Source: Acidobacteriota bacterium (GTDB lineage Bacteria; Acidobacteriota; Thermoanaerobaculia; UBA5066). From it: a stretch of DNA of 64,000 nt. Positions 1 through 64,000 of this stretch are shown in pieces (the first letter of the stretch is position 1; each line of letters starts with the position of its first letter). Under the pieces are notes generated by a model. The model had not been told where the DNA came from. It was given only the letters and a program-made list of their open reading frames with translations, and ran no database searches. Made by a program: the position numbers and the translations under genes. The stretch is taken from contig JAKOVQ010000001.1 in assembly GCA_029781975.1 (NCBI GenBank), positions 1-64,000 of the forward strand, read 5' to 3'.

Positions 1-947
1 AGGCCCGTGGAGGGCCCGCCGCGCTGGACGTCGAGGATGACGACCGGCACCTCGGCCATCGACGCCAGGCCGATCATCTCGGCCATCAGGGAGAGGCCGG
101 GGCCGGAGGTGGACGTCATCGACTTCACCCCGGCGAACGAGCCGCCGATGATGTTGCCGAGGGCCGAGAGCTCGTCCTCGGTCTGGACGACGGAGCCGCC
201 GGCCCGCGGGAGCCACTCGTTCAGGAGGTGGAGGACCTCGGACGACGGCGTGATCGGGTAGCCGGCGAAGAAGCGGCAGCCCGCGTGGATCGCGGCGACC
301 GCGGCCGCCTCGTTCCCCGACATCAGGAGCTTCGGCTCGCCGATCTCGTAGACGAGGCGCCGGGCGGAGACGTCGATCCCGAGCCCTTTGGCGAAGGCGA
401 TCCCCGCCTCGAACCCCTTGACGTTCGCCTCGAGGACGGCGGCCTTCTTCTTCTGGAACTTGTTGACGATCGCCTTCCGGACCGCCTCGGGCGGGACGCC
501 GAAGAGCTCGGCCAGGATGCCGAGCGTGACGATGTTCTTCGCGGCCTTCGTCCCGGCCGAGTCGTTCGCGATCTGGATGAAGGGGACCGGGATCCAGGTC
601 GAGGTGGCGTCGGTCCCGATCGAGAGGCTCTCGCGCGGCGTCGGGTCCGTCGCCTCGTACAGGACGACAGCGTTCGGGCAGGGGGGGACCTCGCCCTTGA
701 AGCGGCCGTAGTCGGCCCAGTTGAAGACGACCAGGACGTCGACGAGGTCGCCCTGGGCCGAGATCGGGTCGGCGCAGAGGCGGACCGTGCAGGACGACTC
801 GCCGCCGCGGATCTGGGGCCCGTAGGCCTCGACCTTGATGACGTTCAGCCCGTCTCGGGCGGCGGCCTGGGCGATCATGTCTCCCATCGTGATGACGCCG
901 TCGCCACCGGAGCCGATCATGGCAATCGTGAGGTCTCGTGTTGGCAT
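1..947 (-). CDS. korA: 2-oxoacid:ferredoxin oxidoreductase, fused gamma-alpha subunit (KorA type), 3' end outside window
   Basis: Oxidises a 2-oxoacid such as 2-oxoglutarate to its acyl-CoA and reduces ferredoxin, together with a TPP-binding beta subunit expected just outside the window. 315 complete codons are visible from ATG at 947. The gamma domain comes first, with GSGGDG at residues 12-17 and GPQIRGGES near 43-51. The pyrimidine-binding alpha domain starts near residue 205 and shows AGYPITPSSE near 228-237 and TSTSGPGLSLM near 278-288. This gamma-before-alpha fusion is the usual form of bacterial and archaeal KorA. The start has an AGGGAG-like site a few bases upstream. The gene runs off the left edge and is divergent from the SPFH operon. 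Substrate choice (2-oxoglutarate or another oxoacid) cannot be settled from this part. Confidence 0.9.
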   Translation of the reverse strand, partial: MPTRDLTIAMIGSGGDGVITMGDMIAQAAARDGLNVIKVEAYGPQIRGGESSCTVRLCADPISAQGDLVDVLVVFNWADYGRFKGEVPPCPNAVVLYEATDPTPRESLSIGTDATSTWIPVPFIQIANDSAGTKAAKNIVTLGILAELFGVPPEAVRKAIVNKFQKKKAAVLEANVKGFEAGIAFAKGLGIDVSARRLVYEIGEPKLLMSGNEAAAVAAIHAGCRFFAGYPITPSSEVLHLLNEWLPRAGGSVVQTEDELSALGNIIGGSFAGVKSMTSTSGPGLSLMAEMIGLASMAEVPVVILDVQRGGPSTG

Positions 948-967
948 CGTGGACTCCCTGCGGTCCG

Positions 968-986
968 CGCGAGGCTCTGCCTCGCG
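968..986. other. Short perfect hairpin in the divergent intergenic region
   Basis: An 8-bp perfect stem (968-975 with 979-986) with loop TCT lies between the divergent starts at 947 and 1080. It falls in the likely 5' leader of the oxidoreductase gene. It could be an operator or an RNA hairpin, but in DNA this GC-rich it may be chance. Confidence 0.35.
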
Positions 987-1065
987 GGCCGGCCAAGTCT
1001 CGCCTCATGGCCGGAGCGCGTCCATGATGCATTTGAATCAGCGCCGACGGAAGCCCCGCGGAACC

Positions 1066-1071
1066 TATACT
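1066..1071 (+). promoter_or_regulatory. -10-like TATACT, 8 nt before the ATG at 1080
   Basis: TATACT ends 8 nt before the start codon, so transcription would begin at or next to the ATG (leaderless). No good -35 is seen at the right distance. Confidence 0.5.
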
Positions 1072-1079
1072 GACCGGCC

Positions 1080-1805
1080 ATGAACCCCATCCTCCGGAGG
1101 CTCTCGGGGATGGTCCTGGGCGAGGGGGGAGCCGCGCCGCCGGCGCTGGACGGGTTCGTCGACTCGCTGCTCCAGAAGTTCGAGAACTGCCGGGCCGGGC
1201 TGACCGACGAGACGCTCGCCCGCGGCCCGGTCGCCACCGAGCGGTTCTTCGTCGACCTCTACGCCGAGGAGACGTCCCGCCTGAGGGACGTCATCCGCCA
1301 GCAGGAGCCCCACCTCTCGGCCGCGGCGCACGACGAGCTCTTCCGGAAGGTGGACGACCTCGTCCACAAGGTCGTCGTCCCCGGCTACGTGAGGCTCTCG
1401 CACCGCTACAGCCAGCGGGAGCGGAACGGCTTCTACGCGCTCCCCGAGGGGCTGCACGGAGTGGAGCGGCTCCTCTGGGCCGTCGCGGGGATGGCGATCG
1501 GGGGCTTCGTGATCTGGGCCCCGTTCATCCCCATCTGGTCGAAGGAGTGGGTCCTGCCGTTCGCGATGGGGGGGCTCCTCTTCCCGGAGCTCCGGCGGTG
1601 GCTCTCGGTCCGGAGGTTCGAGCGGGAGCTGAACGGCCTCGTCCAGAAGGCCGACCGCGAGATCGGCCGGATCGACACCGCGTACCTGACGGACGCGACC
1701 GCGCTCGCCGAGCGGGACGCGGGGGCCGGAGCCGAGGCGGCGCGGCTCTCGGCGGCGCGCGCGGCTTCCCGGCAGGAGGCCGGCCCCGGGGAAGGGAGGA
1801 GCTGA
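1080..1805 (+). CDS. Hypothetical inner-membrane protein, first gene of the SPFH operon
   Basis: 241 residues with no family recognised. The first 130 residues are mostly charged and helical. Two hydrophobic segments follow at about 131-152 and 155-170, then a charged C-terminal tail of about 70 residues rich in Ala, Arg and Glu. It looks like a two-pass membrane protein with both soluble parts on the same side. Its stop is followed after one base by the ATG of the first SPFH gene, so the two are surely co-transcribed. It may be a partner or anchor of the SPFH proteins, which is inference from position only. The start is supported by a TATACT box just upstream. Confidence 0.75.
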   Translation: MNPILRRLSGMVLGEGGAAPPALDGFVDSLLQKFENCRAGLTDETLARGPVATERFFVDLYAEETSRLRDVIRQQEPHLSAAAHDELFRKVDDLVHKVVVPGYVRLSHRYSQRERNGFYALPEGLHGVERLLWAVAGMAIGGFVIWAPFIPIWSKEWVLPFAMGGLLFPELRRWLSVRRFERELNGLVQKADREIGRIDTAYLTDATALAERDAGAGAEAARLSAARAASRQEAGPGEGRS

Positions 1806-1806
1806 G

Positions 1807-2955
1807 ATGGTCAAGGTGGGAGGCGCGGAGGTGGCCCTCGGGAGCCTGAAGAGCCGGGCGCTCCAGCTCCTCGTGCGGGCGGTCCTCACCGCCGTCGGGC
1901 TCGCCCTCTTCTACGCGAGCTGCACGGCGAAGGTGGCTCCGAACGAGTGGGGGGTGGAGCAGGTCCGCTTCGGCTTCAAGACGGGGATCAAGGAGAAGGC
2001 CTTCGGCCCCGGCCTCTACTTCGTCCCCTTCGGGACGACGATGCACCAGTTCCCCCGCGAGATCCACGTCCTCGAGGCCTCGAACGACCGCGAGGAGTCG
2101 CTCGAGAAGGCCCGGACGGCGGACGTGCGGGAGAAGGTCGAGGACTACTTCTCCCGCCGCAACCGGGTCCTGGGGAGCTCCACCCACCGGATCGTCGGGG
2201 CGTACAACGTCCAGACCTCGGACGGCTACGCCGTGACGTGCGACGTCACCCTCCTCTACTCCATCGCCGACCCGGTGAAGATCGCCAAGGACTTCGGGTG
2301 GGGGTCGCTCTACGTCGACTCCTTCGTCGTCAACACCTTCCGCAACGGCGTCCTCCAGACGCTCGGGAAGATCAACGCCGAGGCGTTCTACAACGAGCAG
2401 CTCCGGATCGCCGCGGTCAAGGACGCCGAGACGTTCCTCCGGGCCCGCTTCTCCGAGCGCGGCTTCCGGGTGGAGAAGCTCCTCCTCCGCAACTACACCT
2501 ACGCGGACAACTACGAGAAGGCGCTGCAGGAGAAGAAGGTCGCCGTCCAGCTGACGGTCAAGAACCGCAAGGAGGCCCTCGTCAACGAGGAGCGGGCCAA
2601 GCTCCAGCAGATCGAGTCGAAGGGGAACGCCACGATCACGATCGCCGAGTCGCAGGTGAACGCGGACATCGCCAAGGTGAGGGCCGAGGCCGAACTCTAC
2701 GCCTCGCAGACCCGCGCGAAGGCAGACAAGGAGGTCAACGTGGCGCAGGCCGAGGCCAAGAGGCTGAAGGCCGGGGCGCTCGACGCGGCTGGAGGGAAGT
2801 ACGTCGTCGCGCTCGAGACCGCCAAGATGTTCGAGAACATCGAGGGGGCGGTGATGACGCCGGAGCAGTACATCGCCTTCATCCGGAGCGCCTGGGCCGT
2901 CATCGGGGTGAGCCCCGGCTCCGCGCCGCCGGCCCCGCAGGGAGGCCGCAAGTGA
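1807..2955 (+). CDS. SPFH/prohibitin-family membrane protein
   Basis: 382 residues. A single hydrophobic segment at about 16-37 is followed by an SPFH (band 7) domain at about 40-240 and then an Ala/Glu/Lys-rich coiled coil to about residue 330. Family members (HflK/HflC, prohibitin, stomatin) build large ring or cage scaffolds that organise membranes and control proteases. A segment rich in Arg and Glu near 95-120 (DNREESLEKARTADVREKVE) looks inserted between SPFH strands. The gene starts one base after the preceding stop. Its own stop overlaps the GTG of a second SPFH gene (GTGA), so the two products are probably made together as a heteromeric pair. No protease gene (FtsH) is adjacent, so this is not simply HflKC. 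Confidence 0.85.
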   Translation: MVKVGGAEVALGSLKSRALQLLVRAVLTAVGLALFYASCTAKVAPNEWGVEQVRFGFKTGIKEKAFGPGLYFVPFGTTMHQFPREIHVLEASNDREESLEKARTADVREKVEDYFSRRNRVLGSSTHRIVGAYNVQTSDGYAVTCDVTLLYSIADPVKIAKDFGWGSLYVDSFVVNTFRNGVLQTLGKINAEAFYNEQLRIAAVKDAETFLRARFSERGFRVEKLLLRNYTYADNYEKALQEKKVAVQLTVKNRKEALVNEERAKLQQIESKGNATITIAESQVNADIAKVRAEAELYASQTRAKADKEVNVAQAEAKRLKAGALDAAGGKYVVALETAKMFENIEGAVMTPEQYIAFIRSAWAVIGVSPGSAPPAPQGGRK

Positions 2956-4082
2956 GGCCGCGAGCGGGAGCGCACGTCGGGCCGAGCACGGCCCCCCGCG
3001 CGGCCGCGGCCGCGCGGCCCCTCCACGTCCGCGCCCTGGCGCCGGCGCTGGCGGCGCTCCTCGTCCTCCCTCTCGCGGGCTGCGGGACGACCAGCTCGAC
3101 GGAGGTGGGGGTCCGGACGAACCTCCTCGGCATCCTCGAGAAGAGGGGCGAGCAGGAGGTCTACCAGCCGGGCGGCGTCTACTTCTTCCTCCCCCTGGTC
3201 AACAGCTGGACCACGCTTTCCATCGCGCAGCAGAACCTGACGATGAACGCGAACCCGGGGGAAGGGGACCGCCCGATCCCGGACGAGGTCACCTTCAAGA
3301 CCCGGGACGGCAACAACGTCCACATCGACGTCAACGTCATGTGGCGGATCGACCCGACGAAGGCGGGGCCGCTCGTCTCGAACGTCGGGCAGTCGGTCAC
3401 GGAGATCAAGGAGCGCCTCGTCCGGCCGGTCTCGCGCTCGGTGATCCGCGACGTCTTCAACGAGATCACGAGCGAGGAGTACTACCAGGTCGCGATCAAG
3501 AACCGGACGGCGAACCTGGCGAAGGACGCCCTCGTCAAGGAGCTGTCGCCGTACGGGATCCTGATCGACTCCCTCCAGGTCCAGCAGCACCGCTTCGACC
3601 CCGACTATCAGGCCGCCATCAACGCCCAGAAGCAGGCCGAGGCGGACCAGCAGAAGCTCGTCGAGCAGCAGAAGGCGATGGAGGTCCTCAAGCAGAGCGA
3701 GCTCGAGGGGAAGCGCGCCGAGTGGAACAAGCGGCTCGAGGACGCGCGCGGCGTGGCGGGCCGGCTCCGGAACGACGCCGACGGCTACTACCAGACGAAG
3801 ATCAACGAGGCCAAGGCGGTCGTGGCGGTGGCGCAGGCCGAGGCGGAGGGGATCCGCAAGGAGGCCGAGGCCCTCGGGAAGATGGGGGGCGACGCCTACG
3901 TCAAGATGCAGGTGGCCAAGCAGTTCTCGAAGAAGAAGATCCTCCTCGTGCCGGGGACAAACGTCTCGACGATGAACGTGAACGAGATGGTGGACTACCT
4001 GGTCGGGCGGGCCAGGACCGCGAGCCGGCCGGCCGAGACGCCGGCCGAGGCGGCGCCCGAGCCGCCGCCGGAGAAGAGGTAG
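2952..4082 (+). CDS. SPFH-domain lipoprotein
   Basis: 376 residues from GTG at 2952, which shares GTGA with the previous stop. The N-terminus has a hydrophobic stretch ending in the lipobox LAGC, giving lipidated Cys44. The SPFH domain follows at about 48-240 and a coiled coil of Gln/Glu/Lys repeats to about 310. The tail is rich in Pro and Glu. It pairs with the membrane-spanning SPFH protein upstream. A lipid anchor on an SPFH protein is unusual, because most family members use an N-terminal transmembrane helix or hairpin. The anchor places it on the outer face of the inner membrane or in the outer membrane, so the assembly is probably periplasmic. Function is inferred only from the family: a membrane scaffold. 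Confidence 0.85.
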   Translation: MRPRAGAHVGPSTAPRAAAAARPLHVRALAPALAALLVLPLAGCGTTSSTEVGVRTNLLGILEKRGEQEVYQPGGVYFFLPLVNSWTTLSIAQQNLTMNANPGEGDRPIPDEVTFKTRDGNNVHIDVNVMWRIDPTKAGPLVSNVGQSVTEIKERLVRPVSRSVIRDVFNEITSEEYYQVAIKNRTANLAKDALVKELSPYGILIDSLQVQQHRFDPDYQAAINAQKQAEADQQKLVEQQKAMEVLKQSELEGKRAEWNKRLEDARGVAGRLRNDADGYYQTKINEAKAVVAVAQAEAEGIRKEAEALGKMGGDAYVKMQVAKQFSKKKILLVPGTNVSTMNVNEMVDYLVGRARTASRPAETPAEAAPEPPPEKR

Positions 4083-4159
4083 CCCCGGGAGCCCGGGCTG
4101 GGGTCCGCGGGCGGAAGGCAGTACGATCCGCGCGCATGAACTCTGAGGAGCGTCACCCG

Positions 4160-4948
4160 ATGCGCATCATCGTCCTCGTCACCGCCGCAGCCCTCGCCCT
4201 GGGCTGCACGAAGAAGGTCCCCACCGCCGCCGAGGGGACGGCGGCCCCGTCCGAGCCCTCCTCCGTCGCCCTCGCCGGGGGCCACGCCGGCGCCGAGGCC
4301 CCGGGCGGCGCCGCGATGGGGTCGCAGGCGGCCCCGTCCGTGACCGGCACCGTCCTGGAGACGATGGACGCCGCCGGCTACACCTACATGAAGCTGAAGA
4401 CCGCCGAAGGGGAGACCTGGGCGGCGGTCAACCAGAGCAAGGTCGAGAAGGGCGCGACCGTCACCGTCACCAACCCGATGCCGATGGACGGCTTCGAGAG
4501 CAAGACCCTGAACCGGAAGTTCGAGCACATCGTCTTCGGGACGCTCTCGACCGGGGCGGAGGCCCCCGCGGCCATGGCCGCCCAGCACGCCGCTGCCGCC
4601 CGCGGCCCGGCCGACGTCGGCGACGTCAAGGTCGACAAGGCGCCGGGTCCGGACGGCAGGACGGTCGCCCAGGTCTTCGCCGAGAAGGCCGCCCTGAAGG
4701 GGAAGACGGTCTCGGTGAAGGGGAAGGTCGTCAAGTTCAACGGCGGGATCATGGGGAGGAACTGGGTCCACCTCCGCGACGGCTCAGGCTCGGCGGAGAA
4801 GAAGGACGACGACCTCACCGTGACGACGTCCGACGCGGTCGCGGTCGGCGACGTCGTCACCGCGACGGGCGTCGTCGGCGTCGACAAGGACTTCGGGGCC
4901 GGCTACGCCTACCCCTTGATCATCGAGAGCGCGAAGGTCGTCAAGTAG
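4160..4948 (+). CDS. OB-fold-like lipoprotein
   Basis: 262 residues from ATG 4160. GAGGAG lies about 10 nt upstream and the first residues give a clean lipoprotein signal with lipobox ALGC (Cys16). An upstream in-frame ATG at 4136 sits 8 nt after TACGAT and could be a leaderless alternative. After a low-complexity Ala/Pro linker there are two beta-rich modules, at about 55-135 and 165-262. The second has the pattern of an OB fold (KGKTVSVKGKVVKFN, then NWVHLRDGSG). Such tandem modules occur in periplasmic proteins annotated as nucleotide-binding or NrfJ-like. No enzyme motif is seen. It may belong to the SPFH operon, but the 77-nt gap suggests its own promoter. Confidence 0.7.
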   Translation: MRIIVLVTAAALALGCTKKVPTAAEGTAAPSEPSSVALAGGHAGAEAPGGAAMGSQAAPSVTGTVLETMDAAGYTYMKLKTAEGETWAAVNQSKVEKGATVTVTNPMPMDGFESKTLNRKFEHIVFGTLSTGAEAPAAMAAQHAAAARGPADVGDVKVDKAPGPDGRTVAQVFAEKAALKGKTVSVKGKVVKFNGGIMGRNWVHLRDGSGSAEKKDDDLTVTTSDAVAVGDVVTATGVVGVDKDFGAGYAYPLIIESAKVVK

Positions 4949-5645
4949 GGGAGGGGCCTTCGCCCTCCCGCTCCGGAGGGGCCGCCTCGCCCGCGGGCGG
5001 GGCGGCGCCCCTCAGCCAGTGCGGGTCCCTCACCCTCACGCCCCACCTCACCGAGGAGAGGCGGAGGCCGACGATCGCGACGAACGCCACGGCCTCGCCG
5101 ACCCCCGTCGGGACGCCGAGCGCGTCGGCCGCCAGCCAGACCCAGCAGCCGAGGAGGGCGGGGATCGCGTAGAGGCTTCCCGGCCGGAAGATGGCCGGGA
5201 CCTCCTGGACGAAGACGTCCCGCAGGACGCCGCCGAAGGTCCCCGTCACGGTCCCGATGAGCGACGAGGAGAGGATCGGGAGCCCGGCCTCGCGGGCGAA
5301 GCGGACGCCCGTCAGGCTGAAGAGGGCGAGGCCGAGCGCGTCGATGACGACCGCGCGCCGGTCGACGAGCCGGGCGAGGGCGTAGACCTTCCGGCTGTAG
5401 ACGAAGGCGAGGCAGAGGAGGAGGAGGACGAGGAGGTACTCCTCGTTCGCGACCCAGAAGAAGGGGCGGCGGCCGAGGAGGATGTCGCGGATCGTCCCGC
5501 CGCCGAAGGCGGTGACCGTCGCCAGCCAGAACGTCCCGACGACGTCCATCCGGTGGCGGGCGGCCGAGACCATGCCGGAGAGGGCCGAGGTGACGACGGC
5601 CGCCGCCTCGAGGGCGACGGTGAGGGCGGGGACCGGGTCTCTCAC
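4941..5645 (-). CDS. TRIC/YicG-family (UPF0126) cation channel-like membrane protein
   Basis: 234 residues, about seven hydrophobic segments. The family's internal duplication is clear: GGGTIRD at 48-54 and GGVLRD at 138-143, the glycine-rich kinks that line the pore in bacterial and archaeal TRIC channels. The C-terminal 40 residues are charged and Pro-rich. The start is GTG at 5645, with TATCCT ending 8 nt upstream on the same strand and no Shine-Dalgarno, so the transcript is probably leaderless. The 3' end overlaps the convergent lipoprotein gene by 8 nt. The ion carried (potassium or another monovalent cation) is known only for relatives. Confidence 0.85.
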   Translation of the reverse strand: MRDPVPALTVALEAAAVVTSALSGMVSAARHRMDVVGTFWLATVTAFGGGTIRDILLGRRPFFWVANEEYLLVLLLLCLAFVYSRKVYALARLVDRRAVVIDALGLALFSLTGVRFAREAGLPILSSSLIGTVTGTFGGVLRDVFVQEVPAIFRPGSLYAIPALLGCWVWLAADALGVPTGVGEAVAFVAIVGLRLSSVRWGVRVRDPHWLRGAAPPAGEAAPPEREGEGPSPT

Positions 5646-5653
5646 GGGGAGGC

Positions 5654-5686
5654 AGGATAGAAGATGGCGCCGTCCGGCCGGAGAAT
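5654..5686. promoter_or_regulatory. Divergent -10-like boxes between the TRIC gene and the nucleotidyltransferase gene
   Basis: TATCCT on the minus strand (5654-5659) ends 8 nt before the GTG at 5645. GAGAAT on the plus strand (5681-5686) ends 6 nt before the ATG at 5693. The 47-nt gap therefore holds two short divergent promoters with little or no leader. Confidence 0.4.
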
Positions 5687-5692
5687 GGCGGC

Positions 5693-6508
5693 ATGGAACC
5701 AGCCGAATACGCGCGCTTCACCGCGAGGCTCCGGGCCGCCCTCGAGGCCGACCCGCGGGTCGTCGGCCTCGTCGCCCTCGGCTCGATGGCGGGCGCGGGG
5801 ACCGAGCCGGACGCCTTCTCCGACCACGACTTCTTCGTGATCACCGAGCCGGGGGCACAGGAGGTGTACCGGACGGACCTCTCCTGGCTGCCGGAGAACG
5901 ACCGGGTGGTCCTGTCGCACCGGGAGACGGAGCACGGCCTGAAGGTCCTCCTCGACGACGCCCACCTCCTCGAGCTCGCGGTCTTCGACCTCGTCGAGCT
6001 CGGCGTCGCCCGCGCGAACCGCTACGCCGTCCTCCTCGACCGGGGCGGCGTCGCCGAGCGGATGGCGGAGGTGGCCGCGAAGCGGGACCCGTCCGTCGAC
6101 GACCCGTGGCTCGCGGGCCAGCTCCTCGGGAACCTCCTCGTCGGGGCGGGGCGCGCCGCCCGGGGCGAGCTCCTCTCGGCGCGGCTCTTCGTCGCGGGGC
6201 ACGCCGCCCGCCACCTCCTGACCCTCCTCGCGCGGCACGTCCCGCCGGAGGCGCCGGCGCCGCTCGACGACCTCGACCCGTTCCGCCGGTTCGAGCGAGC
6301 CTGGCCGGGGCTCGGCGCGGAGGTGAACCTCGCGCTCGGGCACCCTCCCCTCGAGGCCGCGCTCGCCCTCCTCGACCTCGCGGACGCCGAGCTCGGCGGC
6401 CGCGTCCCGGCCTGGCCCGCGCGGGCCATGGCGGCCGTGAGGGGGAGGCTCCGCGCGTGGCGGGACGGGGAGGGCGCCGACTGGGTCCCGGGCGGAGGCG
6501 CAGCGTAG
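5693..6508 (+). CDS. Nucleotidyltransferase-domain protein
   Basis: 271 residues. The N-terminus has the pol-beta-superfamily signature: G30-S31, then D44 and D46 in the context SDHDFF, the GSx(n)DxD metal-binding pattern. The rest is an alpha-helical, Ala/Leu/Arg-rich domain of about 170 residues, as in aminoglycoside-type or MNT-like nucleotidyltransferases. The substrate cannot be told. No HEPN toxin gene is adjacent, so it is not an obvious MNT/HEPN toxin-antitoxin pair. The TAG stop is part of the TAGAAT box just upstream of tryptophanase. Confidence 0.7.
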   Translation: MEPAEYARFTARLRAALEADPRVVGLVALGSMAGAGTEPDAFSDHDFFVITEPGAQEVYRTDLSWLPENDRVVLSHRETEHGLKVLLDDAHLLELAVFDLVELGVARANRYAVLLDRGGVAERMAEVAAKRDPSVDDPWLAGQLLGNLLVGAGRAARGELLSARLFVAGHAARHLLTLLARHVPPEAPAPLDDLDPFRRFERAWPGLGAEVNLALGHPPLEAALALLDLADAELGGRVPAWPARAMAAVRGRLRAWRDGEGADWVPGGGAA

Positions 6509-6511
6509 AAT
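6506..6511 (+). promoter_or_regulatory. -10-like TAGAAT, 11 nt before the tryptophanase ATG
   Basis: TAGAAT overlaps the stop codon of the preceding gene and ends 11 nt before the ATG at 6523. The next gene probably has its own promoter with almost no leader. Confidence 0.45.
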
Positions 6512-6522
6512 CGCCGGCCGCC

Positions 6523-7908
6523 ATGCTGTACAAGACGATCATCGAGCCGTTCCGGATCAAGTCCGTCGAGGCGATCAAGTTCACGACCCGCGAGGAGCGC
6601 GAGGACGCGCTGAAGCAGGCCGGGTACAACGTCTTCCTCCTCCATGCCGAGGACGTCCTGATCGACCTCCTCACCGACTCCGGCACGGGCGCGATGTCGT
6701 CCGCGCAGTGGGGCGGGCTGATGCAGGGGGACGAGAGCTACGCCGGGAGCCGGTCGTTCTACCGGTTCCGCGACGCCGTGCAGGAGATCACCGGGTTCGC
6801 CCACGTCATCCCGACCCACCAGGGACGCGCCGCCGAGCGGATCCTCTTCCACACCCTCCTGAAGCCGGGCCAGGTCGTCCCGAACAACACCCACTTCGAC
6901 ACGACCCGGGCCAACATCGAGGTGGAGGGGGTCGAGGCCCGCGACCTCGTGATCCCCGAAGGGAAGGTCCCGTCGCTCCTCCACCCGTTCAAGGGGAACG
7001 TCGACCTCGCCGCGCTCGAGCGGACGCTCGCCGAGGACGGCGACCGGGTCCCGCTCGTGATGGTGACGGTGACGAACAACTCGGGCGGGGGCCAGCCGGT
7101 CTCGCTCGAGAACATCCGCGGCGTCCGCGCCCTCTGCGACAGGTACCACAAGCCCCTCTTCCTCGACGCCTGCCGGTTCGCCGAGAACGCCTGGTTCATC
7201 AAGATGCGCGAGGAGGGGCAGGGGGGGAAGAGCCCGAAGCAGATCGCGCAGGAGATGTTCGCGATGGCCGACGGCTGCACGATGTCGGCCAAGAAGGACG
7301 GCCTCGCCAACATCGGCGGCTTCCTGGCGATGAACGACGACGCGCTCGCCGCCGCCTGCCGGAACCTCCTCATCCTGACCGAGGGGTTCCCGACGTACGG
7401 GGGCCTCGCGGGGTACGACCTCGAGGCGATCGCCCGCGGCCTGGAGGAGGTCCTCGAGGAGCCGTACCTCCGCTACCGGATCCGCTCCACCGAGTACCTC
7501 GCCGACAAGCTGGTGGCGGGGGGCGTCCCGATCATCCGCCCCGCGGGCGGCCACGCCGTCTACATCGACGCGCGCGGCTTCCTCCCGGACGTGCCGCCGC
7601 TCCACTACCCGGGGATCGCCGTCTGCAACGCCCTCTACGTGGAGGGCGGCGTCCGCGCGGTCGAGATCGGGACGGTGATGTTCGGGCTCCACCCGGACGG
7701 CACCGAGACGCCCGGCGCGATGGACCTCGTGAGGCTCGCGATCCCGAGGCGGGTCTACACGCAGTCGCACGTCGACTATGTGGCCGAGGTCGTCCTCGAG
7801 ACGTTCCGCAAGCGCAGGGAGCTGGGGGGATGGCGGATCACGGAGGCGCCGAAGGTCCTCCGCCACTTCACGGCGCGGTTCTCACCCCTGGAGCGGCCTC
7901 AGCGGTAG
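6523..7908 (+). CDS. tnaA: Tryptophanase (tryptophan indole-lyase)
   Basis: 461 residues, the normal length for the tryptophanase / tyrosine phenol-lyase family. A PLP enzyme that splits L-tryptophan into indole, pyruvate and ammonia. The PLP lysine is K258 in SAKKD, with DACRFAEN near 215-222 and THQGR near 98-102. The residue that separates the two enzymes lies in GVRAVEIGT (377-384): tyrosine phenol-lyase has Arg after the Glu, whereas here it is Ile382 as in tryptophanase. LPY-type ends such as APKVLRHFTA also match tryptophanase. No tnaC-like leader peptide or tnaB permease is adjacent, so control differs from E. coli. The gene converges on rlpA with a 10-nt overlap. Confidence 0.88.
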   Translation: MLYKTIIEPFRIKSVEAIKFTTREEREDALKQAGYNVFLLHAEDVLIDLLTDSGTGAMSSAQWGGLMQGDESYAGSRSFYRFRDAVQEITGFAHVIPTHQGRAAERILFHTLLKPGQVVPNNTHFDTTRANIEVEGVEARDLVIPEGKVPSLLHPFKGNVDLAALERTLAEDGDRVPLVMVTVTNNSGGGQPVSLENIRGVRALCDRYHKPLFLDACRFAENAWFIKMREEGQGGKSPKQIAQEMFAMADGCTMSAKKDGLANIGGFLAMNDDALAAACRNLLILTEGFPTYGGLAGYDLEAIARGLEEVLEEPYLRYRIRSTEYLADKLVAGGVPIIRPAGGHAVYIDARGFLPDVPPLHYPGIAVCNALYVEGGVRAVEIGTVMFGLHPDGTETPGAMDLVRLAIPRRVYTQSHVDYVAEVVLETFRKRRELGGWRITEAPKVLRHFTARFSPLERPQR

Positions 7909-8666
7909 GGGACGACGATCCCGGCGAGGCCGATGTCGGCGAGCGAGTCCCGCGCCGCCTCGGCGTCGCCCTTGGACCGGTAGGGGCCGAACTTCACCCG
8001 CTTGAGCCCCTGGTACTCCTCGAGCCACGGCGTCGGGTAGCGCTCGGCCAGACGGTCCCTCAGGCGGAGGGCGTTCTCCTCGCTGCCGAACGCGCCGGCC
8101 TGGACCGCCCAGGCGTCGGAGGCCGCGGGCGGGTCGGCGACGGGCGCGGGGTCGGCCGGGGCCGGCCGCGTCCCCGGGGCGTACTCCACCGTCACCTCTT
8201 CGGGTGCCGGAGGGACGGCCCTTCGCCCGTTCCCCACCGCCACGACGGTGAGCGTCACGGGGACGACGCCGTCGGCGACGGCGTCGATCTCGGCGGCCGC
8301 CGCCCTGGAGAGGTCGACGATCCGCCCCGCGACGAAGGGACCGCGGTCGTTGACGCGGACCCGCACCGTCCGCCCGTTCTTCTCGTTGGTCACGTCGACG
8401 ACCGTTCCGAGCGGGAGCGTCCGGTGCGCCGCCGAGACCTTCTCGGGGTAGAAGGTCTCTCCGCTCGCGGTCGGCAGCCCCGCGAACTCCTTCCCGTACC
8501 AGGAGGCGAGGCCGCGCTGGGTGGCTCCCGCGGCCGGCTTCACCTCCTCCTCGCCGGCCGCCGCCGCGCCGCGCGGGCGGGGCGCCGAGGAGCAGGCCGA
8601 GAGGAGCGCCGCCCCGACGGCGAGCGCCGCGGCGGCGGACGCGGTGCGCCGGGAGAGGCGGCTCAG
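7899..8666 (-). CDS. rlpA: RlpA-like septal lytic transglycosylase lipoprotein with SPOR domain
   Basis: 255 residues. The lipobox LSAC (Cys25) follows a Ser/Arg-Ala signal. The RlpA double-psi beta-barrel lies at about 48-135, with ASWYGKEFAG, HRTLPLGT and VNDRGPF, including the Asp of the active site. A SPOR domain at about 180-254 would bind denuded septal glycan. No ATG, GTG or TTG exists in frame between the signal peptide and the body of purB. The only sensible start is CTG at 8666, which shares CTGA with the purB stop and has GGAGGT 6 nt upstream. The gene is the third of a tight leftward cluster. Confidence 0.85.
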   Translation of the reverse strand: MSRLSRRTASAAAALAVGAALLSACSSAPRPRGAAAAGEEEVKPAAGATQRGLASWYGKEFAGLPTASGETFYPEKVSAAHRTLPLGTVVDVTNEKNGRTVRVRVNDRGPFVAGRIVDLSRAAAAEIDAVADGVVPVTLTVVAVGNGRRAVPPAPEEVTVEYAPGTRPAPADPAPVADPPAASDAWAVQAGAFGSEENALRLRDRLAERYPTPWLEEYQGLKRVKFGPYRSKGDAEAARDSLADIGLAGIVVPYR

Positions 8667-10141
8667 ACCCGGACCTCCGCCGCCGGGGCCCCGAGCGCGG
8701 CCGCGTGGGACGCGAGGAGGGGGTCGACCTCCGCGGCGAGGAAGGCGTCGACCTGCTCCGGCGCGCGGCCGACGAAGAGCCGCGGGTCGGCCGCGGCGGC
8801 CACCTCCTCGCGCGTCAGGCCGAACGCCGGGTCGGCGGCGATGACGTGGAGGAGGTCGTTCGTCCCCCCTTCGGCCTTCAGCCGGTCGCCGGCCGCCTGC
8901 GCGTGGACGCGGATCCTCTCGTGCAGCTCCTGCCGGCTCCTCCCCTTGCGGGAGGCGGCCATCAGGACGTTCTCGGTGGCGAGGAAGGGGAGCTCCTCGG
9001 CGAGGTGCCGAGCGACGACGGCCCGGTGGACGACGAGGCCCGCGGCCACCGACTCCCAGAGGACGAGGAGGGCGTCGGCCGAAAGGAGCGACTCGCCGAG
9101 GGCGAGGCGGCGGTTGGCCGAGTCGTCGAGGGTCCGCTCGAGCCACTGCGTGGCGTGGGTCCAGGAGCCGTTCTCGGCCGTCGTCAGGAGCCAGCGCGCG
9201 AGCGCGTTCATCCGCTCGCACCGCATCGGGTTCCGCTTGTAGGGCATCGCCGACGAGCCGACCTGCTTCGCCCCGAACGGCTCCTCGACCTCCTTGAGGT
9301 GCTGCAGGAGCCTCATGTCGTGGGCGAACTTCGAGGCGGAGGCGGCGACGCCCGCGAGCGCCGAGAGGGCGAGCGCGTCCTGCTTGCGCGTGTAGGTCTG
9401 GCCCGAGACGAGGAGGCGGCGGGAGAAGCCCGCCCGGGCGGTCACGAGCCGGTCGAGGGCGTCGACCTTCGCGCCGTCCCCGGCGAACAGGGTCAGGAAG
9501 GACGCCTGCGTCCCCGTCGCCCCCTTGCAGCCGAGGAACCGGAGCTCGTCGGCGCGGCGCCCCAGCTCGGCCACGTCGAGGACGAGGTCCTGGAGCCAGA
9601 GGCAGGCGCGCTTGCCGACGGTCGTCGGCTGAGCCGACTGGAAGTGGGTGTACCCGACGCAGGCGACGTCCCGGTGCTCCCGGGCGAACGCGGCGAGGCG
9701 CGACACGACCCGGACGGCGCGGGCCTCGAGGAGCCTCAGGGCGTCGCGGAGGATCATCAGGTCGGCGTTGTCGCCGACGTAGGCCGAGGTCGCGCCGAGG
9801 TGAAGGATCCCCCGGGCCCGAGGGGCGACCTCGCCGAGGGCGTGGATCTGCGCCATGACGTCGTGCCGGGTCTCCCGCTCGTGCCGCTCGGCGCTCGCCA
9901 GCTCGGCGTCGGTCGGGACGAGGTGCTCCCGGAGCTCGGCGATCGCCTCGGCGGGGATCGGGAGCCCCAGCTCCCTCTCCGACTCGGCCAGCCAGAGCCA
10001 GAGGCGCCGCCACGTCGCGAACTTCGTCCGCGCCGAGAGGAGGCGCGCCATCTCGGGCGAGGCGTAGCGCGAGACGAGCGGGTTCTCGTAGGCGTCGGCG
10101 GCGGAGGACGTCCCCTCGTCCGCCCCGCCGGCCCCGCTCAC
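8663..10141 (-). CDS. purB: Adenylosuccinate lyase
   Basis: 492 residues. Catalyses two steps of purine synthesis, releasing fumarate from SAICAR and from adenylosuccinate. The superfamily signature SSAMPYKRNP is at 297-306 and holds the catalytic Ser. The catalytic His region YTHFQSAQP starts near 164, and a conserved LGATSAYVGDN lies near 115-124. Length and motifs suit the longer PurB type. The start is GTG 10141, sharing GTGA with the upstream small gene. The longer in-frame ORF upstream would overlap that gene entirely. Cotranscribed with the zinc-ribbon gene and rlpA. Confidence 0.93.
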   Translation of the reverse strand: MSGAGGADEGTSSAADAYENPLVSRYASPEMARLLSARTKFATWRRLWLWLAESERELGLPIPAEAIAELREHLVPTDAELASAERHERETRHDVMAQIHALGEVAPRARGILHLGATSAYVGDNADLMILRDALRLLEARAVRVVSRLAAFAREHRDVACVGYTHFQSAQPTTVGKRACLWLQDLVLDVAELGRRADELRFLGCKGATGTQASFLTLFAGDGAKVDALDRLVTARAGFSRRLLVSGQTYTRKQDALALSALAGVAASASKFAHDMRLLQHLKEVEEPFGAKQVGSSAMPYKRNPMRCERMNALARWLLTTAENGSWTHATQWLERTLDDSANRRLALGESLLSADALLVLWESVAAGLVVHRAVVARHLAEELPFLATENVLMAASRKGRSRQELHERIRVHAQAAGDRLKAEGGTNDLLHVIAADPAFGLTREEVAAAADPRLFVGRAPEQVDAFLAAEVDPLLASHAAALGAPAAEVRV

Positions 10142-10308
10142 TCCTCGCCCCCGGTCTCCGCCTGCTCGGGCGTCGCGAACTCGGCCGGGTTGTCGTTCGC
10201 GCACGTCGCGCAGAAGGCGGAGAGGACGCGCCCCTGGTCGTCGACCTCGAAGGTGTAGGTCGGCGTCTCGCAGTTGAGGCAGACGAGGTAGTCGGGCTCG
10301 TTGAACAT
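10138..10308 (-). CDS. Small zinc-ribbon-like protein (56 aa)
   Basis: 56 residues starting with ATG at 10308, behind a strong AGAGGAGG site. It has CLNC at 10-13 and CATC at 33-36, the two knuckles of a small zinc ribbon, and an acidic tail. The stop shares GTGA with the purB start, so translation of purB is probably coupled to it. Function unknown. The position at the head of the purB-rlpA cluster suggests a regulatory or accessory role, which is inference. Confidence 0.75.
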   Translation of the reverse strand: MFNEPDYLVCLNCETPTYTFEVDDQGRVLSAFCATCANDNPAEFATPEQAETGGEE

Positions 10309-10345
10309 GGCGCCTCCTCTCGGGCAGGGCGTCCGGGTCGCCTGC

Positions 10346-10351
10346 TAGTAT
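10346..10351 (+). promoter_or_regulatory. -10-like TAGTAT before arginine deiminase
   Basis: TAGTAT lies 26 nt before the ATG at 10378, inside the 69-nt divergent region shared with the leftward purB cluster. Confidence 0.4.
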
Positions 10352-10377
10352 CCCGCGGGCCCCCCGGGGCTTCCACC

Positions 10378-11664
10378 ATGCCCATCCAGATCGACTCCGA
10401 GATCGGCCGGCTGCGGACCGTCGTCGTCCACCAGCCGGGCCGCGAGATCGACCGGATGCCCCCGTCGATGATGCAGAACCTGCTCTTCGACGACATCCTC
10501 CACGGCGCCCGCGCCCGCGAGGAGCACCGCCGCTTCCAGCAGCTGCTCCGGCTCGTCGGCGCCGAGGTCCTCGAGGTCCAGGACCTCCTCGAGGAGGTCC
10601 TCGCCGACCCGGGCCGGAGGGCGGCGGTCCTCGAGGGGCTCGCCCGCGACCTCCACCTCCCCGCGGCGCTCGCGGAGAGGCTCGGGGAGCTCGAGGCCGA
10701 GCCGCTCGCGGCCGCGCTCGTCGAGGGGGTGGAGCAGCCCGACCCGGTCATCACCGGGAGCCTCGAGTCGCTCTTCGTCCTGCCGCCGGTCCCGAACTAC
10801 TTCTTCCAGCGCGACCCGGTGATGGCGGTCGGGGGCCGCCTGATCCGGGGGGCGATGGCGACCCCGGCGCGGCTGCGCGAGCCGCTCCTCTCCGGGGCGG
10901 TCTTCGAGCTCCATCCCCGGTTCGCGTCCGAGGGAGGCGTCTTCTGGTTCCGGGAGTTCTCCGACGACTTCCGGCGGCCCGTCTCCTTCGCCCGGATGCG
11001 CCCGCGCATCGAGGGGGGCGACCTCCTCGTCCTCTCGCCGAAGCTCCTCGCCATCGGCTACTCGGAGCGGACCGAGAAGACGACGATCGAGCGGATCGCC
11101 GAGACGCTGAAGCGGGAGGGCTCCGCCGTGGAGAGGATCGTCGTCATCGCGGTCCCCCCCGAGCGCTCCTACATGCACCTCGACACCGTCTTCACGCAGA
11201 TCTCCGAGGACGAGTGCCTCTGCTACTCCCCGATGATGCTGGCGGGGGGGCCCGAGGAGGCGGACGTCTACGAGGTGGACCTCACGGGCGCGGAGGTCGT
11301 CTGGCGGAGCGAGACCGACCTGCTGTCGGTCCTCTCGCGGCACGGGCTCGACCTTACGCCGATCCCGTGCGGCGGCCGGCACCCGATCGAGCAGCAGCGC
11401 GAGCAGTGGACCGACGGCGCCAACGCCTTCGCCGTGGCGCCGGGCGTCATCCTCCTGTACGACCGCAACGAGCGGACCGCCGAGGAGCTCGCCCGGCACG
11501 GCTACGACGTGGTCCGCGACGACGAGCTCCTCCTCGGCCGCCGCGAGCTCGACCTGAGGCCGGGCCGCAAGAGCGCGATCCTCCTCTCGGCGTCCGAGCT
11601 CTCCCGCGCCCGCGGGGGGCCGCGCTGCATGACGATGCCGATCGTGAGGGACCCGCGCCCGTGA
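10378..11664 (+). CDS. arcA: Arginine deiminase
   Basis: 428 residues. Hydrolyses L-arginine to citrulline and ammonia. Family motifs are in order: FQRD at 143-146 (usually FTRD), EGGD at 212-215, HLDT at 267-270, and the catalytic cysteine near the end in PRCMTMP (Cys417). The Thr-to-Gln change in FQRD is mild, since Asp146 remains. No ornithine carbamoyltransferase, carbamate kinase or antiporter gene is near, so the full ADI energy pathway is not encoded here. The enzyme may serve nitrogen recovery or acid tolerance. The stop shares GTGA with the next gene. Confidence 0.92.
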   Translation: MPIQIDSEIGRLRTVVVHQPGREIDRMPPSMMQNLLFDDILHGARAREEHRRFQQLLRLVGAEVLEVQDLLEEVLADPGRRAAVLEGLARDLHLPAALAERLGELEAEPLAAALVEGVEQPDPVITGSLESLFVLPPVPNYFFQRDPVMAVGGRLIRGAMATPARLREPLLSGAVFELHPRFASEGGVFWFREFSDDFRRPVSFARMRPRIEGGDLLVLSPKLLAIGYSERTEKTTIERIAETLKREGSAVERIVVIAVPPERSYMHLDTVFTQISEDECLCYSPMMLAGGPEEADVYEVDLTGAEVVWRSETDLLSVLSRHGLDLTPIPCGGRHPIEQQREQWTDGANAFAVAPGVILLYDRNERTAEELARHGYDVVRDDELLLGRRELDLRPGRKSAILLSASELSRARGGPRCMTMPIVRDPRP

Positions 11665-12656
11665 GGGCGCCGCGGCGCGCGCCCGCCGCCGCGGCGTTCC
11701 TCGCCGTCGCCATGGCGCTCTCGGTCGCCCCGTCCGGCTGCGGCGACGGGGGGACGCGCGAGGGGGCGGCCGGCCCCGCGACCGACGCCAGGGCCTTCGC
11801 CTCGGCCGATCGCGTCCCCGTCCGGTCGGCGGCGACCGCTTCCGCGCCGTCGGTGACGACCCTCGCGCGGGACACCGAGGTGGCCGTCGTCGGGAGGGAG
11901 GGAGCCTTCCTCCGCGTCAAGCTCCCCTCGGGCGCCGAGGGCTGGGTGGCCGGCGACGGCCTCGAGCGAAGCGCCGACCGGGAGGCGCGGGAGAGGCGGA
12001 CGAAGGCGGTGGCGCGGTTCGCAACCGTTCCGGGGCGGGTGGTCGCGTCCTGCCCCGTCCTCCTCGCCCCGGACTACGGCGCGGCCCGCTGGGGGACGCT
12101 GGAGGAGGGGGACCCGGTCGACGTCGTCGTGGCGGACCCCGACTTCTTCGGCGTCCGTCTCCTCGGGATCCCGCTCGCCTTCGTCCCGTCGCAGGCCGTC
12201 CGGTTCGTCGTCCCCGGGCCGCCGCCGGTAGCGGCCGCCGCGCCGATGCCCGTCCCCGCGGCCGTCGCGCCGCCCGCGCCTCCCGCCTCGGCGGGGCCGG
12301 GCGCCGTGACGCTCCCGTTCGCGGAGGAGCGGGAGCGCGGGTCGGCCCCCGAGGAGCCCTACGCCGCCCTCCCGGCGGGCGCCCTCCCCCCGGAGCTCGA
12401 AAGCCGTGTCGACCCCGCCTACCCCGACATGGCCCGGCGGGCCGGCATCGGAGGCGAGGTCGTCCTGCGGGTGGTCGTGGAGCGGGACGGGAGCGTGGGA
12501 CGCGTGGAGCCGATCCAGGAGGCCCCGGCGGGGCTCACCGAGGCCGCGGCGGACGCGGTGCGCCGATGGCGCTACCGGCCCGCGACCCTCGGAGGGAGCC
12601 CGATCGCGGTCGTGAAGACGGTGCGCGTCCGCTTCTCCCCCGCGCCGGGCCGCTGA
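11661..12656 (+). CDS. Lipoprotein with SH3-like and TonB C-terminal domains
   Basis: 331 residues from GTG 11661, overlapping the arginine deiminase stop. The signal ends in PSGC (Cys27), an atypical but usable lipobox. An SH3-like region at about 40-105 includes VRSAATASAPSVTTL and GAEGWVAGDGL. A Pro/Ala-rich linker follows, then a TonB C-terminal domain at about 245-331 with YPDMARRAGIGGEVVLRVVVE and RRWRYRPA. TonB C-domains contact outer-membrane receptors. Here the anchor is a lipid rather than the usual TM helix, and no ExbBD genes are adjacent, so true energy transduction is uncertain. Confidence 0.75.
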   Translation: MRAPRRAPAAAAFLAVAMALSVAPSGCGDGGTREGAAGPATDARAFASADRVPVRSAATASAPSVTTLARDTEVAVVGREGAFLRVKLPSGAEGWVAGDGLERSADREARERRTKAVARFATVPGRVVASCPVLLAPDYGAARWGTLEEGDPVDVVVADPDFFGVRLLGIPLAFVPSQAVRFVVPGPPPVAAAAPMPVPAAVAPPAPPASAGPGAVTLPFAEERERGSAPEEPYAALPAGALPPELESRVDPAYPDMARRAGIGGEVVLRVVVERDGSVGRVEPIQEAPAGLTEAAADAVRRWRYRPATLGGSPIAVVKTVRVRFSPAPGR

Positions 12657-12668
12657 CGACCGCGTCTC

Positions 12669-12674
12669 TATAAT
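12669..12674 (+). promoter_or_regulatory. Consensus TATAAT, 10 nt before the cyclase ATG
   Basis: A perfect -10 hexamer ends 10 nt before the ATG at 12685. The predicted transcript starts at or within a few bases of the start codon. No clear -35 is visible. Confidence 0.6.
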
Positions 12675-12684
12675 CGCGTCACCC

Positions 12685-14313
12685 ATGCTCGAGCTCGTCT
12701 ACGAAGTCGAGGGGCGCTCGCACCGCTGCCGTCTCGGAGAGACGGAGATCTCCCTCGGGCGCTCGAGCGAGAACGAGGTCGTCCTCAACGACTTCTCCGT
12801 CTCCCGGCACCACGCCGTGATCCGGAAGGAGAAGGGCGCGTGGGTCGTCGCCGACCAGAACTCCACGAACGGGGTGAAGGTCAACGGCCGGTTCGTCACC
12901 CAGTCGCCGATCGAGGCCGGCGACGTCCTGACCGTGGGGACGTTCACCCTCACGGTGCGGGAGGAGGCGCCCCCCCCGCGGCCCGTCCCGCGCGAGACGA
13001 GCGAGTCGTCGTCCACGTTCGTCCGGTCGATCGCCGACTTCAACCGCGACTTCCACCTCGACCAGGTCGCGCCCGAGGAGGTCGACCCGAACCTGACGTC
13101 GTCGGGGCGCCGGCTCACCTCGTCGCTGGCGCGGAGCAAGATCTTCGAGATCCTCGTCCAGGTCGCCAAGACGCTGATCCTCGCCCGGGAGGTCAACGAG
13201 ATCCTCGGGCGGGTCGTCGACCTCCTCTTCGAGCACCTCCCCGTCGACCGCGTCGTCGTCGTCCTCGTCGAGGAGGGGGACCGGCTCGTCCCGATGATCG
13301 CGCGGCAGCGGGGGAAGGACTCGGTCGTGGCCCAGGAGATCTTCTCCCACACGATCGTCGAGTCGGTCGTGAAGAACCGCGTGGCGGTCCTCACGTCGGA
13401 CGCGCTGGCGGACGGGCGCTTCGAGGCGGGGCAGTCGATCCGGATCCAGCAGATCCGCTCGGCGATGTGCGTCCCGCTCTGGAACCAGGACCGGATCATC
13501 GGCGCGCTCCACGTCGACACGCCGCTCCGGGCCGGCAGCTTCACGGCGGACGACCTCGACCTCCTGACCGCCCTCGGGAACTTCGCCGCGGTCGCCATCG
13601 AGCGGGCGCGGCTGCAGAAGAGGATCGAGAGGGAGGAGCGGATCCGGGAGCGCCTCTCGCGCTACCACTCGCCCGGCGTCGTCGAGGAGATCGCCGCCGA
13701 CTCGAGCGGCGTGGTGGAGAGGGTGCGGACGCGGAACGTGACGGTCTTCTTCGCCGACATCGTCGGGTTCACGTCGGCGGCCGAGGGGATGGAGCCCGAC
13801 TCGCTCTCCCGCTTCCTCGGGACCTACTTCACCTACGCGGCCGAGGCGATCTTCGCGGAGGGGGGGACCCTCGACAAGTTCATCGGGGACGCGGTGATGG
13901 CGTTCTTCGGCGCGCCGATCCCGCAGGCGGACCACGCCCGCCGCGCCGTCGCGGCGTCGGCCAAGCTGGTGGAGAACGTGAGGACGTGGAACCGGGAGCG
14001 CGCGGCGCGCGGCGAGCCGCCGGTCTCGGTCCGGATCGGCGTCAACACCGGAAACGCCGTGGTCGGCGACATCGGCTCCGAGCAGCGCGTCGACTACACC
14101 GTCCTCGGAAACACGGTGAACGTCGCCGCGCGGCTCGAGGAGTACGTCGCGGGGCCGAACGAGATCGCGGTCGGGGAGGAGACGGCTCGCCAGACGTGGG
14201 AGCTCTTCTCGTACGAGCCGCTCGGCGAGGTCCGCCTGAAGGGGCTCTCGCGCGGCCTCGCCGCCTACAGGGTCCGGCTCGACGCCCGGGGCGTCCCGCT
14301 CCTGACGCGGTGA
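12685..14313 (+). CDS. FHA-GAF-class III adenylate/guanylate cyclase
   Basis: 542 residues. An FHA phosphothreonine-binding domain at about 1-95 has GRSSENEVVLND and SVSRHHAVI. A GAF domain spans about 160-315. A class III cyclase catalytic domain at about 340-530 has FFADIVGFTS (first metal Asp), DKFIGDAVMAFFG (second metal Asp and purine-contact Lys) and VDYTVLGNTVNVAARLE (Asp plus transition-state Asn/Arg). The Lys/Asp pair favours ATP as substrate, so it should make cAMP. The combination suggests a soluble enzyme tuned by Ser/Thr kinase phosphorylation and a small ligand. The stop overlaps rdgB. Confidence 0.9.
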   Translation: MLELVYEVEGRSHRCRLGETEISLGRSSENEVVLNDFSVSRHHAVIRKEKGAWVVADQNSTNGVKVNGRFVTQSPIEAGDVLTVGTFTLTVREEAPPPRPVPRETSESSSTFVRSIADFNRDFHLDQVAPEEVDPNLTSSGRRLTSSLARSKIFEILVQVAKTLILAREVNEILGRVVDLLFEHLPVDRVVVVLVEEGDRLVPMIARQRGKDSVVAQEIFSHTIVESVVKNRVAVLTSDALADGRFEAGQSIRIQQIRSAMCVPLWNQDRIIGALHVDTPLRAGSFTADDLDLLTALGNFAAVAIERARLQKRIEREERIRERLSRYHSPGVVEEIAADSSGVVERVRTRNVTVFFADIVGFTSAAEGMEPDSLSRFLGTYFTYAAEAIFAEGGTLDKFIGDAVMAFFGAPIPQADHARRAVAASAKLVENVRTWNRERAARGEPPVSVRIGVNTGNAVVGDIGSEQRVDYTVLGNTVNVAARLEEYVAGPNEIAVGEETARQTWELFSYEPLGEVRLKGLSRGLAAYRVRLDARGVPLLTR

Positions 14314-14873
14314 GCGGCCCCCTCTCGTCCCGGATCGTCGTCGTCACGTCGAACGCCGGGAAGGCGCGCGAGGCGGCGGCGCTCCTCGGCCGCGACGTGG
14401 ACGCGCGGCCGCTCGACGTCCCGGAGATCCAGTCGCTCGACTTCGAGGCCGTGGTGAGGGCCAAGGCCGCGGCAGCGGCGGCCCTCCTCGGGGAGACGGT
14501 CCTCGTGGAGGACTCGGGGCTCGCCCTCCCTGCGTGGGGCGGCTACCCCGGGCCCCTCACGAAGTGGGCGGTCACGGCCGTGGGGGAGGCCGGCTTCGCC
14601 CGCCTCGTCCACTCCTGGGGCGACCCGCGCGCCGAGGCGGTCTCGGCGCTCGGCCTCGCCCGCCCGGGCGAGGCGCCGGCCGCCGCGATCGTCGCCGTCG
14701 GCCGGATCTCGGGCACGCTCGCCCCGGAGCCCCGCGGCTCGAACGGTTTCGGATGGGACGTGATCTTCGTCCCCGAGGGCGAGTCCCGCACCTTCGCCGA
14801 GATGGCGCCGGCAGAGAAGAACGCGATCTCCCACCGCGCCCGCGCCTTCGCCGCCCTCCGCCTCCTCCTCTGA
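14310..14873 (+). CDS. rdgB: RdgB/HAM1 non-canonical purine NTP pyrophosphatase
   Basis: 187 residues from GTG 14310, sharing GTGA with the cyclase stop. Removes dITP, ITP and XTP by hydrolysis to the monophosphate. Motifs: TSNAGK near the start (substrate-binding SxxNxxK type), EDSGL near 70, GSNGFGWDVIFVP near 140 and ISHRARA near the end. Slightly shorter than E. coli RdgB. Coupling to a nucleotide cyclase gene is probably only positional. Confidence 0.88.
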   Translation: MSGPLSSRIVVVTSNAGKAREAAALLGRDVDARPLDVPEIQSLDFEAVVRAKAAAAAALLGETVLVEDSGLALPAWGGYPGPLTKWAVTAVGEAGFARLVHSWGDPRAEAVSALGLARPGEAPAAAIVAVGRISGTLAPEPRGSNGFGWDVIFVPEGESRTFAEMAPAEKNAISHRARAFAALRLLL

Positions 14874-15265
14874 TCCCTCCCGGGCTCGCCCGAGCGTCAC
14901 GCGGGAGGGTCACGCGGGAGGGTCAGGTCTGTGATCCGTGATCCGCCAGGGACAATCCGTGCGAGCCTGGGGGGCGGGCGGCGAACGCCCCTGCGCGGTC
15001 CGCTGCGCGCGGGCCACCCGCTTGCGCCCGGAGCCCCGCCCCCTCCGGGGCGGACCTGAACTCGCTTCGCTCAAACAGCAGGTCCGCCTGGTCCTCCGGG
15101 GGCGGGTCCCCGGGCGAGCGGGTCCCGGCCCGTGCTCGGACGGACTCGCGCAGGGGCATCCGCCGCCCGCCCTCGCGCCCTCCGAGCGCGAAGGACCTTT
15201 GATCGGGCCAGGAGCGCGAGCCCGAGAAGGACCGATGCGGTGATCCGGGGTCGATGCGCGGCCGG
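14874..15265. other. 392-nt gene-free stretch with tandem and inverted repeats
   Basis: No supportable gene. Just after rdgB a 13-bp unit GTCACGCGGGAGG occurs twice in tandem near 14897-14922, followed by GTCAGGTCTGTGATCC. A large imperfect inverted repeat occupies 15035-15106. The composition resembles REP-type intergenic repeats or a decayed mobile fragment. The long ORFs that cross it on both strands show no family features. Confidence 0.6.
15035..15106. repeat. Imperfect inverted repeat, REP-like
   Basis: The inner arms GGCGGACCTG (15049-15058) and CAGGTCCGCC (15079-15088) are a perfect 10-bp pair around a 20-nt loop containing CTCGCTTCGCTC. The outer arms CCCGCCCCC (15035-15043) and GGGGGCGGG (15098-15106) pair as well. 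It lies between convergent rdgB and rsgA and may act as a two-way terminator or be a REP copy. Confidence 0.5.
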
Positions 15266-16354
15266 TCACCGGAGCTTCACCGGGCCCTTCGAGCCGCCCA
15301 TGATCCGCTTCCAGCGAAGGCGTTCGGCGCGCGCGGGGCCGAGGGCGCGGCGGGCGGCCAGCGCCTCCTCCTCGCGGCGGAGCTTCGCAAAGGCGTCGAG
15401 GCGGGAAGAGTCGATCGCGCCGGCGTCGACGGCGGCGCGAACGGCGCAGCCGGGCTCGCCTTCGTGGCGGCAGTCGCGGAAACGGCAGGAGGCCGCGGCC
15501 GAGGCGACCTCCTCGTACGTCGCCTCGAGGGCGGCGCCGGCGTCCCACAGGCCCAGCTCCCGAAGGCCGGGCGTGTCGACGAGGAGGGCACCCGAGGGGA
15601 GGACGAAGAGCTCGCGCCTCGTGGTGGCGTGGCGGCCGCGGCCGTCGGATTGGCGGATCTCGCGCGTCGCCTGGCGCTCCGAGCCCAGGAGCGCGTTCAC
15701 CAGCGTCGACTTCCCGGCACCGGACGGGCCGACGAGGGCCGCGGTGGCGCCGGGGGCGAGGAGTCGAGCGAGGGCGGGGAGCCCGAGGCCCGTGCGGGCG
15801 CTGACGGCGAGGACCGGGGCGGGGCCCGCGAGGGCGCGCGCGGCGGAGAGCGCAGCGTCGGGATCGGGCTCGAGGTCGGCCTTCGTCAGGAGGACGGCTG
15901 GTGCCACCTCCGCCTCGTGCGCGAGGGCGAGGAAGCGCTCGACGCGGCGGGCCCGCAGGTCGCCGCCCAGCGGGGCGGCGACGAGGAGGAGGTCGACGTT
16001 CGCGGCGAGGAGCTGCGCCTCGTCGCGCCGACCGGCCGCGCGCCTGAGGAGCGCCGAACGGCGCGGAAGGACGTCGTGGACGATGCCGAGGCCCTCGGCG
16101 GGGAAGGGCTGGACGGACACCCAGTCGCCGACGGCGGGGAGGTCGAGAGGGCCGGCGGCGGAGAAGCGGAGCCGGCCCGAGGGCTCGCCGGCGAGCTCGC
16201 CGAGCGCGGTCGTCAGGCGGTAGGTCTCGCGGCTCTCGGAGAGGACGCGGCCGGGGACGAGGTCGGGGCGCGAGGCGCCGCGGGCGCGCTCCTCGAGGAG
16301 GTTCTCGAACAGGGCTTCGAACGCGGGATCCCACCCGTAGCGGGTCAGGGGCAT
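15266..16354 (-). CDS. rsgA: Ribosome small-subunit-dependent GTPase A
   Basis: 362 residues from ATG 16354, with GGAGGA 7 nt upstream. Late 30S assembly GTPase with circularly permuted GTPase motifs. An OB-fold region spans about 55-125. G4 TKAD is near 180 and comes before G1 GPSGAGKST near 235, then G3 DTPG near 285. The C-terminal zinc motif CRFRDCRHEGEPGC matches the family Cys-Cys-His-Cys ligands. A longer in-frame ORF upstream lacks a ribosome site. The leader may be structured (see 16392-16469). Confidence 0.93.
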   Translation of the reverse strand: MPLTRYGWDPAFEALFENLLEERARGASRPDLVPGRVLSESRETYRLTTALGELAGEPSGRLRFSAAGPLDLPAVGDWVSVQPFPAEGLGIVHDVLPRRSALLRRAAGRRDEAQLLAANVDLLLVAAPLGGDLRARRVERFLALAHEAEVAPAVLLTKADLEPDPDAALSAARALAGPAPVLAVSARTGLGLPALARLLAPGATAALVGPSGAGKSTLVNALLGSERQATREIRQSDGRGRHATTRRELFVLPSGALLVDTPGLRELGLWDAGAALEATYEEVASAAASCRFRDCRHEGEPGCAVRAAVDAGAIDSSRLDAFAKLRREEEALAARRALGPARAERLRWKRIMGGSKGPVKLR

Positions 16355-16391
16355 GACGGGTCCTCCGTGCGATGTGGGGAGGGGACGGGGG

Positions 16392-16469
16392 AGAGAGCCG
16401 GAGCGGCGGAGACGAATCACCGCCGGGCGCGTCGCCCGGGCTCTCTAGCGGCGCGCTACGGGGCGCGCC
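16392..16469 (-). promoter_or_regulatory. Possible structured 5' leader of rsgA
   Basis: Four stems nest or follow each other: closing stem 16392-16399 with 16439-16446 (8 bp), inside it 16405-16409 with 16420-16424 and 16425-16429 with 16433-16437, and next to it 16450-16456 with 16463-16469 (7 bp). On the rsgA strand this forms a three-way junction plus one hairpin, about 38 nt before the ATG. Chance pairing is possible at this GC content. Confidence 0.35.
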
Positions 16470-16615
16470 TTCCCGTCAGGCAAGGACCAGCGTCAGGGGC
16501 GTTCTCAGGGCTGCGAGTCTAGAAGATGCGGCCGGCGGAGCCAAGGGGGGCGTGGGCCGGTTCGCGGGAGGAGCGAAGGGGAGGCGTCGCCGGGGCGATG
16601 CGTCAGAATCGCGGC

Positions 16616-18946
16616 ATGACGATGCCCTCCCCCGGCCGCCCCGCGAACCGCCTCGCCGGCGAGACGTCGCCGTACCTCCTCCAGCACGCGCACAACCCGG
16701 TCGACTGGTTCCCCTGGGGTCCCGAGGCCTTCGAGAAGGCCCGGAAGGAGGACCGGCCGGTCTTTCTCTCCATCGGCTACTCGGCGTGCCACTGGTGCCA
16801 CGTGATGGAGCGCGAGTCGTTCGAGAGCGACGAGATCGCGCGGATCCTCAACGAGGGATACGTCTCGGTCAAGGTCGACCGCGAGGAGCGGCCCGACGTG
16901 GACGACGTCTACATGACGGCGGTCCAGGCGCTCGTCGGCCGCGGCGGGTGGCCCCTCTCGGCGTTCCTCTTCCCCGACGGGCGGCCCTTCTTCGGCGGGA
17001 CCTACTTCCCGCCCGACGACCGCGGGCACCGGCCCGGGTTCCGGACGCTCCTCCTCGGCCTCCTCGACGCGTGGCGCGACAGGCGCTCCGAGCTGGAGGA
17101 GGCGGCGAGCCGGATCGTCGGCGAGGTGGAGCGGGCCAACGGCCTGACCGATCGGCTCGAGCGCGCGCCGCTCGGCCCGGCCACGCTCGACCGGCTGACC
17201 GACGCGCTGAGCCACGCGTTCGACGCGCGCCACGGCGGCTTCGGCGGCGCGCCGAAGTTCCCGCCCCACCTGGCGCTCGAGTGGCTCCTGCGGAAGGGGG
17301 CGGAGGGGGACGGCGGGGCCCGCGCGATGGCCGCCCGGACCCTCGAGGCGATGGCGCTCGGGGGGGTCCACGACCACCTCGGCGGCGGCTTCCACCGCTA
17401 CTCCACCGACGAGCGGTGGCTCGTCCCCCACTTCGAGAAGATGCTGACGGACAACGCCCAGCTCCTCGCGCTCTACGCGCGGGCGTTCGTCCTGACCGGC
17501 CGGGACCTCTTCCGGCGCGTGGCGCGCGGCGTCGGCGACTACCTCCTCGCCGAGATGCGCGGCGCCGAAGGGGGGTTCTTCGCGGCGACCGACGCCGACT
17601 CGGAAGGGGCCGAGGGAAAGTTCTTCGTCTGGTCCGAGGCGGAGGTCCGCGAGGTCCTCGGCGGCGGCGACGCGGACCTCTTCTGCCGGCACTACCGGGT
17701 CTTCCCCGAGGGGAACTTCCACGACGAGGCGACCGGCCGGCCGACGGGCCTCAACATCCTCCACCTCGCCTCGGAGCCGTCGGCGGAGGAGGAGAGGCGG
17801 CTCGCCCCGCTGCGGGAGAAGCTGAAGGCACGACGGGCCGGGCGCGTCCCGCCGGGGCTCGACGACAAGCGGATCGCCGGCTGGAACGCGCTCGCGGTCT
17901 CGGGCCTCGCCGTCGCGTCCCGGGCCGTCGGGGAGCCGGTCTACCTCGACGCCGCGCGTTCCGCGGCCCGCTTCGTCCTCGGCCGGATGCGGGACGCCGG
18001 CGGGCGGCTCCTCCGGAGCTGGAAGGGGGGCGACGCCAAGGTCGTCGCGTTCCTCGAGGACGAGGCGTTCCTGGCGCTGGCCCTCCTCGACCTCGCGGAG
18101 GCCGAGCCGGAGGAGGAGGCGGCAGCGGAGTGGCTCGCCGAGGCGCGACGCGTCGTCGCGGTCCTGAGGCGGCGCTTCCGGAGGCCGGGGAGGCCGGGGT
18201 TCACGTTCACGGGCGAGGGGAACGAGCCGCTCCTCGTGAGGGGGCGCGACCTCTGGGACAAGGCGATCCCGTCGGGCTCCGGGGCCGCGACCCTCGCCCT
18301 CGTCCGCCTCGCGGCGCGCGATCGCGACGCCGCCCTCGCGGCCGAGGCGCTGGAGGCGCTCGAGGACGCTTCCGGCCTGATGGCGCGGGCGCCGCACGGG
18401 ACCGAGTCGTGGCACGTCGCCCTCGCCGAGCTCCTGGAGAGCGGCCTCGTCGGGACCGGGGAGGACGGCACCGTCGGCGGACGGGCCGCGGGCACAAGCG
18501 GGGAGCCCCGGCCCGACGCGCGGGGAGGAAGCGAGGTCCCGAGGGCGGACGTTCCCGTGATGGTCACGGCGTCCGCCTCGTCGGCGGTCCTCCGCCCGGG
18601 CGAGGCCTTCGAGGTGGCTCTCGCGGTCACGGTCGCCGAGGGCTGGGCCCTGACCGGCGACGGGGCTCTGCGGGTCGAGGCGTGGGGCGGCCCAGACCTC
18701 TTCCGTGGCGGCGTGCGGGTGCCGCCCCCGACGGCGGTCGCGCACGAGGACGGGACGACCGAGCCCGGCTACGAGGGGACCGTCCCCGCCGTCCTCGCCT
18801 TCCAGGTGAGCCCGGACGCCGCCGAGGGGGAGTACGCCGTGTCGGTCTCGGTCCGCTACCGGGCCTGCGGCGACGGGCGGTGCCTGCCCGAGCGGGCGGC
18901 GGCCCTGACCGTCCCGCTCGAGGTCCGCCGCGGCGGCAGGACGTGA
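16616..18946 (+). CDS. DUF255 thioredoxin-domain protein (YyaL/SPATA20 family) with DsbD-like C-terminal domain
   Basis: 776 residues from ATG 16616, which lies 6 nt after CAGAAT. The N-terminal DUF255 thioredoxin-like domain has [21 protein letters not shown] near 11-31 and the redox motif CHWC at 58-61. A six-hairpin glycosidase-like domain follows, with [21 protein letters not shown] near 257-277 (given here only as a landmark). Usual family members end near residue 640. Here about 130 more residues resemble the N-terminal domain of DsbD ([14 protein letters not shown], with Cys751 and Cys756). This suggests a fused thiol-exchange module. No signal peptide is seen, so the location of the fusion is puzzling. 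Confidence 0.85.
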
Positions 18947-19779
18947 GCCTGACGCCCCGGCAGGGACGGCTCCTGATCGCGGCCGCCGCGCTCCTCTGGT
19001 CGACGGGAGGGCTGGCCATCAAGCTGGTCCCGCTCCCGGCGATCGGCGTCGTCTTCTGGCGCTCCTTCGTCTCGTTCGTCTTCATGGTGGCGGTCTTCCG
19101 CCCGAGCGGGGAGCGCTGGCGGAAGGCGTCGGTCTCCACCGCGGCCGTCTACGCGCTGATGATCCTGACGTTCGTCACCGCGACGAAGACGACCACCGCG
19201 GCGAACGCGATCTTCCTCCAGTACACCGGCCCGTTCTACGTCCTGGCCCTCGCCCCGTTCGTCCTGAAGGAGCGCTTCCGCGGCGCGGACGCGGCGGCCC
19301 TCGCGGCGGCGCTCGGCGGGATGTCGCTCTTCTTCGTCGGGCGGCTCGGCTCGGGGCAGCTCGTCGGCAACCTCGTCGGCGTCGTCTCCGGCTTCTTCTT
19401 CGGCGTCACCGTCCTCCTCCTCCGGCGGGACACCTCCCGCGACGCCCTCGCGTCGGTGATCCTGGGGAACCTCTTCGCGGCGCTCCTGTCGTTCCCGTTC
19501 GCGCTGGGCCACCTCGCGCTCGACGCGAAGGGCCTCGCCGTCGTCCTCTTCCTCGGCGTGGTCCAGATGGGGATCAGCTACGCGCTCTTCGTGAAGGGCC
19601 TCGCGGTCGTCACGGCGGCCGAGGCGTCGCTCCTCGGGATGCTCGAGCCGCTCTTCAATCCGGTCTGGGCGTTCCTCGGCATCGGCGAGCGCCCCTCCGG
19701 GTGGGCTCTCCTCGGCGGCGGGATCGTCCTCCTCTCCGTCGCCGGCCGGACGGTCGCCGGAGCGCGCGAGAGGAGCTGA
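18943..19779 (+). CDS. EamA/DMT-family transporter
   Basis: 278 residues from GTG 18943, overlapping the previous stop by GTGA. About ten hydrophobic helices in two repeated EamA halves. The first half shows [11 protein letters not shown] and [11 protein letters not shown], the second [20 protein letters not shown], a classic second-half motif (EPVxxxxxxxxxxGE). Substrate unknown. Members of the family export amino acids or other metabolites. Confidence 0.87.
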
Positions 19780-19786
19780 GGGGAAC

Positions 19787-19816
19787 GCCGGCCGGCGCGG
19801 CTGCGGACCGGCCGGC
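19787..19816 (+). terminator. GC-rich hairpin after the transporter gene
   Basis: A perfect 9-bp stem (19787-19795 with 19808-19816) with a 12-nt loop, starting 8 nt after the stop codon. There is no T-run, so termination would need Rho or the hairpin alone. Confidence 0.4.
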
Positions 19817-19891
19817 GACGCGGGGTATCCTCGGGCCACCACGAACCGATCGGACCGGCCGGCGGCTCCTCGTCGCCAGGAGGGAATCATC

Positions 19892-20500
19892 ATGCGAGAG
19901 CCGCAACCCGCCTTCGCCTCCACCTTCGTCGCCGTCGCCCTCTGCCTCTGCCTGGCGGCAGGGACGGCCCGGGCCGCGGAGGAGCTCGCCCCTCCGGGGG
20001 CGCGCGATTCCGTGGCCGAGGCGCTGGCCGTCCCTCCCGGGCCCGAGTCCGTCGACGGTCTCTCGCGGGGGCTGGAAGCCGGGGATCCCGGGGAGTGCGA
20101 GACGCCGGTCCGCCCCGGTCCCCGCAGGTCGAGCTGGGGCCGCGTTCGCGAGCTGGCGCGCCGGTCGGCCCGTGGCTCGCGCGCCCGCTGCCGGCGGTGC
20201 GGCCGGACCCCGGACGAGGCCGGCGGGAGGCTGGGCCGGCTCGAGGCCGGTGGAGAGCCCTCGATGCGCGAGACGGTGGAGAGCCTCCTCTGCGCGCAGG
20301 TCCTCACGCTGGCGCGCCTCCTGAAGATCGAGGACGAGGCGCGCGGGGTCTTCGCGCACGCGGACACGCAGCTGGAGAGGGCGGTGCGGCACGTCCGGGA
20401 GAGCGAGCCGAGGATCCTCGCGATGCTCCGCGGCGACGACCGTGGCGCCTCGAGCGGCCAGGGGCCCGCGGTCGAGGGGACGTACTCCGAGCCGAGCTGA
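19892..20500 (+). CDS. Hypothetical secreted protein
   Basis: 202 residues. The ATG has AGGAGG a few bases upstream and TATCCT further up. A typical signal peptide (about residues 1-28, ending TARA) is followed by an Arg/Gly-rich middle with CRRCG near 105-109, then a helical C-terminal third. No family is recognised. The good start signals argue for a real gene, but the middle part has unusual composition and an antisense ORF covers it, so confidence is moderate. Confidence 0.55.
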   Translation: MREPQPAFASTFVAVALCLCLAAGTARAAEELAPPGARDSVAEALAVPPGPESVDGLSRGLEAGDPGECETPVRPGPRRSSWGRVRELARRSARGSRARCRRCGRTPDEAGGRLGRLEAGGEPSMRETVESLLCAQVLTLARLLKIEDEARGVFAHADTQLERAVRHVRESEPRILAMLRGDDRGASSGQGPAVEGTYSEPS

Positions 20501-20517
20501 AGGCCGCTCGGGGCGGG

Positions 20518-21054
20518 TCAGCGCGTCCGCCGGGCTGCGACGGCCCCCGGCAGATCGCTCCACGGAACGGAGACGACCAGCTTGACCGCCTCCGAGCCGG
20601 GGTTCGCCGAGCCGAAGCCGGCGTTCGAGAAGTGCCCGAAGCTGGCGCCGACGGCCAGGCCGCTCCGGAACCGCCAGGTGACCTCCAGGGTGGACCGGAA
20701 CTCGAGACGGTAGCCGAGGTCGACGCCCCCGGTCTCTGAGTAGAAGCCGGTCCCGACGCTCGGGGTGACGGTCCAGCGCGGGCCGACGGGAACGTCGGTG
20801 AACAGGCCCACCCCGACGAACCGCTCGCGACCCGTACCCTCGACCGAGAGCCAGGGGCCGATCCTCCCGAGGAGACGAATCGACGGACGGAGCTCCAGGA
20901 AGCCGTACGGCACCTGGCGGGCGTCGAGGACGTTCGCGAAGGCCGGGCCGACGAGGATGCGCGCCTCGTGGGACGGGGCGGCCGCGGCGACCGCGGGAAG
21001 CAGCAGGAGCAGGAGCGCGGGAACGGCCCGGAACTTCGTCGCGACGAGGCCCAT
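20518..21054 (-). CDS. PagL-like lipid A 3-O-deacylase (acyloxyacyl hydrolase)
   Basis: 178 residues from ATG 21054 with GGAGGG upstream. A signal peptide covers about 1-26. The rest alternates polar and hydrophobic residues, as in an 8-strand outer-membrane barrel. Near the end, GHFSNAGFGSANPGSE carries His141, Ser143 and Glu155. The spacing His-x-Ser and Ser-to-Glu of 12 equals the catalytic triad spacing of PagL (His126, Ser128, Glu140). It should remove the 3-linked acyl chain of lipid A in the outer membrane. It is last in a cluster behind a TPR protein and a sigma factor, so it may be stress controlled. Confidence 0.75.
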   Translation of the reverse strand: MGLVATKFRAVPALLLLLLPAVAAAAPSHEARILVGPAFANVLDARQVPYGFLELRPSIRLLGRIGPWLSVEGTGRERFVGVGLFTDVPVGPRWTVTPSVGTGFYSETGGVDLGYRLEFRSTLEVTWRFRSGLAVGASFGHFSNAGFGSANPGSEAVKLVVSVPWSDLPGAVAARRTR

Positions 21055-21097
21055 CGCAACCCTCCGCCTCGTTGGAGGCACGACGGGCCGGAAGGAT

Positions 21098-21919
21098 TCA
21101 GCCGGCGAGCATCCTCCGGACGTCCCTCCGGAGGGCGGCGACGAGCCCCTCCGGGACCGCCGGCAGGGGGGCCGCGCGACAGGCCGCGAGGGTCCGCCGG
21201 AGCGATTCGCAGACGGACGTGCAGCGCCGGCAGCGGGCGAGGTGGCGCTCCATCCGGGCGCAGACGGCGGGGGAGACCTCGCCCTCGAGGCTCCTCGAGA
21301 AGAGGCGGACGACGTCGGGGCAGGCGCCGGACGCGGGCGGCGCCTCCGGCGGTCCGAGCCGCGAGGCGAGGGCGGCCCGGAGGGCGAGCCGACCCCGGTG
21401 GAGCCGGCTCTTGAGCGCGCGCTCGCCGACGCCCACCACCCGCGCCGCCTCCTCCGTCGAGAGCCCCTCGACGTCGCGCAGGAGGAGCGCCTCCCGCTGG
21501 AGCGGGTCGAGCTCCGCGAGGGCCTCCTCGAGGGCGCGCGCCAGCTCGGCCGCGGCCGCGTCCTCCTCGGGGCTCCGCCGCCGGTCCGCGACGGCCTCCG
21601 GGAGGGGCTCGAGCGCCTCCGGCTCCCCGGCCCGCCGCCTTCGCTTTCGCAGGCAGGCGCGGCGGGCGATGGTGAAGAGCCACGTCGACAGCGACGCCTC
21701 GCCGCGGAACGAGCGGAGGGCGCGGGCGGCCGCGAGGAGGGAGTCCTGGAGGACGTCGGCGGCGTCGTCGGGCGTGCCGCAGAGCCTCAGGGCGAACCGG
21801 TAGAGGCGCGGCTGGTGAAGGAGGAGGAGGCGCTCGGCCGACCCCTGCTCTCCGGCGCGGAACGAGGCGAGGAGGGCCGCCTCGTCGTCGCCCGCCGGCG
21901 GGGAACCGGGCGCGCTCAC
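21098..21919 (-). CDS. ECF-type sigma factor with fused anti-sigma-like zinc finger
   Basis: 273 residues from GTG 21919 (GTGA overlap with the TPR gene). Sigma-70 region 2 is at about 25-95 (YRFALRLCGTPDDAADVLQD, then STWLFTIARRACL). Region 4 is at about 125-180 (LDPLQREALLLRDVEGLSTE, then ALKSRLHRGR). After a linker, residues about 195-273 look like a zf-HC2 anti-sigma zinc finger (HLARCRRCTSVC). ECF factors normally have this as a separate protein, so the fusion suggests a self-regulated factor. There is no transmembrane helix. It sits between a TPR protein and PagL, its probable targets or sensors. Confidence 0.85.
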   Translation of the reverse strand: MSAPGSPPAGDDEAALLASFRAGEQGSAERLLLLHQPRLYRFALRLCGTPDDAADVLQDSLLAAARALRSFRGEASLSTWLFTIARRACLRKRRRRAGEPEALEPLPEAVADRRRSPEEDAAAAELARALEEALAELDPLQREALLLRDVEGLSTEEAARVVGVGERALKSRLHRGRLALRAALASRLGPPEAPPASGACPDVVRLFSRSLEGEVSPAVCARMERHLARCRRCTSVCESLRRTLAACRAAPLPAVPEGLVAALRRDVRRMLAG

Positions 21920-22641
21920 TTCTTCGGACCGGTCGGGGGGCGGCAGGGCGCCCCCTTCTCGTACCGCGCCAGCTCGTCCTCCAGGACGGAGGTCGGGAAG
22001 GGGGGCGGCTCCTTGCGCGCGGCCGCGAGGACGCGCTCCTGCCACCGCGCCGCGTCGGCGCAGCGCCCGGCCTCCGCGAGGGCCTGGGCGTAGACGCGTC
22101 CGGCCGTGGCCGTGGGGGCGCCGTCGAGGACCCGCTCCGCCAGGTCGACGGCGCGGGCCCCGTCGCGCAGGGCGGGGTCCGGGCAGGTGGCGAGGAGGCT
22201 GGCGAGGCCCAGCGCGGTGCGGCCCCGGCTCGGGTGGTTCCGGCAGGCGTCGTCGAGGAGCGTCCGGGCCTCGGCGTAGCGTCCCAGGAGGCTCAGGAGG
22301 TCCGACCGGGCGAGCAGGGCGTCCTCGTTCGACGGGTCGAGCGCGGTCGCCCGGACGAAGGCGTGAAGGGCCCCGTTCGCGTCGCCGGTCCGGGCGAGCG
22401 CCGTTCCGAGGCCCAGGAGCGCCTCCACGCTCCCGGGCCGCTCCGCGGCCGCCGCGCGGAACTCCGCGACCGCCTCGTCGAAGCGTCCCGCCGCGAACGC
22501 GGCGCTCCCCTTCCGGAGGTGATCCGGCTCGTCCGCCGCACCGGGCGTCGGGAGGAGGCCGGCCAGGAGGAGGATGACGAGCGCCGCCGCGGACGAGGCG
22601 CGAAGGCGGGGGGGGAGGGCGGCGAAGCGGGGCGGGCGCAC
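21916..22641 (-). CDS. Secreted TPR-repeat protein
   Basis: 241 residues. A signal peptide (about 1-36) precedes four or more tetratricopeptide-like repeats between about 40 and 215, for example KGSAAFAAGRFDEAVAEF and GLGTALARTGDANGALHAF. TPRs bind partner proteins. The gene heads the leftward cluster with the sigma factor (GTGA overlap) and the PagL-like gene. A role in sensing or assembly at the envelope is inference. It starts opposite the EAL gene region. Confidence 0.8.
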   Translation of the reverse strand: MRPPRFAALPPRLRASSAAALVILLLAGLLPTPGAADEPDHLRKGSAAFAAGRFDEAVAEFRAAAAERPGSVEALLGLGTALARTGDANGALHAFVRATALDPSNEDALLARSDLLSLLGRYAEARTLLDDACRNHPSRGRTALGLASLLATCPDPALRDGARAVDLAERVLDGAPTATAGRVYAQALAEAGRCADAARWQERVLAAARKEPPPFPTSVLEDELARYEKGAPCRPPTGPKK

Positions 22642-22730
22642 GGGCTCGAAGGGAGTCTACAAGTCGGACGCCGCCGGCGGCGGCAAGCCTCGGGCGAGCC
22701 CGCCCGGCGCGGGTGCACAATCGGCGGCCG

Positions 22731-22775
22731 ATGCGCGTGCCCGCTTCCCGTCCCGCGCGAGGAGCGCTCGCCTGA
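22731..22775 (+). CDS. Possible 14-aa upstream ORF coupled to the EAL gene
   Basis: ATG at 22731, 9 nt after CACAAT, opens a 14-codon ORF whose TGA overlaps the CTG at 22772 (CTGA). It may be a leader that couples translation, or the true N-terminus of the EAL protein split by a one-base indel. Confidence 0.35.
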   Translation: MRVPASRPARGALA

Positions 22776-24406
22776 GCCCGTCGCTCCCCCCGGAAGGACG
22801 CAGGCGCGTCGTCGCCCTGGCCGTCCTCGTCGGGGTCCTCCCGCCCGCTGCGCTCCTCTGGCTGTCGCTCCGGCTCGAGAGGAGCGCCCTGCGCGACGAG
22901 CTGGAGGTGAAGGCGGCCGCGCTCGCCGCGACCGTCTCGACGATGCTGGACGGCGCCGAGGGGACGCTCGACCGGATCGGCGGGGCCTGGACGGGGGGCT
23001 GCGGCGAGGACGTCGTGGCGCGGCTGAAGGCGACGGCCGAGATCGAGAAGTCCGTCCGCGACGTGGTCCTCTGGGACGCGGCGATGGCGGCCCCCTGCTC
23101 GGCGGCCCTGACGACCGCCCGGGCGCCAGAGGGGGTCGATCTCGGCCGCCTGCGGAACTCCCGGCGGGACGTCGGGCTGGCAGCGGGCGCGTCGGGCTTC
23201 CTGGTCCTGGCGAAGCAGCTCCCCGCGGGGTGGGGCAGCGTCGGCGTCGCGCCGGCCGCGTTCCTGAACGCCGTCGACCTCCTCGCCTCGGGGCCGGGGC
23301 TCTCGGTGGCGGTCGTCGGGCCGGCCGGGGCGTGGCGGGCGCCGCCGACGGGCCCTGCGCGCGCGGCTCCCCCCGGGGCGAGCCTCCCGGTGAGGCTCCT
23401 GGGCGCGCTCCTCGGCGCGGACGGCGAGACCGGGCGGGCCTCCGTGCCGCGCCAGAGGCTCGAGGTCGCGGTCGACGCGTCACGGGACCGCCTGCTCGCG
23501 GGCTGGAGCGCCTCGCTCCCCGTCGTCCTCGTCGTCGGCATCGCCTTCGGGGCGGGCCTCGCGGCCCTCTCGGTCTACTCAGGAAGCCCCCTCGAGGCCG
23601 TCACGCGCCAGCTCCGCGGGGCGATCCGGCGCGGCGAGCTGGAGGTCCACTACCTCCCGGTCGTCGACGGGCGCGACGGCCGCTGCGTCGGGGCGGAGGC
23701 GCTCCTGAGGTGGCGGCACGGGAGCCAGGGGCTCCTCCGTCCCGACCTCTTCATCGCGCTCGCCGAGGAGACGGGGGTGATCCTGCCGATGACCTCCTGG
23801 CTCCTCCGGCGCGTGGCGCGCGACCTGCCGGACGGGCTCGAGGAGCCGGAGCGGTTCCACGTGGCCGTCAACCTCTCCGGCGCCCACCTGAGGAGCCGCG
23901 AGACGGTGAAGGAGGTCCTCCGCGCCTTCGACGGCTCGCGTCTCGCGCCGTCGCAGCTCGTCTTCGAGGTGACCGAGCGAGAGTTCCTGGAGGACGAGGG
24001 GGGCGTGACGCGCGCGGTCCTCGAGGGGCTGCAGGCGTGGGGGGCCAAGCTGGCGCTCGACGACTTCGGGACGGGCTACGCCAACATCGACGCGCTCCGG
24101 CGCTTCCGGCTCGACTACCTGAAGATCGACAAGTCGTTCGTCGAGGGGATCGGGACGGGCTCCGTGGCGGCGACGGTCGTCGACGCGATCGTCGACCTCG
24201 GCCTTCGCCTCGACCTGACGCTGGTCGCCGAGGGGATCGAGCGGCCGGAGCAGCTCTCCTACCTCCTCGCGCGCGGGGTGACGCTCTTCCAGGGGTTCCT
24301 CTTCTCCGAGCCGCTGGACGCCGCCGGGCTGGCGGAGTTCGTCCGGAGCCGCAGCGCGGTCCGGGAGCGGCCCGGGACCGGTGAGGCGGCGGCGAACGAG
24401 GGGTGA
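22772..24406 (+). CDS. CSS-motif EAL-domain cyclic-di-GMP phosphodiesterase
   Basis: 544 residues if CTG 22772 is the start; no ATG, GTG or TTG lies in frame between 22574 and the first TM helix. GAGGAG lies 8 nt before the CTG. TM1 at about 12-32 and TM2 near 245-270 flank a periplasmic domain with the paired cysteines of the CSS domain (GGCGED and APCSAA), known in relatives to form a redox-sensitive disulfide. The EAL domain at about 285-530 has AEALLRW, the metal-binding NLSG, and DDFGTGYAN with later KIDKSFV. It should hydrolyse c-di-GMP in the cytosol in response to periplasmic redox state. Confidence 0.82.
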   Translation: MSPSLPPEGRRRVVALAVLVGVLPPAALLWLSLRLERSALRDELEVKAAALAATVSTMLDGAEGTLDRIGGAWTGGCGEDVVARLKATAEIEKSVRDVVLWDAAMAAPCSAALTTARAPEGVDLGRLRNSRRDVGLAAGASGFLVLAKQLPAGWGSVGVAPAAFLNAVDLLASGPGLSVAVVGPAGAWRAPPTGPARAAPPGASLPVRLLGALLGADGETGRASVPRQRLEVAVDASRDRLLAGWSASLPVVLVVGIAFGAGLAALSVYSGSPLEAVTRQLRGAIRRGELEVHYLPVVDGRDGRCVGAEALLRWRHGSQGLLRPDLFIALAEETGVILPMTSWLLRRVARDLPDGLEEPERFHVAVNLSGAHLRSRETVKEVLRAFDGSRLAPSQLVFEVTEREFLEDEGGVTRAVLEGLQAWGAKLALDDFGTGYANIDALRRFRLDYLKIDKSFVEGIGTGSVAATVVDAIVDLGLRLDLTLVAEGIERPEQLSYLLARGVTLFQGFLFSEPLDAAGLAEFVRSRSAVRERPGTGEAAANEG

Positions 24407-24468
24407 TGGAGGCGCTCGCCCGGGCCCGGTCGCTCGAGGGCGGGAGGATCGTGCTCGAGGACGACTGA
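24406..24468 (+). CDS. Possible 20-aa ORF overlapping the EAL stop
   Basis: ATG at 24406 overlaps the EAL stop (TGATG) and gives MEALARARSLEGGRIVLEDD. Only the tight overlap supports it. It may be a gene remnant. Confidence 0.25.
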   Translation: MEALARARSLEGGRIVLEDD

Positions 24469-24478
24469 GAACCTGCCG

Positions 24479-26284
24479 TCACCGAGGCCGCGGCACGCCC
24501 GGGATCGGGCCGGTGCGGACGTCGAGCGCCTCGAGGCGGCGTGCGTGCTCGCGGAGCCGCTCCGCGAAGCCGTCCCACGACCGGGACTCCCGCGGCGACC
24601 AGACGACCTCGGCGAGGGCGGCGAGGCGCGGCCAGGCCATGTACTCGACGTCGCGGGGCGCGGGGAGGTACTCGGTCCAGAGCTGTGCCTGGGCGCCGAG
24701 GACGTGCCGCGCCTCGTCCGGCGTCAGCTCCTTCGGGACCGGCTCGAAGAGGTAGACCTTCTCGACCGGAACGAACCCGCCGATCGCGAGCGGCTCGCCG
24801 GGGTCCCGCGACTGGTAGTAGTCGAGGTAGGTGAAGTCGGTCGGCGCCATCACCACGTCGTGCCCCGCCCGCGCGGCCGCGATCCCGCCCGCCTCGCCGC
24901 GCCAGCTCATGACGACGGCGCCGGGGGCGAGCGGCCCCCCCTCGAGGATCTCGTCCCAGCCGACGAGGCGGCGCCCCTTCGACTCGAGGAACGAGGCGAT
25001 CCGCCGCGTGAACCACGCCTGGAGCTCCTCCTCGTTCGCGAGGCCGAGCTCCTTCATCCGGGCCTGCACGCGCGGGCTCTCCTTCCACTCCTTCTTCGGC
25101 ACCTCGTCGCCTCCCGTGTGGACGAACGGGGAGGGGAAGAGGGCGAGGACCTGGGTCAGGACCTCTTCGAGGAAGCCGAAGGTCCGCTCGTCGACGTTGA
25201 GGACGGACTCCGAGATCCCCCAGCGGGTCCAGACCTCCACGGGGCCGGTCCCGTTGCCGAGCCAGGGGTAGGCGGCGACCGCTGCCTGCGCGTGTCCCGG
25301 CATCTCGATCTCGGGGACGACGGTGATGAACCGCTCGGCGGCGTAGCGGACCACCTCGCGGACGTCGTCCTGCGTGTAGAAGCCGCCGTGGGGGGTGCCG
25401 TCTCCCTCCCACGGCTCCCTCCCGAGCTGGCTCTCCCGCCGGAACGCCCCGATCTCGGTCAGGCAGGGGTAGCCCTCGATCGCGAGGCGCCACCCCTGGT
25501 CGTCCGTCAGGTGCCAGTGGAAGACGTTCAGCTTGTGGAGGGCCATCAGGTCGAGGTGCGAAAGGAGAAAGCCGCGCGGCATGAAGTGCCGCCCCACGTC
25601 GAGGTGGGATCCGCGCCACGAGAAGCGGGGATAGTCGGTGATCGAGACCGCGGGGACGGTCCAGGCGACGCCGTCGACGCGGGACCTCCGGAGCGAGGCG
25701 GCCGGGAGGAGCTGACGGAGAGTCTGCGTCCCGTGGAAGAGTCCCGCGGGCGCGGGAGCGACGATCGCGACGCCCGAAGTCGACGTTTCGAGGCGGTACC
25801 CCTCGGGTCCAAGGCCCTCCTCCCGCGGGTCGAGTCGGAGGACGATCCGGTCCCGCGACGTCCGCGCGGGCGCCCCGAGCCGGAGCGCGAGCGGGAGGCC
25901 GGTCGACGCCCGGAGGCTCTCCTGGAGGAGCTCCGCCGTGCGCCGCGCCGCTGCGGGGGCGACGATCTCCGTCCTCTCGTCGAGGCGGAAGGCGCCCGCC
26001 CGCCGCTCGAGGCGGACGGGGAGCGGGATCAGCTCGGGCGCCGGGGCGTCGGTGGACGGAGCGCCGGGCGCGGGAGCGGCCTGCGGGGCGAGCGGGGCGG
26101 TCGGGGCGGCGGCGGCGGTGACGGCTCCGGCGATCGCGAGGCTTGCGGCGACGGCGACGTTTGCGGCGATCGCGACGACGGCGGCTCGGGGGACGGGCAC
26201 CTTCGAAGTAGACGCCGCGGACAGCTCCCGCGCAATCGTCCGGCCCCTCTCGCGGGATCCCCGGGCGCCCCTCGTCCCGAACAT
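24479..26284 (-). CDS. GH20 beta-N-acetylhexosaminidase
   Basis: 601 residues from ATG 26284. A GTG at 26200 is an alternative that would put the signal peptide (MPVPRAAVVAIAANVA) at the very N-terminus. GH20 cleaves terminal GlcNAc or GalNAc with the substrate N-acetyl group as nucleophile. A GH20b-like domain comes first (about 90-215), then the TIM barrel with DVGRHFMP, HWHLTDDQGWR and the catalytic HTGGDE pair (Asp-Glu). A Trp-rich end (LGAQAQLWTEYL) closes the site. Exported, so it probably trims chitin fragments or peptidoglycan. Divergent from the META-domain gene. Confidence 0.9.
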   Translation of the reverse strand: MFGTRGARGSRERGRTIARELSAASTSKVPVPRAAVVAIAANVAVAASLAIAGAVTAAAAPTAPLAPQAAPAPGAPSTDAPAPELIPLPVRLERRAGAFRLDERTEIVAPAAARRTAELLQESLRASTGLPLALRLGAPARTSRDRIVLRLDPREEGLGPEGYRLETSTSGVAIVAPAPAGLFHGTQTLRQLLPAASLRRSRVDGVAWTVPAVSITDYPRFSWRGSHLDVGRHFMPRGFLLSHLDLMALHKLNVFHWHLTDDQGWRLAIEGYPCLTEIGAFRRESQLGREPWEGDGTPHGGFYTQDDVREVVRYAAERFITVVPEIEMPGHAQAAVAAYPWLGNGTGPVEVWTRWGISESVLNVDERTFGFLEEVLTQVLALFPSPFVHTGGDEVPKKEWKESPRVQARMKELGLANEEELQAWFTRRIASFLESKGRRLVGWDEILEGGPLAPGAVVMSWRGEAGGIAAARAGHDVVMAPTDFTYLDYYQSRDPGEPLAIGGFVPVEKVYLFEPVPKELTPDEARHVLGAQAQLWTEYLPAPRDVEYMAWPRLAALAEVVWSPRESRSWDGFAERLREHARRLEALDVRTGPIPGVPRPR

Positions 26285-26359
26285 GACCCGGCTGCCCGGC
26301 GGCCGGGCGTTCGTGGGCGGGGACGTCGGAGCCCGGGGGGGCGGGCGGCGACGGGCCGC

Positions 26360-26365
26360 TAGAAT
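26360..26365 (+). promoter_or_regulatory. -10-like TAGAAT before the META-domain gene
   Basis: TAGAAT lies 37 nt before the ATG at 26403, giving a normal leader with an AGGAGG site. This contrasts with the leaderless starts elsewhere. Confidence 0.4.
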
Positions 26366-26402
26366 CCGGGTCCGGTCGCGCAGGGCGGCCCCAGGAGGTC
26401 CC

Positions 26403-27659
26403 ATGGTCTTCACGTCTCGTCCGGCCGGGTCGCAGGCGAAACGGTCCGTCGCGTCCCGCCTCTCCCTCGTCGCCGCCCTCGCGCTCGTCGCCGCCTCGGT
26501 CGGATCCTCCGCGCGCGGTCAGGAGCCCGGGCTGGCCCGGGTCGGAGGAGGGGCGCCCCCTCCGAGCGAGATCTCCAGCCTGGCGGGGCCGACGTGGCTG
26601 TGGGATCGCCTCGAGTCGCCGGCGGGGACGGTCGTCGTCGAGGAGCCGTGGCGCTATTCGCTCGAGTTCAGCGAGGCCGACTCCCTCTTCGTCCAGGCCG
26701 ACTGCAGGGCGTGGTCGACGCCCGTGACGGTCAAGGGGAACCGGCTCTCCATCCGGCGGCCGGTCCGCGGCCAGGCGAAGTGCCCGGAAGGTTCGCTCGA
26801 CGGGCGGCTCCTGGGGGCCCTCGGAGAGGCGGCTACGGTGGAGAGGACCGACGACGTCCTGACGATCGGGCTCGAGGACGGCAAGGGCGCCCTCCGGTTC
26901 GTGAGGGCTTCCCGCCTCTACGTCAGCGGAGCCGGTTTCCGGCTCGCCCTCCCCGAGGCCTGGAGGACGGGGAGCTGGACGGCGACGGAGGGCGACGGCC
27001 CCTCCGGGGAGGGACGGGCCGCGGGCGCGTCGCGCGAGGTCGCCTTCTCCTTCGTTCCGTCGGCCCGCGGCGCCGACAGTCGGCCGCTGATGACGCTCGC
27101 CGTCTTCTCGGAGGCGGGCTGGGAAGCCGCCCGGAAGGGGCCGACGCCCGGCGAGGTCGTCCTGAAGACGGCGGGACGGGTCGTGACGGCGTCGTTCCCT
27201 CCGTCCAACCCCTACCCCGTGGGGTCTCCCGACCATGCGTCGTACGACTCGATGCTGGCGGCCGCTCGTCAGGCGCTTTCCACCCTCGGTCCGGCGGGCG
27301 CCGCCCCGCCCTGGCCCGTCGGCCGCCTCTCGGCCACCGGGGCGTGGTCGTACTCCGAGACGGCTTCGAATCGCGAGGGCCGCACGTACGACCTCCGGCT
27401 GAGCCCGTCCGGAAGCGCCGCGCTCGCCGCGCCCGGCGCCTGGCCCGGAGGCCGGCCGATCATCGAGCACGGCCGGTGGAAGCAGGCCGGGACGAAGGTG
27501 GAGGTGGTCCTCACCCTTCCCGGAGCCCAGAACGCCGACGAGCCCCTCACACTTTCCTTCGACGGCGAGGCCCTCGTCGCGACGGCCTGGGACAAGGCGC
27601 GCTACGGCAAGGTGCCGCCGACCTTCAGGCGGGCCCCGAAGGGGATCAGGGTCCGCTGA
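26403..27659 (+). CDS. Secreted META-domain protein
   Basis: 418 residues. Start ATG 26403 with AGGAGG 5 nt upstream, then a signal peptide of about 38 residues. A META (HslJ-like) domain spans about 57-140, from LAGPTWLWDRL to a Cys pair (ADCRAWS and AKCPEG). A second region (about 145-300) and a C-terminal beta-rich domain (about 305-415, GAWSYSETASNREGRTYDLRL and IEHGRWKQAGTKVEVVLT) look like lipocalin- or NlpE-style repeats. No enzyme motif. Likely an envelope-stress or binding protein. The next gene starts immediately after the stop. Confidence 0.7.
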   Translation: MVFTSRPAGSQAKRSVASRLSLVAALALVAASVGSSARGQEPGLARVGGGAPPPSEISSLAGPTWLWDRLESPAGTVVVEEPWRYSLEFSEADSLFVQADCRAWSTPVTVKGNRLSIRRPVRGQAKCPEGSLDGRLLGALGEAATVERTDDVLTIGLEDGKGALRFVRASRLYVSGAGFRLALPEAWRTGSWTATEGDGPSGEGRAAGASREVAFSFVPSARGADSRPLMTLAVFSEAGWEAARKGPTPGEVVLKTAGRVVTASFPPSNPYPVGSPDHASYDSMLAAARQALSTLGPAGAAPPWPVGRLSATGAWSYSETASNREGRTYDLRLSPSGSAALAAPGAWPGGRPIIEHGRWKQAGTKVEVVLTLPGAQNADEPLTLSFDGEALVATAWDKARYGKVPPTFRRAPKGIRVR

Positions 27660-28280
27660 GTGGCCGCGGGCCCCGACTTCGGCTTCACGCCGGGCGAGGC
27701 GCGGGCGCTCAGGCGGCTCTCTCCCCCCTGGCGGATCCAGCGGTTCCTCGACGACGAGGTCGTCTACGACCGGGGGGGAAAGGCCTGCCGTTCCCCCCGG
27801 CGGGTCCTGCGGGAGCGCCGGGCCCGGTGCATGGACGGCGCCCTCCTGGCGGCCGCGGCTCTGAGGCTCCAGGGGCACCGGCCGCTCCTCGTCGACCTCG
27901 AGGCGGTCTTCGACGACGACCACGTCCTCGCCGTCTTTCGCGAGCGGGGAGGCTGGGGGGCGATCGCGAAGTCCAACTTCTCCGGGCTGAGGTACCGCGA
28001 GCCGATCCATCGGACCGTTCGCGAGCTGGTGATGACCTACTTCGAGTCGTATTTCAACTACAGGCGGGAGAAGACCTTGCGCGCCTACTCCCGGCCCGTC
28101 GACCTGAGCCGGTTCGACTCGATGGGCTGGATGACGTCCGAGGACGACGTCTGGTTCGTCCCGCGACACCTTCTCACGATTCCGCACCTTCCGATCCTGC
28201 GCGACGGGTCGACGGGCCGGCTCGCCACCGTCGACGGCCGTTCCTACGCCGCGGGCCTGACGGGTTCGGTGCCTCACTGA
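27660..28280 (+). CDS. Transglutaminase-like cysteine hydrolase domain protein
   Basis: 206 residues starting at GTG 27660, directly after the preceding stop. A possible transglutaminase-like core is seen: Cys in RARCMDGALLAAAALRLQG, then His in DDDHVLAVFR about 36 residues on, followed by an acidic or polar third residue. A Tyr/Phe-rich segment follows (TYFESYFNYRRE). Such folds act as peptidases or amidases. Assignment rests on the Cys-(n)-His-Val pattern and predicted helix/strand order only. Cotranscribed with the META protein. Confidence 0.5.
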   Translation: MAAGPDFGFTPGEARALRRLSPPWRIQRFLDDEVVYDRGGKACRSPRRVLRERRARCMDGALLAAAALRLQGHRPLLVDLEAVFDDDHVLAVFRERGGWGAIAKSNFSGLRYREPIHRTVRELVMTYFESYFNYRREKTLRAYSRPVDLSRFDSMGWMTSEDDVWFVPRHLLTIPHLPILRDGSTGRLATVDGRSYAAGLTGSVPH

Positions 28281-28384
28281 TCCCGAACGTTCGGTTTCTC
28301 CCCCCCCGAACGGGGGACGCCATCTGTCCGGGGATAGCCCATAGTCTGAATACAGCGCCTTGCGGCGCCCGGAGGGTGTGGCAG

Positions 28385-29458
28385 ATGGCCTTCGGTGGCC
28401 GGACCGGCGATTTCGTGGATCCCGGTCGAGCGCAGGGAGCCCTGGTGGGCCTCGCCTGCGGCGATGCGCTCGGGACGACCCTCGAGTTTCGCCGAGACCT
28501 GCCCGCCCCCCGATTCCCCTCCCTGGCCGACGGACCCCACCGCGAGGTGACCGGCGGAGGACCGTTCCAGCTCCTCCCGGGCATGGTCACGGACGACACC
28601 CAGATGGCCTGCTGTCTCGCCGCGAGCCTCGCCGAGAACGGGAGGTTCGCCGTGGAGGACGTCGCTCGCCGTTACGTGGCGTGGAGCCGTCAGGCGCGCG
28701 ACATCGGGGGACAGACCTGGCGCGCCCTCGACCTCGTCCAGGCCGGGATGGCGCCCTCCGCCGCCGGGCGCGCCGTCTGGGTCGAGACGGGGTGGAACGG
28801 CGCCGGGAACGGGTCGCTGATGCGGACGGCCCCGATCGGGGTCCACCATGCCGCGGACCCGCCGGAGAGGCGGCGAGCCGCGTTCGCCGACTCGGCGATC
28901 ACCCATTTCGACTTCCGTTGTCAGCTCGCCTGCGCGGCGTTCGACGCGGCGATCGCCGCCGCCCTGACGAGGGCGGCCGCGCCCGACCGCTCGGAGATCG
29001 TCGCCGCCTGCGACCTCGAGCTGGACCTGGCGGCGGAGGAGCTCGCCGCCGCCCACGCCGACCTCGAGGAACGGGTCCTCGAGGCCCGGAACCAGCTGGC
29101 CACGGACCTCCGCGCCGCCCGCCGCGACGACCCGCAGCTCTACGGGCCCGAGCTGCGGCTGACCGGACCCGGGATCGGCTACGTCCGGGTCGCCTTCCGC
29201 CTCGCGTTCTGGGAGCTCCTCCACGCCCCGTCCTTCGAGGCCGGGCTCCTCGACGTGGTGAACCGCGGCGGCGACGCCGACACGAACGGCGCCGTCGCGG
29301 GGGCGCTGCTCGGGGCGTTTCACGGCGTCGACGGGATCCCGATTCGGTGGCGGAGCGCCGTCCTCGACGGGCCCGTCGACGAACGCCTGGGCGCGCTTGC
29401 CGAGACCTGCCACCCGCGCGCCCTGGTGGGCGCGCTCGCGGGCGGCCGGCCGTCCTGA
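28385..29458 (+). CDS. ADP-ribosylglycohydrolase-family protein
   Basis: 357 residues. ATG 28385 with GGAGG 9 nt upstream. Removes ADP-ribose from proteins or related substrates (DraG/ARH fold, two Mg ions). Metal motifs: GDALG near 26-30, TDDTQ at 69-73 and GDADTNGAVAGALLGA near 300. A conserved GNGSLMRTAP sits in the middle. No ADP-ribosyltransferase gene is adjacent, so it is not an obvious DraT/DraG or toxin-antitoxin pair. The 104-nt upstream gap holds CCGAACGTTCGG, a 12-bp palindrome that may be an operator or the end of the preceding operon. Confidence 0.88.
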   Translation: MAFGGRTGDFVDPGRAQGALVGLACGDALGTTLEFRRDLPAPRFPSLADGPHREVTGGGPFQLLPGMVTDDTQMACCLAASLAENGRFAVEDVARRYVAWSRQARDIGGQTWRALDLVQAGMAPSAAGRAVWVETGWNGAGNGSLMRTAPIGVHHAADPPERRRAAFADSAITHFDFRCQLACAAFDAAIAAALTRAAAPDRSEIVAACDLELDLAAEELAAAHADLEERVLEARNQLATDLRAARRDDPQLYGPELRLTGPGIGYVRVAFRLAFWELLHAPSFEAGLLDVVNRGGDADTNGAVAGALLGAFHGVDGIPIRWRSAVLDGPVDERLGALAETCHPRALVGALAGGRPS

Positions 29459-29525
29459 AGCGGCGGGACCGGGACCCCGCGCCGGGGCCTCTCCGGGCCG
29501 CCCGCGCCTCCGCTAACATCGGCCG

Positions 29526-30110
29526 GTGATGCCGCCCGTCCCTCGCCCGTTCCGCCTCCTCGCCTCCCTTCCGCTCCTCGCCGCGCTCGGCGCGCCCGCG
29601 TTCGAGGTCCACGCGGCCGCGGCCGCCGGCGCCCCGCCGCCGGCGCAGGAGGTGGTCCGGGCGGCCCGGGAGAGGGCGGGGCGCGAGGGGAAGGCCGTCC
29701 TCGTCCTCTTCCACGCCTCCTGGTGCGGCTGGTGCCGGAAGCTGGAGAGGTGGACGGAGTCCCCCGCCGTCCGGCCCGTCCTCGACCGGAGCTTCGAGAC
29801 CGTCTGGCTGACGGTCCTCGAGCGGGGCGAGAAGAAGAAGCTCGAGAACCCCGGCGCGGACTCTCTCCTGAAGTCGCTCTCGGGAGGGGTCGCGACGGGG
29901 CTCCCGTTCTTCGCCGTCCTCGACGCGAAGGGGAAGGTGCTCGGGACGTCGATCCGCCCGGTCGCGGGAGGCCCGGGAGAGAACGTGGGGTTCCCGGCGA
30001 CCCGCGAGGAGCTGGCGCACGTCGCGAGCCTCCTCCGCAGGGGGGCGCCGAAGGCGTCCGCGGCCGAGATCGAGGCCGCGGTGCGGGCCTTCGGCGGCCC
30101 GGCCAGCTGA
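29526..30110 (+). CDS. Exported thioredoxin-fold protein
   Basis: 194 residues from GTG 29526 (or ATG 29529). TAACAT ends 6-9 nt upstream, so it is probably leaderless. A signal peptide of about 30 residues is followed by a thioredoxin fold with redox motif WCGWC near residue 70, similar to the SoxW/thioredoxin-7 type. A loop between about 95 and 125 carries many charged residues (ERGEKKKLENP). It probably acts in periplasmic disulfide reduction. No partner reductase is adjacent. Confidence 0.82.
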   Translation: MMPPVPRPFRLLASLPLLAALGAPAFEVHAAAAAGAPPPAQEVVRAARERAGREGKAVLVLFHASWCGWCRKLERWTESPAVRPVLDRSFETVWLTVLERGEKKKLENPGADSLLKSLSGGVATGLPFFAVLDAKGKVLGTSIRPVAGGPGENVGFPATREELAHVASLLRRGAPKASAAEIEAAVRAFGGPAS

Positions 30111-30142
30111 GCGGCCGGACGTCGGAGCGGCGGAGCCTGCCG

Positions 30143-30568
30143 GTGGAAGCGCGGATCGTCACCGAGAGGATCGAGGTCGCCACGCGCGGCGAGGGGCACG
30201 TCGTCGACCTGACCGCCGAGGTCGCGAAGCGCCTCGCGGCTTCGGGGCTGAAGCGGGGGAGCGCCCTCGTCTTCGTTCCCGGCTCGACCGCGGGCGTGAC
30301 GACGATCGAGTTCGAGGCGGGGCTCCTCCACGACTTCCCCGCCCTCTTCGACAGGATCGCGCCCCGGGGAGCCGGCTACCGTCACGAGGAGGCGTGGCAC
30401 GACGGGAACGGCCACTCGCACGTGAGGGCCAGCCTCCTCGGGCCGTCCCTCACGGTGCCGTTCGACGAGGGGCGTCTCCTCCTGGGCACGTGGCAGCAGG
30501 TCGTCCTCGTCGACTTCGACGCCCGCCCGCGCCGCCGCGAGGTCGTCGTCCAGCTCACCGGTCTCTGA
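30143..30568 (+). CDS. YjbQ/UPF0047-family protein
   Basis: 141 residues from GTG 30143, with CGGAG 7 nt upstream. A single-domain family with conserved His and Glu residues (GLLHDFPALF, HDGNGHSHVRASLLGPS and GTWQQVVLVDFD). Some members show weak thiamine phosphate synthase activity, but the true role is unsettled. The gene stands between a thioredoxin and a repeat region. Confidence 0.85.
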   Translation: MEARIVTERIEVATRGEGHVVDLTAEVAKRLAASGLKRGSALVFVPGSTAGVTTIEFEAGLLHDFPALFDRIAPRGAGYRHEEAWHDGNGHSHVRASLLGPSLTVPFDEGRLLLGTWQQVVLVDFDARPRRREVVVQLTGL

Positions 30569-30581
30569 CCGCGCGACGCCC

Positions 30582-30705
30582 GGGGGATCGAGAAGCCCTC
30601 GGCCGTCCCGCGACGTCCGTGAGGAGCTCGCTCCCGTCGGGGGGCCTGGGGGGATCGAGAAACCCCCAGGAACACTGCCGCCATCGAGAAACCACCAGGA
30701 ACACT
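30582..30705. repeat. Tandem copies of a 23-nt unit after yjbQ
   Basis: ATCGAGAAACCCCCAGGAAC... at 30654-30676 and the same unit with one mismatch at 30683-30705, a 29-bp period. A truncated third copy (ATCGAGAAGCCC) starts near 30587. The last copy runs into the MqnE stop codon. Likely a short intergenic tandem repeat. Confidence 0.6.
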
Positions 30706-32006
30706 TACGACGAAGCGACGACCGTGTCCAGGCCCGGGTGAAGGGGCAGGGGGGGCGCCTCCTGCGCCGCCGGCGCTCCCGAGGCTGCCGTCCCGGGCAC
30801 GAAGTCGTGCCGGTTCGCGCGGAGGACGCGCCCGGAGGGGTCCCTCACCACCCGCTCGTAGAACGCGTCGCGCTCGAACGGCTCGCGTCCGGCCGAGCGG
30901 ATCAGCCGCTCCATCTCCAGCCGGCCGAGGCCGGCCTCGGTCTTCGCGCCCGCGGCGTGCGTGATCGTCTCCTCGGTCACGGTCCCGACGAGGTCGTCGG
31001 CGCCGAAGTGGAGCGCGACCGGGGCGAACTTCTCGCCGATCTGGACCCAGTACGCCTTGACGTGGTCGAGGTTGTCCAGGAGGAGGCGTGCCGCCGCGAT
31101 GACCTTCAGGTCGAGGAGGCCGCTCGACGCCGGGAGGTGGGCGAACGGCGTCCCCTCGGGGTGGAAGGCGAGCGGGATGAAGCCGAGGAACCCGCCGGTC
31201 TCGTCCTGCAGCTCGCGGATCCGGACGAGGTGGTCCACCCGCTCTTCGTCCGTCTCGAAGTGGCCGTAGAGCATGGTGACGTTCGTCTGGACGCCGTTGA
31301 CGTGGCAGAGGCGCGCCGCCTCGAGCCACCGCTCGCCGTCGATCTTGTTCGTGCAGACGATGTCGCGGACGCGCCGGGCGAAGATCTCGGCGCCGCCGCC
31401 CGGGCAGGAGTCCATCCCCGCCGCCTTCAGGTCGAGGATCGTCTCCACGAGCTCCTTCCTCCCGACGCGGGCGATCCAGTCGAGCTCCACCATCGTCCAC
31501 GCCTTCAGGTGGACGCCGGGGAACCGCTCGCGCAGGGCGCGCAGGAGGCCCGTGTAGTAGTCGTAGGGGAGGGTCGGGTGGAGGCCGCCGACGACGTGGA
31601 TCTCGGTGATCCCGTCGTGCCACCCCGCCGCCGCCTCGGCCACGGCCTCGCGGATGGCCATCGTGTACCCGCCCTCCACGCCCGGCTTGCGGGCCCAGGC
31701 GCAGAGGCCGCAGTCGACCCAGCAGAGGTTCGTCGGGTTCAGGTAGCGGTTGACGTTGTAGTAGCCGAGGTTCCCGTGCCGCGCCTCGCGGACGGCGTTC
31801 GCCAGACCCCCCAGCCCCAGGAGGTCGGGCGTCCGGAAGAGGGCGAGCCCGTCGTCGAACGAGAGGCGCTCCCCCGCGGCCACCTTCTCCCCGACCCGGG
31901 CGAGGGCCGGGTCTGAGAACCGTGCCGGGAGGGCCTCGGGGCGGGGGAGCGGAGGACGGGGCATCTTCCCGGGTTCCGCTCCCGGCGCCGGGTCGGATGC
32001 CGTCAC
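30705..32006 (-). CDS. mqnE: Aminofutalosine synthase (radical SAM), menaquinone biosynthesis
   Basis: 433 residues from GTG 32006, sharing GTGA with the upstream zinc-ribbon gene. A later ATG at 31964 is an alternative. Radical SAM cluster motif Cx3Cx2C at Cys95, Cys99 and Cys102 (NLCWVDCGLCAW). YYNVNRYLNPTN and HVVGGLHPTLPYDYY are typical of MqnE and set it apart from MqnC and CofH. It joins 3-[(1-carboxyvinyl)oxy]benzoate to SAM, making aminofutalosine. Other mqn genes are not in the window. The last 30 residues are a Pro/Ala-rich tail. Confidence 0.88.
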   Translation of the reverse strand: MTASDPAPGAEPGKMPRPPLPRPEALPARFSDPALARVGEKVAAGERLSFDDGLALFRTPDLLGLGGLANAVREARHGNLGYYNVNRYLNPTNLCWVDCGLCAWARKPGVEGGYTMAIREAVAEAAAGWHDGITEIHVVGGLHPTLPYDYYTGLLRALRERFPGVHLKAWTMVELDWIARVGRKELVETILDLKAAGMDSCPGGGAEIFARRVRDIVCTNKIDGERWLEAARLCHVNGVQTNVTMLYGHFETDEERVDHLVRIRELQDETGGFLGFIPLAFHPEGTPFAHLPASSGLLDLKVIAAARLLLDNLDHVKAYWVQIGEKFAPVALHFGADDLVGTVTEETITHAAGAKTEAGLGRLEMERLIRSAGREPFERDAFYERVVRDPSGRVLRANRHDFVPGTAASGAPAAQEAPPLPLHPGLDTVVASS

Positions 32007-32251
32007 TCGGGGATGTCCGACTCCGAGCTGGGCCGCGAGAGGAGCTTCGGCGCCCGCTGCTCGGCCACCGCCTGCGGGTGGAGCTCGTCGTGCCGGCCGC
32101 CGTAGCGGTCGTAGCAGGGCCGGCAGTAGCGGAAGTCGGGACGGAAGGCGTAGTCGACGACGATCCCGACGGCGAGGAGCTCGTCGGCCGAGTCGCCGCA
32201 CGAGTCGCACGTCCCGGGGAGGCGGAGGAGCTTCCAGACGGGTCCGGACAT
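32003..32251 (-). CDS. Small zinc-ribbon-like protein (82 aa)
   Basis: 82 residues. CDSC at 15-18 and CRPC near 43-46 make a plausible zinc ribbon, and the tail is rich in Ser, Glu and Pro. The ATG lies 7 nt after TAAACT on the same strand, so the mRNA is probably leaderless. Translation of mqnE is coupled through GTGA. Function unknown. Confidence 0.7.
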   Translation of the reverse strand: MSGPVWKLLRLPGTCDSCGDSADELLAVGIVVDYAFRPDFRYCRPCYDRYGGRHDELHPQAVAEQRAPKLLSRPSSESDIPE

Positions 32252-32258
32252 GCCGCGG

Positions 32259-32264
32259 AGTTTA
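32259..32264 (-). promoter_or_regulatory. -10-like TAAACT before the zinc-ribbon/mqnE operon
   Basis: TAAACT on the minus strand ends 7 nt before the ATG at 32251. No Shine-Dalgarno fits in the gap. Confidence 0.5.
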
Positions 32265-32329
32265 CTGGACGGCGGCCCCGGAGCGGCGAGGCGGCGCGGT
32301 CGGGGACCGGGGCGGGGGAGAATCGGGCC

Positions 32330-33079
32330 GTGACGCTCCGCTCCACCACGGCGTTCGTTCTGCGGGTCGACCCGATCTCGGAGAAGGACGTCGCCGTCTC
32401 GTTCCTCACGCCGGACCTCGGCGTCGTCCGGGGCGTCGTCGCCGGGGGGAGGGGAAAGGGGCGGAAGGGCGCCCTCCTTCAGCTCCTGACCGAGGTCTCG
32501 GTGACGTTCTTCGTCCGAGAGGGGCGCGACCTCGCCCGGGGCGACGCGCTCGAGATGAAGGCGAGCGCGTTCGCGCTGGCGACGCGGGCCGAGACGGCGA
32601 TGCTCCTCCCGTACCTGGCCGAGAGCCTCTCGACCTTCCTCCCCGAGGCGGACGCGGCGCCGGAGACCTACCGGCTCGTCCGGCACGTCCTCGACGCGCT
32701 CGGCGCGGGGGTGCCGGCCGACCTGGCCGCCCGCTACTTCGAGGTCTGGCTCCTTCTCCTCGCCGGGCTCCTCGCGGATCCCGGGACCTGCGCGGGCTGC
32801 GGCCGGCCGCTCGCCGGCGAGGCCGTGAGGCTCGACCCGGAGGAAGGGGCGTTCGTCGGGCCGGAATGCGGGGGGCGGGGCGGCCTCCCTCTTTCGCCCA
32901 CGACGCTGGCGCTCCTCGCCCGGCTCCGGCGCGCGCCGCTCGGCGCGCTCGCGGCGGAGCGGCTCGCGGGGCCGGACGACCTCCGGGCGCTGGAGGCCCT
33001 GGCACGGGAGATCCGGCGCCGCTTCCTGGGGCACGAGCTGAAGAGCTACCGCTTCCTCGAGGCCCTCGGTCCGGACTGA
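32330..33079 (+). CDS. recO: DNA repair protein RecO
   Basis: 249 residues from GTG 32330, 6 nt after GAGAAT. RecO loads RecA on SSB-coated single-stranded DNA with RecR. The N-terminal OB fold (about 1-80) has VLRVDPISEKDVAVSFLTPDLG. The helical middle and zinc-binding region have CAGCGRPL near 148-155 and ECGG later. The C-terminal HELKSYRFLEAL matches the family end. Normal length. Confidence 0.9.
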   Translation: MTLRSTTAFVLRVDPISEKDVAVSFLTPDLGVVRGVVAGGRGKGRKGALLQLLTEVSVTFFVREGRDLARGDALEMKASAFALATRAETAMLLPYLAESLSTFLPEADAAPETYRLVRHVLDALGAGVPADLAARYFEVWLLLLAGLLADPGTCAGCGRPLAGEAVRLDPEEGAFVGPECGGRGGLPLSPTTLALLARLRRAPLGALAAERLAGPDDLRALEALAREIRRRFLGHELKSYRFLEALGPD

Positions 33080-33139
33080 CGGGGGCCCGCGCTCCGCCCG
33101 CGTGCTAACCTTCGCCGCCTCAAGAATTCGGGAGCCGAC

Positions 33140-34126
33140 ATGGACTTCCAGACGCTGATCCTGAAGCTGTCCTCCTACTGGGCCTCGCGCGGCTGCCTCC
33201 TCGAGCAGCCCTGGGACACCGAGGTCGGGGCGGGGACGATGCACCCCGCCACCTTCCTGCGCGTCCTCGGGCCGGAGCCGTGGAGCTGCGGCTACGTCCA
33301 GCCCTCCCGGCGGCCCGCCGACGGGCGGTACGGCGAGAACCCGTTCCGCCTCGTGAAGCACTACCAGTACCAGGTGGTGATGAAGCCCGCCCCCGTCGAC
33401 ATCCAGGACCTCTACGTCGACAGCCTCCGCGCGATCGGGGTCGAGCCGACGGAGCACGACCTGAGGTTCGAGGAGGACAACTGGGAGTCGCCGACGCTCG
33501 GGGCGTGGGGGGTCGGCTGGCAGGTGCTCCTCGACGGGATGGAGATCACGCAGTTCACCTACTTCCAGCAGGCGGGCGGCATCGACCTCTCCCCGGTCAC
33601 GGCCGAGATCACGTACGGGCTGGAGCGGCTCACGATGTTCCTCGCGCGCAAGGACAGCGTCTTCGACATCGAGTGGGCGCCGGGGATCCGGTACGGCGAG
33701 GTCCGGAGGCAGGACGAGTACGAGGTCTCCAGGTACGGCTTCGAGGCGGCCGACACCGGGCTCCTCACCCTCCTCTTCGAGCGGTTCGAGGCCGAGTCGA
33801 AGCGGTGCCTCGCGCAGGGGCTCGTCCTCCCGGCCTACGACCTGGCCCTGAAGTGCTCGCACGCGTTCAACCTCCTCGACGCCCGGGGGGCCGTCTCGGC
33901 CACCGAGCGGGTCGGCATCATCCGGCGGGTGCGGGAGCTCGCCGTGGGCTGCGCGAAGGGCTACGTCGCGTCGCGCGAGGGGCTCGGCTTCCCGCTCCTG
34001 CCGAAGGAGAGCCCGGCCCCGCCGCCCGACCTCTCGACCGCGGAGGTCTTCCCGCCCCCGTCCCACGAGATCCCCCTGCCGGACGAGCTCGGCGAGCCGT
34101 TCCCCGAGGCGACCGAGGAGGCCTGA
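33140..34126 (+). CDS. glyQ: Glycyl-tRNA synthetase alpha subunit
   Basis: 328 residues. Catalytic subunit of the alpha2-beta2 bacterial GlyRS. Starts with [20 protein letters not shown] and contains [23 protein letters not shown] and the acidic EVSRYGFE, as in the family. It is slightly longer than usual because of a Pro-rich C-terminus. Followed after one base by glyS. Confidence 0.95.
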
Positions 34127-34127
34127 G

Positions 34128-36200
34128 ATGTCGGAGTTCCTCCTGGAGCTGCTCGCCGAGGAGATCCCGGCCGGCGTCCTCGCCTCGGCGCGCAACGACC
34201 TCCTGACCGGGGTGGCGCGCGCCCTCGCCGACCAGCGGATCAACGGCACCTTCTTCGTCCACTCCACGCCGCGCCGCCTCATCCTCTTCTCGCGCGACCT
34301 GCCCGAGTTCCAGGACGACCATCCCGTCGAGGCGGTGGGGCCGTCGGTGAAGGTGGCGTACGACGCCGACGGGCGGCCCACGCGGGCGGCCGAGGGGTTC
34401 GCCCGGGGGCAGGGCGTCGCGGTCGAGGCCCTCGTGACCGTCTCGACGCCGAAGGGCGACTACGTCGCCGCGCGGAAGGTGATCGAGGGGCGGCCGACCC
34501 AGGACATCCTGGCCGAGGTCGTCCCGCCGGTCGTCCGGGGAATGACGTTCCCCCGGATGATGAGGTGGGGGGACGGCCGCCACACGTGGATCCGGCCCCT
34601 TCACTCGATCGTCGCGCTGTTCGACGGGCTCGTCGTCCCGATGGAGGTCTTCGGGATCGAGTCGGGACGGGTCACGGTGGGCCACCGGACCCTCGCGCCC
34701 GGACGGCTCGTCGTCGTCGGGGTCGACGACTTCCTCGCCAAGCTCCGCGGGGCGTCGGTGGAGCCCGACTACTCCCGGCGCCGGGAGGCTCTCGTCGCCG
34801 CGGCCGACCGGCTGGCGGCCGAGGCGGGGGGCGTCCCCTCGCCCGATCCGGTGCTCGTCGACGCCCTCGCCCACCTCGTCGAGTGGCCGGGGCTCGTCCG
34901 CGGCGGCTACGACGCCTCCTTCCTCGACCTGCCGGACGAGATCCTCGTCACGACGATGCGCGAGCACCAGAAGGTGCTCGGCGTCCGCGACGCGGCCGGC
35001 AAGCTCCTGCCGTCCTTCCTCGCGGTGGCGGACCAGGTCTCCGACCCCCTCGGGCACATCGTCCGGGGGAACGAGTGGGTCCTGAAGGCCCGCTTCGCCG
35101 ACGCCCGGTTCTTCTGGGAGGAGGACGCGAAGGTCCCGCTCGAGGAGAGGCTCGAGCGCCTCTCGCACCTGTCGTTCCAGGAGAAGCTCGGCGACTACCT
35201 GATGAAGACGGGGCGGATCCAGCAGCTCGCCGAGACGCTCTGCGACCGCCTCGCCGCCGACGAGCACGCGGGGAGCGTCCTCGTGGCCGCCCGCCTCCTG
35301 AAGACCGACCTCGTGACGGACATGGTGCGGGAGTTCACCGACCTGCAGGGGGTCGTCGGCGGCCTCTACGCGCGGCGCGAGGGGCACCCGGAGGAGGTCT
35401 GGCAGGCCCTCTACGACCAGTACCGGCCGGCGTCGCCGGAGGACGACGGTCCGCGCGGGGTGACGGGGGCGATCGTCGCCCTGGCCGACCGGCTCGACAC
35501 GCTCGCCGGCTTCTTCGCCCTCGGGCTGACCCCGACCGGCTCGAAGGACCCCTACGCCCTCCGCCGGGCGGCCCTCGGCGTCGTCAAGATCCTGCTCGAG
35601 CGGAGCTGGCACCTCGACGTCCCGCTGGCGGTGAAGGCCGCCGCGCTCCTCCAGCCCGTCCTCCCCGAGGGCCCGGACCCGGTCGTGAAGGAGCTCGTGC
35701 CGTTCCTCCTGGACCGCCTCCGCTTCCTCCTCGAGAGGAAGGGGAACCGCTTCGACGAGATCGAGGCGGTCCTGACGACCGACTGCTCCGACCTCGCGGA
35801 CGCCGCGGACCGCGTGGCCGCCCTCTCGGCCGTGCGGCGGCGCGAGGACTTCGCGCCGGTCTGCGTCGCCTTCAAGAGGGTCCAGAACATCCTCGCGCAG
35901 GCCTCCGGAGAGGAGCTCCCCCGCGAGGTCGAGCCCGCGCTCGTGACCGAGGACGCCGAGCGCGCCCTCGCGTCCGACTACTTCCAGGCGCGGGAGGTCC
36001 TCGACGAGCTGATCGGCGCCCGGCGCTACCAGGAGGCCCTCTCGGTGATGGCCTCCCTCGGCCCGAGCCTCGACCGCTTCTTCACGGAGGTCCTCGTCCT
36101 GGCCGACGACCAGGCGGTCCGGAGGAACAGGCTGGCGCTCCTGAAGGCGATGCGCGACCAGTTCTTCCGGGTCGCCCGCTTCAGCGAGATCCAGGGCTGA
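34128..36200 (+). CDS. glyS: Glycyl-tRNA synthetase beta subunit
   Basis: 690 residues. tRNA-binding and HD-like beta subunit that works with GlyQ. Starts with LLELLAEEIPAGVL, contains REHQKVLGVRD near 283-293 and LAGFFALGLTPTGSKDPYALRR near 461-480, both family landmarks. It ends in a DALR-type helical anticodon domain. A strong hairpin follows the stop at 36204-36236. Confidence 0.95.
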   Translation: MSEFLLELLAEEIPAGVLASARNDLLTGVARALADQRINGTFFVHSTPRRLILFSRDLPEFQDDHPVEAVGPSVKVAYDADGRPTRAAEGFARGQGVAVEALVTVSTPKGDYVAARKVIEGRPTQDILAEVVPPVVRGMTFPRMMRWGDGRHTWIRPLHSIVALFDGLVVPMEVFGIESGRVTVGHRTLAPGRLVVVGVDDFLAKLRGASVEPDYSRRREALVAAADRLAAEAGGVPSPDPVLVDALAHLVEWPGLVRGGYDASFLDLPDEILVTTMREHQKVLGVRDAAGKLLPSFLAVADQVSDPLGHIVRGNEWVLKARFADARFFWEEDAKVPLEERLERLSHLSFQEKLGDYLMKTGRIQQLAETLCDRLAADEHAGSVLVAARLLKTDLVTDMVREFTDLQGVVGGLYARREGHPEEVWQALYDQYRPASPEDDGPRGVTGAIVALADRLDTLAGFFALGLTPTGSKDPYALRRAALGVVKILLERSWHLDVPLAVKAAALLQPVLPEGPDPVVKELVPFLLDRLRFLLERKGNRFDEIEAVLTTDCSDLADAADRVAALSAVRRREDFAPVCVAFKRVQNILAQASGEELPREVEPALVTEDAERALASDYFQAREVLDELIGARRYQEALSVMASLGPSLDRFFTEVLVLADDQAVRRNRLALLKAMRDQFFRVARFSEIQG

Positions 36201-36203
36201 CCG

Positions 36204-36236
36204 CGGGAGGCGTCCGGCGGCCCCGGACGCCTCCCG
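36204..36236 (+). terminator. Strong hairpin after glyS
   Basis: A perfect 14-bp stem (36204-36217 with 36223-36236) and 5-nt loop begins 4 nt after the glyS stop. No T-run follows, so it may stop transcription by its stability or protect the 3' end. Confidence 0.65.
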
Positions 36237-36356
36237 TCGACGCCCCGGGAGGTCCGTGCCCCGTCCCCGGCCCGGGGGCGGGGTGCGCACGTTCCGACCG
36301 GCGCTGTATCCTTGCGCGTCCGGGAAGACCGACGTCACCTTCGAGGAGGACACGCG

Positions 36357-36929
36357 ATGCGCATCCACCGGCCCCTGGCCCTGGCTTCCGCCCTTGCCGC
36401 AACCCTCATCCTCGCGGCTCCCCCCGCCCGCGCGGGGGAGCTCGCCGGGGTCAAGATGGAGGACTCCGTCTCGGTCGGCGGGAAGACCCTCAAGCTGAAC
36501 GGCATGGGGCTCCGCAAGAAGGCGTTCTTCAAGGTCTACGTCGGCGGCCTCTACCTCGAGGCGCCGTCGAAGGACGCGAACGCCGTCCTCGCGGCCGACT
36601 CCGCCAAGGAGATGCGGATGCACTTCCTCCGGAGCATCGACCGCCAGAAGCTCGTCGACGCCTACAAGGAGGGGTTCGAGGCGAACGCCCCGCAGCTGAT
36701 CGCCTCCCAGAAGGCGAACCTCGACAAGTTCTACGGCTGGGTCACCGACGTGAAGGACGGCTCGGTCTTCTCGTGCGCGTACGTCCCGGGCACCGGGACG
36801 ATCGTCTCCCGCGACGGGAAGGAAGCCGGGACGATCGCCGGCAAGGAGTTCGCGGACGCCCTCTTCCGCCTCTGGCTCGGCCCGAAGCCGCCGTCGGAGG
36901 ACCTGAAGAACGGGCTCCTCGGGAAGTGA
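36357..36929 (+). CDS. Exported chalcone-isomerase-like protein
   Basis: 190 residues from ATG 36357, with GAGGAGGA upstream and TATCCT further up. A signal peptide of about 26 residues is followed by a chalcone-isomerase-like fold (VGGKTLKLNGMGLRKKAFFK, then YVGGLYLEAPS and LHFLRSI-like MHFLRSIDRQKLVDAY). Bacterial members of this family are periplasmic and mostly of unknown role; few show flavonoid activity. Single-gene unit. Confidence 0.85.
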   Translation: MRIHRPLALASALAATLILAAPPARAGELAGVKMEDSVSVGGKTLKLNGMGLRKKAFFKVYVGGLYLEAPSKDANAVLAADSAKEMRMHFLRSIDRQKLVDAYKEGFEANAPQLIASQKANLDKFYGWVTDVKDGSVFSCAYVPGTGTIVSRDGKEAGTIAGKEFADALFRLWLGPKPPSEDLKNGLLGK

Positions 36930-36976
36930 CGCCGTCTCTCCTCGCAAGGGTCCCCGGCCTCGTCCGCCGGGGCGGG

Positions 36977-36982
36977 TACACT
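36977..36982 (+). promoter_or_regulatory. -10-like TACACT, 11 nt before the GreA-like start
   Basis: TACACT ends 11 nt before the ATG at 36994. The same hexamer is used in the PBP promoter at 57849-57854. Confidence 0.45.
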
Positions 36983-36993
36983 CCGGCCCCGTC

Positions 36994-39093
36994 ATGAACG
37001 TCTCGGAGATCAGCACCCTCCTCTCGGAAAAGCGATACGACCAGGTCGAGGTCGTCGTCAAGGACGCGCTCCTCGAGCCCGAGGCCAACGCGGAGCTCCT
37101 CCTCGCGGCCTTCCGGGGGCTCGCCCGCCTCTCGGCCCAGAAGGGCCGCCTGCAGAGCCTGGCGAGCCTCGCCGACGCCACCCTGAAGGGGGCGGACGCC
37201 CCGCTCGAGCGGGCGCGCCTCCGCTGGACGCTCCTCAAGGAGGCGACGAAGGCGGGTGCGACGCCCTCGGCCGCGGAGGGGTTCCACAGGCTCTTCGAGG
37301 AGGTCCTCGGCGCCGCCTACCCCGACAGCCCGTCGCTCTCCGCCCTCCTCGGGCGCTTCAAGTTCCGCGAGGCGAAGGAGCCCGCCGAGGGCCTCGCCCG
37401 GATGGAGCGCGCGGAGAAGTGGATCCCGTTCGAGACGGGCCGCGTCTTCTTCATGCCGGGGCGCGGGGCAGGCCGGATCGTCGAGACGAACTTCGCCCTC
37501 GACGCCGTCCGGATCGACTTCGAGACCGCTAAGGGGATCTCGATCCCGATCGGCTCGGCCTCCAGGAGCCTGGTGCCGCTCCCCGAGGGGCACTTCCTCC
37601 ATCGCAAGCTGACCGATTTCGACGCGCTCCAGGCGGAGACGCGGGAGAGCCCCGCCGAGGCCGTCCGGCAGCTCCTCGCCTCGTTCGGGAAGAACCTGTC
37701 GCTCCAGGAGCTGAAGGAAGGGCTCGCCGGCCTCGTCCCCGAGGAGAGGTGGACGTCGTTCTGGGCGGCGGCCCGCAAGCACCCGCAGGTCGTCGTCCAC
37801 GGGAGCGGCAAGTCCGCGACGATCGAGTGGTCGCAGTCGGCCGAGGCCGCCGACGAGGTCTTCTACTCGAAGTTCGAGAAGGCCCACGGTCCGGACGGGA
37901 GGCTCGACTTCTACCGGAAGAACGCCAAGCGGGACGCCGCCCTCTCGGAGCGGATGGCCGCGCGGCTCTCGGACGAGGCCAACGCCCTCCGCGCCGGGGG
38001 CGACGAGGCCCGGGCGCTGGAGATCGCCGTGGCGCTCGAGAAGGCCCCCGGCGCCCGGCTCGCCTTCCGCCCCGAGGAGCTGATCCCCGAGCAGCCCCTG
38101 CCGCTCCTGGCCAGGCTGAAGGACCGGATCGCGCGCGAGCGGGTCCTCGAGAGCGTCCTCCAGGCGCGCGGCGCCGAGGGGGCCCGCGTCCTGGCCGACT
38201 GGTTCCTGAAGGAGGAGGACGGGAGGACGCTCGACCTGATCGACCGGCGCCTCAAGGAATCCCATCCGGAGCTCCGCGAGTCGACGTTCGAGCGGCTCCT
38301 CCGGACGCCGCGCAGCGGCCCGCGCGCCTTCGTCTGGTTCGCGCAGCGGGCCGTCGACGACGACGAGTTCCGCGCGCGGCTCTCCGCGGCGGTCCTCGGA
38401 CGCCTCCTCGACGCCCTCTCCTGGGACGAGCTCGGCGCGGCCCGGAACAAGCTCCGGGAGTGCTTCGACCGGACGGGCCTCGCCGCCAGCTGGCTCGTGA
38501 AGCAGGCGACGCTCGAGGACGCCCAGCACTTCCTCCAGGCGCTCCAGCGGCACAACGAGCTCGAGCCCCACCGGCGCGCCGCGCTGATGGGGGCGGCCGA
38601 GATGCGCTTCCCCGAGCTCCGGAAGAAGGTCGACGAGAGCTTCTTCGTGACGCCCGACTCGCTCGAGGCCAAGCGGCACGAGCTCGAGCACATCATGAAG
38701 GTGGAGATCCCCGAGAACACGAAGGGGATCGCGCTGGCCGCGGCCGAGGGGGACCTCTCGGAGAACTTCGAGTACAAGGCCCGCCGCGACAAGCAGCAGC
38801 TCCTCTCCGTCCGCGCGGGGCAGCTCCAGGAGCAGCTCGCGAAGGCGCGGGTCCTCGACCCGGCGGCGATCGACACCTCGGAGGTGAGGCCCGGCACGCG
38901 CGTCACCCTCGCCACCTCGTCCGGCCCGAAGGCCGTGACCCTCCTCGGCCCGTGGGACTCCCGGCCCGAGGAAGGGATCTACTCGTACCTTGCCGACGTG
39001 GCCAAGGCCATCCTCGGCCGCAAGCCGGGGGAATCCGTCGTCTGGATGGGAGAGCTCGCGACCGTGGAGAAGATCGAGACGTGGAAGGCCTGA
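36994..39093 (+). CDS. Long GreA/GreB-type transcription elongation factor (699 aa)
   Basis: GreA factors rescue backtracked RNA polymerase by stimulating transcript cleavage. The last 145 residues (about 555-699) form a GreA module. The coiled-coil tip GDLSENFEYKARRDKQQ carries the acidic residues that enter the secondary channel, followed by a FKBP-like C-terminal domain (GPWDSRPEEGIYSYL). Ahead of it are about 550 residues of mainly helical repeats plus an SH3/KOW-like patch (IPFETGRVFFMPGRGAGRI near 145-163). Similar very long Gre proteins occur in Chlamydia and spirochaetes. Normal GreA has about 158 residues. Confidence 0.82.
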   Translation: MNVSEISTLLSEKRYDQVEVVVKDALLEPEANAELLLAAFRGLARLSAQKGRLQSLASLADATLKGADAPLERARLRWTLLKEATKAGATPSAAEGFHRLFEEVLGAAYPDSPSLSALLGRFKFREAKEPAEGLARMERAEKWIPFETGRVFFMPGRGAGRIVETNFALDAVRIDFETAKGISIPIGSASRSLVPLPEGHFLHRKLTDFDALQAETRESPAEAVRQLLASFGKNLSLQELKEGLAGLVPEERWTSFWAAARKHPQVVVHGSGKSATIEWSQSAEAADEVFYSKFEKAHGPDGRLDFYRKNAKRDAALSERMAARLSDEANALRAGGDEARALEIAVALEKAPGARLAFRPEELIPEQPLPLLARLKDRIARERVLESVLQARGAEGARVLADWFLKEEDGRTLDLIDRRLKESHPELRESTFERLLRTPRSGPRAFVWFAQRAVDDDEFRARLSAAVLGRLLDALSWDELGAARNKLRECFDRTGLAASWLVKQATLEDAQHFLQALQRHNELEPHRRAALMGAAEMRFPELRKKVDESFFVTPDSLEAKRHELEHIMKVEIPENTKGIALAAAEGDLSENFEYKARRDKQQLLSVRAGQLQEQLAKARVLDPAAIDTSEVRPGTRVTLATSSGPKAVTLLGPWDSRPEEGIYSYLADVAKAILGRKPGESVVWMGELATVEKIETWKA

Positions 39094-42083
39094 GACCGGC
39101 CCGGCCCGGCTCCCGCACGCGACCCCTCCCCGGAACGCCCCGCATCGCCGATCCCGCCCCCCGCGCGCCCCGGGCGGGGCCAGCGTCCGCGCCCGCGGTC
39201 GCGGCAGCTGTCGTCTCAGTCGTCGTCGCCGCCGTCGCCGCCGTCGCCACCGTCGTGGCGGCGGCCCTCGTCGCCGCTCCGGCGGGCGCCTCCGAGGTCC
39301 CCCGCGTCTACGCCCTGACGAACGCGCGGGTCGTGACCGCCGCGGGGAAGGTCTTCGAGAACGCGACCGTCGTCCTGCGCGACGGCGTCGTGGAGTCGGT
39401 GGGGCCGGCCGTCGCCGTGCCGGCCGACGCCCTGGCGATCGACCTCGCGGGGAAGAGCGTCTACCCGGGGCTGGTCGACCCGTACGTCACCCTCTCCCGG
39501 CTGGCCGGCCGCAAGGCGAAGCCGGGGGACGACGGGAACGAGGAGGACGACGAGGGCCCCGCGCGCCGCGACCGAAACGTCCCAGCCGGGCCGCCCGTCC
39601 GGGCGGACCGCAGGGCCTTCCGCGAGCTCTCGATCGACCCCGGGACCCGCGAGGAGCTCCGCGCGCTGGGCTTCACGGTCGTCGCCGCCGTCCCCGAGGA
39701 GGGCGTCCTGCGCGGGGAGGCGGCGGTCGTCGCGCTGGGCGACGTCCCGCTCGAGAAGGCCCTGGTCCGCGACCGCGCGGCGCAGGTCGCCTGCCTCGAG
39801 CCCAACCGGGGCGGCTTCCGGGCCGGCTACCCCGCCTCGAAGATGGGAGCCGTCGCGGCGGCGCGCCAGGCCTTCCTCGACGCGAAGTGGTGGGCCGAGG
39901 CGGAGAAGGCCTACGGGGCACGCCCCGCCGGGCGGGCCCGCCCGGCCGAGCCGCCGGGGGCGGACGCCCTCGCCGACGCCGTCGCGGGACGCGAGCCGGT
40001 CCTCTTCGAGGCCCCGGACGTCCTCGCCCTCCTCCGCGCCGCGCAGGTCGCCAGGGAGATGGGGCTCGACGCCCGCTTCGTCGGCGCCTGGGACGCGTGG
40101 CGGCTCGCGGACGAGGTGGCCGTCCTGAAGCCCGCCCTGATCCTCTCCCTCGACTTCCCCGACGTCCCGTCCGTCGACGAGGAGAGCGCGTGGCGCGACG
40201 TCCCTCTCGAGCGGCTGAGGAGCTGGGACCGCGCGCCGTCGAACCCGCGGTGGATGAAGGACGAGGGGCTGACGTTCGCGCTGACCACCCACGGGCTCCC
40301 CGAGCTCTCGGACCTGCCGAAGAGGATCGAGAAGGCGCGGGCGCGCGGGCTCTCCGAGGCCGACCTCCTGGCCGGGTTCACGTCCGTCCCGGCTCGGATG
40401 CTGGGTCTCCAGGACCGGCTCGGCGAGATCGGGCCGGGGAAGATCGCGAACCTCGTCGTGGTCGACGGAACCCTCTTCGACCCGAAGGCGCGCGTCGTCG
40501 AGACCTGGGTCGACGGCGTGCCCTACCCCGTCCGCGCGAAGAAGGAGAAGGGGAAGGGGACGCCGGGCGGCGGTGGAGGAGGAGTCGAAGGGGACGCGGC
40601 CGGCTCGGGCGCCGGGGCCGCCGGGGCCGCGACGGGCTCGGACGTGCCGGTGGCCGCCGGCTCCGCGCGCGCCGCCGCCGAGCCCCCCGACTCCGACGTG
40701 AGGCCCCTCCCGCCCCGCTTCGCCGCGCCGCTCGCCGCGCCGCGCGCCGTCTTCGTCGCGGGAGCGACGGTCTGGACCGAGGGGCCGGCAGGGATCCTGC
40801 CGAAGGCGAACCTCCTCGCGGTGGACGGGAAGATCGTCGCCGTCGGCCCCGAGGTCGCGGTGCCGCCGACCCTCGCCGCCTCCGTCCTCGAGGTGCGCGG
40901 GGAGGGGAAGCACCTCACGCCCGGGATCGTCGACGCCCACAGCCACACGGCGATCGACGGCGCCGTCAACGAGGGGACGCACAACGTCACCGCCGAGGTG
41001 AGGATCGCCGACGTCCTCGACCCGTTCGACGTGGCCATCTACCGCGAGCTCGCCGGCGGGACGACCGTCGCGAACGTCCTCCACGGCTCCTCGAACGCCA
41101 TCGGCGGGCAGAACCAGATCGTCAAGCTCCGCTGGGGGGCGGGCCCGGACGGGCTGAAGCTCGAGGGGGCGCCCCCGGGGATCAAGTTCGCCCTCGGCGA
41201 GAACCCGAAGCAGGCGAACTGGGGCGTCACCACCCGTCGCTATCCCCAGACCCGGATGGGGGTGTCGGCCCTCGTGAGGGAGCGCTTCCAGAGCGCCCGC
41301 GACTACGAGCGCCGCAAGGCCGAGGCTGCGGCCGCCCGCGCGCGCGGCGAGAGCCCCGTCCCGGTCCGCCGCGACCTCCAGCTCGAGGCGATCGCCGAGG
41401 TCCTCGCGGGGACGCGGAAGATCCACGCCCACTCGTACGTGAAGCAGGAGATCCTCGACCTCCTCCGCCTCTGCGAGTCGTTCGGCGTGAAGGTGGCGAC
41501 CCTCCAGCACGCGCTCGAGGCCTACAAGGTGGCCGACGAGATCGCCGCGGACGGGGCCGGCGCCTCGCTCTTCGCCGACTGGTGGGCCTACAAGTTCGAG
41601 GTCTGGGACGCCATCCCGTGGGCGGGCCCGATCCTCCGCGACCGCGGCGTCCTCGTCTCCTACAACTCCGATTCCGACGAGCTCGCCCGCCGCCTGAACC
41701 TCGAGGCGGCCAAGGCGGTCAAGTACGGCGGCGTGCCGCCCGCGGATGCCCTCGCCTTCGTCACGGCCAACCCCGCCCGGCAGCTCGGCCTGGCGGCCCG
41801 CCTCGGGACGCTCGAGCCGGGCAAGGACGCCGACTTCGTCCTCTGGTCCGCCGACCCGCTCTCCACCTCCGCGGTCCCCGAGCAGACGTGGGTCGACGGG
41901 AAGAAGGAGTTCGACCGCGAGGCCGACCTCGCGGCGCGGCCGCTCCTCGCCGCGGAGAAGGAGGACCTGATCGCGAAGGCCCGCGCCGCCGCGAAGGCGG
42001 GGGAGCGGACGAAGCCCGGCGCCGAGCGGTCGCGGACGCGTGTCGAGGCGTGCCTCGACGTCGACGCGGAGGCGAGGCCGTGA
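39081..42083 (+). CDS. Exported double amidohydrolase; N-terminal module lacks metal ligands
   Basis: 1000 residues from GTG 39081, 13 nt inside the preceding gene. A CTG at 39090 (CTGA overlap) is an alternative. A hydrophobic signal or anchor lies near 38-70. Two imidazolonepropionase-like amidohydrolase modules follow. In the first (about 75-480) the metal site reads VDPYVTL instead of HxH, so it is probably inactive. The second (about 550-960) keeps HSH at 620-622, IHAHSYV and a later NSDSDE Asp. A Gly/Ala-rich linker joins them. The substrate is unknown; relatives act on peptides or cyclic amides. The stop overlaps the next gene by GTGA. Confidence 0.82.
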   Translation: MEGLRPARPGSRTRPLPGTPRIADPAPRAPRAGPASAPAVAAAVVSVVVAAVAAVATVVAAALVAAPAGASEVPRVYALTNARVVTAAGKVFENATVVLRDGVVESVGPAVAVPADALAIDLAGKSVYPGLVDPYVTLSRLAGRKAKPGDDGNEEDDEGPARRDRNVPAGPPVRADRRAFRELSIDPGTREELRALGFTVVAAVPEEGVLRGEAAVVALGDVPLEKALVRDRAAQVACLEPNRGGFRAGYPASKMGAVAAARQAFLDAKWWAEAEKAYGARPAGRARPAEPPGADALADAVAGREPVLFEAPDVLALLRAAQVAREMGLDARFVGAWDAWRLADEVAVLKPALILSLDFPDVPSVDEESAWRDVPLERLRSWDRAPSNPRWMKDEGLTFALTTHGLPELSDLPKRIEKARARGLSEADLLAGFTSVPARMLGLQDRLGEIGPGKIANLVVVDGTLFDPKARVVETWVDGVPYPVRAKKEKGKGTPGGGGGGVEGDAAGSGAGAAGAATGSDVPVAAGSARAAAEPPDSDVRPLPPRFAAPLAAPRAVFVAGATVWTEGPAGILPKANLLAVDGKIVAVGPEVAVPPTLAASVLEVRGEGKHLTPGIVDAHSHTAIDGAVNEGTHNVTAEVRIADVLDPFDVAIYRELAGGTTVANVLHGSSNAIGGQNQIVKLRWGAGPDGLKLEGAPPGIKFALGENPKQANWGVTTRRYPQTRMGVSALVRERFQSARDYERRKAEAAAARARGESPVPVRRDLQLEAIAEVLAGTRKIHAHSYVKQEILDLLRLCESFGVKVATLQHALEAYKVADEIAADGAGASLFADWWAYKFEVWDAIPWAGPILRDRGVLVSYNSDSDELARRLNLEAAKAVKYGGVPPADALAFVTANPARQLGLAARLGTLEPGKDADFVLWSADPLSTSAVPEQTWVDGKKEFDREADLAARPLLAAEKEDLIAKARAAAKAGERTKPGAERSRTRVEACLDVDAEARP

Positions 42084-43411
42084 CCGGCCCGCTGCTCCTG
42101 GCCGCCGCCCTCGTCTTCAAGGGGGCCACCGTCCACACCGCGGCCGCGCCGGCGATCGAGAACGGCGTCGTCGTCGTCGAGGAGGGGCGGATCGCCGCCG
42201 TCGGCGGGCCCGACACCCCGGTCCCCGACGGGGCCACGGTCGTCGACGTGACGGGCAAGCACCTCGCGCCCCCCTTCTTCGCGGCGGCCTCGCTCGTCGG
42301 CCTCGCGGAGATCGGCGCGGTCAAGGCCACGGTCGACGTGACCGAGGTGGGGACGATCAACCCCGAGGCCCGCCCCGACGTCGCCTTCAACCTCGACTCG
42401 GAGACGCTCCCGGTGGCGCGGGCCAACGGCGTCCTCTACGCGGCGCTGCTCCCGTCCGGCTCCGTCCTTCCCGGGTCGGTCTCCGTGATGGCGCTCGACG
42501 GGTGGACGCGCGAGGACGCCTGCGTCCGCTGCCCCGCCGCCGTCGCCCTCGAGTGGCCCCGGATGTCGATCGACCGCTCGCGCGGGGCCCGGCCGACCGC
42601 GAAGAAGCAGGAGAAGGCGCGGGACGAGGCGCTCGCGACGATCCGGAAGGCCTTCCAGGACGCCCGCGCCTTCCGCGCCGCGAAGGAGGCCGAGGGGAAG
42701 CCGGGCGTGCCGGCCCACGACGGCCTCGACTCCCTCGCCGCGCTCGTCCCCGTCCTCGAGGGGAAGCTCCCGCTCCTCGTGCGGGCCCGGACGAAGGCCG
42801 AGATCGACGCCTTCCTGAAGCTCCTCGACGGCGACCTCGCCTCCGAGAAGGTCCGCGCGATCCTGATCTCGGGCGAGGACGCCGTCCTCGCGGCTCCGGA
42901 GCTCGCGCGGCGGGGGATCCCGCTCGTCGTCGACGGGACCCTCGAGCTCCCCGAGCGGAGCGACGACCCCTACGACGCGGCGTTCACGCTGCCGCGCGAC
43001 GCGGCGGCCGCCGGCCTCCTCGTGGCGGTGACGGCCGGAAGCGGCCTCGACGGCGCCTGGGGAGCCCGCAACCTCCCGGACCACGCGGCGCGGGCCGCGG
43101 CCTACGGGCTCGACCGCCTCGAGGCGCTCCGCTCGATCACCCTCAACCCCGCCCGGATCTACGGCGTCGACGACCGGATCGGCTCGCTGGAAGCCGGGAA
43201 GGACGGTTCGCTCGCCGTCTGGAGCGGCGACCCGCTCGAGATCACCTCCCGCCTGGAGGCGCTCTACCTGAAGGGGCGAGAGGTCTCGCTGGAGAGCCGG
43301 CAGACGCGCCTGCGCGACCGCTATGCGGCGAGGCCCCGGCCGGCGGGCGCGAAGCCCGAGGCGCCCCCGGCGCCTGCGGCAGCCGCGGCTCCCTCCCCTT
43401 CGCCCCGCTGA
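42080..43411 (+). CDS. Amidohydrolase-like protein, apparently without metal ligands
   Basis: 443 residues from GTG 42080 (GTGA overlap). The N-terminus has a short hydrophobic signal, then the composite-domain strand pattern of amidohydrolases (FKGATVHTAAAPAIENGVVVVEEGRI). The position of HxH reads APPFFAAASLVG, so no first-metal histidines. The late LRSITLNPARIYGVDDRIGSLEAGKDGSLAVWSGDPLE is a typical family end. It is probably a structural partner of the preceding enzyme. The C-terminus is a Pro/Ala-rich tail. Confidence 0.78.
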   Translation: MTGPLLLAAALVFKGATVHTAAAPAIENGVVVVEEGRIAAVGGPDTPVPDGATVVDVTGKHLAPPFFAAASLVGLAEIGAVKATVDVTEVGTINPEARPDVAFNLDSETLPVARANGVLYAALLPSGSVLPGSVSVMALDGWTREDACVRCPAAVALEWPRMSIDRSRGARPTAKKQEKARDEALATIRKAFQDARAFRAAKEAEGKPGVPAHDGLDSLAALVPVLEGKLPLLVRARTKAEIDAFLKLLDGDLASEKVRAILISGEDAVLAAPELARRGIPLVVDGTLELPERSDDPYDAAFTLPRDAAAAGLLVAVTAGSGLDGAWGARNLPDHAARAAAYGLDRLEALRSITLNPARIYGVDDRIGSLEAGKDGSLAVWSGDPLEITSRLEALYLKGREVSLESRQTRLRDRYAARPRPAGAKPEAPPAPAAAAAPSPSPR

Positions 43412-43499
43412 CTCGCCTCGCCGACGCGGCGGGCGCGTGCCCCCCTCTCGCGCCGGGATTCGACCGGAGGGGCGCACCTCCCGCGGGGAGCGCGCCGCC

Positions 43500-43505
43500 T
43501 AGAAT
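43500..43505 (+). promoter_or_regulatory. -10-like TAGAAT upstream of the aldolase gene
   Basis: TAGAAT lies 76 nt before the ATG at 43582, within the 170-nt gap after the amidohydrolase pair. Confidence 0.4.
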
Positions 43506-43581
43506 GGGACGACGCGGGACAGGCGATGCGCGAGAGGTCGACGGACCCGGGCGCCGCCGGCGCAGAGAGGAGGTTCCCGAG

Positions 43582-44226
43582 ATGACGGACCTGCGAGCGG
43601 CCCTCGTCGCCGCGTGCCGCCGCCTGGACGGGCTCGGCTTCGTCGCCGCGACCGACGGCAACCTCTCCTGCCGCCTGGGCCCCGACCGCCTCCTCGTGAC
43701 GCCGTCCGGCCGCTCGAAAGGGGAGCTCGAGGCGAACGACCTCCTGGTGACCGACCTCGAGGGGCGCGTGGTGGAGGGGGACGGGCGCCCCTCCTCCGAG
43801 CTCCCGATGCACCTCTTCGTCTACCGGCGGCGGGACGACGTGGGGGCCGTCGTCCACGCCCATCCACCGGCGGCGAGCGGGTTCGCGGTCGCCGGGATCG
43901 ACTTGACCGAGCCGGTGATGCCCGAGATCGTCCTCACCGTCGGCCCGATCCCGCTGGCGCGGTACGCCACGCCGTCGACCGCCGACGTGCCGCGCTCCCT
44001 CGAGCCGCTGATCGACGGGCACCAGGCGTTCCTCCTCGAGAGCCACGGGGTCCTCTGCGTCGGCCGCCACCTGACGGAGGCCCTCCACCGGATGGAGAGG
44101 GTGGAGCACGTCGCCCGCGTCGACCTGGTCGCCCGGCTCCTCGGCAGGCCCCGCGCGCTGAGCGACGGCGAGGTGCTGGCGCTCTTCGACGCCGCCCGGG
44201 CGCTGCGCGGCGAGCGGGAGCCGTAG
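43582..44226 (+). CDS. Class II aldolase/adducin-family protein
   Basis: 214 residues, with GAGAGGAGG upstream of ATG 43582. Zinc-dependent family that includes fuculose-1-phosphate aldolase and ribulose-5-phosphate 4-epimerase. GNLSCRLG near 28-35 and TPSGRSKGEL form the phosphate site. SELPMHLFVYRRR holds the catalytic Glu, HAHPP the two zinc His and ESHGVLCVG the third. Full length for the family. The sugar substrate is not evident. Confidence 0.88.
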   Translation: MTDLRAALVAACRRLDGLGFVAATDGNLSCRLGPDRLLVTPSGRSKGELEANDLLVTDLEGRVVEGDGRPSSELPMHLFVYRRRDDVGAVVHAHPPAASGFAVAGIDLTEPVMPEIVLTVGPIPLARYATPSTADVPRSLEPLIDGHQAFLLESHGVLCVGRHLTEALHRMERVEHVARVDLVARLLGRPRALSDGEVLALFDAARALRGEREP

Positions 44227-44313
44227 GTCGCGGCAGGGACTATCCTAGGAGACGCCCCTGCGAGGGGACGGGCCCCTCCCGCCGGGTCCTCCCCCTCGCG
44301 GACGGGAGGCTCG

Positions 44314-45585
44314 ATGCACGACGCTTCCGCCCCGGCCGCCGACGCCATCGACCTGAACCAGGTCGCCCTCGCGCTCTCCGACGCGCTGGATCTCGTCGGG
44401 GTCGAGGTGGTGCAGCACGGCAAGCGGGTCGCCCTCCTCGCTGCCGGCGTCGCGCGGGGCCTCGGGCTTCCCGAGGACGACGTCTCGGACCTCTTCCTGG
44501 CCGCGCTCCTCCACGACTGCGGGGTCTCCTCGACGCGGGTCCACCAGCACCTCGTCGGCGAGCTCGACTGGGACGGGACGCCCGAGCACTGCGACGTCGG
44601 CGCCCGGCTCCTCTCGACCTTCGGCCCGTTCCGGCGCGTCTCCGAGATCGTGAGGCTCCACCACACGCGGTGGGACGCGCCGGCCCGGACGGCGGCCGAC
44701 CCGGCGACGGCCCGGCTCGCGAACGTCGTCTTCCTGGCGGACCGCGTCGACGCCTTCCTCCTCACCCGCCGGGGAGAGGACCCCCTCCTCGCCCGCGAGC
44801 CGGTCCGCCGGTCGATCGGGGAGCTCGGAGGGACCTACTTCTCGGAGGAGGTCGTCGACGCCTTCCAGAAGGTCGCGGTCGCTGAGGCCTACTGGCTCTC
44901 GCTCGAGCCCCATCACGTCGAGCGGGCGATCCTGAGGGAGTGCGCGCGGGCGCGCCCCCGCCCGGGCCCGCCCGCGGTCCTCCGCCAGCTCGCCGTCCTC
45001 TTCGCGCACGTCGTCGACGCCAAGAGCCCCTTCACCGCCGAGCACTCCGCCCGGGTCGCCCGGCTCGCCGCGCTCCTCGGCCGCCTCTCGGGGCTTCCCG
45101 CGGAGACCTGCGAGAAGCTGGAGGTCGCCGGGCTCCTCCACGACCTCGGGAAGCTCCGCGTCCCGGACGAGATCCTCGAGAAGCCGGCGCCCCTCGACGA
45201 GGCCGAGTTCGCGGCCGTGGAGAGGCACGCCTTCGAGACGTACCAGATCCTCAGCCGGATCCCGTCGCTCGCGGACGTGGCGGAGTGGGCGGGGATGCAC
45301 CACGAGGGGCTCCGCTCGACCGGGTACCCCTTCCGGCGCCTCGCGGAGGAGATCCCCGTACCGGCGCGGCTCCTCGCCATCGCCGACGTCTTCCAGGCCC
45401 TCGTCCAGCGCCGTCCCTACCGCGACCCGCTCCCGCCCGCCGACGTCCTGGGCCAGCTGCGGCGGTTCGTGGAGGCGGGGCAGCTCGACGGCGAGGGGGT
45501 GAAGCTGGTCGAGGCCAACTTCGTCGCCTGCTGGGAGGCCGCGACCGGCCGCGCCGGGGGCTTCGCTACACTCCGCGTCATGTAG
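44314..45585 (+). CDS. Tandem HD-domain protein (HD-GYP-like)
   Basis: 423 residues, with GGGAGG before ATG 44314. Two HD phosphohydrolase domains. The first (about 30-200) has HGKRVALLA, LLHDCGVS and LHHTRWD. The second (about 225-400) has EHSARVARLA, LLHDLGKLRVPDEIL and MHHEGLRSTGYPFRR, close to HHExxDGxGYP of HD-GYP c-di-GMP phosphodiesterases but with Arg-Ser in place of Asp-Gly. The last residues LRVM come from the integrated island: without it the frame would end in LRG. See the attachment site at 45559. Confidence 0.85.
   Translation: MHDASAPAADAIDLNQVALALSDALDLVGVEVVQHGKRVALLAAGVARGLGLPEDDVSDLFLAALLHDCGVSSTRVHQHLVGELDWDGTPEHCDVGARLLSTFGPFRRVSEIVRLHHTRWDAPARTAADPATARLANVVFLADRVDAFLLTRRGEDPLLAREPVRRSIGELGGTYFSEEVVDAFQKVAVAEAYWLSLEPHHVERAILRECARARPRPGPPAVLRQLAVLFAHVVDAKSPFTAEHSARVARLAALLGRLSGLPAETCEKLEVAGLLHDLGKLRVPDEILEKPAPLDEAEFAAVERHAFETYQILSRIPSLADVAEWAGMHHEGLRSTGYPFRRLAEEIPVPARLLAIADVFQALVQRRPYRDPLPPADVLGQLRRFVEAGQLDGEGVKLVEANFVACWEAATGRAGGFATLRVM
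45559..45577. other. attL: left 19-bp attachment repeat of the island
   Basis: GGCTTCGCTACACTCCGCG is repeated perfectly at 57841-57859. It lies in the last codons of the HD gene, eight bases before the stop TAG. The integrase stop begins 9 nt beyond its right edge. Confidence 0.88.
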
Positions 45586-46698
45586 CTAACCTCTGTTCTC
45601 GGAGATAGTTCCGGATTCGCGGTTGCGCCGGAATTGCGCCCGACCCGACTTTTCCACAGCCGCGAGGGTCCGGGCGACGTCCCGGAGGGCCTCCGGCTGG
45701 AGGTGGTAGTACCTCGAGGTCATGTCGGGCGACGTGTGCCCGAGCTGGCGCTGGATGAGCGGGAGGGCGGTCCCGGCCGCTGCGAGCCATGAGGCCGCCG
45801 TGTGCCTCAGCGCGTGAACCGAGAGGGAGCGCCGGAGGCCGGCGCGGTCCCGGGCCTCGTAGAAGCGACGCTGTACCTGGTTGTCCGTCCAGGGCCGCCC
45901 GTCGGCCCGGGTGAAGACGCGCCCGGCCGGCGTCCCGCGCGGCAGGGCCTCCAGGAGCTCCCCGAGAGGGAAGCGGGTCCCGTCCTCGTCGCGGAGGGGA
46001 AGCGTCTTTGGCCTGTCGTTCGTCTTCGCCTGGCGGAACGTGACGCGGCCGGCTTCGAGGTCGACGTCGGCCCACGTGAGGCGGACGACTTCATTGAGCC
46101 GGCACGCCGAATGTAGGAGCGCGGCGAGGATGGGACGCGCCTCCTCCTCGGCTGCGGCTTCGAGCGCGCTCCAGTCCGCCGGCGAGAGGAATTCGGTCCT
46201 CGAGCGCGGCGTCCGGAGCGGGCGGACGGCACCACGGGGGAGAGGGTCGACGTCGATCCGGCGGTCCCGGAGCGCGCCGAGGACGAGTTGCCGGACGAGC
46301 TGGAGCTCCAGGTTGACGGTCCGCGGCGCGGCGCCGTCGGCCGTCCGCTTCCGCTGGTAGTCCTCGAGGTGACGAGGACGGAGGGCGTCGAGGCGCATCC
46401 GGCCGAAGAACGGCGTCAGGTACGTCTTGAACTTCGCCCGGATCGCCTTCGTGGTCTTCGGGGTGAGCCGGTCGGCCGCCTCGCAGAAATCGGCCGCGAC
46501 CTCGTCGAAGCGAACCGACCCGACGAGGGGAGACGCGCGCCGGTCGGCCGCCTTCGCCGCGGCCCGCTTGTGGGCGCGGTCGGCCTCCTCCCAGGTCGTC
46601 CCCTTCGGGAAGGTCCGCTGCACGCGGCGCCCCAGCTTCGTCCCGTCGACGTAGAGCTGCATCCTCCACCGGCCGTCGGGGAGCTGCCGGAGGCTCAC
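45586..46698 (-). CDS. int: Tyrosine-family site-specific integrase
   Basis: 370 residues from GTG 46698, sharing GTGA with the upstream small gene. An arm-binding N-terminus (WRMQLYVDGTKLGRRVQRTF) and a core-binding SAM-like domain (about 60-160) are followed by the catalytic domain with Arg200 (HSACRLNE), His295 and Arg298 (HALRHT), His321 (LGHTS) and the nucleophile Tyr at 330 or 331 (SRYYHL). All catalytic residues are present. It ends beside the attL core, the usual place for an island integrase. Confidence 0.95.
   Translation of the reverse strand: MSLRQLPDGRWRMQLYVDGTKLGRRVQRTFPKGTTWEEADRAHKRAAAKAADRRASPLVGSVRFDEVAADFCEAADRLTPKTTKAIRAKFKTYLTPFFGRMRLDALRPRHLEDYQRKRTADGAAPRTVNLELQLVRQLVLGALRDRRIDVDPLPRGAVRPLRTPRSRTEFLSPADWSALEAAAEEEARPILAALLHSACRLNEVVRLTWADVDLEAGRVTFRQAKTNDRPKTLPLRDEDGTRFPLGELLEALPRGTPAGRVFTRADGRPWTDNQVQRRFYEARDRAGLRRSLSVHALRHTAASWLAAAGTALPLIQRQLGHTSPDMTSRYYHLQPEALRDVARTLAAVEKSGRAQFRRNRESGTISENRG
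45621..45643. repeat. Left arm-type repeat
   Basis: GGTTGCGCCGGAATTGCGCC plus three bases; 20 of 23 positions match 57731-57753 in the same orientation. It contains TTGCGCC twice, 11 bp apart. It lies inside the 3' codons of the integrase gene. Probable integrase arm or Xis binding site. Confidence 0.6.
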
Positions 46699-46946
46699 TT
46701 CCTCGGGTCCTCCCCGCGGAGGAGGTTCTCGACGAGCATCAGGACCCGGACGATGTACGAGTTGAGCGTTAGCCCGAATGACTCCGCAGTCGCTCGGACT
46801 GCGTCCTTCTCGAGCGGAGAGAGGTAGAGGCTCACCCTCTCCGTCTTTCCAAACGCCTCCTCGATTCGCTCGGGAGGCAGTTTGCGGAGGAGCTCGGCGA
46901 GCTGGTCGAGCTGTTCAGAGTGCTTCTGGCTCAAAGGAACCCTCAC
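46695..46946 (-). CDS. Small DNA-binding-like protein (possible ribbon-helix-helix)
   Basis: 83 residues from GTG 46946. CTG 46955, overlapping the serine recombinase stop, is an alternative. The central stretch ERVSLYLSPLEKDAVRATAES followed by LTLNSYIVRVLMLVENLL looks like a ribbon-helix-helix (strand, helix, helix). The N-terminal part is a Leu-rich helix. It lies between the two recombinase genes with overlaps on both sides and may control them. Family assignment is tentative. Confidence 0.55.
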   Translation of the reverse strand: MRVPLSQKHSEQLDQLAELLRKLPPERIEEAFGKTERVSLYLSPLEKDAVRATAESFGLTLNSYIVRVLMLVENLLRGEDPRK

Positions 46947-46951
46947 GCGTG

Positions 46952-47659
46952 TCAGGCGGCCGCCGCGAGCTTCTCGGTGCGGCGAATGGTCATGAGGACG
47001 ACGTTTGACGGCCATACGTGGGAGCCATTCTGACGCCGGATCTGACGTCGTTCCAGTTCGCCGGCGATAGCCCTCAGCGAGAGCCCATCCGCCCTCATCC
47101 TTATCATGAGGCGAATCGCGGCCTGCTCTTCCTCGACGGCGACTAGCTGACTGCCCTCCAAGCGGTAGCCGTAGGGGATCTTCCCGGAGATCCGGAGGCC
47201 CTGCCGACGCTTGAACGCAAGGGCCGAGGTCGTCCTCTCCGAGACGAGGTCCCTCTCGAACTCGGCGAGGACCGCGAGCATCCGGAACACCATCTTGCCC
47301 GCGGCCGACGTCGTGTCGATCGCCTCGGAGAGGGAGACGAGGTCGGCGCCGGCCTTCTCGAGCCGCTCGGCGATCGCGAGGGCGTCCCGGGTCGACCGGG
47401 CGACCCTCGAGAGGGAGTAGACGACGAGGGGGGCCCGGCGGCGGCAGACGTCGGAGAGGGCCGCCTGGAGCCCCGGGCGGTTGTCAGCGCGCCCGCCAGA
47501 CAACCCCGCGTCGACGTGCACGGCGGCGAGCTCGAGGCCCTGAGCGGCCGCCCACGCGCGAATGCGGGCCTCCTGCGCCTCCAGGGAGACACCCTCGGAC
47601 GCCTGGCGCTCGGTGCTGACCCTGACGTACCCGACGGCAATCTTAACGGTGCTTTTCAT
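46952..47659 (-). CDS. Serine recombinase (resolvase/invertase type)
   Basis: 235 residues from ATG 47659, behind a good promoter. The catalytic domain starts VGYVRVSTERQ with nucleophile Ser15, then YSLSRVARSTRDALA (Arg motif) and AEFERDLVSERT. The C-terminal 80 residues (GLRISGKIPYGYRLEG, then an HTH near the end) form a short recombinase domain, so it is a resolvase-size protein, not a large phage integrase. Its substrate site may be the 28-bp repeat 190 bp upstream. Confidence 0.9.
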   Translation of the reverse strand: MKSTVKIAVGYVRVSTERQASEGVSLEAQEARIRAWAAAQGLELAAVHVDAGLSGGRADNRPGLQAALSDVCRRRAPLVVYSLSRVARSTRDALAIAERLEKAGADLVSLSEAIDTTSAAGKMVFRMLAVLAEFERDLVSERTTSALAFKRRQGLRISGKIPYGYRLEGSQLVAVEEEQAAIRLMIRMRADGLSLRAIAGELERRQIRRQNGSHVWPSNVVLMTIRRTEKLAAAA

Positions 47660-47666
47660 AACGTAA

Positions 47667-47695
47667 AATATGACGCTGTCACTGCTCGGTGTCAA
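47667..47695 (-). promoter_or_regulatory. Promoter of the serine recombinase/int operon
   Basis: TTGACA (perfect -35, 47690-47695) and CATATT (47667-47672) are 17 bp apart on the minus strand, and TATTTT is available two bases later. AT-rich for this genome. It drives the leftward recombinase genes. Confidence 0.75.
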
Positions 47696-47848
47696 GGCCC
47701 CCTCTTCGATGTTCATGACCGCTCGGTTGCTACCCCCCCTCGCGCGAGCTCCGGGGGGGGTCTCGAAACCGCCCGGAACCGTTTCGGCCCGTACCCTCCA
47801 CGGGCCTCTCGGGCCCCGGTGCCGCCGAGTCGTTCCGAAGTGGGCCTA

Positions 47849-47876
47849 GACGCCATAAACGCGGTTGACGCGGAAA
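47849..47876. repeat. 28-bp direct repeat, left copy
   Basis: Perfectly identical to 53311-53338. Key part: ATAAACGCGGTTGACGCGG. It lies about 190 bp upstream of the serine recombinase start. Confidence 0.75.
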
Positions 47877-48018
47877 AGCCCCCACAAGGGGGGGGCGCAC
47901 TGGCGCGTTTTTCGTAAGTGCGACGCAAGTTCGCTTGTTCCTGCCCGCCCACCCGGCCGAAGGGACGGCCGACCCGAAGCGGGTCAAGCGGCGTACAGTT
48001 CCCCCCGCGGAGGTCCCC

Positions 48019-48594
48019 ATGAGACGAGCCGCTCTCCTCCTGGCCGTCGCCTTCCTGGTCTTACCCGCCTCGGCCGACGAAGTCGTGATGAAGGACGGCA
48101 CGGTCGCGTGCCTCGCGAAGCCCTACACGACGAAAGGGGCCCTCGCGGTGTTCACCCTCTGCGACGGCCGTCTCGTCTCGTTCCCTCTCGCACAGGTCGA
48201 CCTCGAGAGGACCGCCCAGCTCAAGCGCGACCCGAGCTCGGTGAAGGCGTCCTCGCGCCTCGGCTATCCGCCGCCGGCGCCGGTCTACCGTCCGTCGGAG
48301 GACCGCCGCGAAGGGGCCTCCCCCCTCGCCGCCGCCGGCGCCGCGAGCTCGCCGAGGCCGAAAGGGACGCCGAGGGCGATCACGCTCCAAGGCTCAGCGC
48401 CCGCGCCGGCCGAGCCGAGCGCGTACTACGCGCCGAGTGCTGGTTCCGCCTCGGGCGGCGGAGCCCCGAAGACGGTGCACGTCTCGGGCTACACGCGTTC
48501 GGACGGCAAGTACGTGCAGGGCTACGACCGGAGCGCGCCCCACAGCGGGGGCCATTCCTCGAGTTCGGGCGGGCGCGGCGGCGGGAAGCACTGA
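48019..48594 (+). CDS. Secreted low-complexity protein, island cargo
   Basis: 191 residues from ATG 48019, with GCGGAGG 4 nt upstream and TACAGT further up. A signal peptide (about 1-19, ending PASA) is followed by a small beta-rich module (KDGTVACLAKPYTTKG), a Pro/Ser/Ala linker and a C-terminal motif VHVSGYTRSDGKYVQGYDRS like the short repeats in various bacterial surface proteins. It ends in Gly/Ser/His. Function unknown. Confidence 0.65.
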   Translation: MRRAALLLAVAFLVLPASADEVVMKDGTVACLAKPYTTKGALAVFTLCDGRLVSFPLAQVDLERTAQLKRDPSSVKASSRLGYPPPAPVYRPSEDRREGASPLAAAGAASSPRPKGTPRAITLQGSAPAPAEPSAYYAPSAGSASGGGAPKTVHVSGYTRSDGKYVQGYDRSAPHSGGHSSSSGGRGGGKH

Positions 48595-48731
48595 AGTCCC
48601 ATGGAGCTATCCGATGCGGAAGGGAACCGGGCAACGTGAATCCCGGAAGGCCCTTTGACCGTAATAGAGGACGTGCGGGGCGCTCGGCCCTGGGAACCCA
48701 TTTCACTCGAGTGGGGGAGTTTGCCTCGCCG

Positions 48732-48759
48732 TTTACGATTTTCGCGGCTTGAATAGTAT
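48732..48759 (+). promoter_or_regulatory. Promoter of the DUF2335 cargo pair
   Basis: TTTACG (48732-48737) and TAGTAT (48754-48759), 16 bp apart, in an AT-rich patch 67 nt before the ATG at 48827. Confidence 0.55.
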
Positions 48760-48826
48760 CCTCGGGCAGAGAGGTCCCGCCGTCACAGATTGGCGGGGCC
48801 AGGAGAAGGGATCAGGGGGGACCAGC

Positions 48827-49078
48827 ATGGACGAATTCGTCTTCGCAGCGCGCGAGGTCAGCTCGGATTTCCTCGTCGCGCGCCCCTCCGGACGCTCGGG
48901 CCTTGCGAGACTCCTCGACCTCTTTGCCGGGTTCGACGGGTACAACACGAGCCGGGACGGGGTTGCAGCCGACGGGAAGGCGATGCGTGCTGACTGGCTT
49001 GTCATCGGGCAGGATCTTAAGGTCGCCGTCTCGCGCTTCCGTGCCGATCATCCGAGCGTCGCTGGGTCGGAGCGGTAG
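48827..49078 (+). CDS. Hypothetical 83-aa island protein
   Basis: Starts MDEFVFAAREVSSDF and has GLARLLDLFAGFDGYNTSRDG and a closing WLVIGQDLKVAVSRF helix. No family recognised. G-rich sequence GGGGGGA lies before the ATG. Codon use is less GC-biased than in chromosomal genes. The stop TAG is followed at once by the TTG start of the DUF2335 gene, so the two form a unit. Confidence 0.55.
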   Translation: MDEFVFAAREVSSDFLVARPSGRSGLARLLDLFAGFDGYNTSRDGVAADGKAMRADWLVIGQDLKVAVSRFRADHPSVAGSER

Positions 49079-49567
49079 TTGGCGCGCCACGAGCGGCCAG
49101 GGTCTGGACAGCATCAGGCTCTTACTGCACGCGGCACCGAGGACCGAAACGGAAGCAAGGTCGAGCTCGCCTTCCACAAGGGCCCGCTACCTCCAGCGGA
49201 GCAGATAGAACGGTACGCGGCCGTCTATCCCGACGCGCCGAGGATCATCTTCCAGGCATTCGAGTCACAGGTTGCCCATCGGCAGAACCTAGAGCGAACG
49301 GTGATCGAGAGCAATGCTCGCGCACAGGAGCGTGCTCCGATCATCGGCGGGATCCTGGCCGGGCTCGTTATGATCGGCGGCTTCCTCGTCGTCCTCCTGA
49401 ACAAGGACCCGTGGGGATACGCGGCGATCCTTACGGCTGGCGCCGGCCTTGTCGGGACTGCGATCTGGATGAGGAAGGAGCAGGCGAAGGAACGCCGCGA
49501 GAAGGAAGAGGCGCTCGCCCGCTCCGAGGCTGAGCGCCAAGAGCCTCAGCCCAAGCGATTGCCCTGA
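49079..49567 (+). CDS. DUF2335-family membrane protein
   Basis: 162 residues, starting at TTG immediately after the previous stop. The family signature is clear: FHKGPLPPAEQIERYAAVYP followed by FQAFESQVAHRQNLE (HxGPLPxPExLxxYexxxP). Two transmembrane segments lie at about 97-113 and 118-136, and the cytosolic tail is Glu/Lys/Arg-rich. The molecular role of DUF2335 is unknown. Its place as mobile cargo next to a small partner suggests a selfish or protective function, which is inference. Confidence 0.8.
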   Translation: MARHERPGSGQHQALTARGTEDRNGSKVELAFHKGPLPPAEQIERYAAVYPDAPRIIFQAFESQVAHRQNLERTVIESNARAQERAPIIGGILAGLVMIGGFLVVLLNKDPWGYAAILTAGAGLVGTAIWMRKEQAKERREKEEALARSEAERQEPQPKRLP

Positions 49568-49587
49568 GCTTCGCCTGACGCAATGGG

Positions 49588-49611
49588 CGTTCACGACCGT
49601 GCCCTCGTGAA
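49588..49611. terminator. Hairpin between convergent cargo genes
   Basis: GTTCACGA and TCGTGAAC (8 bp, loop of 8) sit between the plus-strand stop at 49567 and the minus-strand stop at 49652. No T-run. Candidate two-way terminator. Confidence 0.45.
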
Positions 49612-49651
49612 CAGCCGAGAGGGCGCAAGTCCCCTCGAACTAGCCGAACAC

Positions 49652-49924
49652 TCAACCGGGCACGAAGTGACTCTCCGCTTGCACCCGGATCGTGGAGAAC
49701 GAATACACGAAGTCGCCGATAGAGACCTCGGCCCACTCCTCCCGTTCGATGCGGGGGCGCTGCTCGCTCGCGATCCTCGCCTCCATCTCCGTCTGGACGG
49801 GCCCGGGGAGCCGATGACCGGGTCCGAGGAAGAGCTGAGTCAGCTTTCCATCCCTTACTCGCAGGGCGAGTGTCGGCGACCACTCTTCACTCTCCACGGT
49901 GCGGAACCTCACGAAGGCGTACAT
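49652..49924 (-). CDS. Hypothetical 90-aa island protein
   Basis: ATG 49924 has GAGGAGGT 5 nt upstream, better than the two upstream in-frame ATGs. The sequence MYAFVRFRTVESEEWSPTL suggests a small alpha/beta protein with strands at both ends and a charged middle (ARIASEQRPRIEREEW). No family recognised. It converges with the DUF2335 gene. Confidence 0.5.
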   Translation of the reverse strand: MYAFVRFRTVESEEWSPTLALRVRDGKLTQLFLGPGHRLPGPVQTEMEARIASEQRPRIEREEWAEVSIGDFVYSFSTIRVQAESHFVPG

Positions 49925-50038
49925 GCGGACCTCCTCTTGGGCCATGACCAACCGTTCCACCGAGAATAGGTCCATCCTCGCCTCCCAGCCCGTCGCCCGC
50001 GGCCTTGCAGGGCGGGCCGCTACGTTACGAAACTCGGA

Positions 50039-50061
50039 CGAAACGATCCGGAATCGTTTCG
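50039..50061 (-). terminator. Hairpin after the island sigma gene
   Basis: A perfect 9-bp stem CGAAACGAT / ATCGTTTCG with loop CCGGA, 10 nt past the stop of the sigma-like gene on the minus strand. Less GC-rich than its surroundings, which makes chance less likely. Confidence 0.5.
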
Positions 50062-50070
50062 AAACGCCCG

Positions 50071-50649
50071 TCAGGTCGCAGCCGTGCGACGGCCTTCAGC
50101 CGGCCGAGCTCCCAGCCGCCTCCGAAGCCTCGCCAGCGCCCGCGCCTCGAGCTGCCCCGCGCGGGCCTTCCCGACCCCGAGGGCTCGGCCGACCTCTTCC
50201 AGTGTGATCTCCTCGTCCCCCTCGCTGAGGTAGCGCAGCTCGAGGACCCGTCTCTCGCGTGGCGGGAGGTCCTCCAGGCGGCGCCGAACCTCGCGGAGAA
50301 GCATGAGCCGCGGCGCGTTCAACGCCTCGGCGCGGGGGGCGTCGGGCCGCTCGAACTCCTCTCCCTCCTCGTCGACGAGCATCAGCGGAACCGTCCGGGC
50401 CGCCTCGCGAAATTGCCTCGCCCGTTCGCCCCGGGTGGCCCGGGAGACCGTCGCCACAGCGTGCGGGCCCCACGCTCCCCGGTCGGGATCGAAGGTCTCG
50501 GAGGCCCTCAGCAGCGCGAGGAAGGCGACCTCGAGGACGCCCTCCTCGTCGGGGGCGCCACGTCCCCATCGGTGGGCCGCCCAGAAGGCGAGCTTGACGT
50601 GCTCGGCGGGATCGGGGCGCGCGGATGCAGGGGAATGATCGGTCGACAC
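50071..50649 (-). CDS. Island-encoded sigma-70-family factor
   Basis: 192 residues from GTG 50649. A TTG at 50697 would put the terminator hairpin inside the gene and is rejected. A region-2-like part (about 15-85) has VKLAFWAAHRWGRG and FLALLRASETFDPDRGAW, the latter like LMRAVERFDPERG. Region 4 (about 115-180) has LEDLPPRERRVLELRYLSEG and EEVGRALGVGKARAGQLE, a good -35-binding HTH. Region 3 is reduced. It probably directs island transcription. It lies just below a strong terminator, so its own expression may need readthrough. Confidence 0.78.
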   Translation of the reverse strand: MSTDHSPASARPDPAEHVKLAFWAAHRWGRGAPDEEGVLEVAFLALLRASETFDPDRGAWGPHAVATVSRATRGERARQFREAARTVPLMLVDEEGEEFERPDAPRAEALNAPRLMLLREVRRRLEDLPPRERRVLELRYLSEGDEEITLEEVGRALGVGKARAGQLEARALARLRRRLGARPAEGRRTAAT

Positions 50650-50661
50650 GAAGCCCTCGCG

Positions 50662-50707
50662 AAAAAGGGCCCCTCCCCTCGCGGAGGTGACGAGCAAGGG
50701 GAGGGGC
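50662..50707 (-). terminator. Intrinsic terminator just upstream of the sigma gene
   Basis: On the minus strand: an 11-bp perfect stem (50697-50707 with 50669-50679), a 17-nt loop, then CC and TTTTT (50662-50666). It follows the long leftward operon and ends 12 nt before the sigma GTG. This is the best intrinsic terminator in the window. Confidence 0.75.
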
Positions 50708-50790
50708 GGAGGGAAAGCCTGCCGCCGGGTCTCCGCGTCCCCGGCCCGGAAAGGAGGATCCGGCCCGAGTCCCCCCGGCGACAGGACGAG

Positions 50791-51417
50791 CTACACGCGC
50801 GACGGCCGGACGAACGCGATGACGACGCCCTCCCGCTCGATGGACGCTCGAGGGTTGCGACCGACGCGCTCCGAAGCCGCCGCGAGGACCTCGTCCTCGG
50901 CCTCACGGATCACGCCGGGCCAGTGCGTCGGAGCCCGACCGTTGATCGTCTCGAACGCGCGGCCGAAGACGGTCTCCGCCGCGACCGCGGCTTCCGCGAC
51001 CGACGCGGCGGCGAGGAGCGCGCTCACGAGCGCCTTCTTCCGAGCCGCAAGCTCCGCCTCCGCCGCGGCAAGGGCGGCCCTGGCCGCGGCCTGGCGCTGC
51101 TGCTCTTCCTCGGCCCGGACGGCCTGCTCGGCCTCGGCCAGGGCGGCGGCGGCGACTCGGCGCTGGCGCTGGAGCGCGTCGCGGGCCGGAACGATCGCGG
51201 CGAGACCGGCCGCGTGGTCGTCTCCGTCGCGAAGGTTGCGGATCGACTCGGCGAGCGCCTGGTCGAGCCGCGCCTCTTCGGCAGAGAGCTCCTCGGCGCG
51301 GCGGTCGATCGTCGCGAGCTTCGCGCGAAGGCCCGCGACGCGCTCGCGGAGCCCGGGGAGCGGGTCCTCGACGGTGGGAGCGTCGGCCGACGCCCTCCGG
51401 AACGAGGGCGCGCTCAC
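50791..51417 (-). CDS. Hypothetical coiled-coil protein
   Basis: 208 residues from GTG 51417, sharing GTGA with the upstream gene. A long heptad-rich Ala/Glu/Arg/Leu region spans about 20-150, and the C-terminal part has HWPGVIREAEDEVLAAASE. No family recognised. It resembles small scaffold-like or packaging-accessory proteins of phages only in composition. Last gene of the leftward operon before the terminator. Confidence 0.6.
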   Translation of the reverse strand: MSAPSFRRASADAPTVEDPLPGLRERVAGLRAKLATIDRRAEELSAEEARLDQALAESIRNLRDGDDHAAGLAAIVPARDALQRQRRVAAAALAEAEQAVRAEEEQQRQAAARAALAAAEAELAARKKALVSALLAAASVAEAAVAAETVFGRAFETINGRAPTHWPGVIREAEDEVLAAASERVGRNPRASIEREGVVIAFVRPSRV

Positions 51418-51644
51418 GAGCGACCTCCGGCGAGGCGGGCCTCGAGCTCGGACGCGGGCACGCAGGAGTGCGACGCGGCGCGCGCGAGCCGGGTCAGCGC
51501 CTCGCTCCTCTCGGCCGGCGTCGAGCCGTCGCGCATCGTGACCTCGGCGCCGGCCTCGTCGTACGTCCGGACGAGCTCGGCGAGGGGGATGCCGGAGTCC
51601 TTTGAGGCGGTGGCAACCATCGTGAAGAACGCGGACAGTTTCAT
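51414..51644 (-). CDS. Hypothetical 76-aa island protein
   Basis: ATG 51644 with AAAGGAGC 6 nt upstream. Sequence MKLSAFFTMVATASKDSGIP then LVRTYDEAGAEVTMRDGST. No family recognised. Both ends fit the operon: clear start, GTGA overlap at the stop. Confidence 0.55.
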   Translation of the reverse strand: MKLSAFFTMVATASKDSGIPLAELVRTYDEAGAEVTMRDGSTPAERSEALTRLARAASHSCVPASELEARLAGGRS

Positions 51645-51660
51645 CGGGGGCTCCTTTCGG

Positions 51661-51843
51661 TCAGTTGGGGCGAGCCGGTGTCTCCGGTTCGCGGAGGACG
51701 AGTCGATCAAGAGCGAGCGCGACACGCTGCGCGGCGCCCCACGTGAGCACCACGGCCCGCCCGTCGGGGGTGGAGATCCGGACGTCGGGACGCCGCGACT
51801 CTTCGGGCGGGCCGACCTCGACGAGGACGACGTCATGCGCCAC
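51661..51843 (-). CDS. Hypothetical 60-aa island protein
   Basis: GTG 51843 with a GGGGGAG-like site. Beta-rich small protein (VVLVEVGPPEESRRPDVRIS, then GRAVVLTWGAAQRVALALDR). It overlaps the end of the upstream gene by 11 nt. No family recognised. Confidence 0.5.
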   Translation of the reverse strand: MAHDVVLVEVGPPEESRRPDVRISTPDGRAVVLTWGAAQRVALALDRLVLREPETPARPN

Positions 51844-52306
51844 GGGCTCCCCCCTCTTCGATGGCGCGGAGGACGTCCACAGCCGCGTCCGGGTGGGGCT
51901 TCAGCGCGGCTGCGATCCTGGCCCGAAGCTCGAGCCATTCCGCCGACCGTACGAGCCGGGGGGCTTCCTCGGCCACCCGGGCGAGGAGGGCCAGGGCGTC
52001 TAGGACCACCTTCAAGCCGGCGAGGGCCGCGCGGACGTCCCGGCCCTTCTCGGCCTTGTCGACGAGCCTTCGGGCGTGCGCCTCGGCCGACCGGATCCTC
52101 GAAAGGAGGTCCTCCCCGTGCGCCTCGTCCTCCGCCTCGCGGGCGAGGGCCAGGACCCGGGGGAGGTGCGCCTCACGGTGCCGCCGCACCGACGCCTCCG
52201 AGATACCGACGCGCGTCGCAACGCGACGATTCGGCTCCCCAGCGACGAGAGCGGCGTCGAGCTCCGGGCGGTCCGGCCTCGAGCAGACGGAACAGGCTCG
52301 GGCCAC
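51833..52306 (-). CDS. CxxC-HTH small-terminase-like or DNA-binding protein
   Basis: 157 residues from GTG 52306. CSVC at 5-8, then LDAALVAGEPNRRVATRVGI and SEASVRRHREAHLP, a zinc-knuckle plus HTH pattern common in phage and plasmid proteins. A helical part follows (AEAHARRLVDKAEKGRDVRA). It could be a small-terminase-like DNA binder or a regulator; no large terminase is present to support the former. It lies within the leftward operon. Confidence 0.6.
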   Translation of the reverse strand: MARACSVCSRPDRPELDAALVAGEPNRRVATRVGISEASVRRHREAHLPRVLALAREAEDEAHGEDLLSRIRSAEAHARRLVDKAEKGRDVRAALAGLKVVLDALALLARVAEEAPRLVRSAEWLELRARIAAALKPHPDAAVDVLRAIEEGGARGA

Positions 52307-52307
52307 G

Positions 52308-52592
52308 TCAGCCCTTCCCCTTCCTCGCGATCGCGCGGAGGTCCTCGGCGAGCTGCAGGGCGAACTCGGGGGGAGGCGCCGCGAGGTGGACGACGACGAG
52401 GACCCGGGGGCTGGCCGGCTTCGGCCGGGGCTTCGGAGCGCGCCCGACCGTAGGCGAGGGCGAAGGGGCTGGCTCCTCGGCGCGGCCGTTCTCGGGCCCC
52501 CGGGCGAGCTCGACGAGGGCCTCGGATAGGTCCTCGAGGCGAGGCCGCGGCCCGGTAGCAACCGACCGGTCACGAGCGAAGCGCGCGGCCAT
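52308..52592 (-). CDS. Hypothetical 94-aa island protein
   Basis: ATG 52592 overlaps the upstream TAA (TAATG). Pro-rich linker in the middle (EEPAPSPSPTVGRAPKPRPK) and a beta-helix end (PRVLVVVHLAAPPPEFALQL). No family recognised. Confidence 0.5.
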   Translation of the reverse strand: MAARFARDRSVATGPRPRLEDLSEALVELARGPENGRAEEPAPSPSPTVGRAPKPRPKPASPRVLVVVHLAAPPPEFALQLAEDLRAIARKGKG

Positions 52593-52885
52593 TAGTTCGA
52601 GACCTCCGCCCCCGGAAGGGCGCGCTCCGCCTCCGGCGCCTCGGCCTCCTGGTCGCGCGCGCGGATCAGGGCCCGGAGGAGCGGCTCGAGGCCGACCCGC
52701 GAGAGCATCACGCCCCGGGTCGTCGGAATCGGCTCGCCGGAAGCCGTGCGGTCTCCGGGAATGAACCGACGGACGTCCAGGACCTCCGTCCCGTCGACCT
52801 CGAGGAGCCGGACCCGGATCTCCTCGGCGCCGGCCGGGAGGACGCCGAGGAGGGCGAGCTCGCGGAAACGGCCGGCCCGTCTCAC
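52592..52885 (-). CDS. PC4-like single-stranded DNA-binding protein (tentative)
   Basis: 97 residues from GTG 52885 (GTGA overlap). The stretch VLDVRRFIPGDRTASGEPIP then TTRGVMLSRVGLEPLLRAL fits the PC4/YdbC pattern of a beta strand, a Pro-rich turn, Lys/Thr-Arg-Gly-hydrophobic-Leu-Ser and a closing helix. PC4-like proteins bind single-stranded DNA and occur in phages. Position next to the DUF3987 ATPase and zinc ribbon would suit replication. Assignment is by pattern only. Confidence 0.5.
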   Translation of the reverse strand: MRRAGRFRELALLGVLPAGAEEIRVRLLEVDGTEVLDVRRFIPGDRTASGEPIPTTRGVMLSRVGLEPLLRALIRARDQEAEAPEAERALPGAEVSN

Positions 52886-53274
52886 CGGGGCCCCCCTCGC
52901 TCGATTTCCACAAGGGCGGCCGGGCCGGGGGTCGGGTTCGCGTCCTCGCGGGCCAGCCGTTCGGCCACTGGCGCCGGAGGGTGACACCGGCGGCAGACGA
53001 GGACGCCGGCGGCCCCGTGCCAGAAGTCGGAGCCCCTGCAGGAGTAGCAGACGAGTCCCGCCACGGCCGCTCGGAGGGGCCGCCGCTGGAGCGCGAGGGA
53101 GCGGGGCCGATCGCGCTTCCGGCGATGGCACGGGAGGCAGAGGAGCCGATCGGGCTCGGCCAAGAGGGCCCCGCAGGAGAGACAGGGGGGCGTGGAGCCC
53201 GCACCCCCCTCGAGGGCAGGGGCGGAGGGGAGCTCCGGGAGGCCGTTCGGGAACGCCGCGTCGAGGAGATTCAT
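52882..53274 (-). CDS. Multi-zinc-ribbon protein
   Basis: 130 residues from ATG 53274, with GGAGG upstream and ATGA overlap with the DUF3987 gene. Four CxxC knuckles: CLSC near 31-34, CLPC near 46-49, CYSC near 76-79 and CRRC near 94-97. Together they could form two zinc ribbons. Likely nucleic-acid binding, perhaps a primase-type zinc module supplied as a separate chain. No family name can be given. Confidence 0.65.
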   Translation of the reverse strand: MNLLDAAFPNGLPELPSAPALEGGAGSTPPCLSCGALLAEPDRLLCLPCHRRKRDRPRSLALQRRPLRAAVAGLVCYSCRGSDFWHGAAGVLVCRRCHPPAPVAERLAREDANPTPGPAALVEIERGGPR

Positions 53275-54761
53275 CGGGGGCCTCCGTCCGCCGCTTCCGG
53301 ATCGCCCCCCGACGCCATAAACGCGGTTGACGCGGAAATTCGACCACCCGGGGGGTCCGGGAGGGTCGTTCGGGCGTTTACCGCGTTTTCCGCGTGCTCC
53401 ACGGAGAACCAGCGCTCGGCCGGACGCCCCTTCTTCGCCGCCGGCGTCTCCCTCCTCCCCTTCGCGAGGCCGAGCCGGGCGAGGAGGTCGAGCGCGGTCC
53501 CGATCCGCGGCGATGAGACGTTCCGGCTGAAGAGCTCGCGGAACTCGTTCCGGGTCATCCCGTCCGGTCGGCCCCGGAGCTCCTCGAGGATGTCGTCCGC
53601 GACGCGGTCGCCGAGCTTGCCCCCGAAGAGGACCTCCGCCGACTGCTTCGCCCCGTCCCAGAAGGCGAGGGCCGCGGCCAGGTGAGGGGCCCGGACGACC
53701 CGCTCGCGGTCCAGAAGGGCGTAGACGAGGGAAAGGCGGAGGACGTGCTGAGGGCCCCTGGCCGTCACGGCTCCGATGAGCCCGGGACGGTCGGCCGTGA
53801 GGAGGCCGTAGACGCGGCTCCACGCCTCCTCGGCCCCGCGGTCCCTCCGCATCTCCTCGATGCTCCGGGCGGCGTCGAGCGTCTCTCGCAGCTCGAGTGC
53901 CATGGGGAGAAGGTCGGAGTCGGCGAGCCCCCCACCGTTCGGCAGGAGATGGGGCCGCCTGACCGAGATGTATAGAAACCTGTTCGCCCACCCGTTGATG
54001 GTGTCCGCCTGGCTCTGGAGCATGGCGAGCTCGGCGGGCGTGATCTGCGCCACGAGCCCGACGTGAGGCTCGGTGGCTCGAAGCGGCTTCTTCGTGAGGG
54101 TGCAGAGGTCGGACCCGTCCCATGCCTGCCGCATGAGGGCCGAGAGGCTGTTCCCCTCGCGCTCCATCCGACGGAGGACGCTCCCGAGCTCGGACTCGAG
54201 GACGAGGAGGCGCTTGTCGGTGACGCCCGAGTCGACGACGACGTCCTCGTGCCGGACGACCTTGCCCTTCTCGCGAACGGGAACGAGGCCGCGGATCTCG
54301 TCCCGGACCGCGGCGACGACGCCCTCGCCGCTGCTGAGTCCCGATGCTGTGGGCGGGATGCAGCCCTCCCCGGCGAGTCGGAAGAGGCGTCGACCCTCCG
54401 AGACGGCGGTCCCCTTCCTCCCCTCCGACGTCGGCCCCACGAGCGTCACGAAGAGGTTGCAGCCGTGGCGATCGCCCCCGACTCGGAGGTGAGGCCCTCG
54501 GCCGACGACGACGCCGAACGTGGTCAGGAAGGCGCCGAGGACCCCGAAAGGGTCGGCCTCGGTGTGAGGCGCCACGGTGCGGACGTAGCGCCCGGCGAGG
54601 CCACGGAGGGCGGGTTCCGCGAGGGTGGGACGTGGGAGAGGAGGAGGCGCGGGGAGCCATTCGACCTCGAGGGGCTCGGCCGGTTCGGACTCCATCTCGC
54701 GGACGATGTCCTCCTCCTCGGGGGTGAGGGGGACTTCACGGAAGGGACGCGGCCGCGTCAC
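53271..54761 (-). CDS. DUF3987/YfjI-type ATPase, probable island replication protein
   Basis: 496 residues from GTG 54761. The N-terminal part contains the Walker-A-like GPTSEGRKGT at 109-118 of DUF3987 proteins. The middle has the acidic VLESELGSVLRRM and the polar ALMRQAWDGSDLC. The C-terminal half carries a winged-helix region (GRPDGMTRNEFRELFSRNVS). Such proteins accompany primases on phages, satellites and islands and are thought to act as helicase-like ATPases. Near the C-terminus, codons for ISASTAFMAS coincide with the right copy of the 28-bp repeat and an inverted AAACGCGGT motif, possibly origin-like. No separate primase domain is present. Confidence 0.75.
   Translation of the reverse strand: MTRPRPFREVPLTPEEEDIVREMESEPAEPLEVEWLPAPPPLPRPTLAEPALRGLAGRYVRTVAPHTEADPFGVLGAFLTTFGVVVGRGPHLRVGGDRHGCNLFVTLVGPTSEGRKGTAVSEGRRLFRLAGEGCIPPTASGLSSGEGVVAAVRDEIRGLVPVREKGKVVRHEDVVVDSGVTDKRLLVLESELGSVLRRMEREGNSLSALMRQAWDGSDLCTLTKKPLRATEPHVGLVAQITPAELAMLQSQADTINGWANRFLYISVRRPHLLPNGGGLADSDLLPMALELRETLDAARSIEEMRRDRGAEEAWSRVYGLLTADRPGLIGAVTARGPQHVLRLSLVYALLDRERVVRAPHLAAALAFWDGAKQSAEVLFGGKLGDRVADDILEELRGRPDGMTRNEFRELFSRNVSSPRIGTALDLLARLGLAKGRRETPAAKKGRPAERWFSVEHAENAVNARTTLPDPPGGRISASTAFMASGGDPEAADGGPR
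53311..53338. repeat. 28-bp direct repeat, right copy, with inverted motifs
   Basis: Identical to 47849-47876. AAACGCGGT (53319-53327) is inverted at 53380-53388, and ACGCGGAAA (53330-53338) at 53387-53395. It lies in the 3' codons of the DUF3987 gene. Confidence 0.7.
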
Positions 54762-55003
54762 GCCGCGCCTCCGAGCGAGCGAACGATCCGCTCGTCGAGC
54801 CCGGCCTCGCGGGCCAGGTCTCGGCGGAGACGAAGGAGGACCTCGTCCGTGAGCGGGTCGGGGCTCGTCCTTCCCTCCCGGGCGAGGCGGCGAAGAAAGA
54901 CGATCGCGCCTGCCCGGTTTCTCCGGACGATCCGGGCAACCGCCTCCCGGGGGTACCGGCGCTCGGCTTCCTCGAGGGCCTCGGCGATTTGCAACCAGCT
55001 CAC
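54758..55003 (-). CDS. Hypothetical 81-aa island protein
   Basis: GTG 55003 with GAGGGG 5 nt upstream; a GTG at 55048 is also in frame. Helical and Arg-rich (WLQIAEALEEAERRYPREAV, then RLRRDLAREAGLDERIVRSL). The stop shares GTGA with the DUF3987 start. No family recognised. Confidence 0.55.
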   Translation of the reverse strand: MSWLQIAEALEEAERRYPREAVARIVRRNRAGAIVFLRRLAREGRTSPDPLTDEVLLRLRRDLAREAGLDERIVRSLGGAA

Positions 55004-55107
55004 CGGCGACCCCCTCGGCGACCCCAGCGCCGGAGCCACGCGCCCCACGGGTGGCGGAGCCGGTGACGGATGAGAAGGACGAACTTGCGCCCGAGCGGGG
55101 CGCTCAC
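55000..55107 (-). CDS. Possible 35-aa basic peptide
   Basis: GTG 55107 to a TGA that overlaps the next GTG (GTGA). Arg/Trp-rich, starts MSAPLGRKFVLLIRHRLRHP. No Shine-Dalgarno. Supported only by the overlap style. Confidence 0.3.
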   Translation of the reverse strand: MSAPLGRKFVLLIRHRLRHPWGAWLRRWGRRGGRR

Positions 55108-55239
55108 GAGGGGACGGTCTCTACCGGTGGCGGTGCTATCCTTCGGACCTCGCTCCCCATCCCCATGACGTTGAGCCGCCGGCCAGGGCGGCTCTTCGGT
55201 TTTCAGGGGATCACTTCTGTACGGCATCGATCTCTCCTG

Positions 55240-55464
55240 TCACGCGGCCGGCGGGAGATCGCGGACGAACCGCTCGAGCTCCTCCCGCGGGACGACGATG
55301 CTCCGTCCGATCCGCCGACCCTCGAGAGCTCCGCGCCGGATCAGGTTCCTCACGCCGGATGCGCTGAGTCCGAGCTTCGAGGCAACGTCGACGAGCCGGT
55401 ACGTCACCGGCGCCGTGTCGCGCTCGCGCCGCCCGGCGGTTAGGGTTCGCGTGGGCTTGGGCAT
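55240..55464 (-). CDS. xis: AlpA/excisionase-type HTH protein
   Basis: 74 residues from ATG 55464, with AAGGAG 8 nt upstream. A single MerR-like HTH_17 domain: TYRLVDVASKLGLSASGVRN, then LIRRGALEGRRIGRSIVVPR and EELERFV. This is the classic form of excisionases and AlpA regulators of islands and satellites. The leader holds two similar operator-like sites (55553-55625). It probably works with the tyrosine integrase. Confidence 0.85.
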   Translation of the reverse strand: MPKPTRTLTAGRRERDTAPVTYRLVDVASKLGLSASGVRNLIRRGALEGRRIGRSIVVPREELERFVRDLPPAA

Positions 55465-55552
55465 GGTTGTCTTCTCCTTTCGGACAGTCCCGTTCGTTGG
55501 GGGCCGTGCTGCGACAAGATGGGCCCGTCGGGACCCCAAGTCGATCCGACAG

Positions 55553-55625
55553 CCCTAAGGAATGTCTTAGGGAAATGCAGTCGCCGGGCGATCTCGTTAC
55601 GACACGCCTTAGGCGTGTCTTAAGG
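55553..55625. promoter_or_regulatory. Two related operator-like sites upstream of the excisionase gene
   Basis: CCCTAAG GAATGT CTTAGGG (55553-55572) is a 7-bp inverted repeat. GACACGCC TTA GGCGTGTC (55601-55619) is an 8-bp inverted repeat over the stop of the upstream gene. TGTCTTA occurs at 55563 and 55616, exactly 53 bp (five helical turns) apart. Confidence 0.5.
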
Positions 55626-56400
55626 TTCGCCGCTTCCTCGAGCCCGGCATGATCGGCGGCCAGGTCGCCGAGGGATAGGCCAGAACCGCCCGGCGGATCC
55701 GAGTCTGCATCGCTTCCACTGACAACCCGGCAGCCTTCGCGACTTCCTTCCGGGCGGCGGCGATCGCCTGCCACTTCGGCTCGCCGTCTGGCTTCGCGAA
55801 CCTCTGCGGCTTGCTCTCCGCCATCGCCTTGGCCTTCTCGAAGGCATCCCACGCGAGAGACTGAGCGGCTCTGGCGCGGGTCAGCGATTCGGTGAGCGGA
55901 TGCGCCGTTCGCAGCGCCGTCGCGAGCCCGAGAAGAAAGGCGACGTCCGCCCGCGGCCGCATCACTTTCTCCCGTGCCGGTGCGTAGTAGCAACGCCAGG
56001 CCGCCGCTTCGATGCTCTCCGCGACACGGACCGAGAACATGGTCGAAGGCGTTTGCCGGAGAGCTTCGAGAACCTCGCGGTGCGCGAGGGGCGGGGCGCC
56101 GAGAGGACGGAGATGCCCCGAGAGAACGAACCGCGCGGCGACGAGACCAGTCACCGACTCGAGCTGTCCAGGTTCGAGCTGCCGGACGCTGACCTCGCCG
56201 AGAACCGCGCGCTCGAGCACGGCCTCCGGCGAGAGTCCGAGGCTGCGAAGGGCGAAGGCGAGCGCTTCGAGTGACGGCGGTGCTCCAGGACCCTTCGTCT
56301 CGCGTCGAAGGACCTCCGACGATGTCGCCGACGTCGGGCCCTTCTCTTCGTCTGCGCTCAGCCTCGGAGCGGGCTTCGAGGATCCCTTCGTCTTCTTCAT
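55609..56400 (-). CDS. Hypothetical 263-aa island protein with possible HTH
   Basis: ATG 56400 with GGAGG 5 nt upstream. The N-terminus is a basic/acidic linker. The centre (about 85-175) is helical with Trp and Tyr (EAAAWRCYYAPAREK). Near the end, AAARKEVAKAAGLSVEAMQT could be an HTH, followed by RIRRAVLAYPSATWPP. No family recognised. A regulator or replication accessory is possible. Confidence 0.55.
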   Translation of the reverse strand: MKKTKGSSKPAPRLSADEEKGPTSATSSEVLRRETKGPGAPPSLEALAFALRSLGLSPEAVLERAVLGEVSVRQLEPGQLESVTGLVAARFVLSGHLRPLGAPPLAHREVLEALRQTPSTMFSVRVAESIEAAAWRCYYAPAREKVMRPRADVAFLLGLATALRTAHPLTESLTRARAAQSLAWDAFEKAKAMAESKPQRFAKPDGEPKWQAIAAARKEVAKAAGLSVEAMQTRIRRAVLAYPSATWPPIMPGSRKRRTLRHA

Positions 56401-56546
56401 CGCGCCTCCAGGCGCCCCCGAAGGAAGGCCCCGGCGGGAAACGCGGGGCGCTGCGCTTGTCGACCCGGGGATCAGTCGGGCCTATCCCGCCGGAGCGGAT
56501 CATCAAGGAACTCCCGCTCGGAGTGAACAGGTCGCCTGGACGATCA

Positions 56547-56915
56547 TCACGCGGCCTTCCTCTCGGGCTCGCCGGGGAAGGGGACGACGATCCCGCGCGC
56601 GTCAGTGAACGTGTCGGGCGTCTCGTCCCGTTCCTCTCGGCGGAGCTGGTAGAACTCGAGGCGGGTGCCGTCACCGACCCACCCGACCGTGCCTCGGGGC
56701 GCTTCCTCGAGGAGTTCGCGCAGCTCGGACAGGTGATCGCCCCAGCTCATTCGGCGGGTGCACTCGAAGAAGCGACCTCCAACGACGATGCCACTCCCGC
56801 AGGAGTGCCACGAGAGACCGTCGTTGAGGGTGTGGCTCCCGTAGAGCTTCCACGGTGCGCGGCGGGTAGCGAGGGGCTCGGCGCAGCGGACGAGGGGACG
56901 TGCGCTCACGGTCAC
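56547..56915 (-). CDS. Hypothetical 122-aa island protein
   Basis: Two in-frame GTGs, 56915 (GTGA with the upstream stop, preferred) and 56909. Small alpha/beta protein: WKLYGSHTLNDGLSWHSCGS, then FFECTRRMSWGDHLSELREL. No family recognised. Confidence 0.5.
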   Translation of the reverse strand: MTVSARPLVRCAEPLATRRAPWKLYGSHTLNDGLSWHSCGSGIVVGGRFFECTRRMSWGDHLSELRELLEEAPRGTVGWVGDGTRLEFYQLRREERDETPDTFTDARGIVVPFPGEPERKAA

Positions 56916-57343
56916 GCCTCTTCGATCCGTCGGCCGAACCGATCGACGATGCTGTACCTGCCGCGCGCCTTCGCCTCGGCGATCTCGGAGTCCGTCGCCG
57001 GGACGAGGACGTCGAGAACGAACGTCGGCAGGGCCCGCTGCGAGAAGCCGATGAGGGGCTCCCCGTCGACCGTGAGGTCGGTCCTCCTCGCGGCGCTGCG
57101 AATGAACAGGTAGGAGCTCCCAACGCGGAGGTCGCTGCACCATTCCTTGCCGCCGGCCTCCGGGTGGCCGAGGTGGGCGGAGAGGACCTGAGCGAGCTGC
57201 ACGCCGGACTCGGCCAGAAGCGTGGCGACCATCGACGAGAAGAGAACGCGGCCGAGCGCCTCCATCCCGGGGTGAGGCGACCATCGGCCGAGGGCCTTGG
57301 AGAGCGACACGAAGCCGTCGTCAGGATGCCGCGCGGCGCTCAC
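56912..57343 (-). CDS. Hypothetical 143-aa island protein
   Basis: GTG 57343, overlapping the upstream stop. Sequence features: MEALGRVLFSSMVATLLAES helix, SDLRVGSSYLFIRSAARRTD strands and a closing RGRYSIVDRFGRRIEEA. No family recognised. The tight overlaps on both sides support it. Confidence 0.5.
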   Translation of the reverse strand: MSAARHPDDGFVSLSKALGRWSPHPGMEALGRVLFSSMVATLLAESGVQLAQVLSAHLGHPEAGGKEWCSDLRVGSSYLFIRSAARRTDLTVDGEPLIGFSQRALPTFVLDVLVPATDSEIAEAKARGRYSIVDRFGRRIEEA

Positions 57344-57693
57344 GAGCCCTCTCCTTCGCGCTCGGCCTCACGCATCGCCTCCCACTTCTCGAACGCCGCT
57401 TTCCAGCTCGCCGGGGGAATGAGGTCCTCGACGGGGCCGCAGAGGTCGAGTCCGTCGGTGATCTCTCGGAGGGAACGCTCGAGCGCCGCGAGGACGTCGC
57501 CGATTCGCAGCGAGAGGATCCCCAGGGCCTGCTCGAGGTTCTGGAGGCGGGATCGGAGGTCTCTCGCCGCCGATGGGCGACGGAGGTAGACTTCCCGCGG
57601 TCCCTTTCGGGAACGCCCCTCCGAGCCCGACGCCGTTGCCCCCTCCAAGAGACGCGACGCCGGGCTCGTCGTCTGTCTGGACTTCGTCAACAT
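57340..57693 (-). CDS. Hypothetical 117-aa island protein, first gene of the leftward operon
   Basis: ATG 57693 with GAGGAGGT 5 nt upstream. Ser/Arg-rich start, then a coiled-coil-like helix (LRSRLQNLEQALGILSLRIG). No family recognised. The region upstream holds the right-end repeats, so its promoter lies next to attR. Confidence 0.55.
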   Translation of the reverse strand: MLTKSRQTTSPASRLLEGATASGSEGRSRKGPREVYLRRPSAARDLRSRLQNLEQALGILSLRIGDVLAALERSLREITDGLDLCGPVEDLIPPASWKAAFEKWEAMREAEREGEGS

Positions 57694-57730
57694 GTGGACC
57701 TCCTCTTTCCCGCTCGAGGCGGGCTCGGTC

Positions 57731-57753
57731 GGTTGCGCCCGGATTGCGCCGGA
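57731..57753. repeat. Right arm-type repeat
   Basis: GGTTGCGCCCGGATTGCGCC plus three bases; matches 45621-45643 at 20 of 23 positions in the same orientation. Confidence 0.6.
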
Positions 57754-57764
57754 CGTGTTGAAGG

Positions 57765-57830
57765 TGCGGTAGGTGACGCAACGGTCGGTCCGGAAGTCCG
57801 CTGAATCTGCGGACTGCGGTAGGTGAGGCA
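57765..57830. repeat. Pair of 16-bp direct repeats near attR
   Basis: TGCGGTAGGTGACGCA (57765-57780) and TGCGGTAGGTGAGGCA (57815-57830) differ at one base and are 50 bp apart. The second ends 10 nt before attR. Likely integrase or Xis arm sites. Confidence 0.6.
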
Positions 57831-57840
57831 CGTGCCGGTC

Positions 57841-57859
57841 GGCTTCGCTACACTCCGCG
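57841..57859. other. attR: right 19-bp attachment repeat
   Basis: Perfect copy of 45559-45577. It includes TACACT, the -10 box of the PBP gene that starts two bases further on. Confidence 0.88.
57849..57854 (+). promoter_or_regulatory. -10-like TACACT inside attR, 6 nt before the PBP GTG
   Basis: TACACT ends 6 nt before GTG 57861, giving a leaderless start that survives integration because it lies in the duplicated core. Confidence 0.5.
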
Positions 57860-57860
57860 G

Positions 57861-60245
57861 GTGACCGCGCTCCCCGGCCCGGGCGACCTCCTCCGGCGCG
57901 CCCGGCTCCTCGCCTCCCGGGTCCCCCGCGCCGTCTGGCTCTTCGCGGGCGGCGCCGTCGCTCTGGGAGCCCTCGCGCTCGGGCTCCTCGTCGCCTACTA
58001 CTCGGGCGTCGTCTCGCGGACGATGGACGGCCGGAGGTGGAACCTCCCGACGCGCGTCTACTCGGACGTCTGGGTCGTCCGCCCCGGCGACGCGCTCGGC
58101 CCCGACGACGTCGTCCGCCGCCTCCAGCGCCTCCGCTACTCCCGGGTGGAGGACGGGCCCGTCGGGCCGGGCCGCTTCCTCCAGTCGCGCGCCCGCCTCG
58201 TGGTCTACCTGAACGACCACGACACGGCCTACGGCCGCCGGCCCGGCTTCCGGGCGCAGATCGACTTCTCGGGGCGGCGGGTCGCCTCGCTCAGGCGAGC
58301 CGACGACGCCGTGCCGGTCCCGTTCCTCGCCTTCGAGCCCGAGGTGGTCGGCACGGTCTTCGACCAGAAGATGGAGGACCGGACCCTCGTCTCGCTCGAC
58401 CAGGTGCCGAAGGTCCTCGTCGACGCCATCGTCGCCACCGAGGACCGGGACTTCTTCTCGCACTCCGGGATCTCCCTCAAGCGGATCGCCGGCGCCTCGG
58501 TCCGCAACCTGTTCCGGGGCTCGGTCCGCCAGGGGGGCTCCACCCTGACGCAGCAGCTCGTCAAGAACCTCTTCCTGACGCCGGAGCGGACGTTCCGCCG
58601 CAAGGCGATCGAGGCGCTCCTGGCGATGATCGTGGAGGCGAAGTACGGCAAGCGGGAGATCCTCGAGGCGTACCTCAACGAGATCTACCTGGGCCAGCGC
58701 GGCTCCGTCTCGGTCACGGGAGTGGCCGAGGCCGCGCGGTTCTACTTCGGCAAGCCCGTCACGCAGCTCGACCTCCCCGAGGCGGCCCTCCTGGCGGGCC
58801 TCATCGCCTCGCCGGGGCGCTTCTCCCCGTTCCGCTTCCCCGAGAGGGCGCGCGAGCGCCGCGACTTCGTCCTGAAGGGGATGCTCGAGGAGAAGAAGAT
58901 CGGCCAACGGGAGTACGCGGCCGCCCTCGCCGCCCCCCTCACCGCCGTGAAGGGCCCGACGACCGGGATCGAGGCCCCGTATTTCGTCGACTTCGTCCTC
59001 GGTCAGGTGAAGGAGTCGCGGGCGGCGCTGGGCCAGGACGGGATGTCGATCTACACGACGCTCGACCCGGAGATGCAGGCGGCCGCGCAGGCGGCGGTGC
59101 AGCGCGGCCTGGACGACCTGGAGAAGCGCTTCCGGCGCCTGAGGCCGAAGGCCGGCCAGCAGCCGCTCGAGGCGGCCCTGATCGCCCTCGACCCGGGGAC
59201 CGGCTCGGTCCGGGCGCTCGTGGGGGGGCGGGACTACCAGACGAGCCAGTTCGACCGCGCCGTCCAGGCGCGCCGGCAGCCCGGCTCGCTCTTCAAGCCG
59301 TTCGTCTACCTCGCGGCCTTCTCGCGCCGCGACCTCGTCCCCCCGATCACGCCGGCCACGATCCTCCAGGACTCGCCGATCGCCCTCGTCTTCGGGACGA
59401 AGGACGAGAGCACCTGGTCCCCGAAGAACTACGACAACCAGTTCCGGGGCCCGATGACGGTGAGGCAGGCGCTGGAGCAGTCGATCAACATCCCCGCCGT
59501 GAGGACCGCCGTCACCGAGGTGGCGCCGGGCAAGACCCTCCTCCCCGACGTCGTGAAGGTGGCGCGCGCGTGCGGCATCACGTCCGAGCTGAAGCCCTAC
59601 CCGTCGCTGGCCCTCGGCTCGTACGAGGTGACGCCGATGGAGATCGCGACCGCCTACGCCACGCTGGCGAACGGCGGGGTCCGGATCAGGCCCACGGCGC
59701 TGATCGGGATCGCCGGCCCCGGCGGCCGGCGGGTCGAGCAGGAAGACGCGCCGCTCGCTCGCGCCGTCGACCCGGACGCGCTCGCGGTCCTCGACTCGCT
59801 CCTCCGGGGCGTCGTCGACCACGGGACCGGGGCGGGGATCCGGCGGCTCGGCGTCCAGGGGATCCTCGCGGGGAAGACCGGGACGACGAACGACGGGCGG
59901 GACGCCTGGTTCATCGGCTTCTCGCCGCGCATCCTCGTCGTCGTCTGGGTCGGGTACGACGACAACCGCGGGCTCGACCTCTCGGGGTCGATGGCGGCCC
60001 TCCCGATCTTCGCGTCGTTCGCGCAGAAGCTCCCCGCGCAGCTCTTCGAGGAGCCGTTCCCGACACCGCGCGGGGTCGTCACGGTCTCGATCGACCCGAC
60101 CACCGGGATGCGCGTCACCGAGGACTGCCCCTCGTCGATCGACGAGCTCTTCGTCGCGGGGACCGCGCCGACGCAGCGCTGCACGGCCCACGGCTCGTGG
60201 GGCCTCCCGCCCCCCTCGGCCGGCCCCGGGGGCGCCCCGTTCTGA
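57861..60245 (+). CDS. Class A penicillin-binding protein, PBP1B-like
   Basis: 794 residues from GTG 57861. Makes and crosslinks peptidoglycan. TM helix at about 24-47. A UB2H-like domain at about 60-150 (RVYSDVWVVRPGDALGPDDV) marks it as PBP1B type, which in relatives binds an activator lipoprotein. The GT51 glycosyltransferase has EDRDFFSH with catalytic Glu194 and later GSTLTQQLVKN. The transpeptidase has SLFK with Ser476 and Lys479, SIN-type QSINIPAVR and KTGTTND. The C-terminus is Pro/Gly-rich. Before island insertion it was joined to the HD gene by GTGA. Confidence 0.93.
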   Translation: MTALPGPGDLLRRARLLASRVPRAVWLFAGGAVALGALALGLLVAYYSGVVSRTMDGRRWNLPTRVYSDVWVVRPGDALGPDDVVRRLQRLRYSRVEDGPVGPGRFLQSRARLVVYLNDHDTAYGRRPGFRAQIDFSGRRVASLRRADDAVPVPFLAFEPEVVGTVFDQKMEDRTLVSLDQVPKVLVDAIVATEDRDFFSHSGISLKRIAGASVRNLFRGSVRQGGSTLTQQLVKNLFLTPERTFRRKAIEALLAMIVEAKYGKREILEAYLNEIYLGQRGSVSVTGVAEAARFYFGKPVTQLDLPEAALLAGLIASPGRFSPFRFPERARERRDFVLKGMLEEKKIGQREYAAALAAPLTAVKGPTTGIEAPYFVDFVLGQVKESRAALGQDGMSIYTTLDPEMQAAAQAAVQRGLDDLEKRFRRLRPKAGQQPLEAALIALDPGTGSVRALVGGRDYQTSQFDRAVQARRQPGSLFKPFVYLAAFSRRDLVPPITPATILQDSPIALVFGTKDESTWSPKNYDNQFRGPMTVRQALEQSINIPAVRTAVTEVAPGKTLLPDVVKVARACGITSELKPYPSLALGSYEVTPMEIATAYATLANGGVRIRPTALIGIAGPGGRRVEQEDAPLARAVDPDALAVLDSLLRGVVDHGTGAGIRRLGVQGILAGKTGTTNDGRDAWFIGFSPRILVVVWVGYDDNRGLDLSGSMAALPIFASFAQKLPAQLFEEPFPTPRGVVTVSIDPTTGMRVTEDCPSSIDELFVAGTAPTQRCTAHGSWGLPPPSAGPGGAPF

Positions 60246-61096
60246 CGCGGCTCGACCTCGACCTCGTCGTGAGGAGCCACGGCTGGTACGACCTGCCGCC
60301 GTTCGCCTGGGACGAGAAGCGGCGCGTCCTGACGTTCGTCACCCTCCACCGGGGGCGCGGAGTCCGGGTGGCCGTCTCCCAGCGAGGCGAGGGGGTGAAC
60401 GTCTCGGCCGGGCGCGCCCCCCGCGCGGTGGTGGAGGCGGCGGTCCGGCGGGTCCTCGACCTCGACGCCGACCTCGCGCCGTTCCACGACCTCTGCCGCG
60501 GCCAGGCGGAGCGGGGCTTCGGCTGGATCGCCGAGCGGGGCGCCGGGAGGATCCTCCGGAGCCCGACGCTCTTCGAGGACGCGGTGAAGGTCCTCGCCAC
60601 CACGAACTGCTCGTGGGCCCTGACGCGCGCCGTGGTCGGGAACCTCGTCTCCGCCTTCGACCGCGACGGGGCGTTCCCCGACGCGGCGTGGGTGGCCGCC
60701 CGGCCCGAGAGGAGCCTGCGCGCCGAGATCCGCCTCGGGTACCGCGCCCCGTTCCTCCTCGCCTTCGCCGAGAGGGTCGCCTCGGGCGCCCTCGACCTGC
60801 GGTCCTGGGAGGACCCCGCCCGGCCGGACGAGGAGGTCGAGGCGGCGATCCGGGGCGAGAAGGGGTTCGGGCCTTACGCCGCGGACACCCTCGGGCGGAT
60901 GCTGGGGCGGCACGCGAAGCTGGGGCTCGACTCCTGGTCGCGGAAGAAGGTGGCCGAGCTCCGCTTCCGCTCCCGCCCGGTTCGCGACGCGCGGGTGGCG
61001 GCGCTCTACGCGCCGTTCGGGAGGTGGGCGGGCCTCGCCTTCTGGCTCGACGTCACGCGGGACTGGCACGCGGGGGCCGACCGGCTCTGGCCGTAG
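60242..61096 (+). CDS. HhH-GPD DNA glycosylase-like protein
   Basis: 284 residues if CTG 60242 is the start (CTGA overlap with the PBP stop). The next candidate, GTG 60269, would cut off LTRLDLDLV just before the motif RSHGWYDLPPFAWD. A helix-hairpin-helix GPD core spans about 115-235 (KVLATTNCSWALTRAVVGNL, then GEKGFGPYAADTLGRMLGRH and the Asp of LGLDSW). Members remove alkylated bases. The distal end has Trp/Arg-rich DWHAGADRLWP. Confidence 0.82.
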   Translation: MTRLDLDLVVRSHGWYDLPPFAWDEKRRVLTFVTLHRGRGVRVAVSQRGEGVNVSAGRAPRAVVEAAVRRVLDLDADLAPFHDLCRGQAERGFGWIAERGAGRILRSPTLFEDAVKVLATTNCSWALTRAVVGNLVSAFDRDGAFPDAAWVAARPERSLRAEIRLGYRAPFLLAFAERVASGALDLRSWEDPARPDEEVEAAIRGEKGFGPYAADTLGRMLGRHAKLGLDSWSRKKVAELRFRSRPVRDARVAALYAPFGRWAGLAFWLDVTRDWHAGADRLWP

Positions 61097-61143
61097 GCGC
61101 TCCGGGCCGCGAGCCCGCGATCTTCCGTGCGAGACTTCCTCGC

Positions 61144-61797
61144 GTGGGCCGCTCCGTCCTCCTGATCGGGGCCACCGGGCTCGTCGGCCGCGACGTCCTC
61201 GCCGGGCTCGTCGGCGACCCGGGCGTCGACCGCGTCGTCGTCCTGTCGAGGAGGCCCCTGCCGCCGGGCCTCCCGGCCTCGAAGGTGGAGGCCCGCGTCG
61301 CCGACCTCGAGGAAGGGCTCGACGCGGTCCCGGACGCGGCCTTTCGCGTCGACCAGGTGGCGTCGGCGCTCGGGACGACGATCCGGCAGGCCGGCACCGA
61401 GGAGCGTTTCCGGAGGGTCGACCACGACGTCCCGCTCGAGGTCTTCCGGCGGGCGCGGGCCGGGGGGGCGCGTCACGCGCTCCTCGTCAGCTCGCTCGGG
61501 GCCGACCCTCGCTCGCGCGTCCTCTACAGCCGCGTCAAGGGAGAGCTGGAGGAGGCCGTCCTGGGCCTCGGCTTCCCGTCCGTCACGGTGCTCCGGCCGT
61601 CGCTCCTCCTCGGGGACCGGGGCGAGCTGCGGCTCGGAGAGGAGATCGGCAAGCGGCTCGGGTTCCTCGTCCCGGGCCGCTGGAAGCCGGTCCGGGCCTC
61701 GGACGTCGCGGCCGCCCTCGTCGCCGCCGCGAGCGAGGACGCGCCGGGGCGGCGGTACGTCGAGTCGGGTCGGATCCGGCGTGAGGGGGGCCGCTGA
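61144..61797 (+). CDS. NAD(P)-binding Rossmann oxidoreductase-like protein (HTATIP2-type)
   Basis: 217 residues from GTG 61144. GATGLVG near 8-14 is the dinucleotide motif. A YSRVKGELEEAV stretch holds the Tyr-x-x-x-Lys pair. The family includes small epimerase-like and TIP30-type proteins of mostly unknown substrate. Clear length and motifs; function not defined. Confidence 0.8.
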   Translation: MGRSVLLIGATGLVGRDVLAGLVGDPGVDRVVVLSRRPLPPGLPASKVEARVADLEEGLDAVPDAAFRVDQVASALGTTIRQAGTEERFRRVDHDVPLEVFRRARAGGARHALLVSSLGADPRSRVLYSRVKGELEEAVLGLGFPSVTVLRPSLLLGDRGELRLGEEIGKRLGFLVPGRWKPVRASDVAAALVAAASEDAPGRRYVESGRIRREGGR

Positions 61798-61799
61798 GC

Positions 61800-62282
61800 G
61801 TGCCGTCCGCTCCCGGGTTCGAGACCTTCCGTGGCCTCCTCGACCGCTCGATCCGCGACGAGACCGTCAAGCGCGCGCTCGCCGGCCTCGACTTCACGCG
61901 GTTCCGGGACTCCTACGCGGGCGCGGACGCCGGGGAGGTCACCACGTACTACGCGGCCGCCCTCCTCGGGTTCGAGCTGGGCTGCACCGCGAGCGACGTC
62001 ATCAAGCTCGTCTCGCTCTACGCGGCGGACGTGAAGGCCGGCTTCTCCCCGTACCGTGGGGCGCTCCTCGGCGGTCTCACCCTGGCGGACGGCGCCGACG
62101 CCGTCCTCGGGGCGCTCGGCCCGCCTGCGAAGTGGGGAGGGGAGCAGCTGGTCCCGACGATCGGGAAGGTGGGGCCCTGGTCCCGATGGGACCTGCCGGA
62201 CCTCTCGGTCCACGTCCAGTTCCGCCCGCGCGGGCGGGCCATCGCCGCGGTGACCCTCCTGGCGCCCGATCGGGTCCCGTGA
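61800..62282 (+). CDS. Hypothetical protein
   Basis: 160 residues from GTG 61800, two bases after the preceding stop. Helical first half (FETFRGLLDRSIRDETVKRA), then a hydrophobic segment near 47-70 and a beta end (DLSVHVQFRPRGRAIAAVTL). No family recognised. Confidence 0.65.
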   Translation: MPSAPGFETFRGLLDRSIRDETVKRALAGLDFTRFRDSYAGADAGEVTTYYAAALLGFELGCTASDVIKLVSLYAADVKAGFSPYRGALLGGLTLADGADAVLGALGPPAKWGGEQLVPTIGKVGPWSRWDLPDLSVHVQFRPRGRAIAAVTLLAPDRVP

Positions 62283-62376
62283 CCGCCCGAGCCGGGCGCC
62301 GCGAGGCGCGACGGGACCGGCGGCCCTTGCCGGGGCCCGTGGGCCGGGCCTACGCTTCCCCCGGAGGAGATCGGAA

Positions 62377-62784
62377 ATGAGCAAGCTCCCCGGCCCCTAC
62401 AGCCGCTTCATCGAGCAGTTCCCGTCCTGCGGCGCCGGCTACGAGAAGCTGGCGAACGTGAGCCGCGAGGCCGCCGGCTTCGAGACGCGCGACGCCGAGC
62501 TCCTCAAGCTCGCGCTCGCGATCGGCTCGCGGCTCGAGGGGGCCGTCCACTCCCATACCCGGCGCGCGCGGGAAGCGGGCGCCTCGGCGGCCGACGTCCG
62601 CGGCGTCGCCATCCTCGGCCTGACGACGCTCGGGTTCCCCCAGACGATGATGGGGCTCTCGTGGGTCGAGGACGTCCTTCGCGACGAGGGGGACGGAGCC
62701 TCCGGCCCCGCGGCCGGCCGGAAGAAGGAGAAGAAGGCCGGCAAGAAGGGGAAGAAGAAGGGGAGCAAGGGCCGGAAGGGTTGA
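62377..62784 (+). CDS. AhpD/carboxymuconolactone decarboxylase-like protein
   Basis: 135 residues, with GGAGGAG upstream of ATG 62377. The core keeps the family helix pattern (FETRDAELLKLALAIGSRLE, then GAVHSHTRRAREAG). The CxxC of AhpD is replaced by EGAVHSH, so it is unlikely to be a peroxidase partner. The last 35 residues are a Lys-rich tail (KKEKKAGKKGKKKG) that may bind nucleic acid or membrane. Confidence 0.78.
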   Translation: MSKLPGPYSRFIEQFPSCGAGYEKLANVSREAAGFETRDAELLKLALAIGSRLEGAVHSHTRRAREAGASAADVRGVAILGLTTLGFPQTMMGLSWVEDVLRDEGDGASGPAAGRKKEKKAGKKGKKKGSKGRKG

Positions 62785-62850
62785 CCCGACGGACGAGAGA
62801 GCCACCCGGACCCGCCCGCGGCGAGCCGGTCGGGAATCCTCTCCCCGGGC

Positions 62851-63393
62851 TCAGGCCTTCCCGGGGCTCGCGGGGGGTCCGGTGAGGGCGAGCTCGCCCT
62901 CGCCGGCCGTCTCGGCGGGCGTCGCGGCAGGCGTCGCGGCAGGCCTTGCGGCGGCGCCGCGCGCGGCTCCGCTTCCGCAGCCCGTGCCGGCGAGCCCCGT
63001 CGCGTCGGGCTCGTGCGCGAGGGCCCCGCGGCCGAGCTCGCAGACGAGGTCGTGCGGCAGGGCGCGGATCCGCGCCGCCAGCGCGCGGTCCTCCGCGGTG
63101 AGCCGGTCCGCCTCGAGGTCCGCCAGGACGACGCGCAGCCAGGTGCGCGCGGCCTCCTCCTCCGCGAGGGAGTAGTAGACGAAGCGGCCGTCGCGCCGCT
63201 CCGTGAGGAGGCCGACCCGCCGCAGGTCGGAGAGGTGCTCCGAGGCGGTGGACCGCGCCATGTCGAAGACGGCCGCGACCTGTCCCACGCAGAGCTCGGG
63301 GCAGGAGGCCAGGACGCCGAGGATCCGGAGCCGGATGCCGTTCGCCAGGGCCTTCGTGAGGTCGAGGAGACGGGGGAGCGTCACGTTCGTCAT
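62851..63393 (-). CDS. ArsR/SmtB-family transcriptional repressor
   Basis: 180 residues. A winged HTH at about 10-90 includes ELCVGQ (Cys31 and Cys35, like the ArsR ELCVC metal site) and AARSTASEHLSDLRRVGLL-type recognition helix. The C-terminal half is longer than usual and Ala/Pro/Gly-rich. It probably senses a soft metal or arsenite. It lies just downstream of the RND pump on the same strand and may control it. Confidence 0.85.
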   Translation of the reverse strand: MTNVTLPRLLDLTKALANGIRLRILGVLASCPELCVGQVAAVFDMARSTASEHLSDLRRVGLLTERRDGRFVYYSLAEEEAARTWLRVVLADLEADRLTAEDRALAARIRALPHDLVCELGRGALAHEPDATGLAGTGCGSGAARGAAARPAATPAATPAETAGEGELALTGPPASPGKA

Positions 63394-63487
63394 TTCGTAA
63401 CCTACCGGAGTCTAGGCTCCTCCCGGGAGGCCGGTCAACGACGAGGTGAGGCCGGCCCGGCCGCGGGGGACGGCCGGGCCCGGGAGG

Positions 63488-64000
63488 TCAGGAGGCGGCG
63501 TCCGCGGCGGGCCCTCCGTGAGACGCGGCCGCCGGCGAGCGCGTCTCGTGCCGCCGGTCGAGCCAGGCGCGGAACTCCTCCATGTAGACGTAGAAGACCG
63601 GCGTGACGAAGAGCGTCAGGAGCTGCGAGAAGACGAGGCCGCCGACGACCGCGAGGCCCAGGGGGCGGCGCGAGCTGGCGCCGGCCCCGAGGCCGAGGGC
63701 GATCGGGAGGGTCCCCATCAGGGCGGCCATCGTCGTCATCATGATCGGCCGGAAGCGGACGACGCAGGCGTCGTAGATGGCCGTGAGCGCGTCCTTCCCC
63801 TCGCGGCGCGCCTCGATCGCGAAGTCGACCATCATGATGCCGTTCTTCTTGACCAGGCCGACGAGCATGATGATCCCGACGAAGGCGTAGATGGAGAGCT
63901 CCACCTTGAACAGGAGGAGCGTCACGAGCGCCCCGAAGCCCGCGAACGGCAGGGCCGAGAGGATCGTCAGCGGGTGGAGGAAGCTCTCGTAGAGGATCCC
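63488..64000 (-). CDS. RND efflux pump permease, 5' part outside window
   Basis: The last 170 residues of an AcrB/CusA-type permease. Visible TM helices include [20 protein letters not shown], a typical last-repeat motif, then [20 protein letters not shown] and [20 protein letters not shown]. The cytoplasmic end is short and polar. Whether it exports metals or drugs cannot be told from the end alone; the ArsR neighbour hints at metal. Confidence 0.9.

Follow-up and report, generated by a model that had tools for sequence, protein, structure and literature searches.

About one gene in six in the genome described here has a −10 box right before its start codon, and the mRNAs of these genes are predicted, very probably, to be leaderless. 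The genome represents a little-studied, Thermoanaerobaculia-like lineage. Among named sequences, those nearest to its purB belong to Acidobacteriota MAGs, one carrying the label Thermoanaerobaculia, and the taxon is deduced from this. Acidobacteriota are mostly uncultured and are annotated by rules based on Shine-Dalgarno (SD) sequences, and about one-sixth of the starts in this genome are better marked by the −10 box than by SD. The window, that is, the whole 64-kb stretch of DNA analyzed, comes from a 5.37-Mb genome in 54 contigs (73.3% GC); neither tRNA nor Rfam families were found in it. Starts were called from codon usage alone with a purpose-written gene caller. Since the caller does not use the upstream sequence, upstream motifs cannot bias the choice of starts. 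A strict box is defined as TANNNT, and the gap is the number of nucleotides from the end of the box to the start codon. Upstream regions were assigned by a three-class mixture model (SD, TA, or neither). The anti-SD sequence is inferred from the SD peak.

The box of the FHA-GAF-adenylate cyclase gene (12685–14313, plus strand; domains from Pfam) is described first. TATAAT at 12669–12674 is followed by 10 nt and by ATG at 12685, the element as a whole spanning 12669–12687. Homologues of the protein were found in 31 of the 31 genomes searched and align from residue 1, the start codon being one or two codons off the aligned position in the three most divergent ones. The box is retained next to the start codon in 26 of the 28 homologue upstream regions compared, while the flanking sequence has diverged. 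As for the other two, L127 stops short of its start, and the A+T-rich L137 is unreadable. The box takes the forms TATAAT, TAAACT, TAGAAT, TACAAT, and TAACAT and lies 6–17 nt before the start codon, and no conserved −35 element is found in the 28 regions. The gaps of 13–17 nt in some homologues indicate leaders of several nucleotides, so that short leaders also occur.

The original prediction named 11 starts in the window with a −10-like hexamer 6–11 nt upstream, all of which were recovered independently by the caller. A strict TANNNT box is present at eight of them, whereas the other three have looser boxes, two of which are ambiguous with SD. Besides the box at 12685, the strict ones are as follows (gene assignments from Pfam). 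TATACT lies at gap 8 from ATG 1080 (1066–1082, plus strand; posterior 0.999), and TATCCT at gap 8 from GTG 5645 of a glycine-transporter-family gene (4941–5645; element 5643–5659, minus strand; posterior 0.985). TAGAAT precedes the ATG of a beta-eliminating lyase gene (6523–7908) at gap 11 (6506–6525, plus strand; posterior 0.993). TAACAT is found at gap 6 from GTG 29526 of a thioredoxin-like gene (29514–29528, plus strand; posterior 0.998), and TAAACT at gap 7 from ATG 32251 of a short ORF (32249–32264, minus strand; posterior 0.997). TACACT occurs twice, at gap 11 from ATG 36994 of a gene with a C-terminal GreA/GreB domain (36977–36996, plus strand) and at gap 6 from GTG 57861 of a penicillin-binding protein (transglycosylase/transpeptidase) gene (57849–57863, plus strand).

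The looser box CAGAAT stands at gap 6 from ATG 16616 of a DUF255/thioredoxin-like gene (16604–16618, plus strand; posterior 0.96). GAGAAT is at gap 6 from both ATG 5693 (5681–5695, plus strand) and GTG 32330 of recO (32318–32332, plus strand; Pfam RecO). These two boxes overlap GGAG and GGGGGAG, respectively, and SD is about equally likely there (posteriors of 0.54 for TA and 0.44 for SD at 5693, and of 0.48 and 0.50 at 32330). Further, weaker candidates come from the mixture model, at 26200 (minus strand), 47659 (minus strand), 61144, and 63393 (minus strand). In the divergent pairs at 5643–5695 and 32249–32332, just 47 and 78 nt separate the start codons, and a −10-like box for each of the two genes is packed in between; two promoters placed back to back in this way would have almost nothing else of the sequence in common. 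The called genes in 46700–57600 are mostly short with poor codon-usage scores, and the region resembles a genomic island or a decayed region.

Two more window boxes could be followed in relatives. Seven relatives retain TACACT or TAGACT ahead of their homologue of the gene at 36994; six of them have it 10–11 nt before ATG, and the remaining one 6 nt before GTG. For the gene at 57861, six relatives with differing N-termini also have a box at a distance of exactly 6 nt from GTG. In two 36994 homologues (L185 and L193), GTGATG follows the box, which places the GTG 8 nt and the ATG 11 nt from it, and either codon could start the protein.

Strict boxes at gap 6–11 precede 8 of the 59 called starts in the window, whereas 1.2 would be expected given the upstream background of this genome (Poisson p = 3 × 10⁻⁵). 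The tally was extended to about one-third of the genome (1.7 Mb of 5.37 Mb, 1,325 starts; an earlier pass covered 1.3 Mb and 995 starts), where 151 starts have TANNNT at these gaps versus 26.7 expected. The pattern is thus too regular for chance, as had been claimed. The numbers of boxed starts at gaps 6, 7, 8, 9, 10, and 11 are 50, 30, 26, 24, 11, and 10, compared with 5 starts at gap 5 and 4.5 per position in the background. The first T of the box accumulates at −12 to −17, and the distribution ends in a cliff at gap 6. The standard distance between the −10 element and +1 in sigma-70 promoters is 6 nt, and the cliff is expected if this distance applies and +1 cannot fall inside the coding sequence. 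The excess is marked among divergent genes (62 versus 8.4 expected, p ~ 1 × 10⁻³²), and no TANNNT peak is seen in front of 11,464 internal in-frame ATG/GTG codons.

This profile bears on the idea that the A+T-rich hexamers are not promoters but a by-product of composition near starts, where structure is low and intergenic DNA is A+T-rich. Genes here are indeed more GC-rich than intergenic DNA. However, the peak spans only gaps 6–11 and drops off sharply below 6, the box is invariant at its T, A, and T positions, the neighboring upstream positions are at background, and the box persists in homologues with diverged surroundings. The by-product explanation is contradicted by the positional profile and was rejected as extremely improbable. 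Chance was also considered and rejected, as was misassignment, in which the true starts would lie further inside the genes behind ordinary leaders. The latter might be entertained because the calls depend only on codon usage. Contrarily, the homologues aligned from their first residue keep the box at the aligned start, raw counts of a box with ATG or GTG made without gene calls give the same peaks, and genes with gap 9 never have ATG, GTG, or TTG as the in-frame codon at gap 6. Misassignment is therefore very unlikely.

The box and SD exclude each other: an SD core is found at 2.4% of the boxed starts versus 52% of the others, in agreement with the earlier statement that such starts mostly have no SD. 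The mixture model gives 54% SD, 22% TA, and 24% neither; three-quarters of the TA class falls at gaps 6–11, corresponding to ~16% of genes. The proposal of widespread leaderless mRNA thus stands as a prediction, within a range from ~9% of genes (excess of strict TANNNT) to 16% (mixture). The boxed share is 21% for divergent genes and 5% for genes that follow a same-strand gene by less than 30 nt, and boxed genes are mainly the first in transcription units, a trait of the TA-like leaderless class. A −35 element is rare, with TTG at −24/−23 in 8 of the 151 boxed starts. The base directly 3′ of the box is C in 99 of the 151 and A in 5, a preference that is weaker in the Nonomuraea control described below.

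We consider it highly likely that the boxes are −10 elements abutting the start codon, presumably of the sigma-70 type judging from the hexamer, and that the mRNAs are leaderless or nearly so. A housekeeping −10 element so near the start codon would make the transcript begin at the A or G of this codon or a few bases off. An mRNA whose −10 box lies directly before the start would very probably begin at the start codon with no ribosome-binding leader, and would be translated through direct recognition of its 5′-terminal start codon. SD leaders would serve most of the remaining genes.

The same pipeline was applied to three controls. Nonomuraea gerenzanensis, an actinomycete with 72.9% GC, has 74 boxed starts versus 15.8 expected, almost all at gaps 6–8, and a mixture share of 18%. 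Plasmid 1 of Deinococcus deserti has 24 versus 6.0 expected. A Rhizobium plasmid shows no excess (3 versus 5.6 expected; mixture 4% with a degenerate motif). It should be noted that the mixture model is unreliable for small or weak sets, giving degenerate motifs with the Deinococcus plasmid and Rhizobium.

The position of +1 relative to the start codon should also be noted. The boxes could be −10 elements with +1 at the usual 7–8 nt downstream, so that genes with gaps of 8–11 have leaders of 1–5 nt. This arrangement, which we regard as possible but rather doubtful, agrees with the gaps of 9–11 that are common here and practically absent from the actinomycete control (45 of 151 versus 3 of 74 boxed starts, p = 2 × 10⁻⁶), and with the gaps of 13–17 in some homologues. 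The preference for a pyrimidine at −1, typical of transcription starts, is also weak (62% in boxed versus 51% in SD genes), unlike that in Nonomuraea (87% versus 62%), which speaks to some degree against initiation at the start codon's first nucleotide. However, such leaders would not explain why the identity of the start codon depends on the gap. At gap 6, 31 GTG and 19 ATG are found, whereas gaps 7–11 have 21 GTG and 78 ATG (p = 1.4 × 10⁻⁶; 1.7 Mb). In the raw counts, the GTG excess is 37 at gap 6 versus 16 at gaps 7–11, and the ATG excess is 20 versus 72. Purines are, moreover, depleted rather than enriched at spacer positions 7–11, the region from position 7 onward being the usual starting place of RNA polymerase. 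Among ATG genes with gaps 8–11, 60 purines are counted at spacer positions ≥7, whereas the frequency in ATG genes lacking both box and SD predicts 92 (z = −4.9). The depletion and the preference of GTG for gap 6 together suggest that transcription begins at the very first base of the start codon.

The coupling is repeated in six other genera of the window's family (gaps 6 and 9; own genome excluded), with a Mantel-Haenszel odds ratio of 1.77 (p = 1 × 10⁻⁶), and is less pronounced elsewhere in the class (odds ratio 1.32, p = 8 × 10⁻⁴), though these tests are not fully independent across genomes because orthologous genes recur among them. No bias toward GTG at gap 6 is seen in the Nonomuraea control, and G028, a genome of the same class with just 26 boxes, has too few for the test. 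We tentatively propose, at somewhat less than even likelihood, that in the window's family the start codon is tied to promoter geometry, GTG at exactly gap 6 and ATG at gaps 6–11. Its first base would be the initiating nucleotide, G being accepted only at the optimal distance and A over a wider one.

Pattern counts in ~150 genomes show that the signal is present throughout the window's class. TANMMT-N6-ATG exceeds a control with a 21-nt gap (p < 0.001) in 19 of 62 Acidobacteriota families, represented by one genome each, and the 19 include each of the six families sampled from the window's class. A reversed-pattern control was dropped since its composition was unmatched. In the 62-family sample, a strong GTG signal is restricted to the family of the window (5.4-fold). 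Six genomes of one family in the window's class (G025, G028, G128, G137, G145, and G168) have a clear ATG signal at gap 6 and no GTG signal, and the use of leaderless GTG thus appears to differ among families of one class.

A −10 box beside the start also makes it possible to map promoters with single-base precision independently of RNA data. If confirmed, the tie between GTG and 6 nt would be a sign, readable from sequence, of transcription starting on the start codon, and one testable in other phyla. A literature search of limited, partial coverage found no description of a GTG-at-gap-6 rule and no transcript-start study in Thermoanaerobaculia.

Leaderless genes have been predicted in many phyla from a TA-like signal ~10 bp upstream (Zheng 2011, PMC3160421), with a mean of 13.3% (9.7–19.4) in three Acidobacteria genomes, and with 19% in Actinobacteria. 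The same TAnnnT signal in high-GC genomes is found here in different species; the accessible part of that study contains no relation of start codon to gap. In mycobacteria, ATG or GTG (RTG) at +1 suffices for a leaderless start (Shell 2015, PMC4633059). Both codons serve there as 5′-terminal start codons, as proposed here, while a preference of GTG for one gap, which distinguishes the present genome, does not appear in the accessible part of that report. In Deinococcus radiodurans, ORF-adjacent boxes act as RpoD-bound −10 elements that produce leaderless mRNA (2025, PMC12340547), and the Deinococcus-Thermus motif is backed by mutation, RpoD binding, and reporters. Both systems have TANNNT beside the ORF, mostly without −35, the commonest form there being TACACT. 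The Deinococcus-Thermus motif lies ~6–7 bp upstream of ~30% of ORFs, whereas the boxes here lie 6–11 nt upstream of ~16%. These comparisons place the boxes within a known leaderless-gene architecture, and its predicted extension to a Thermoanaerobaculia-like lineage is well supported.
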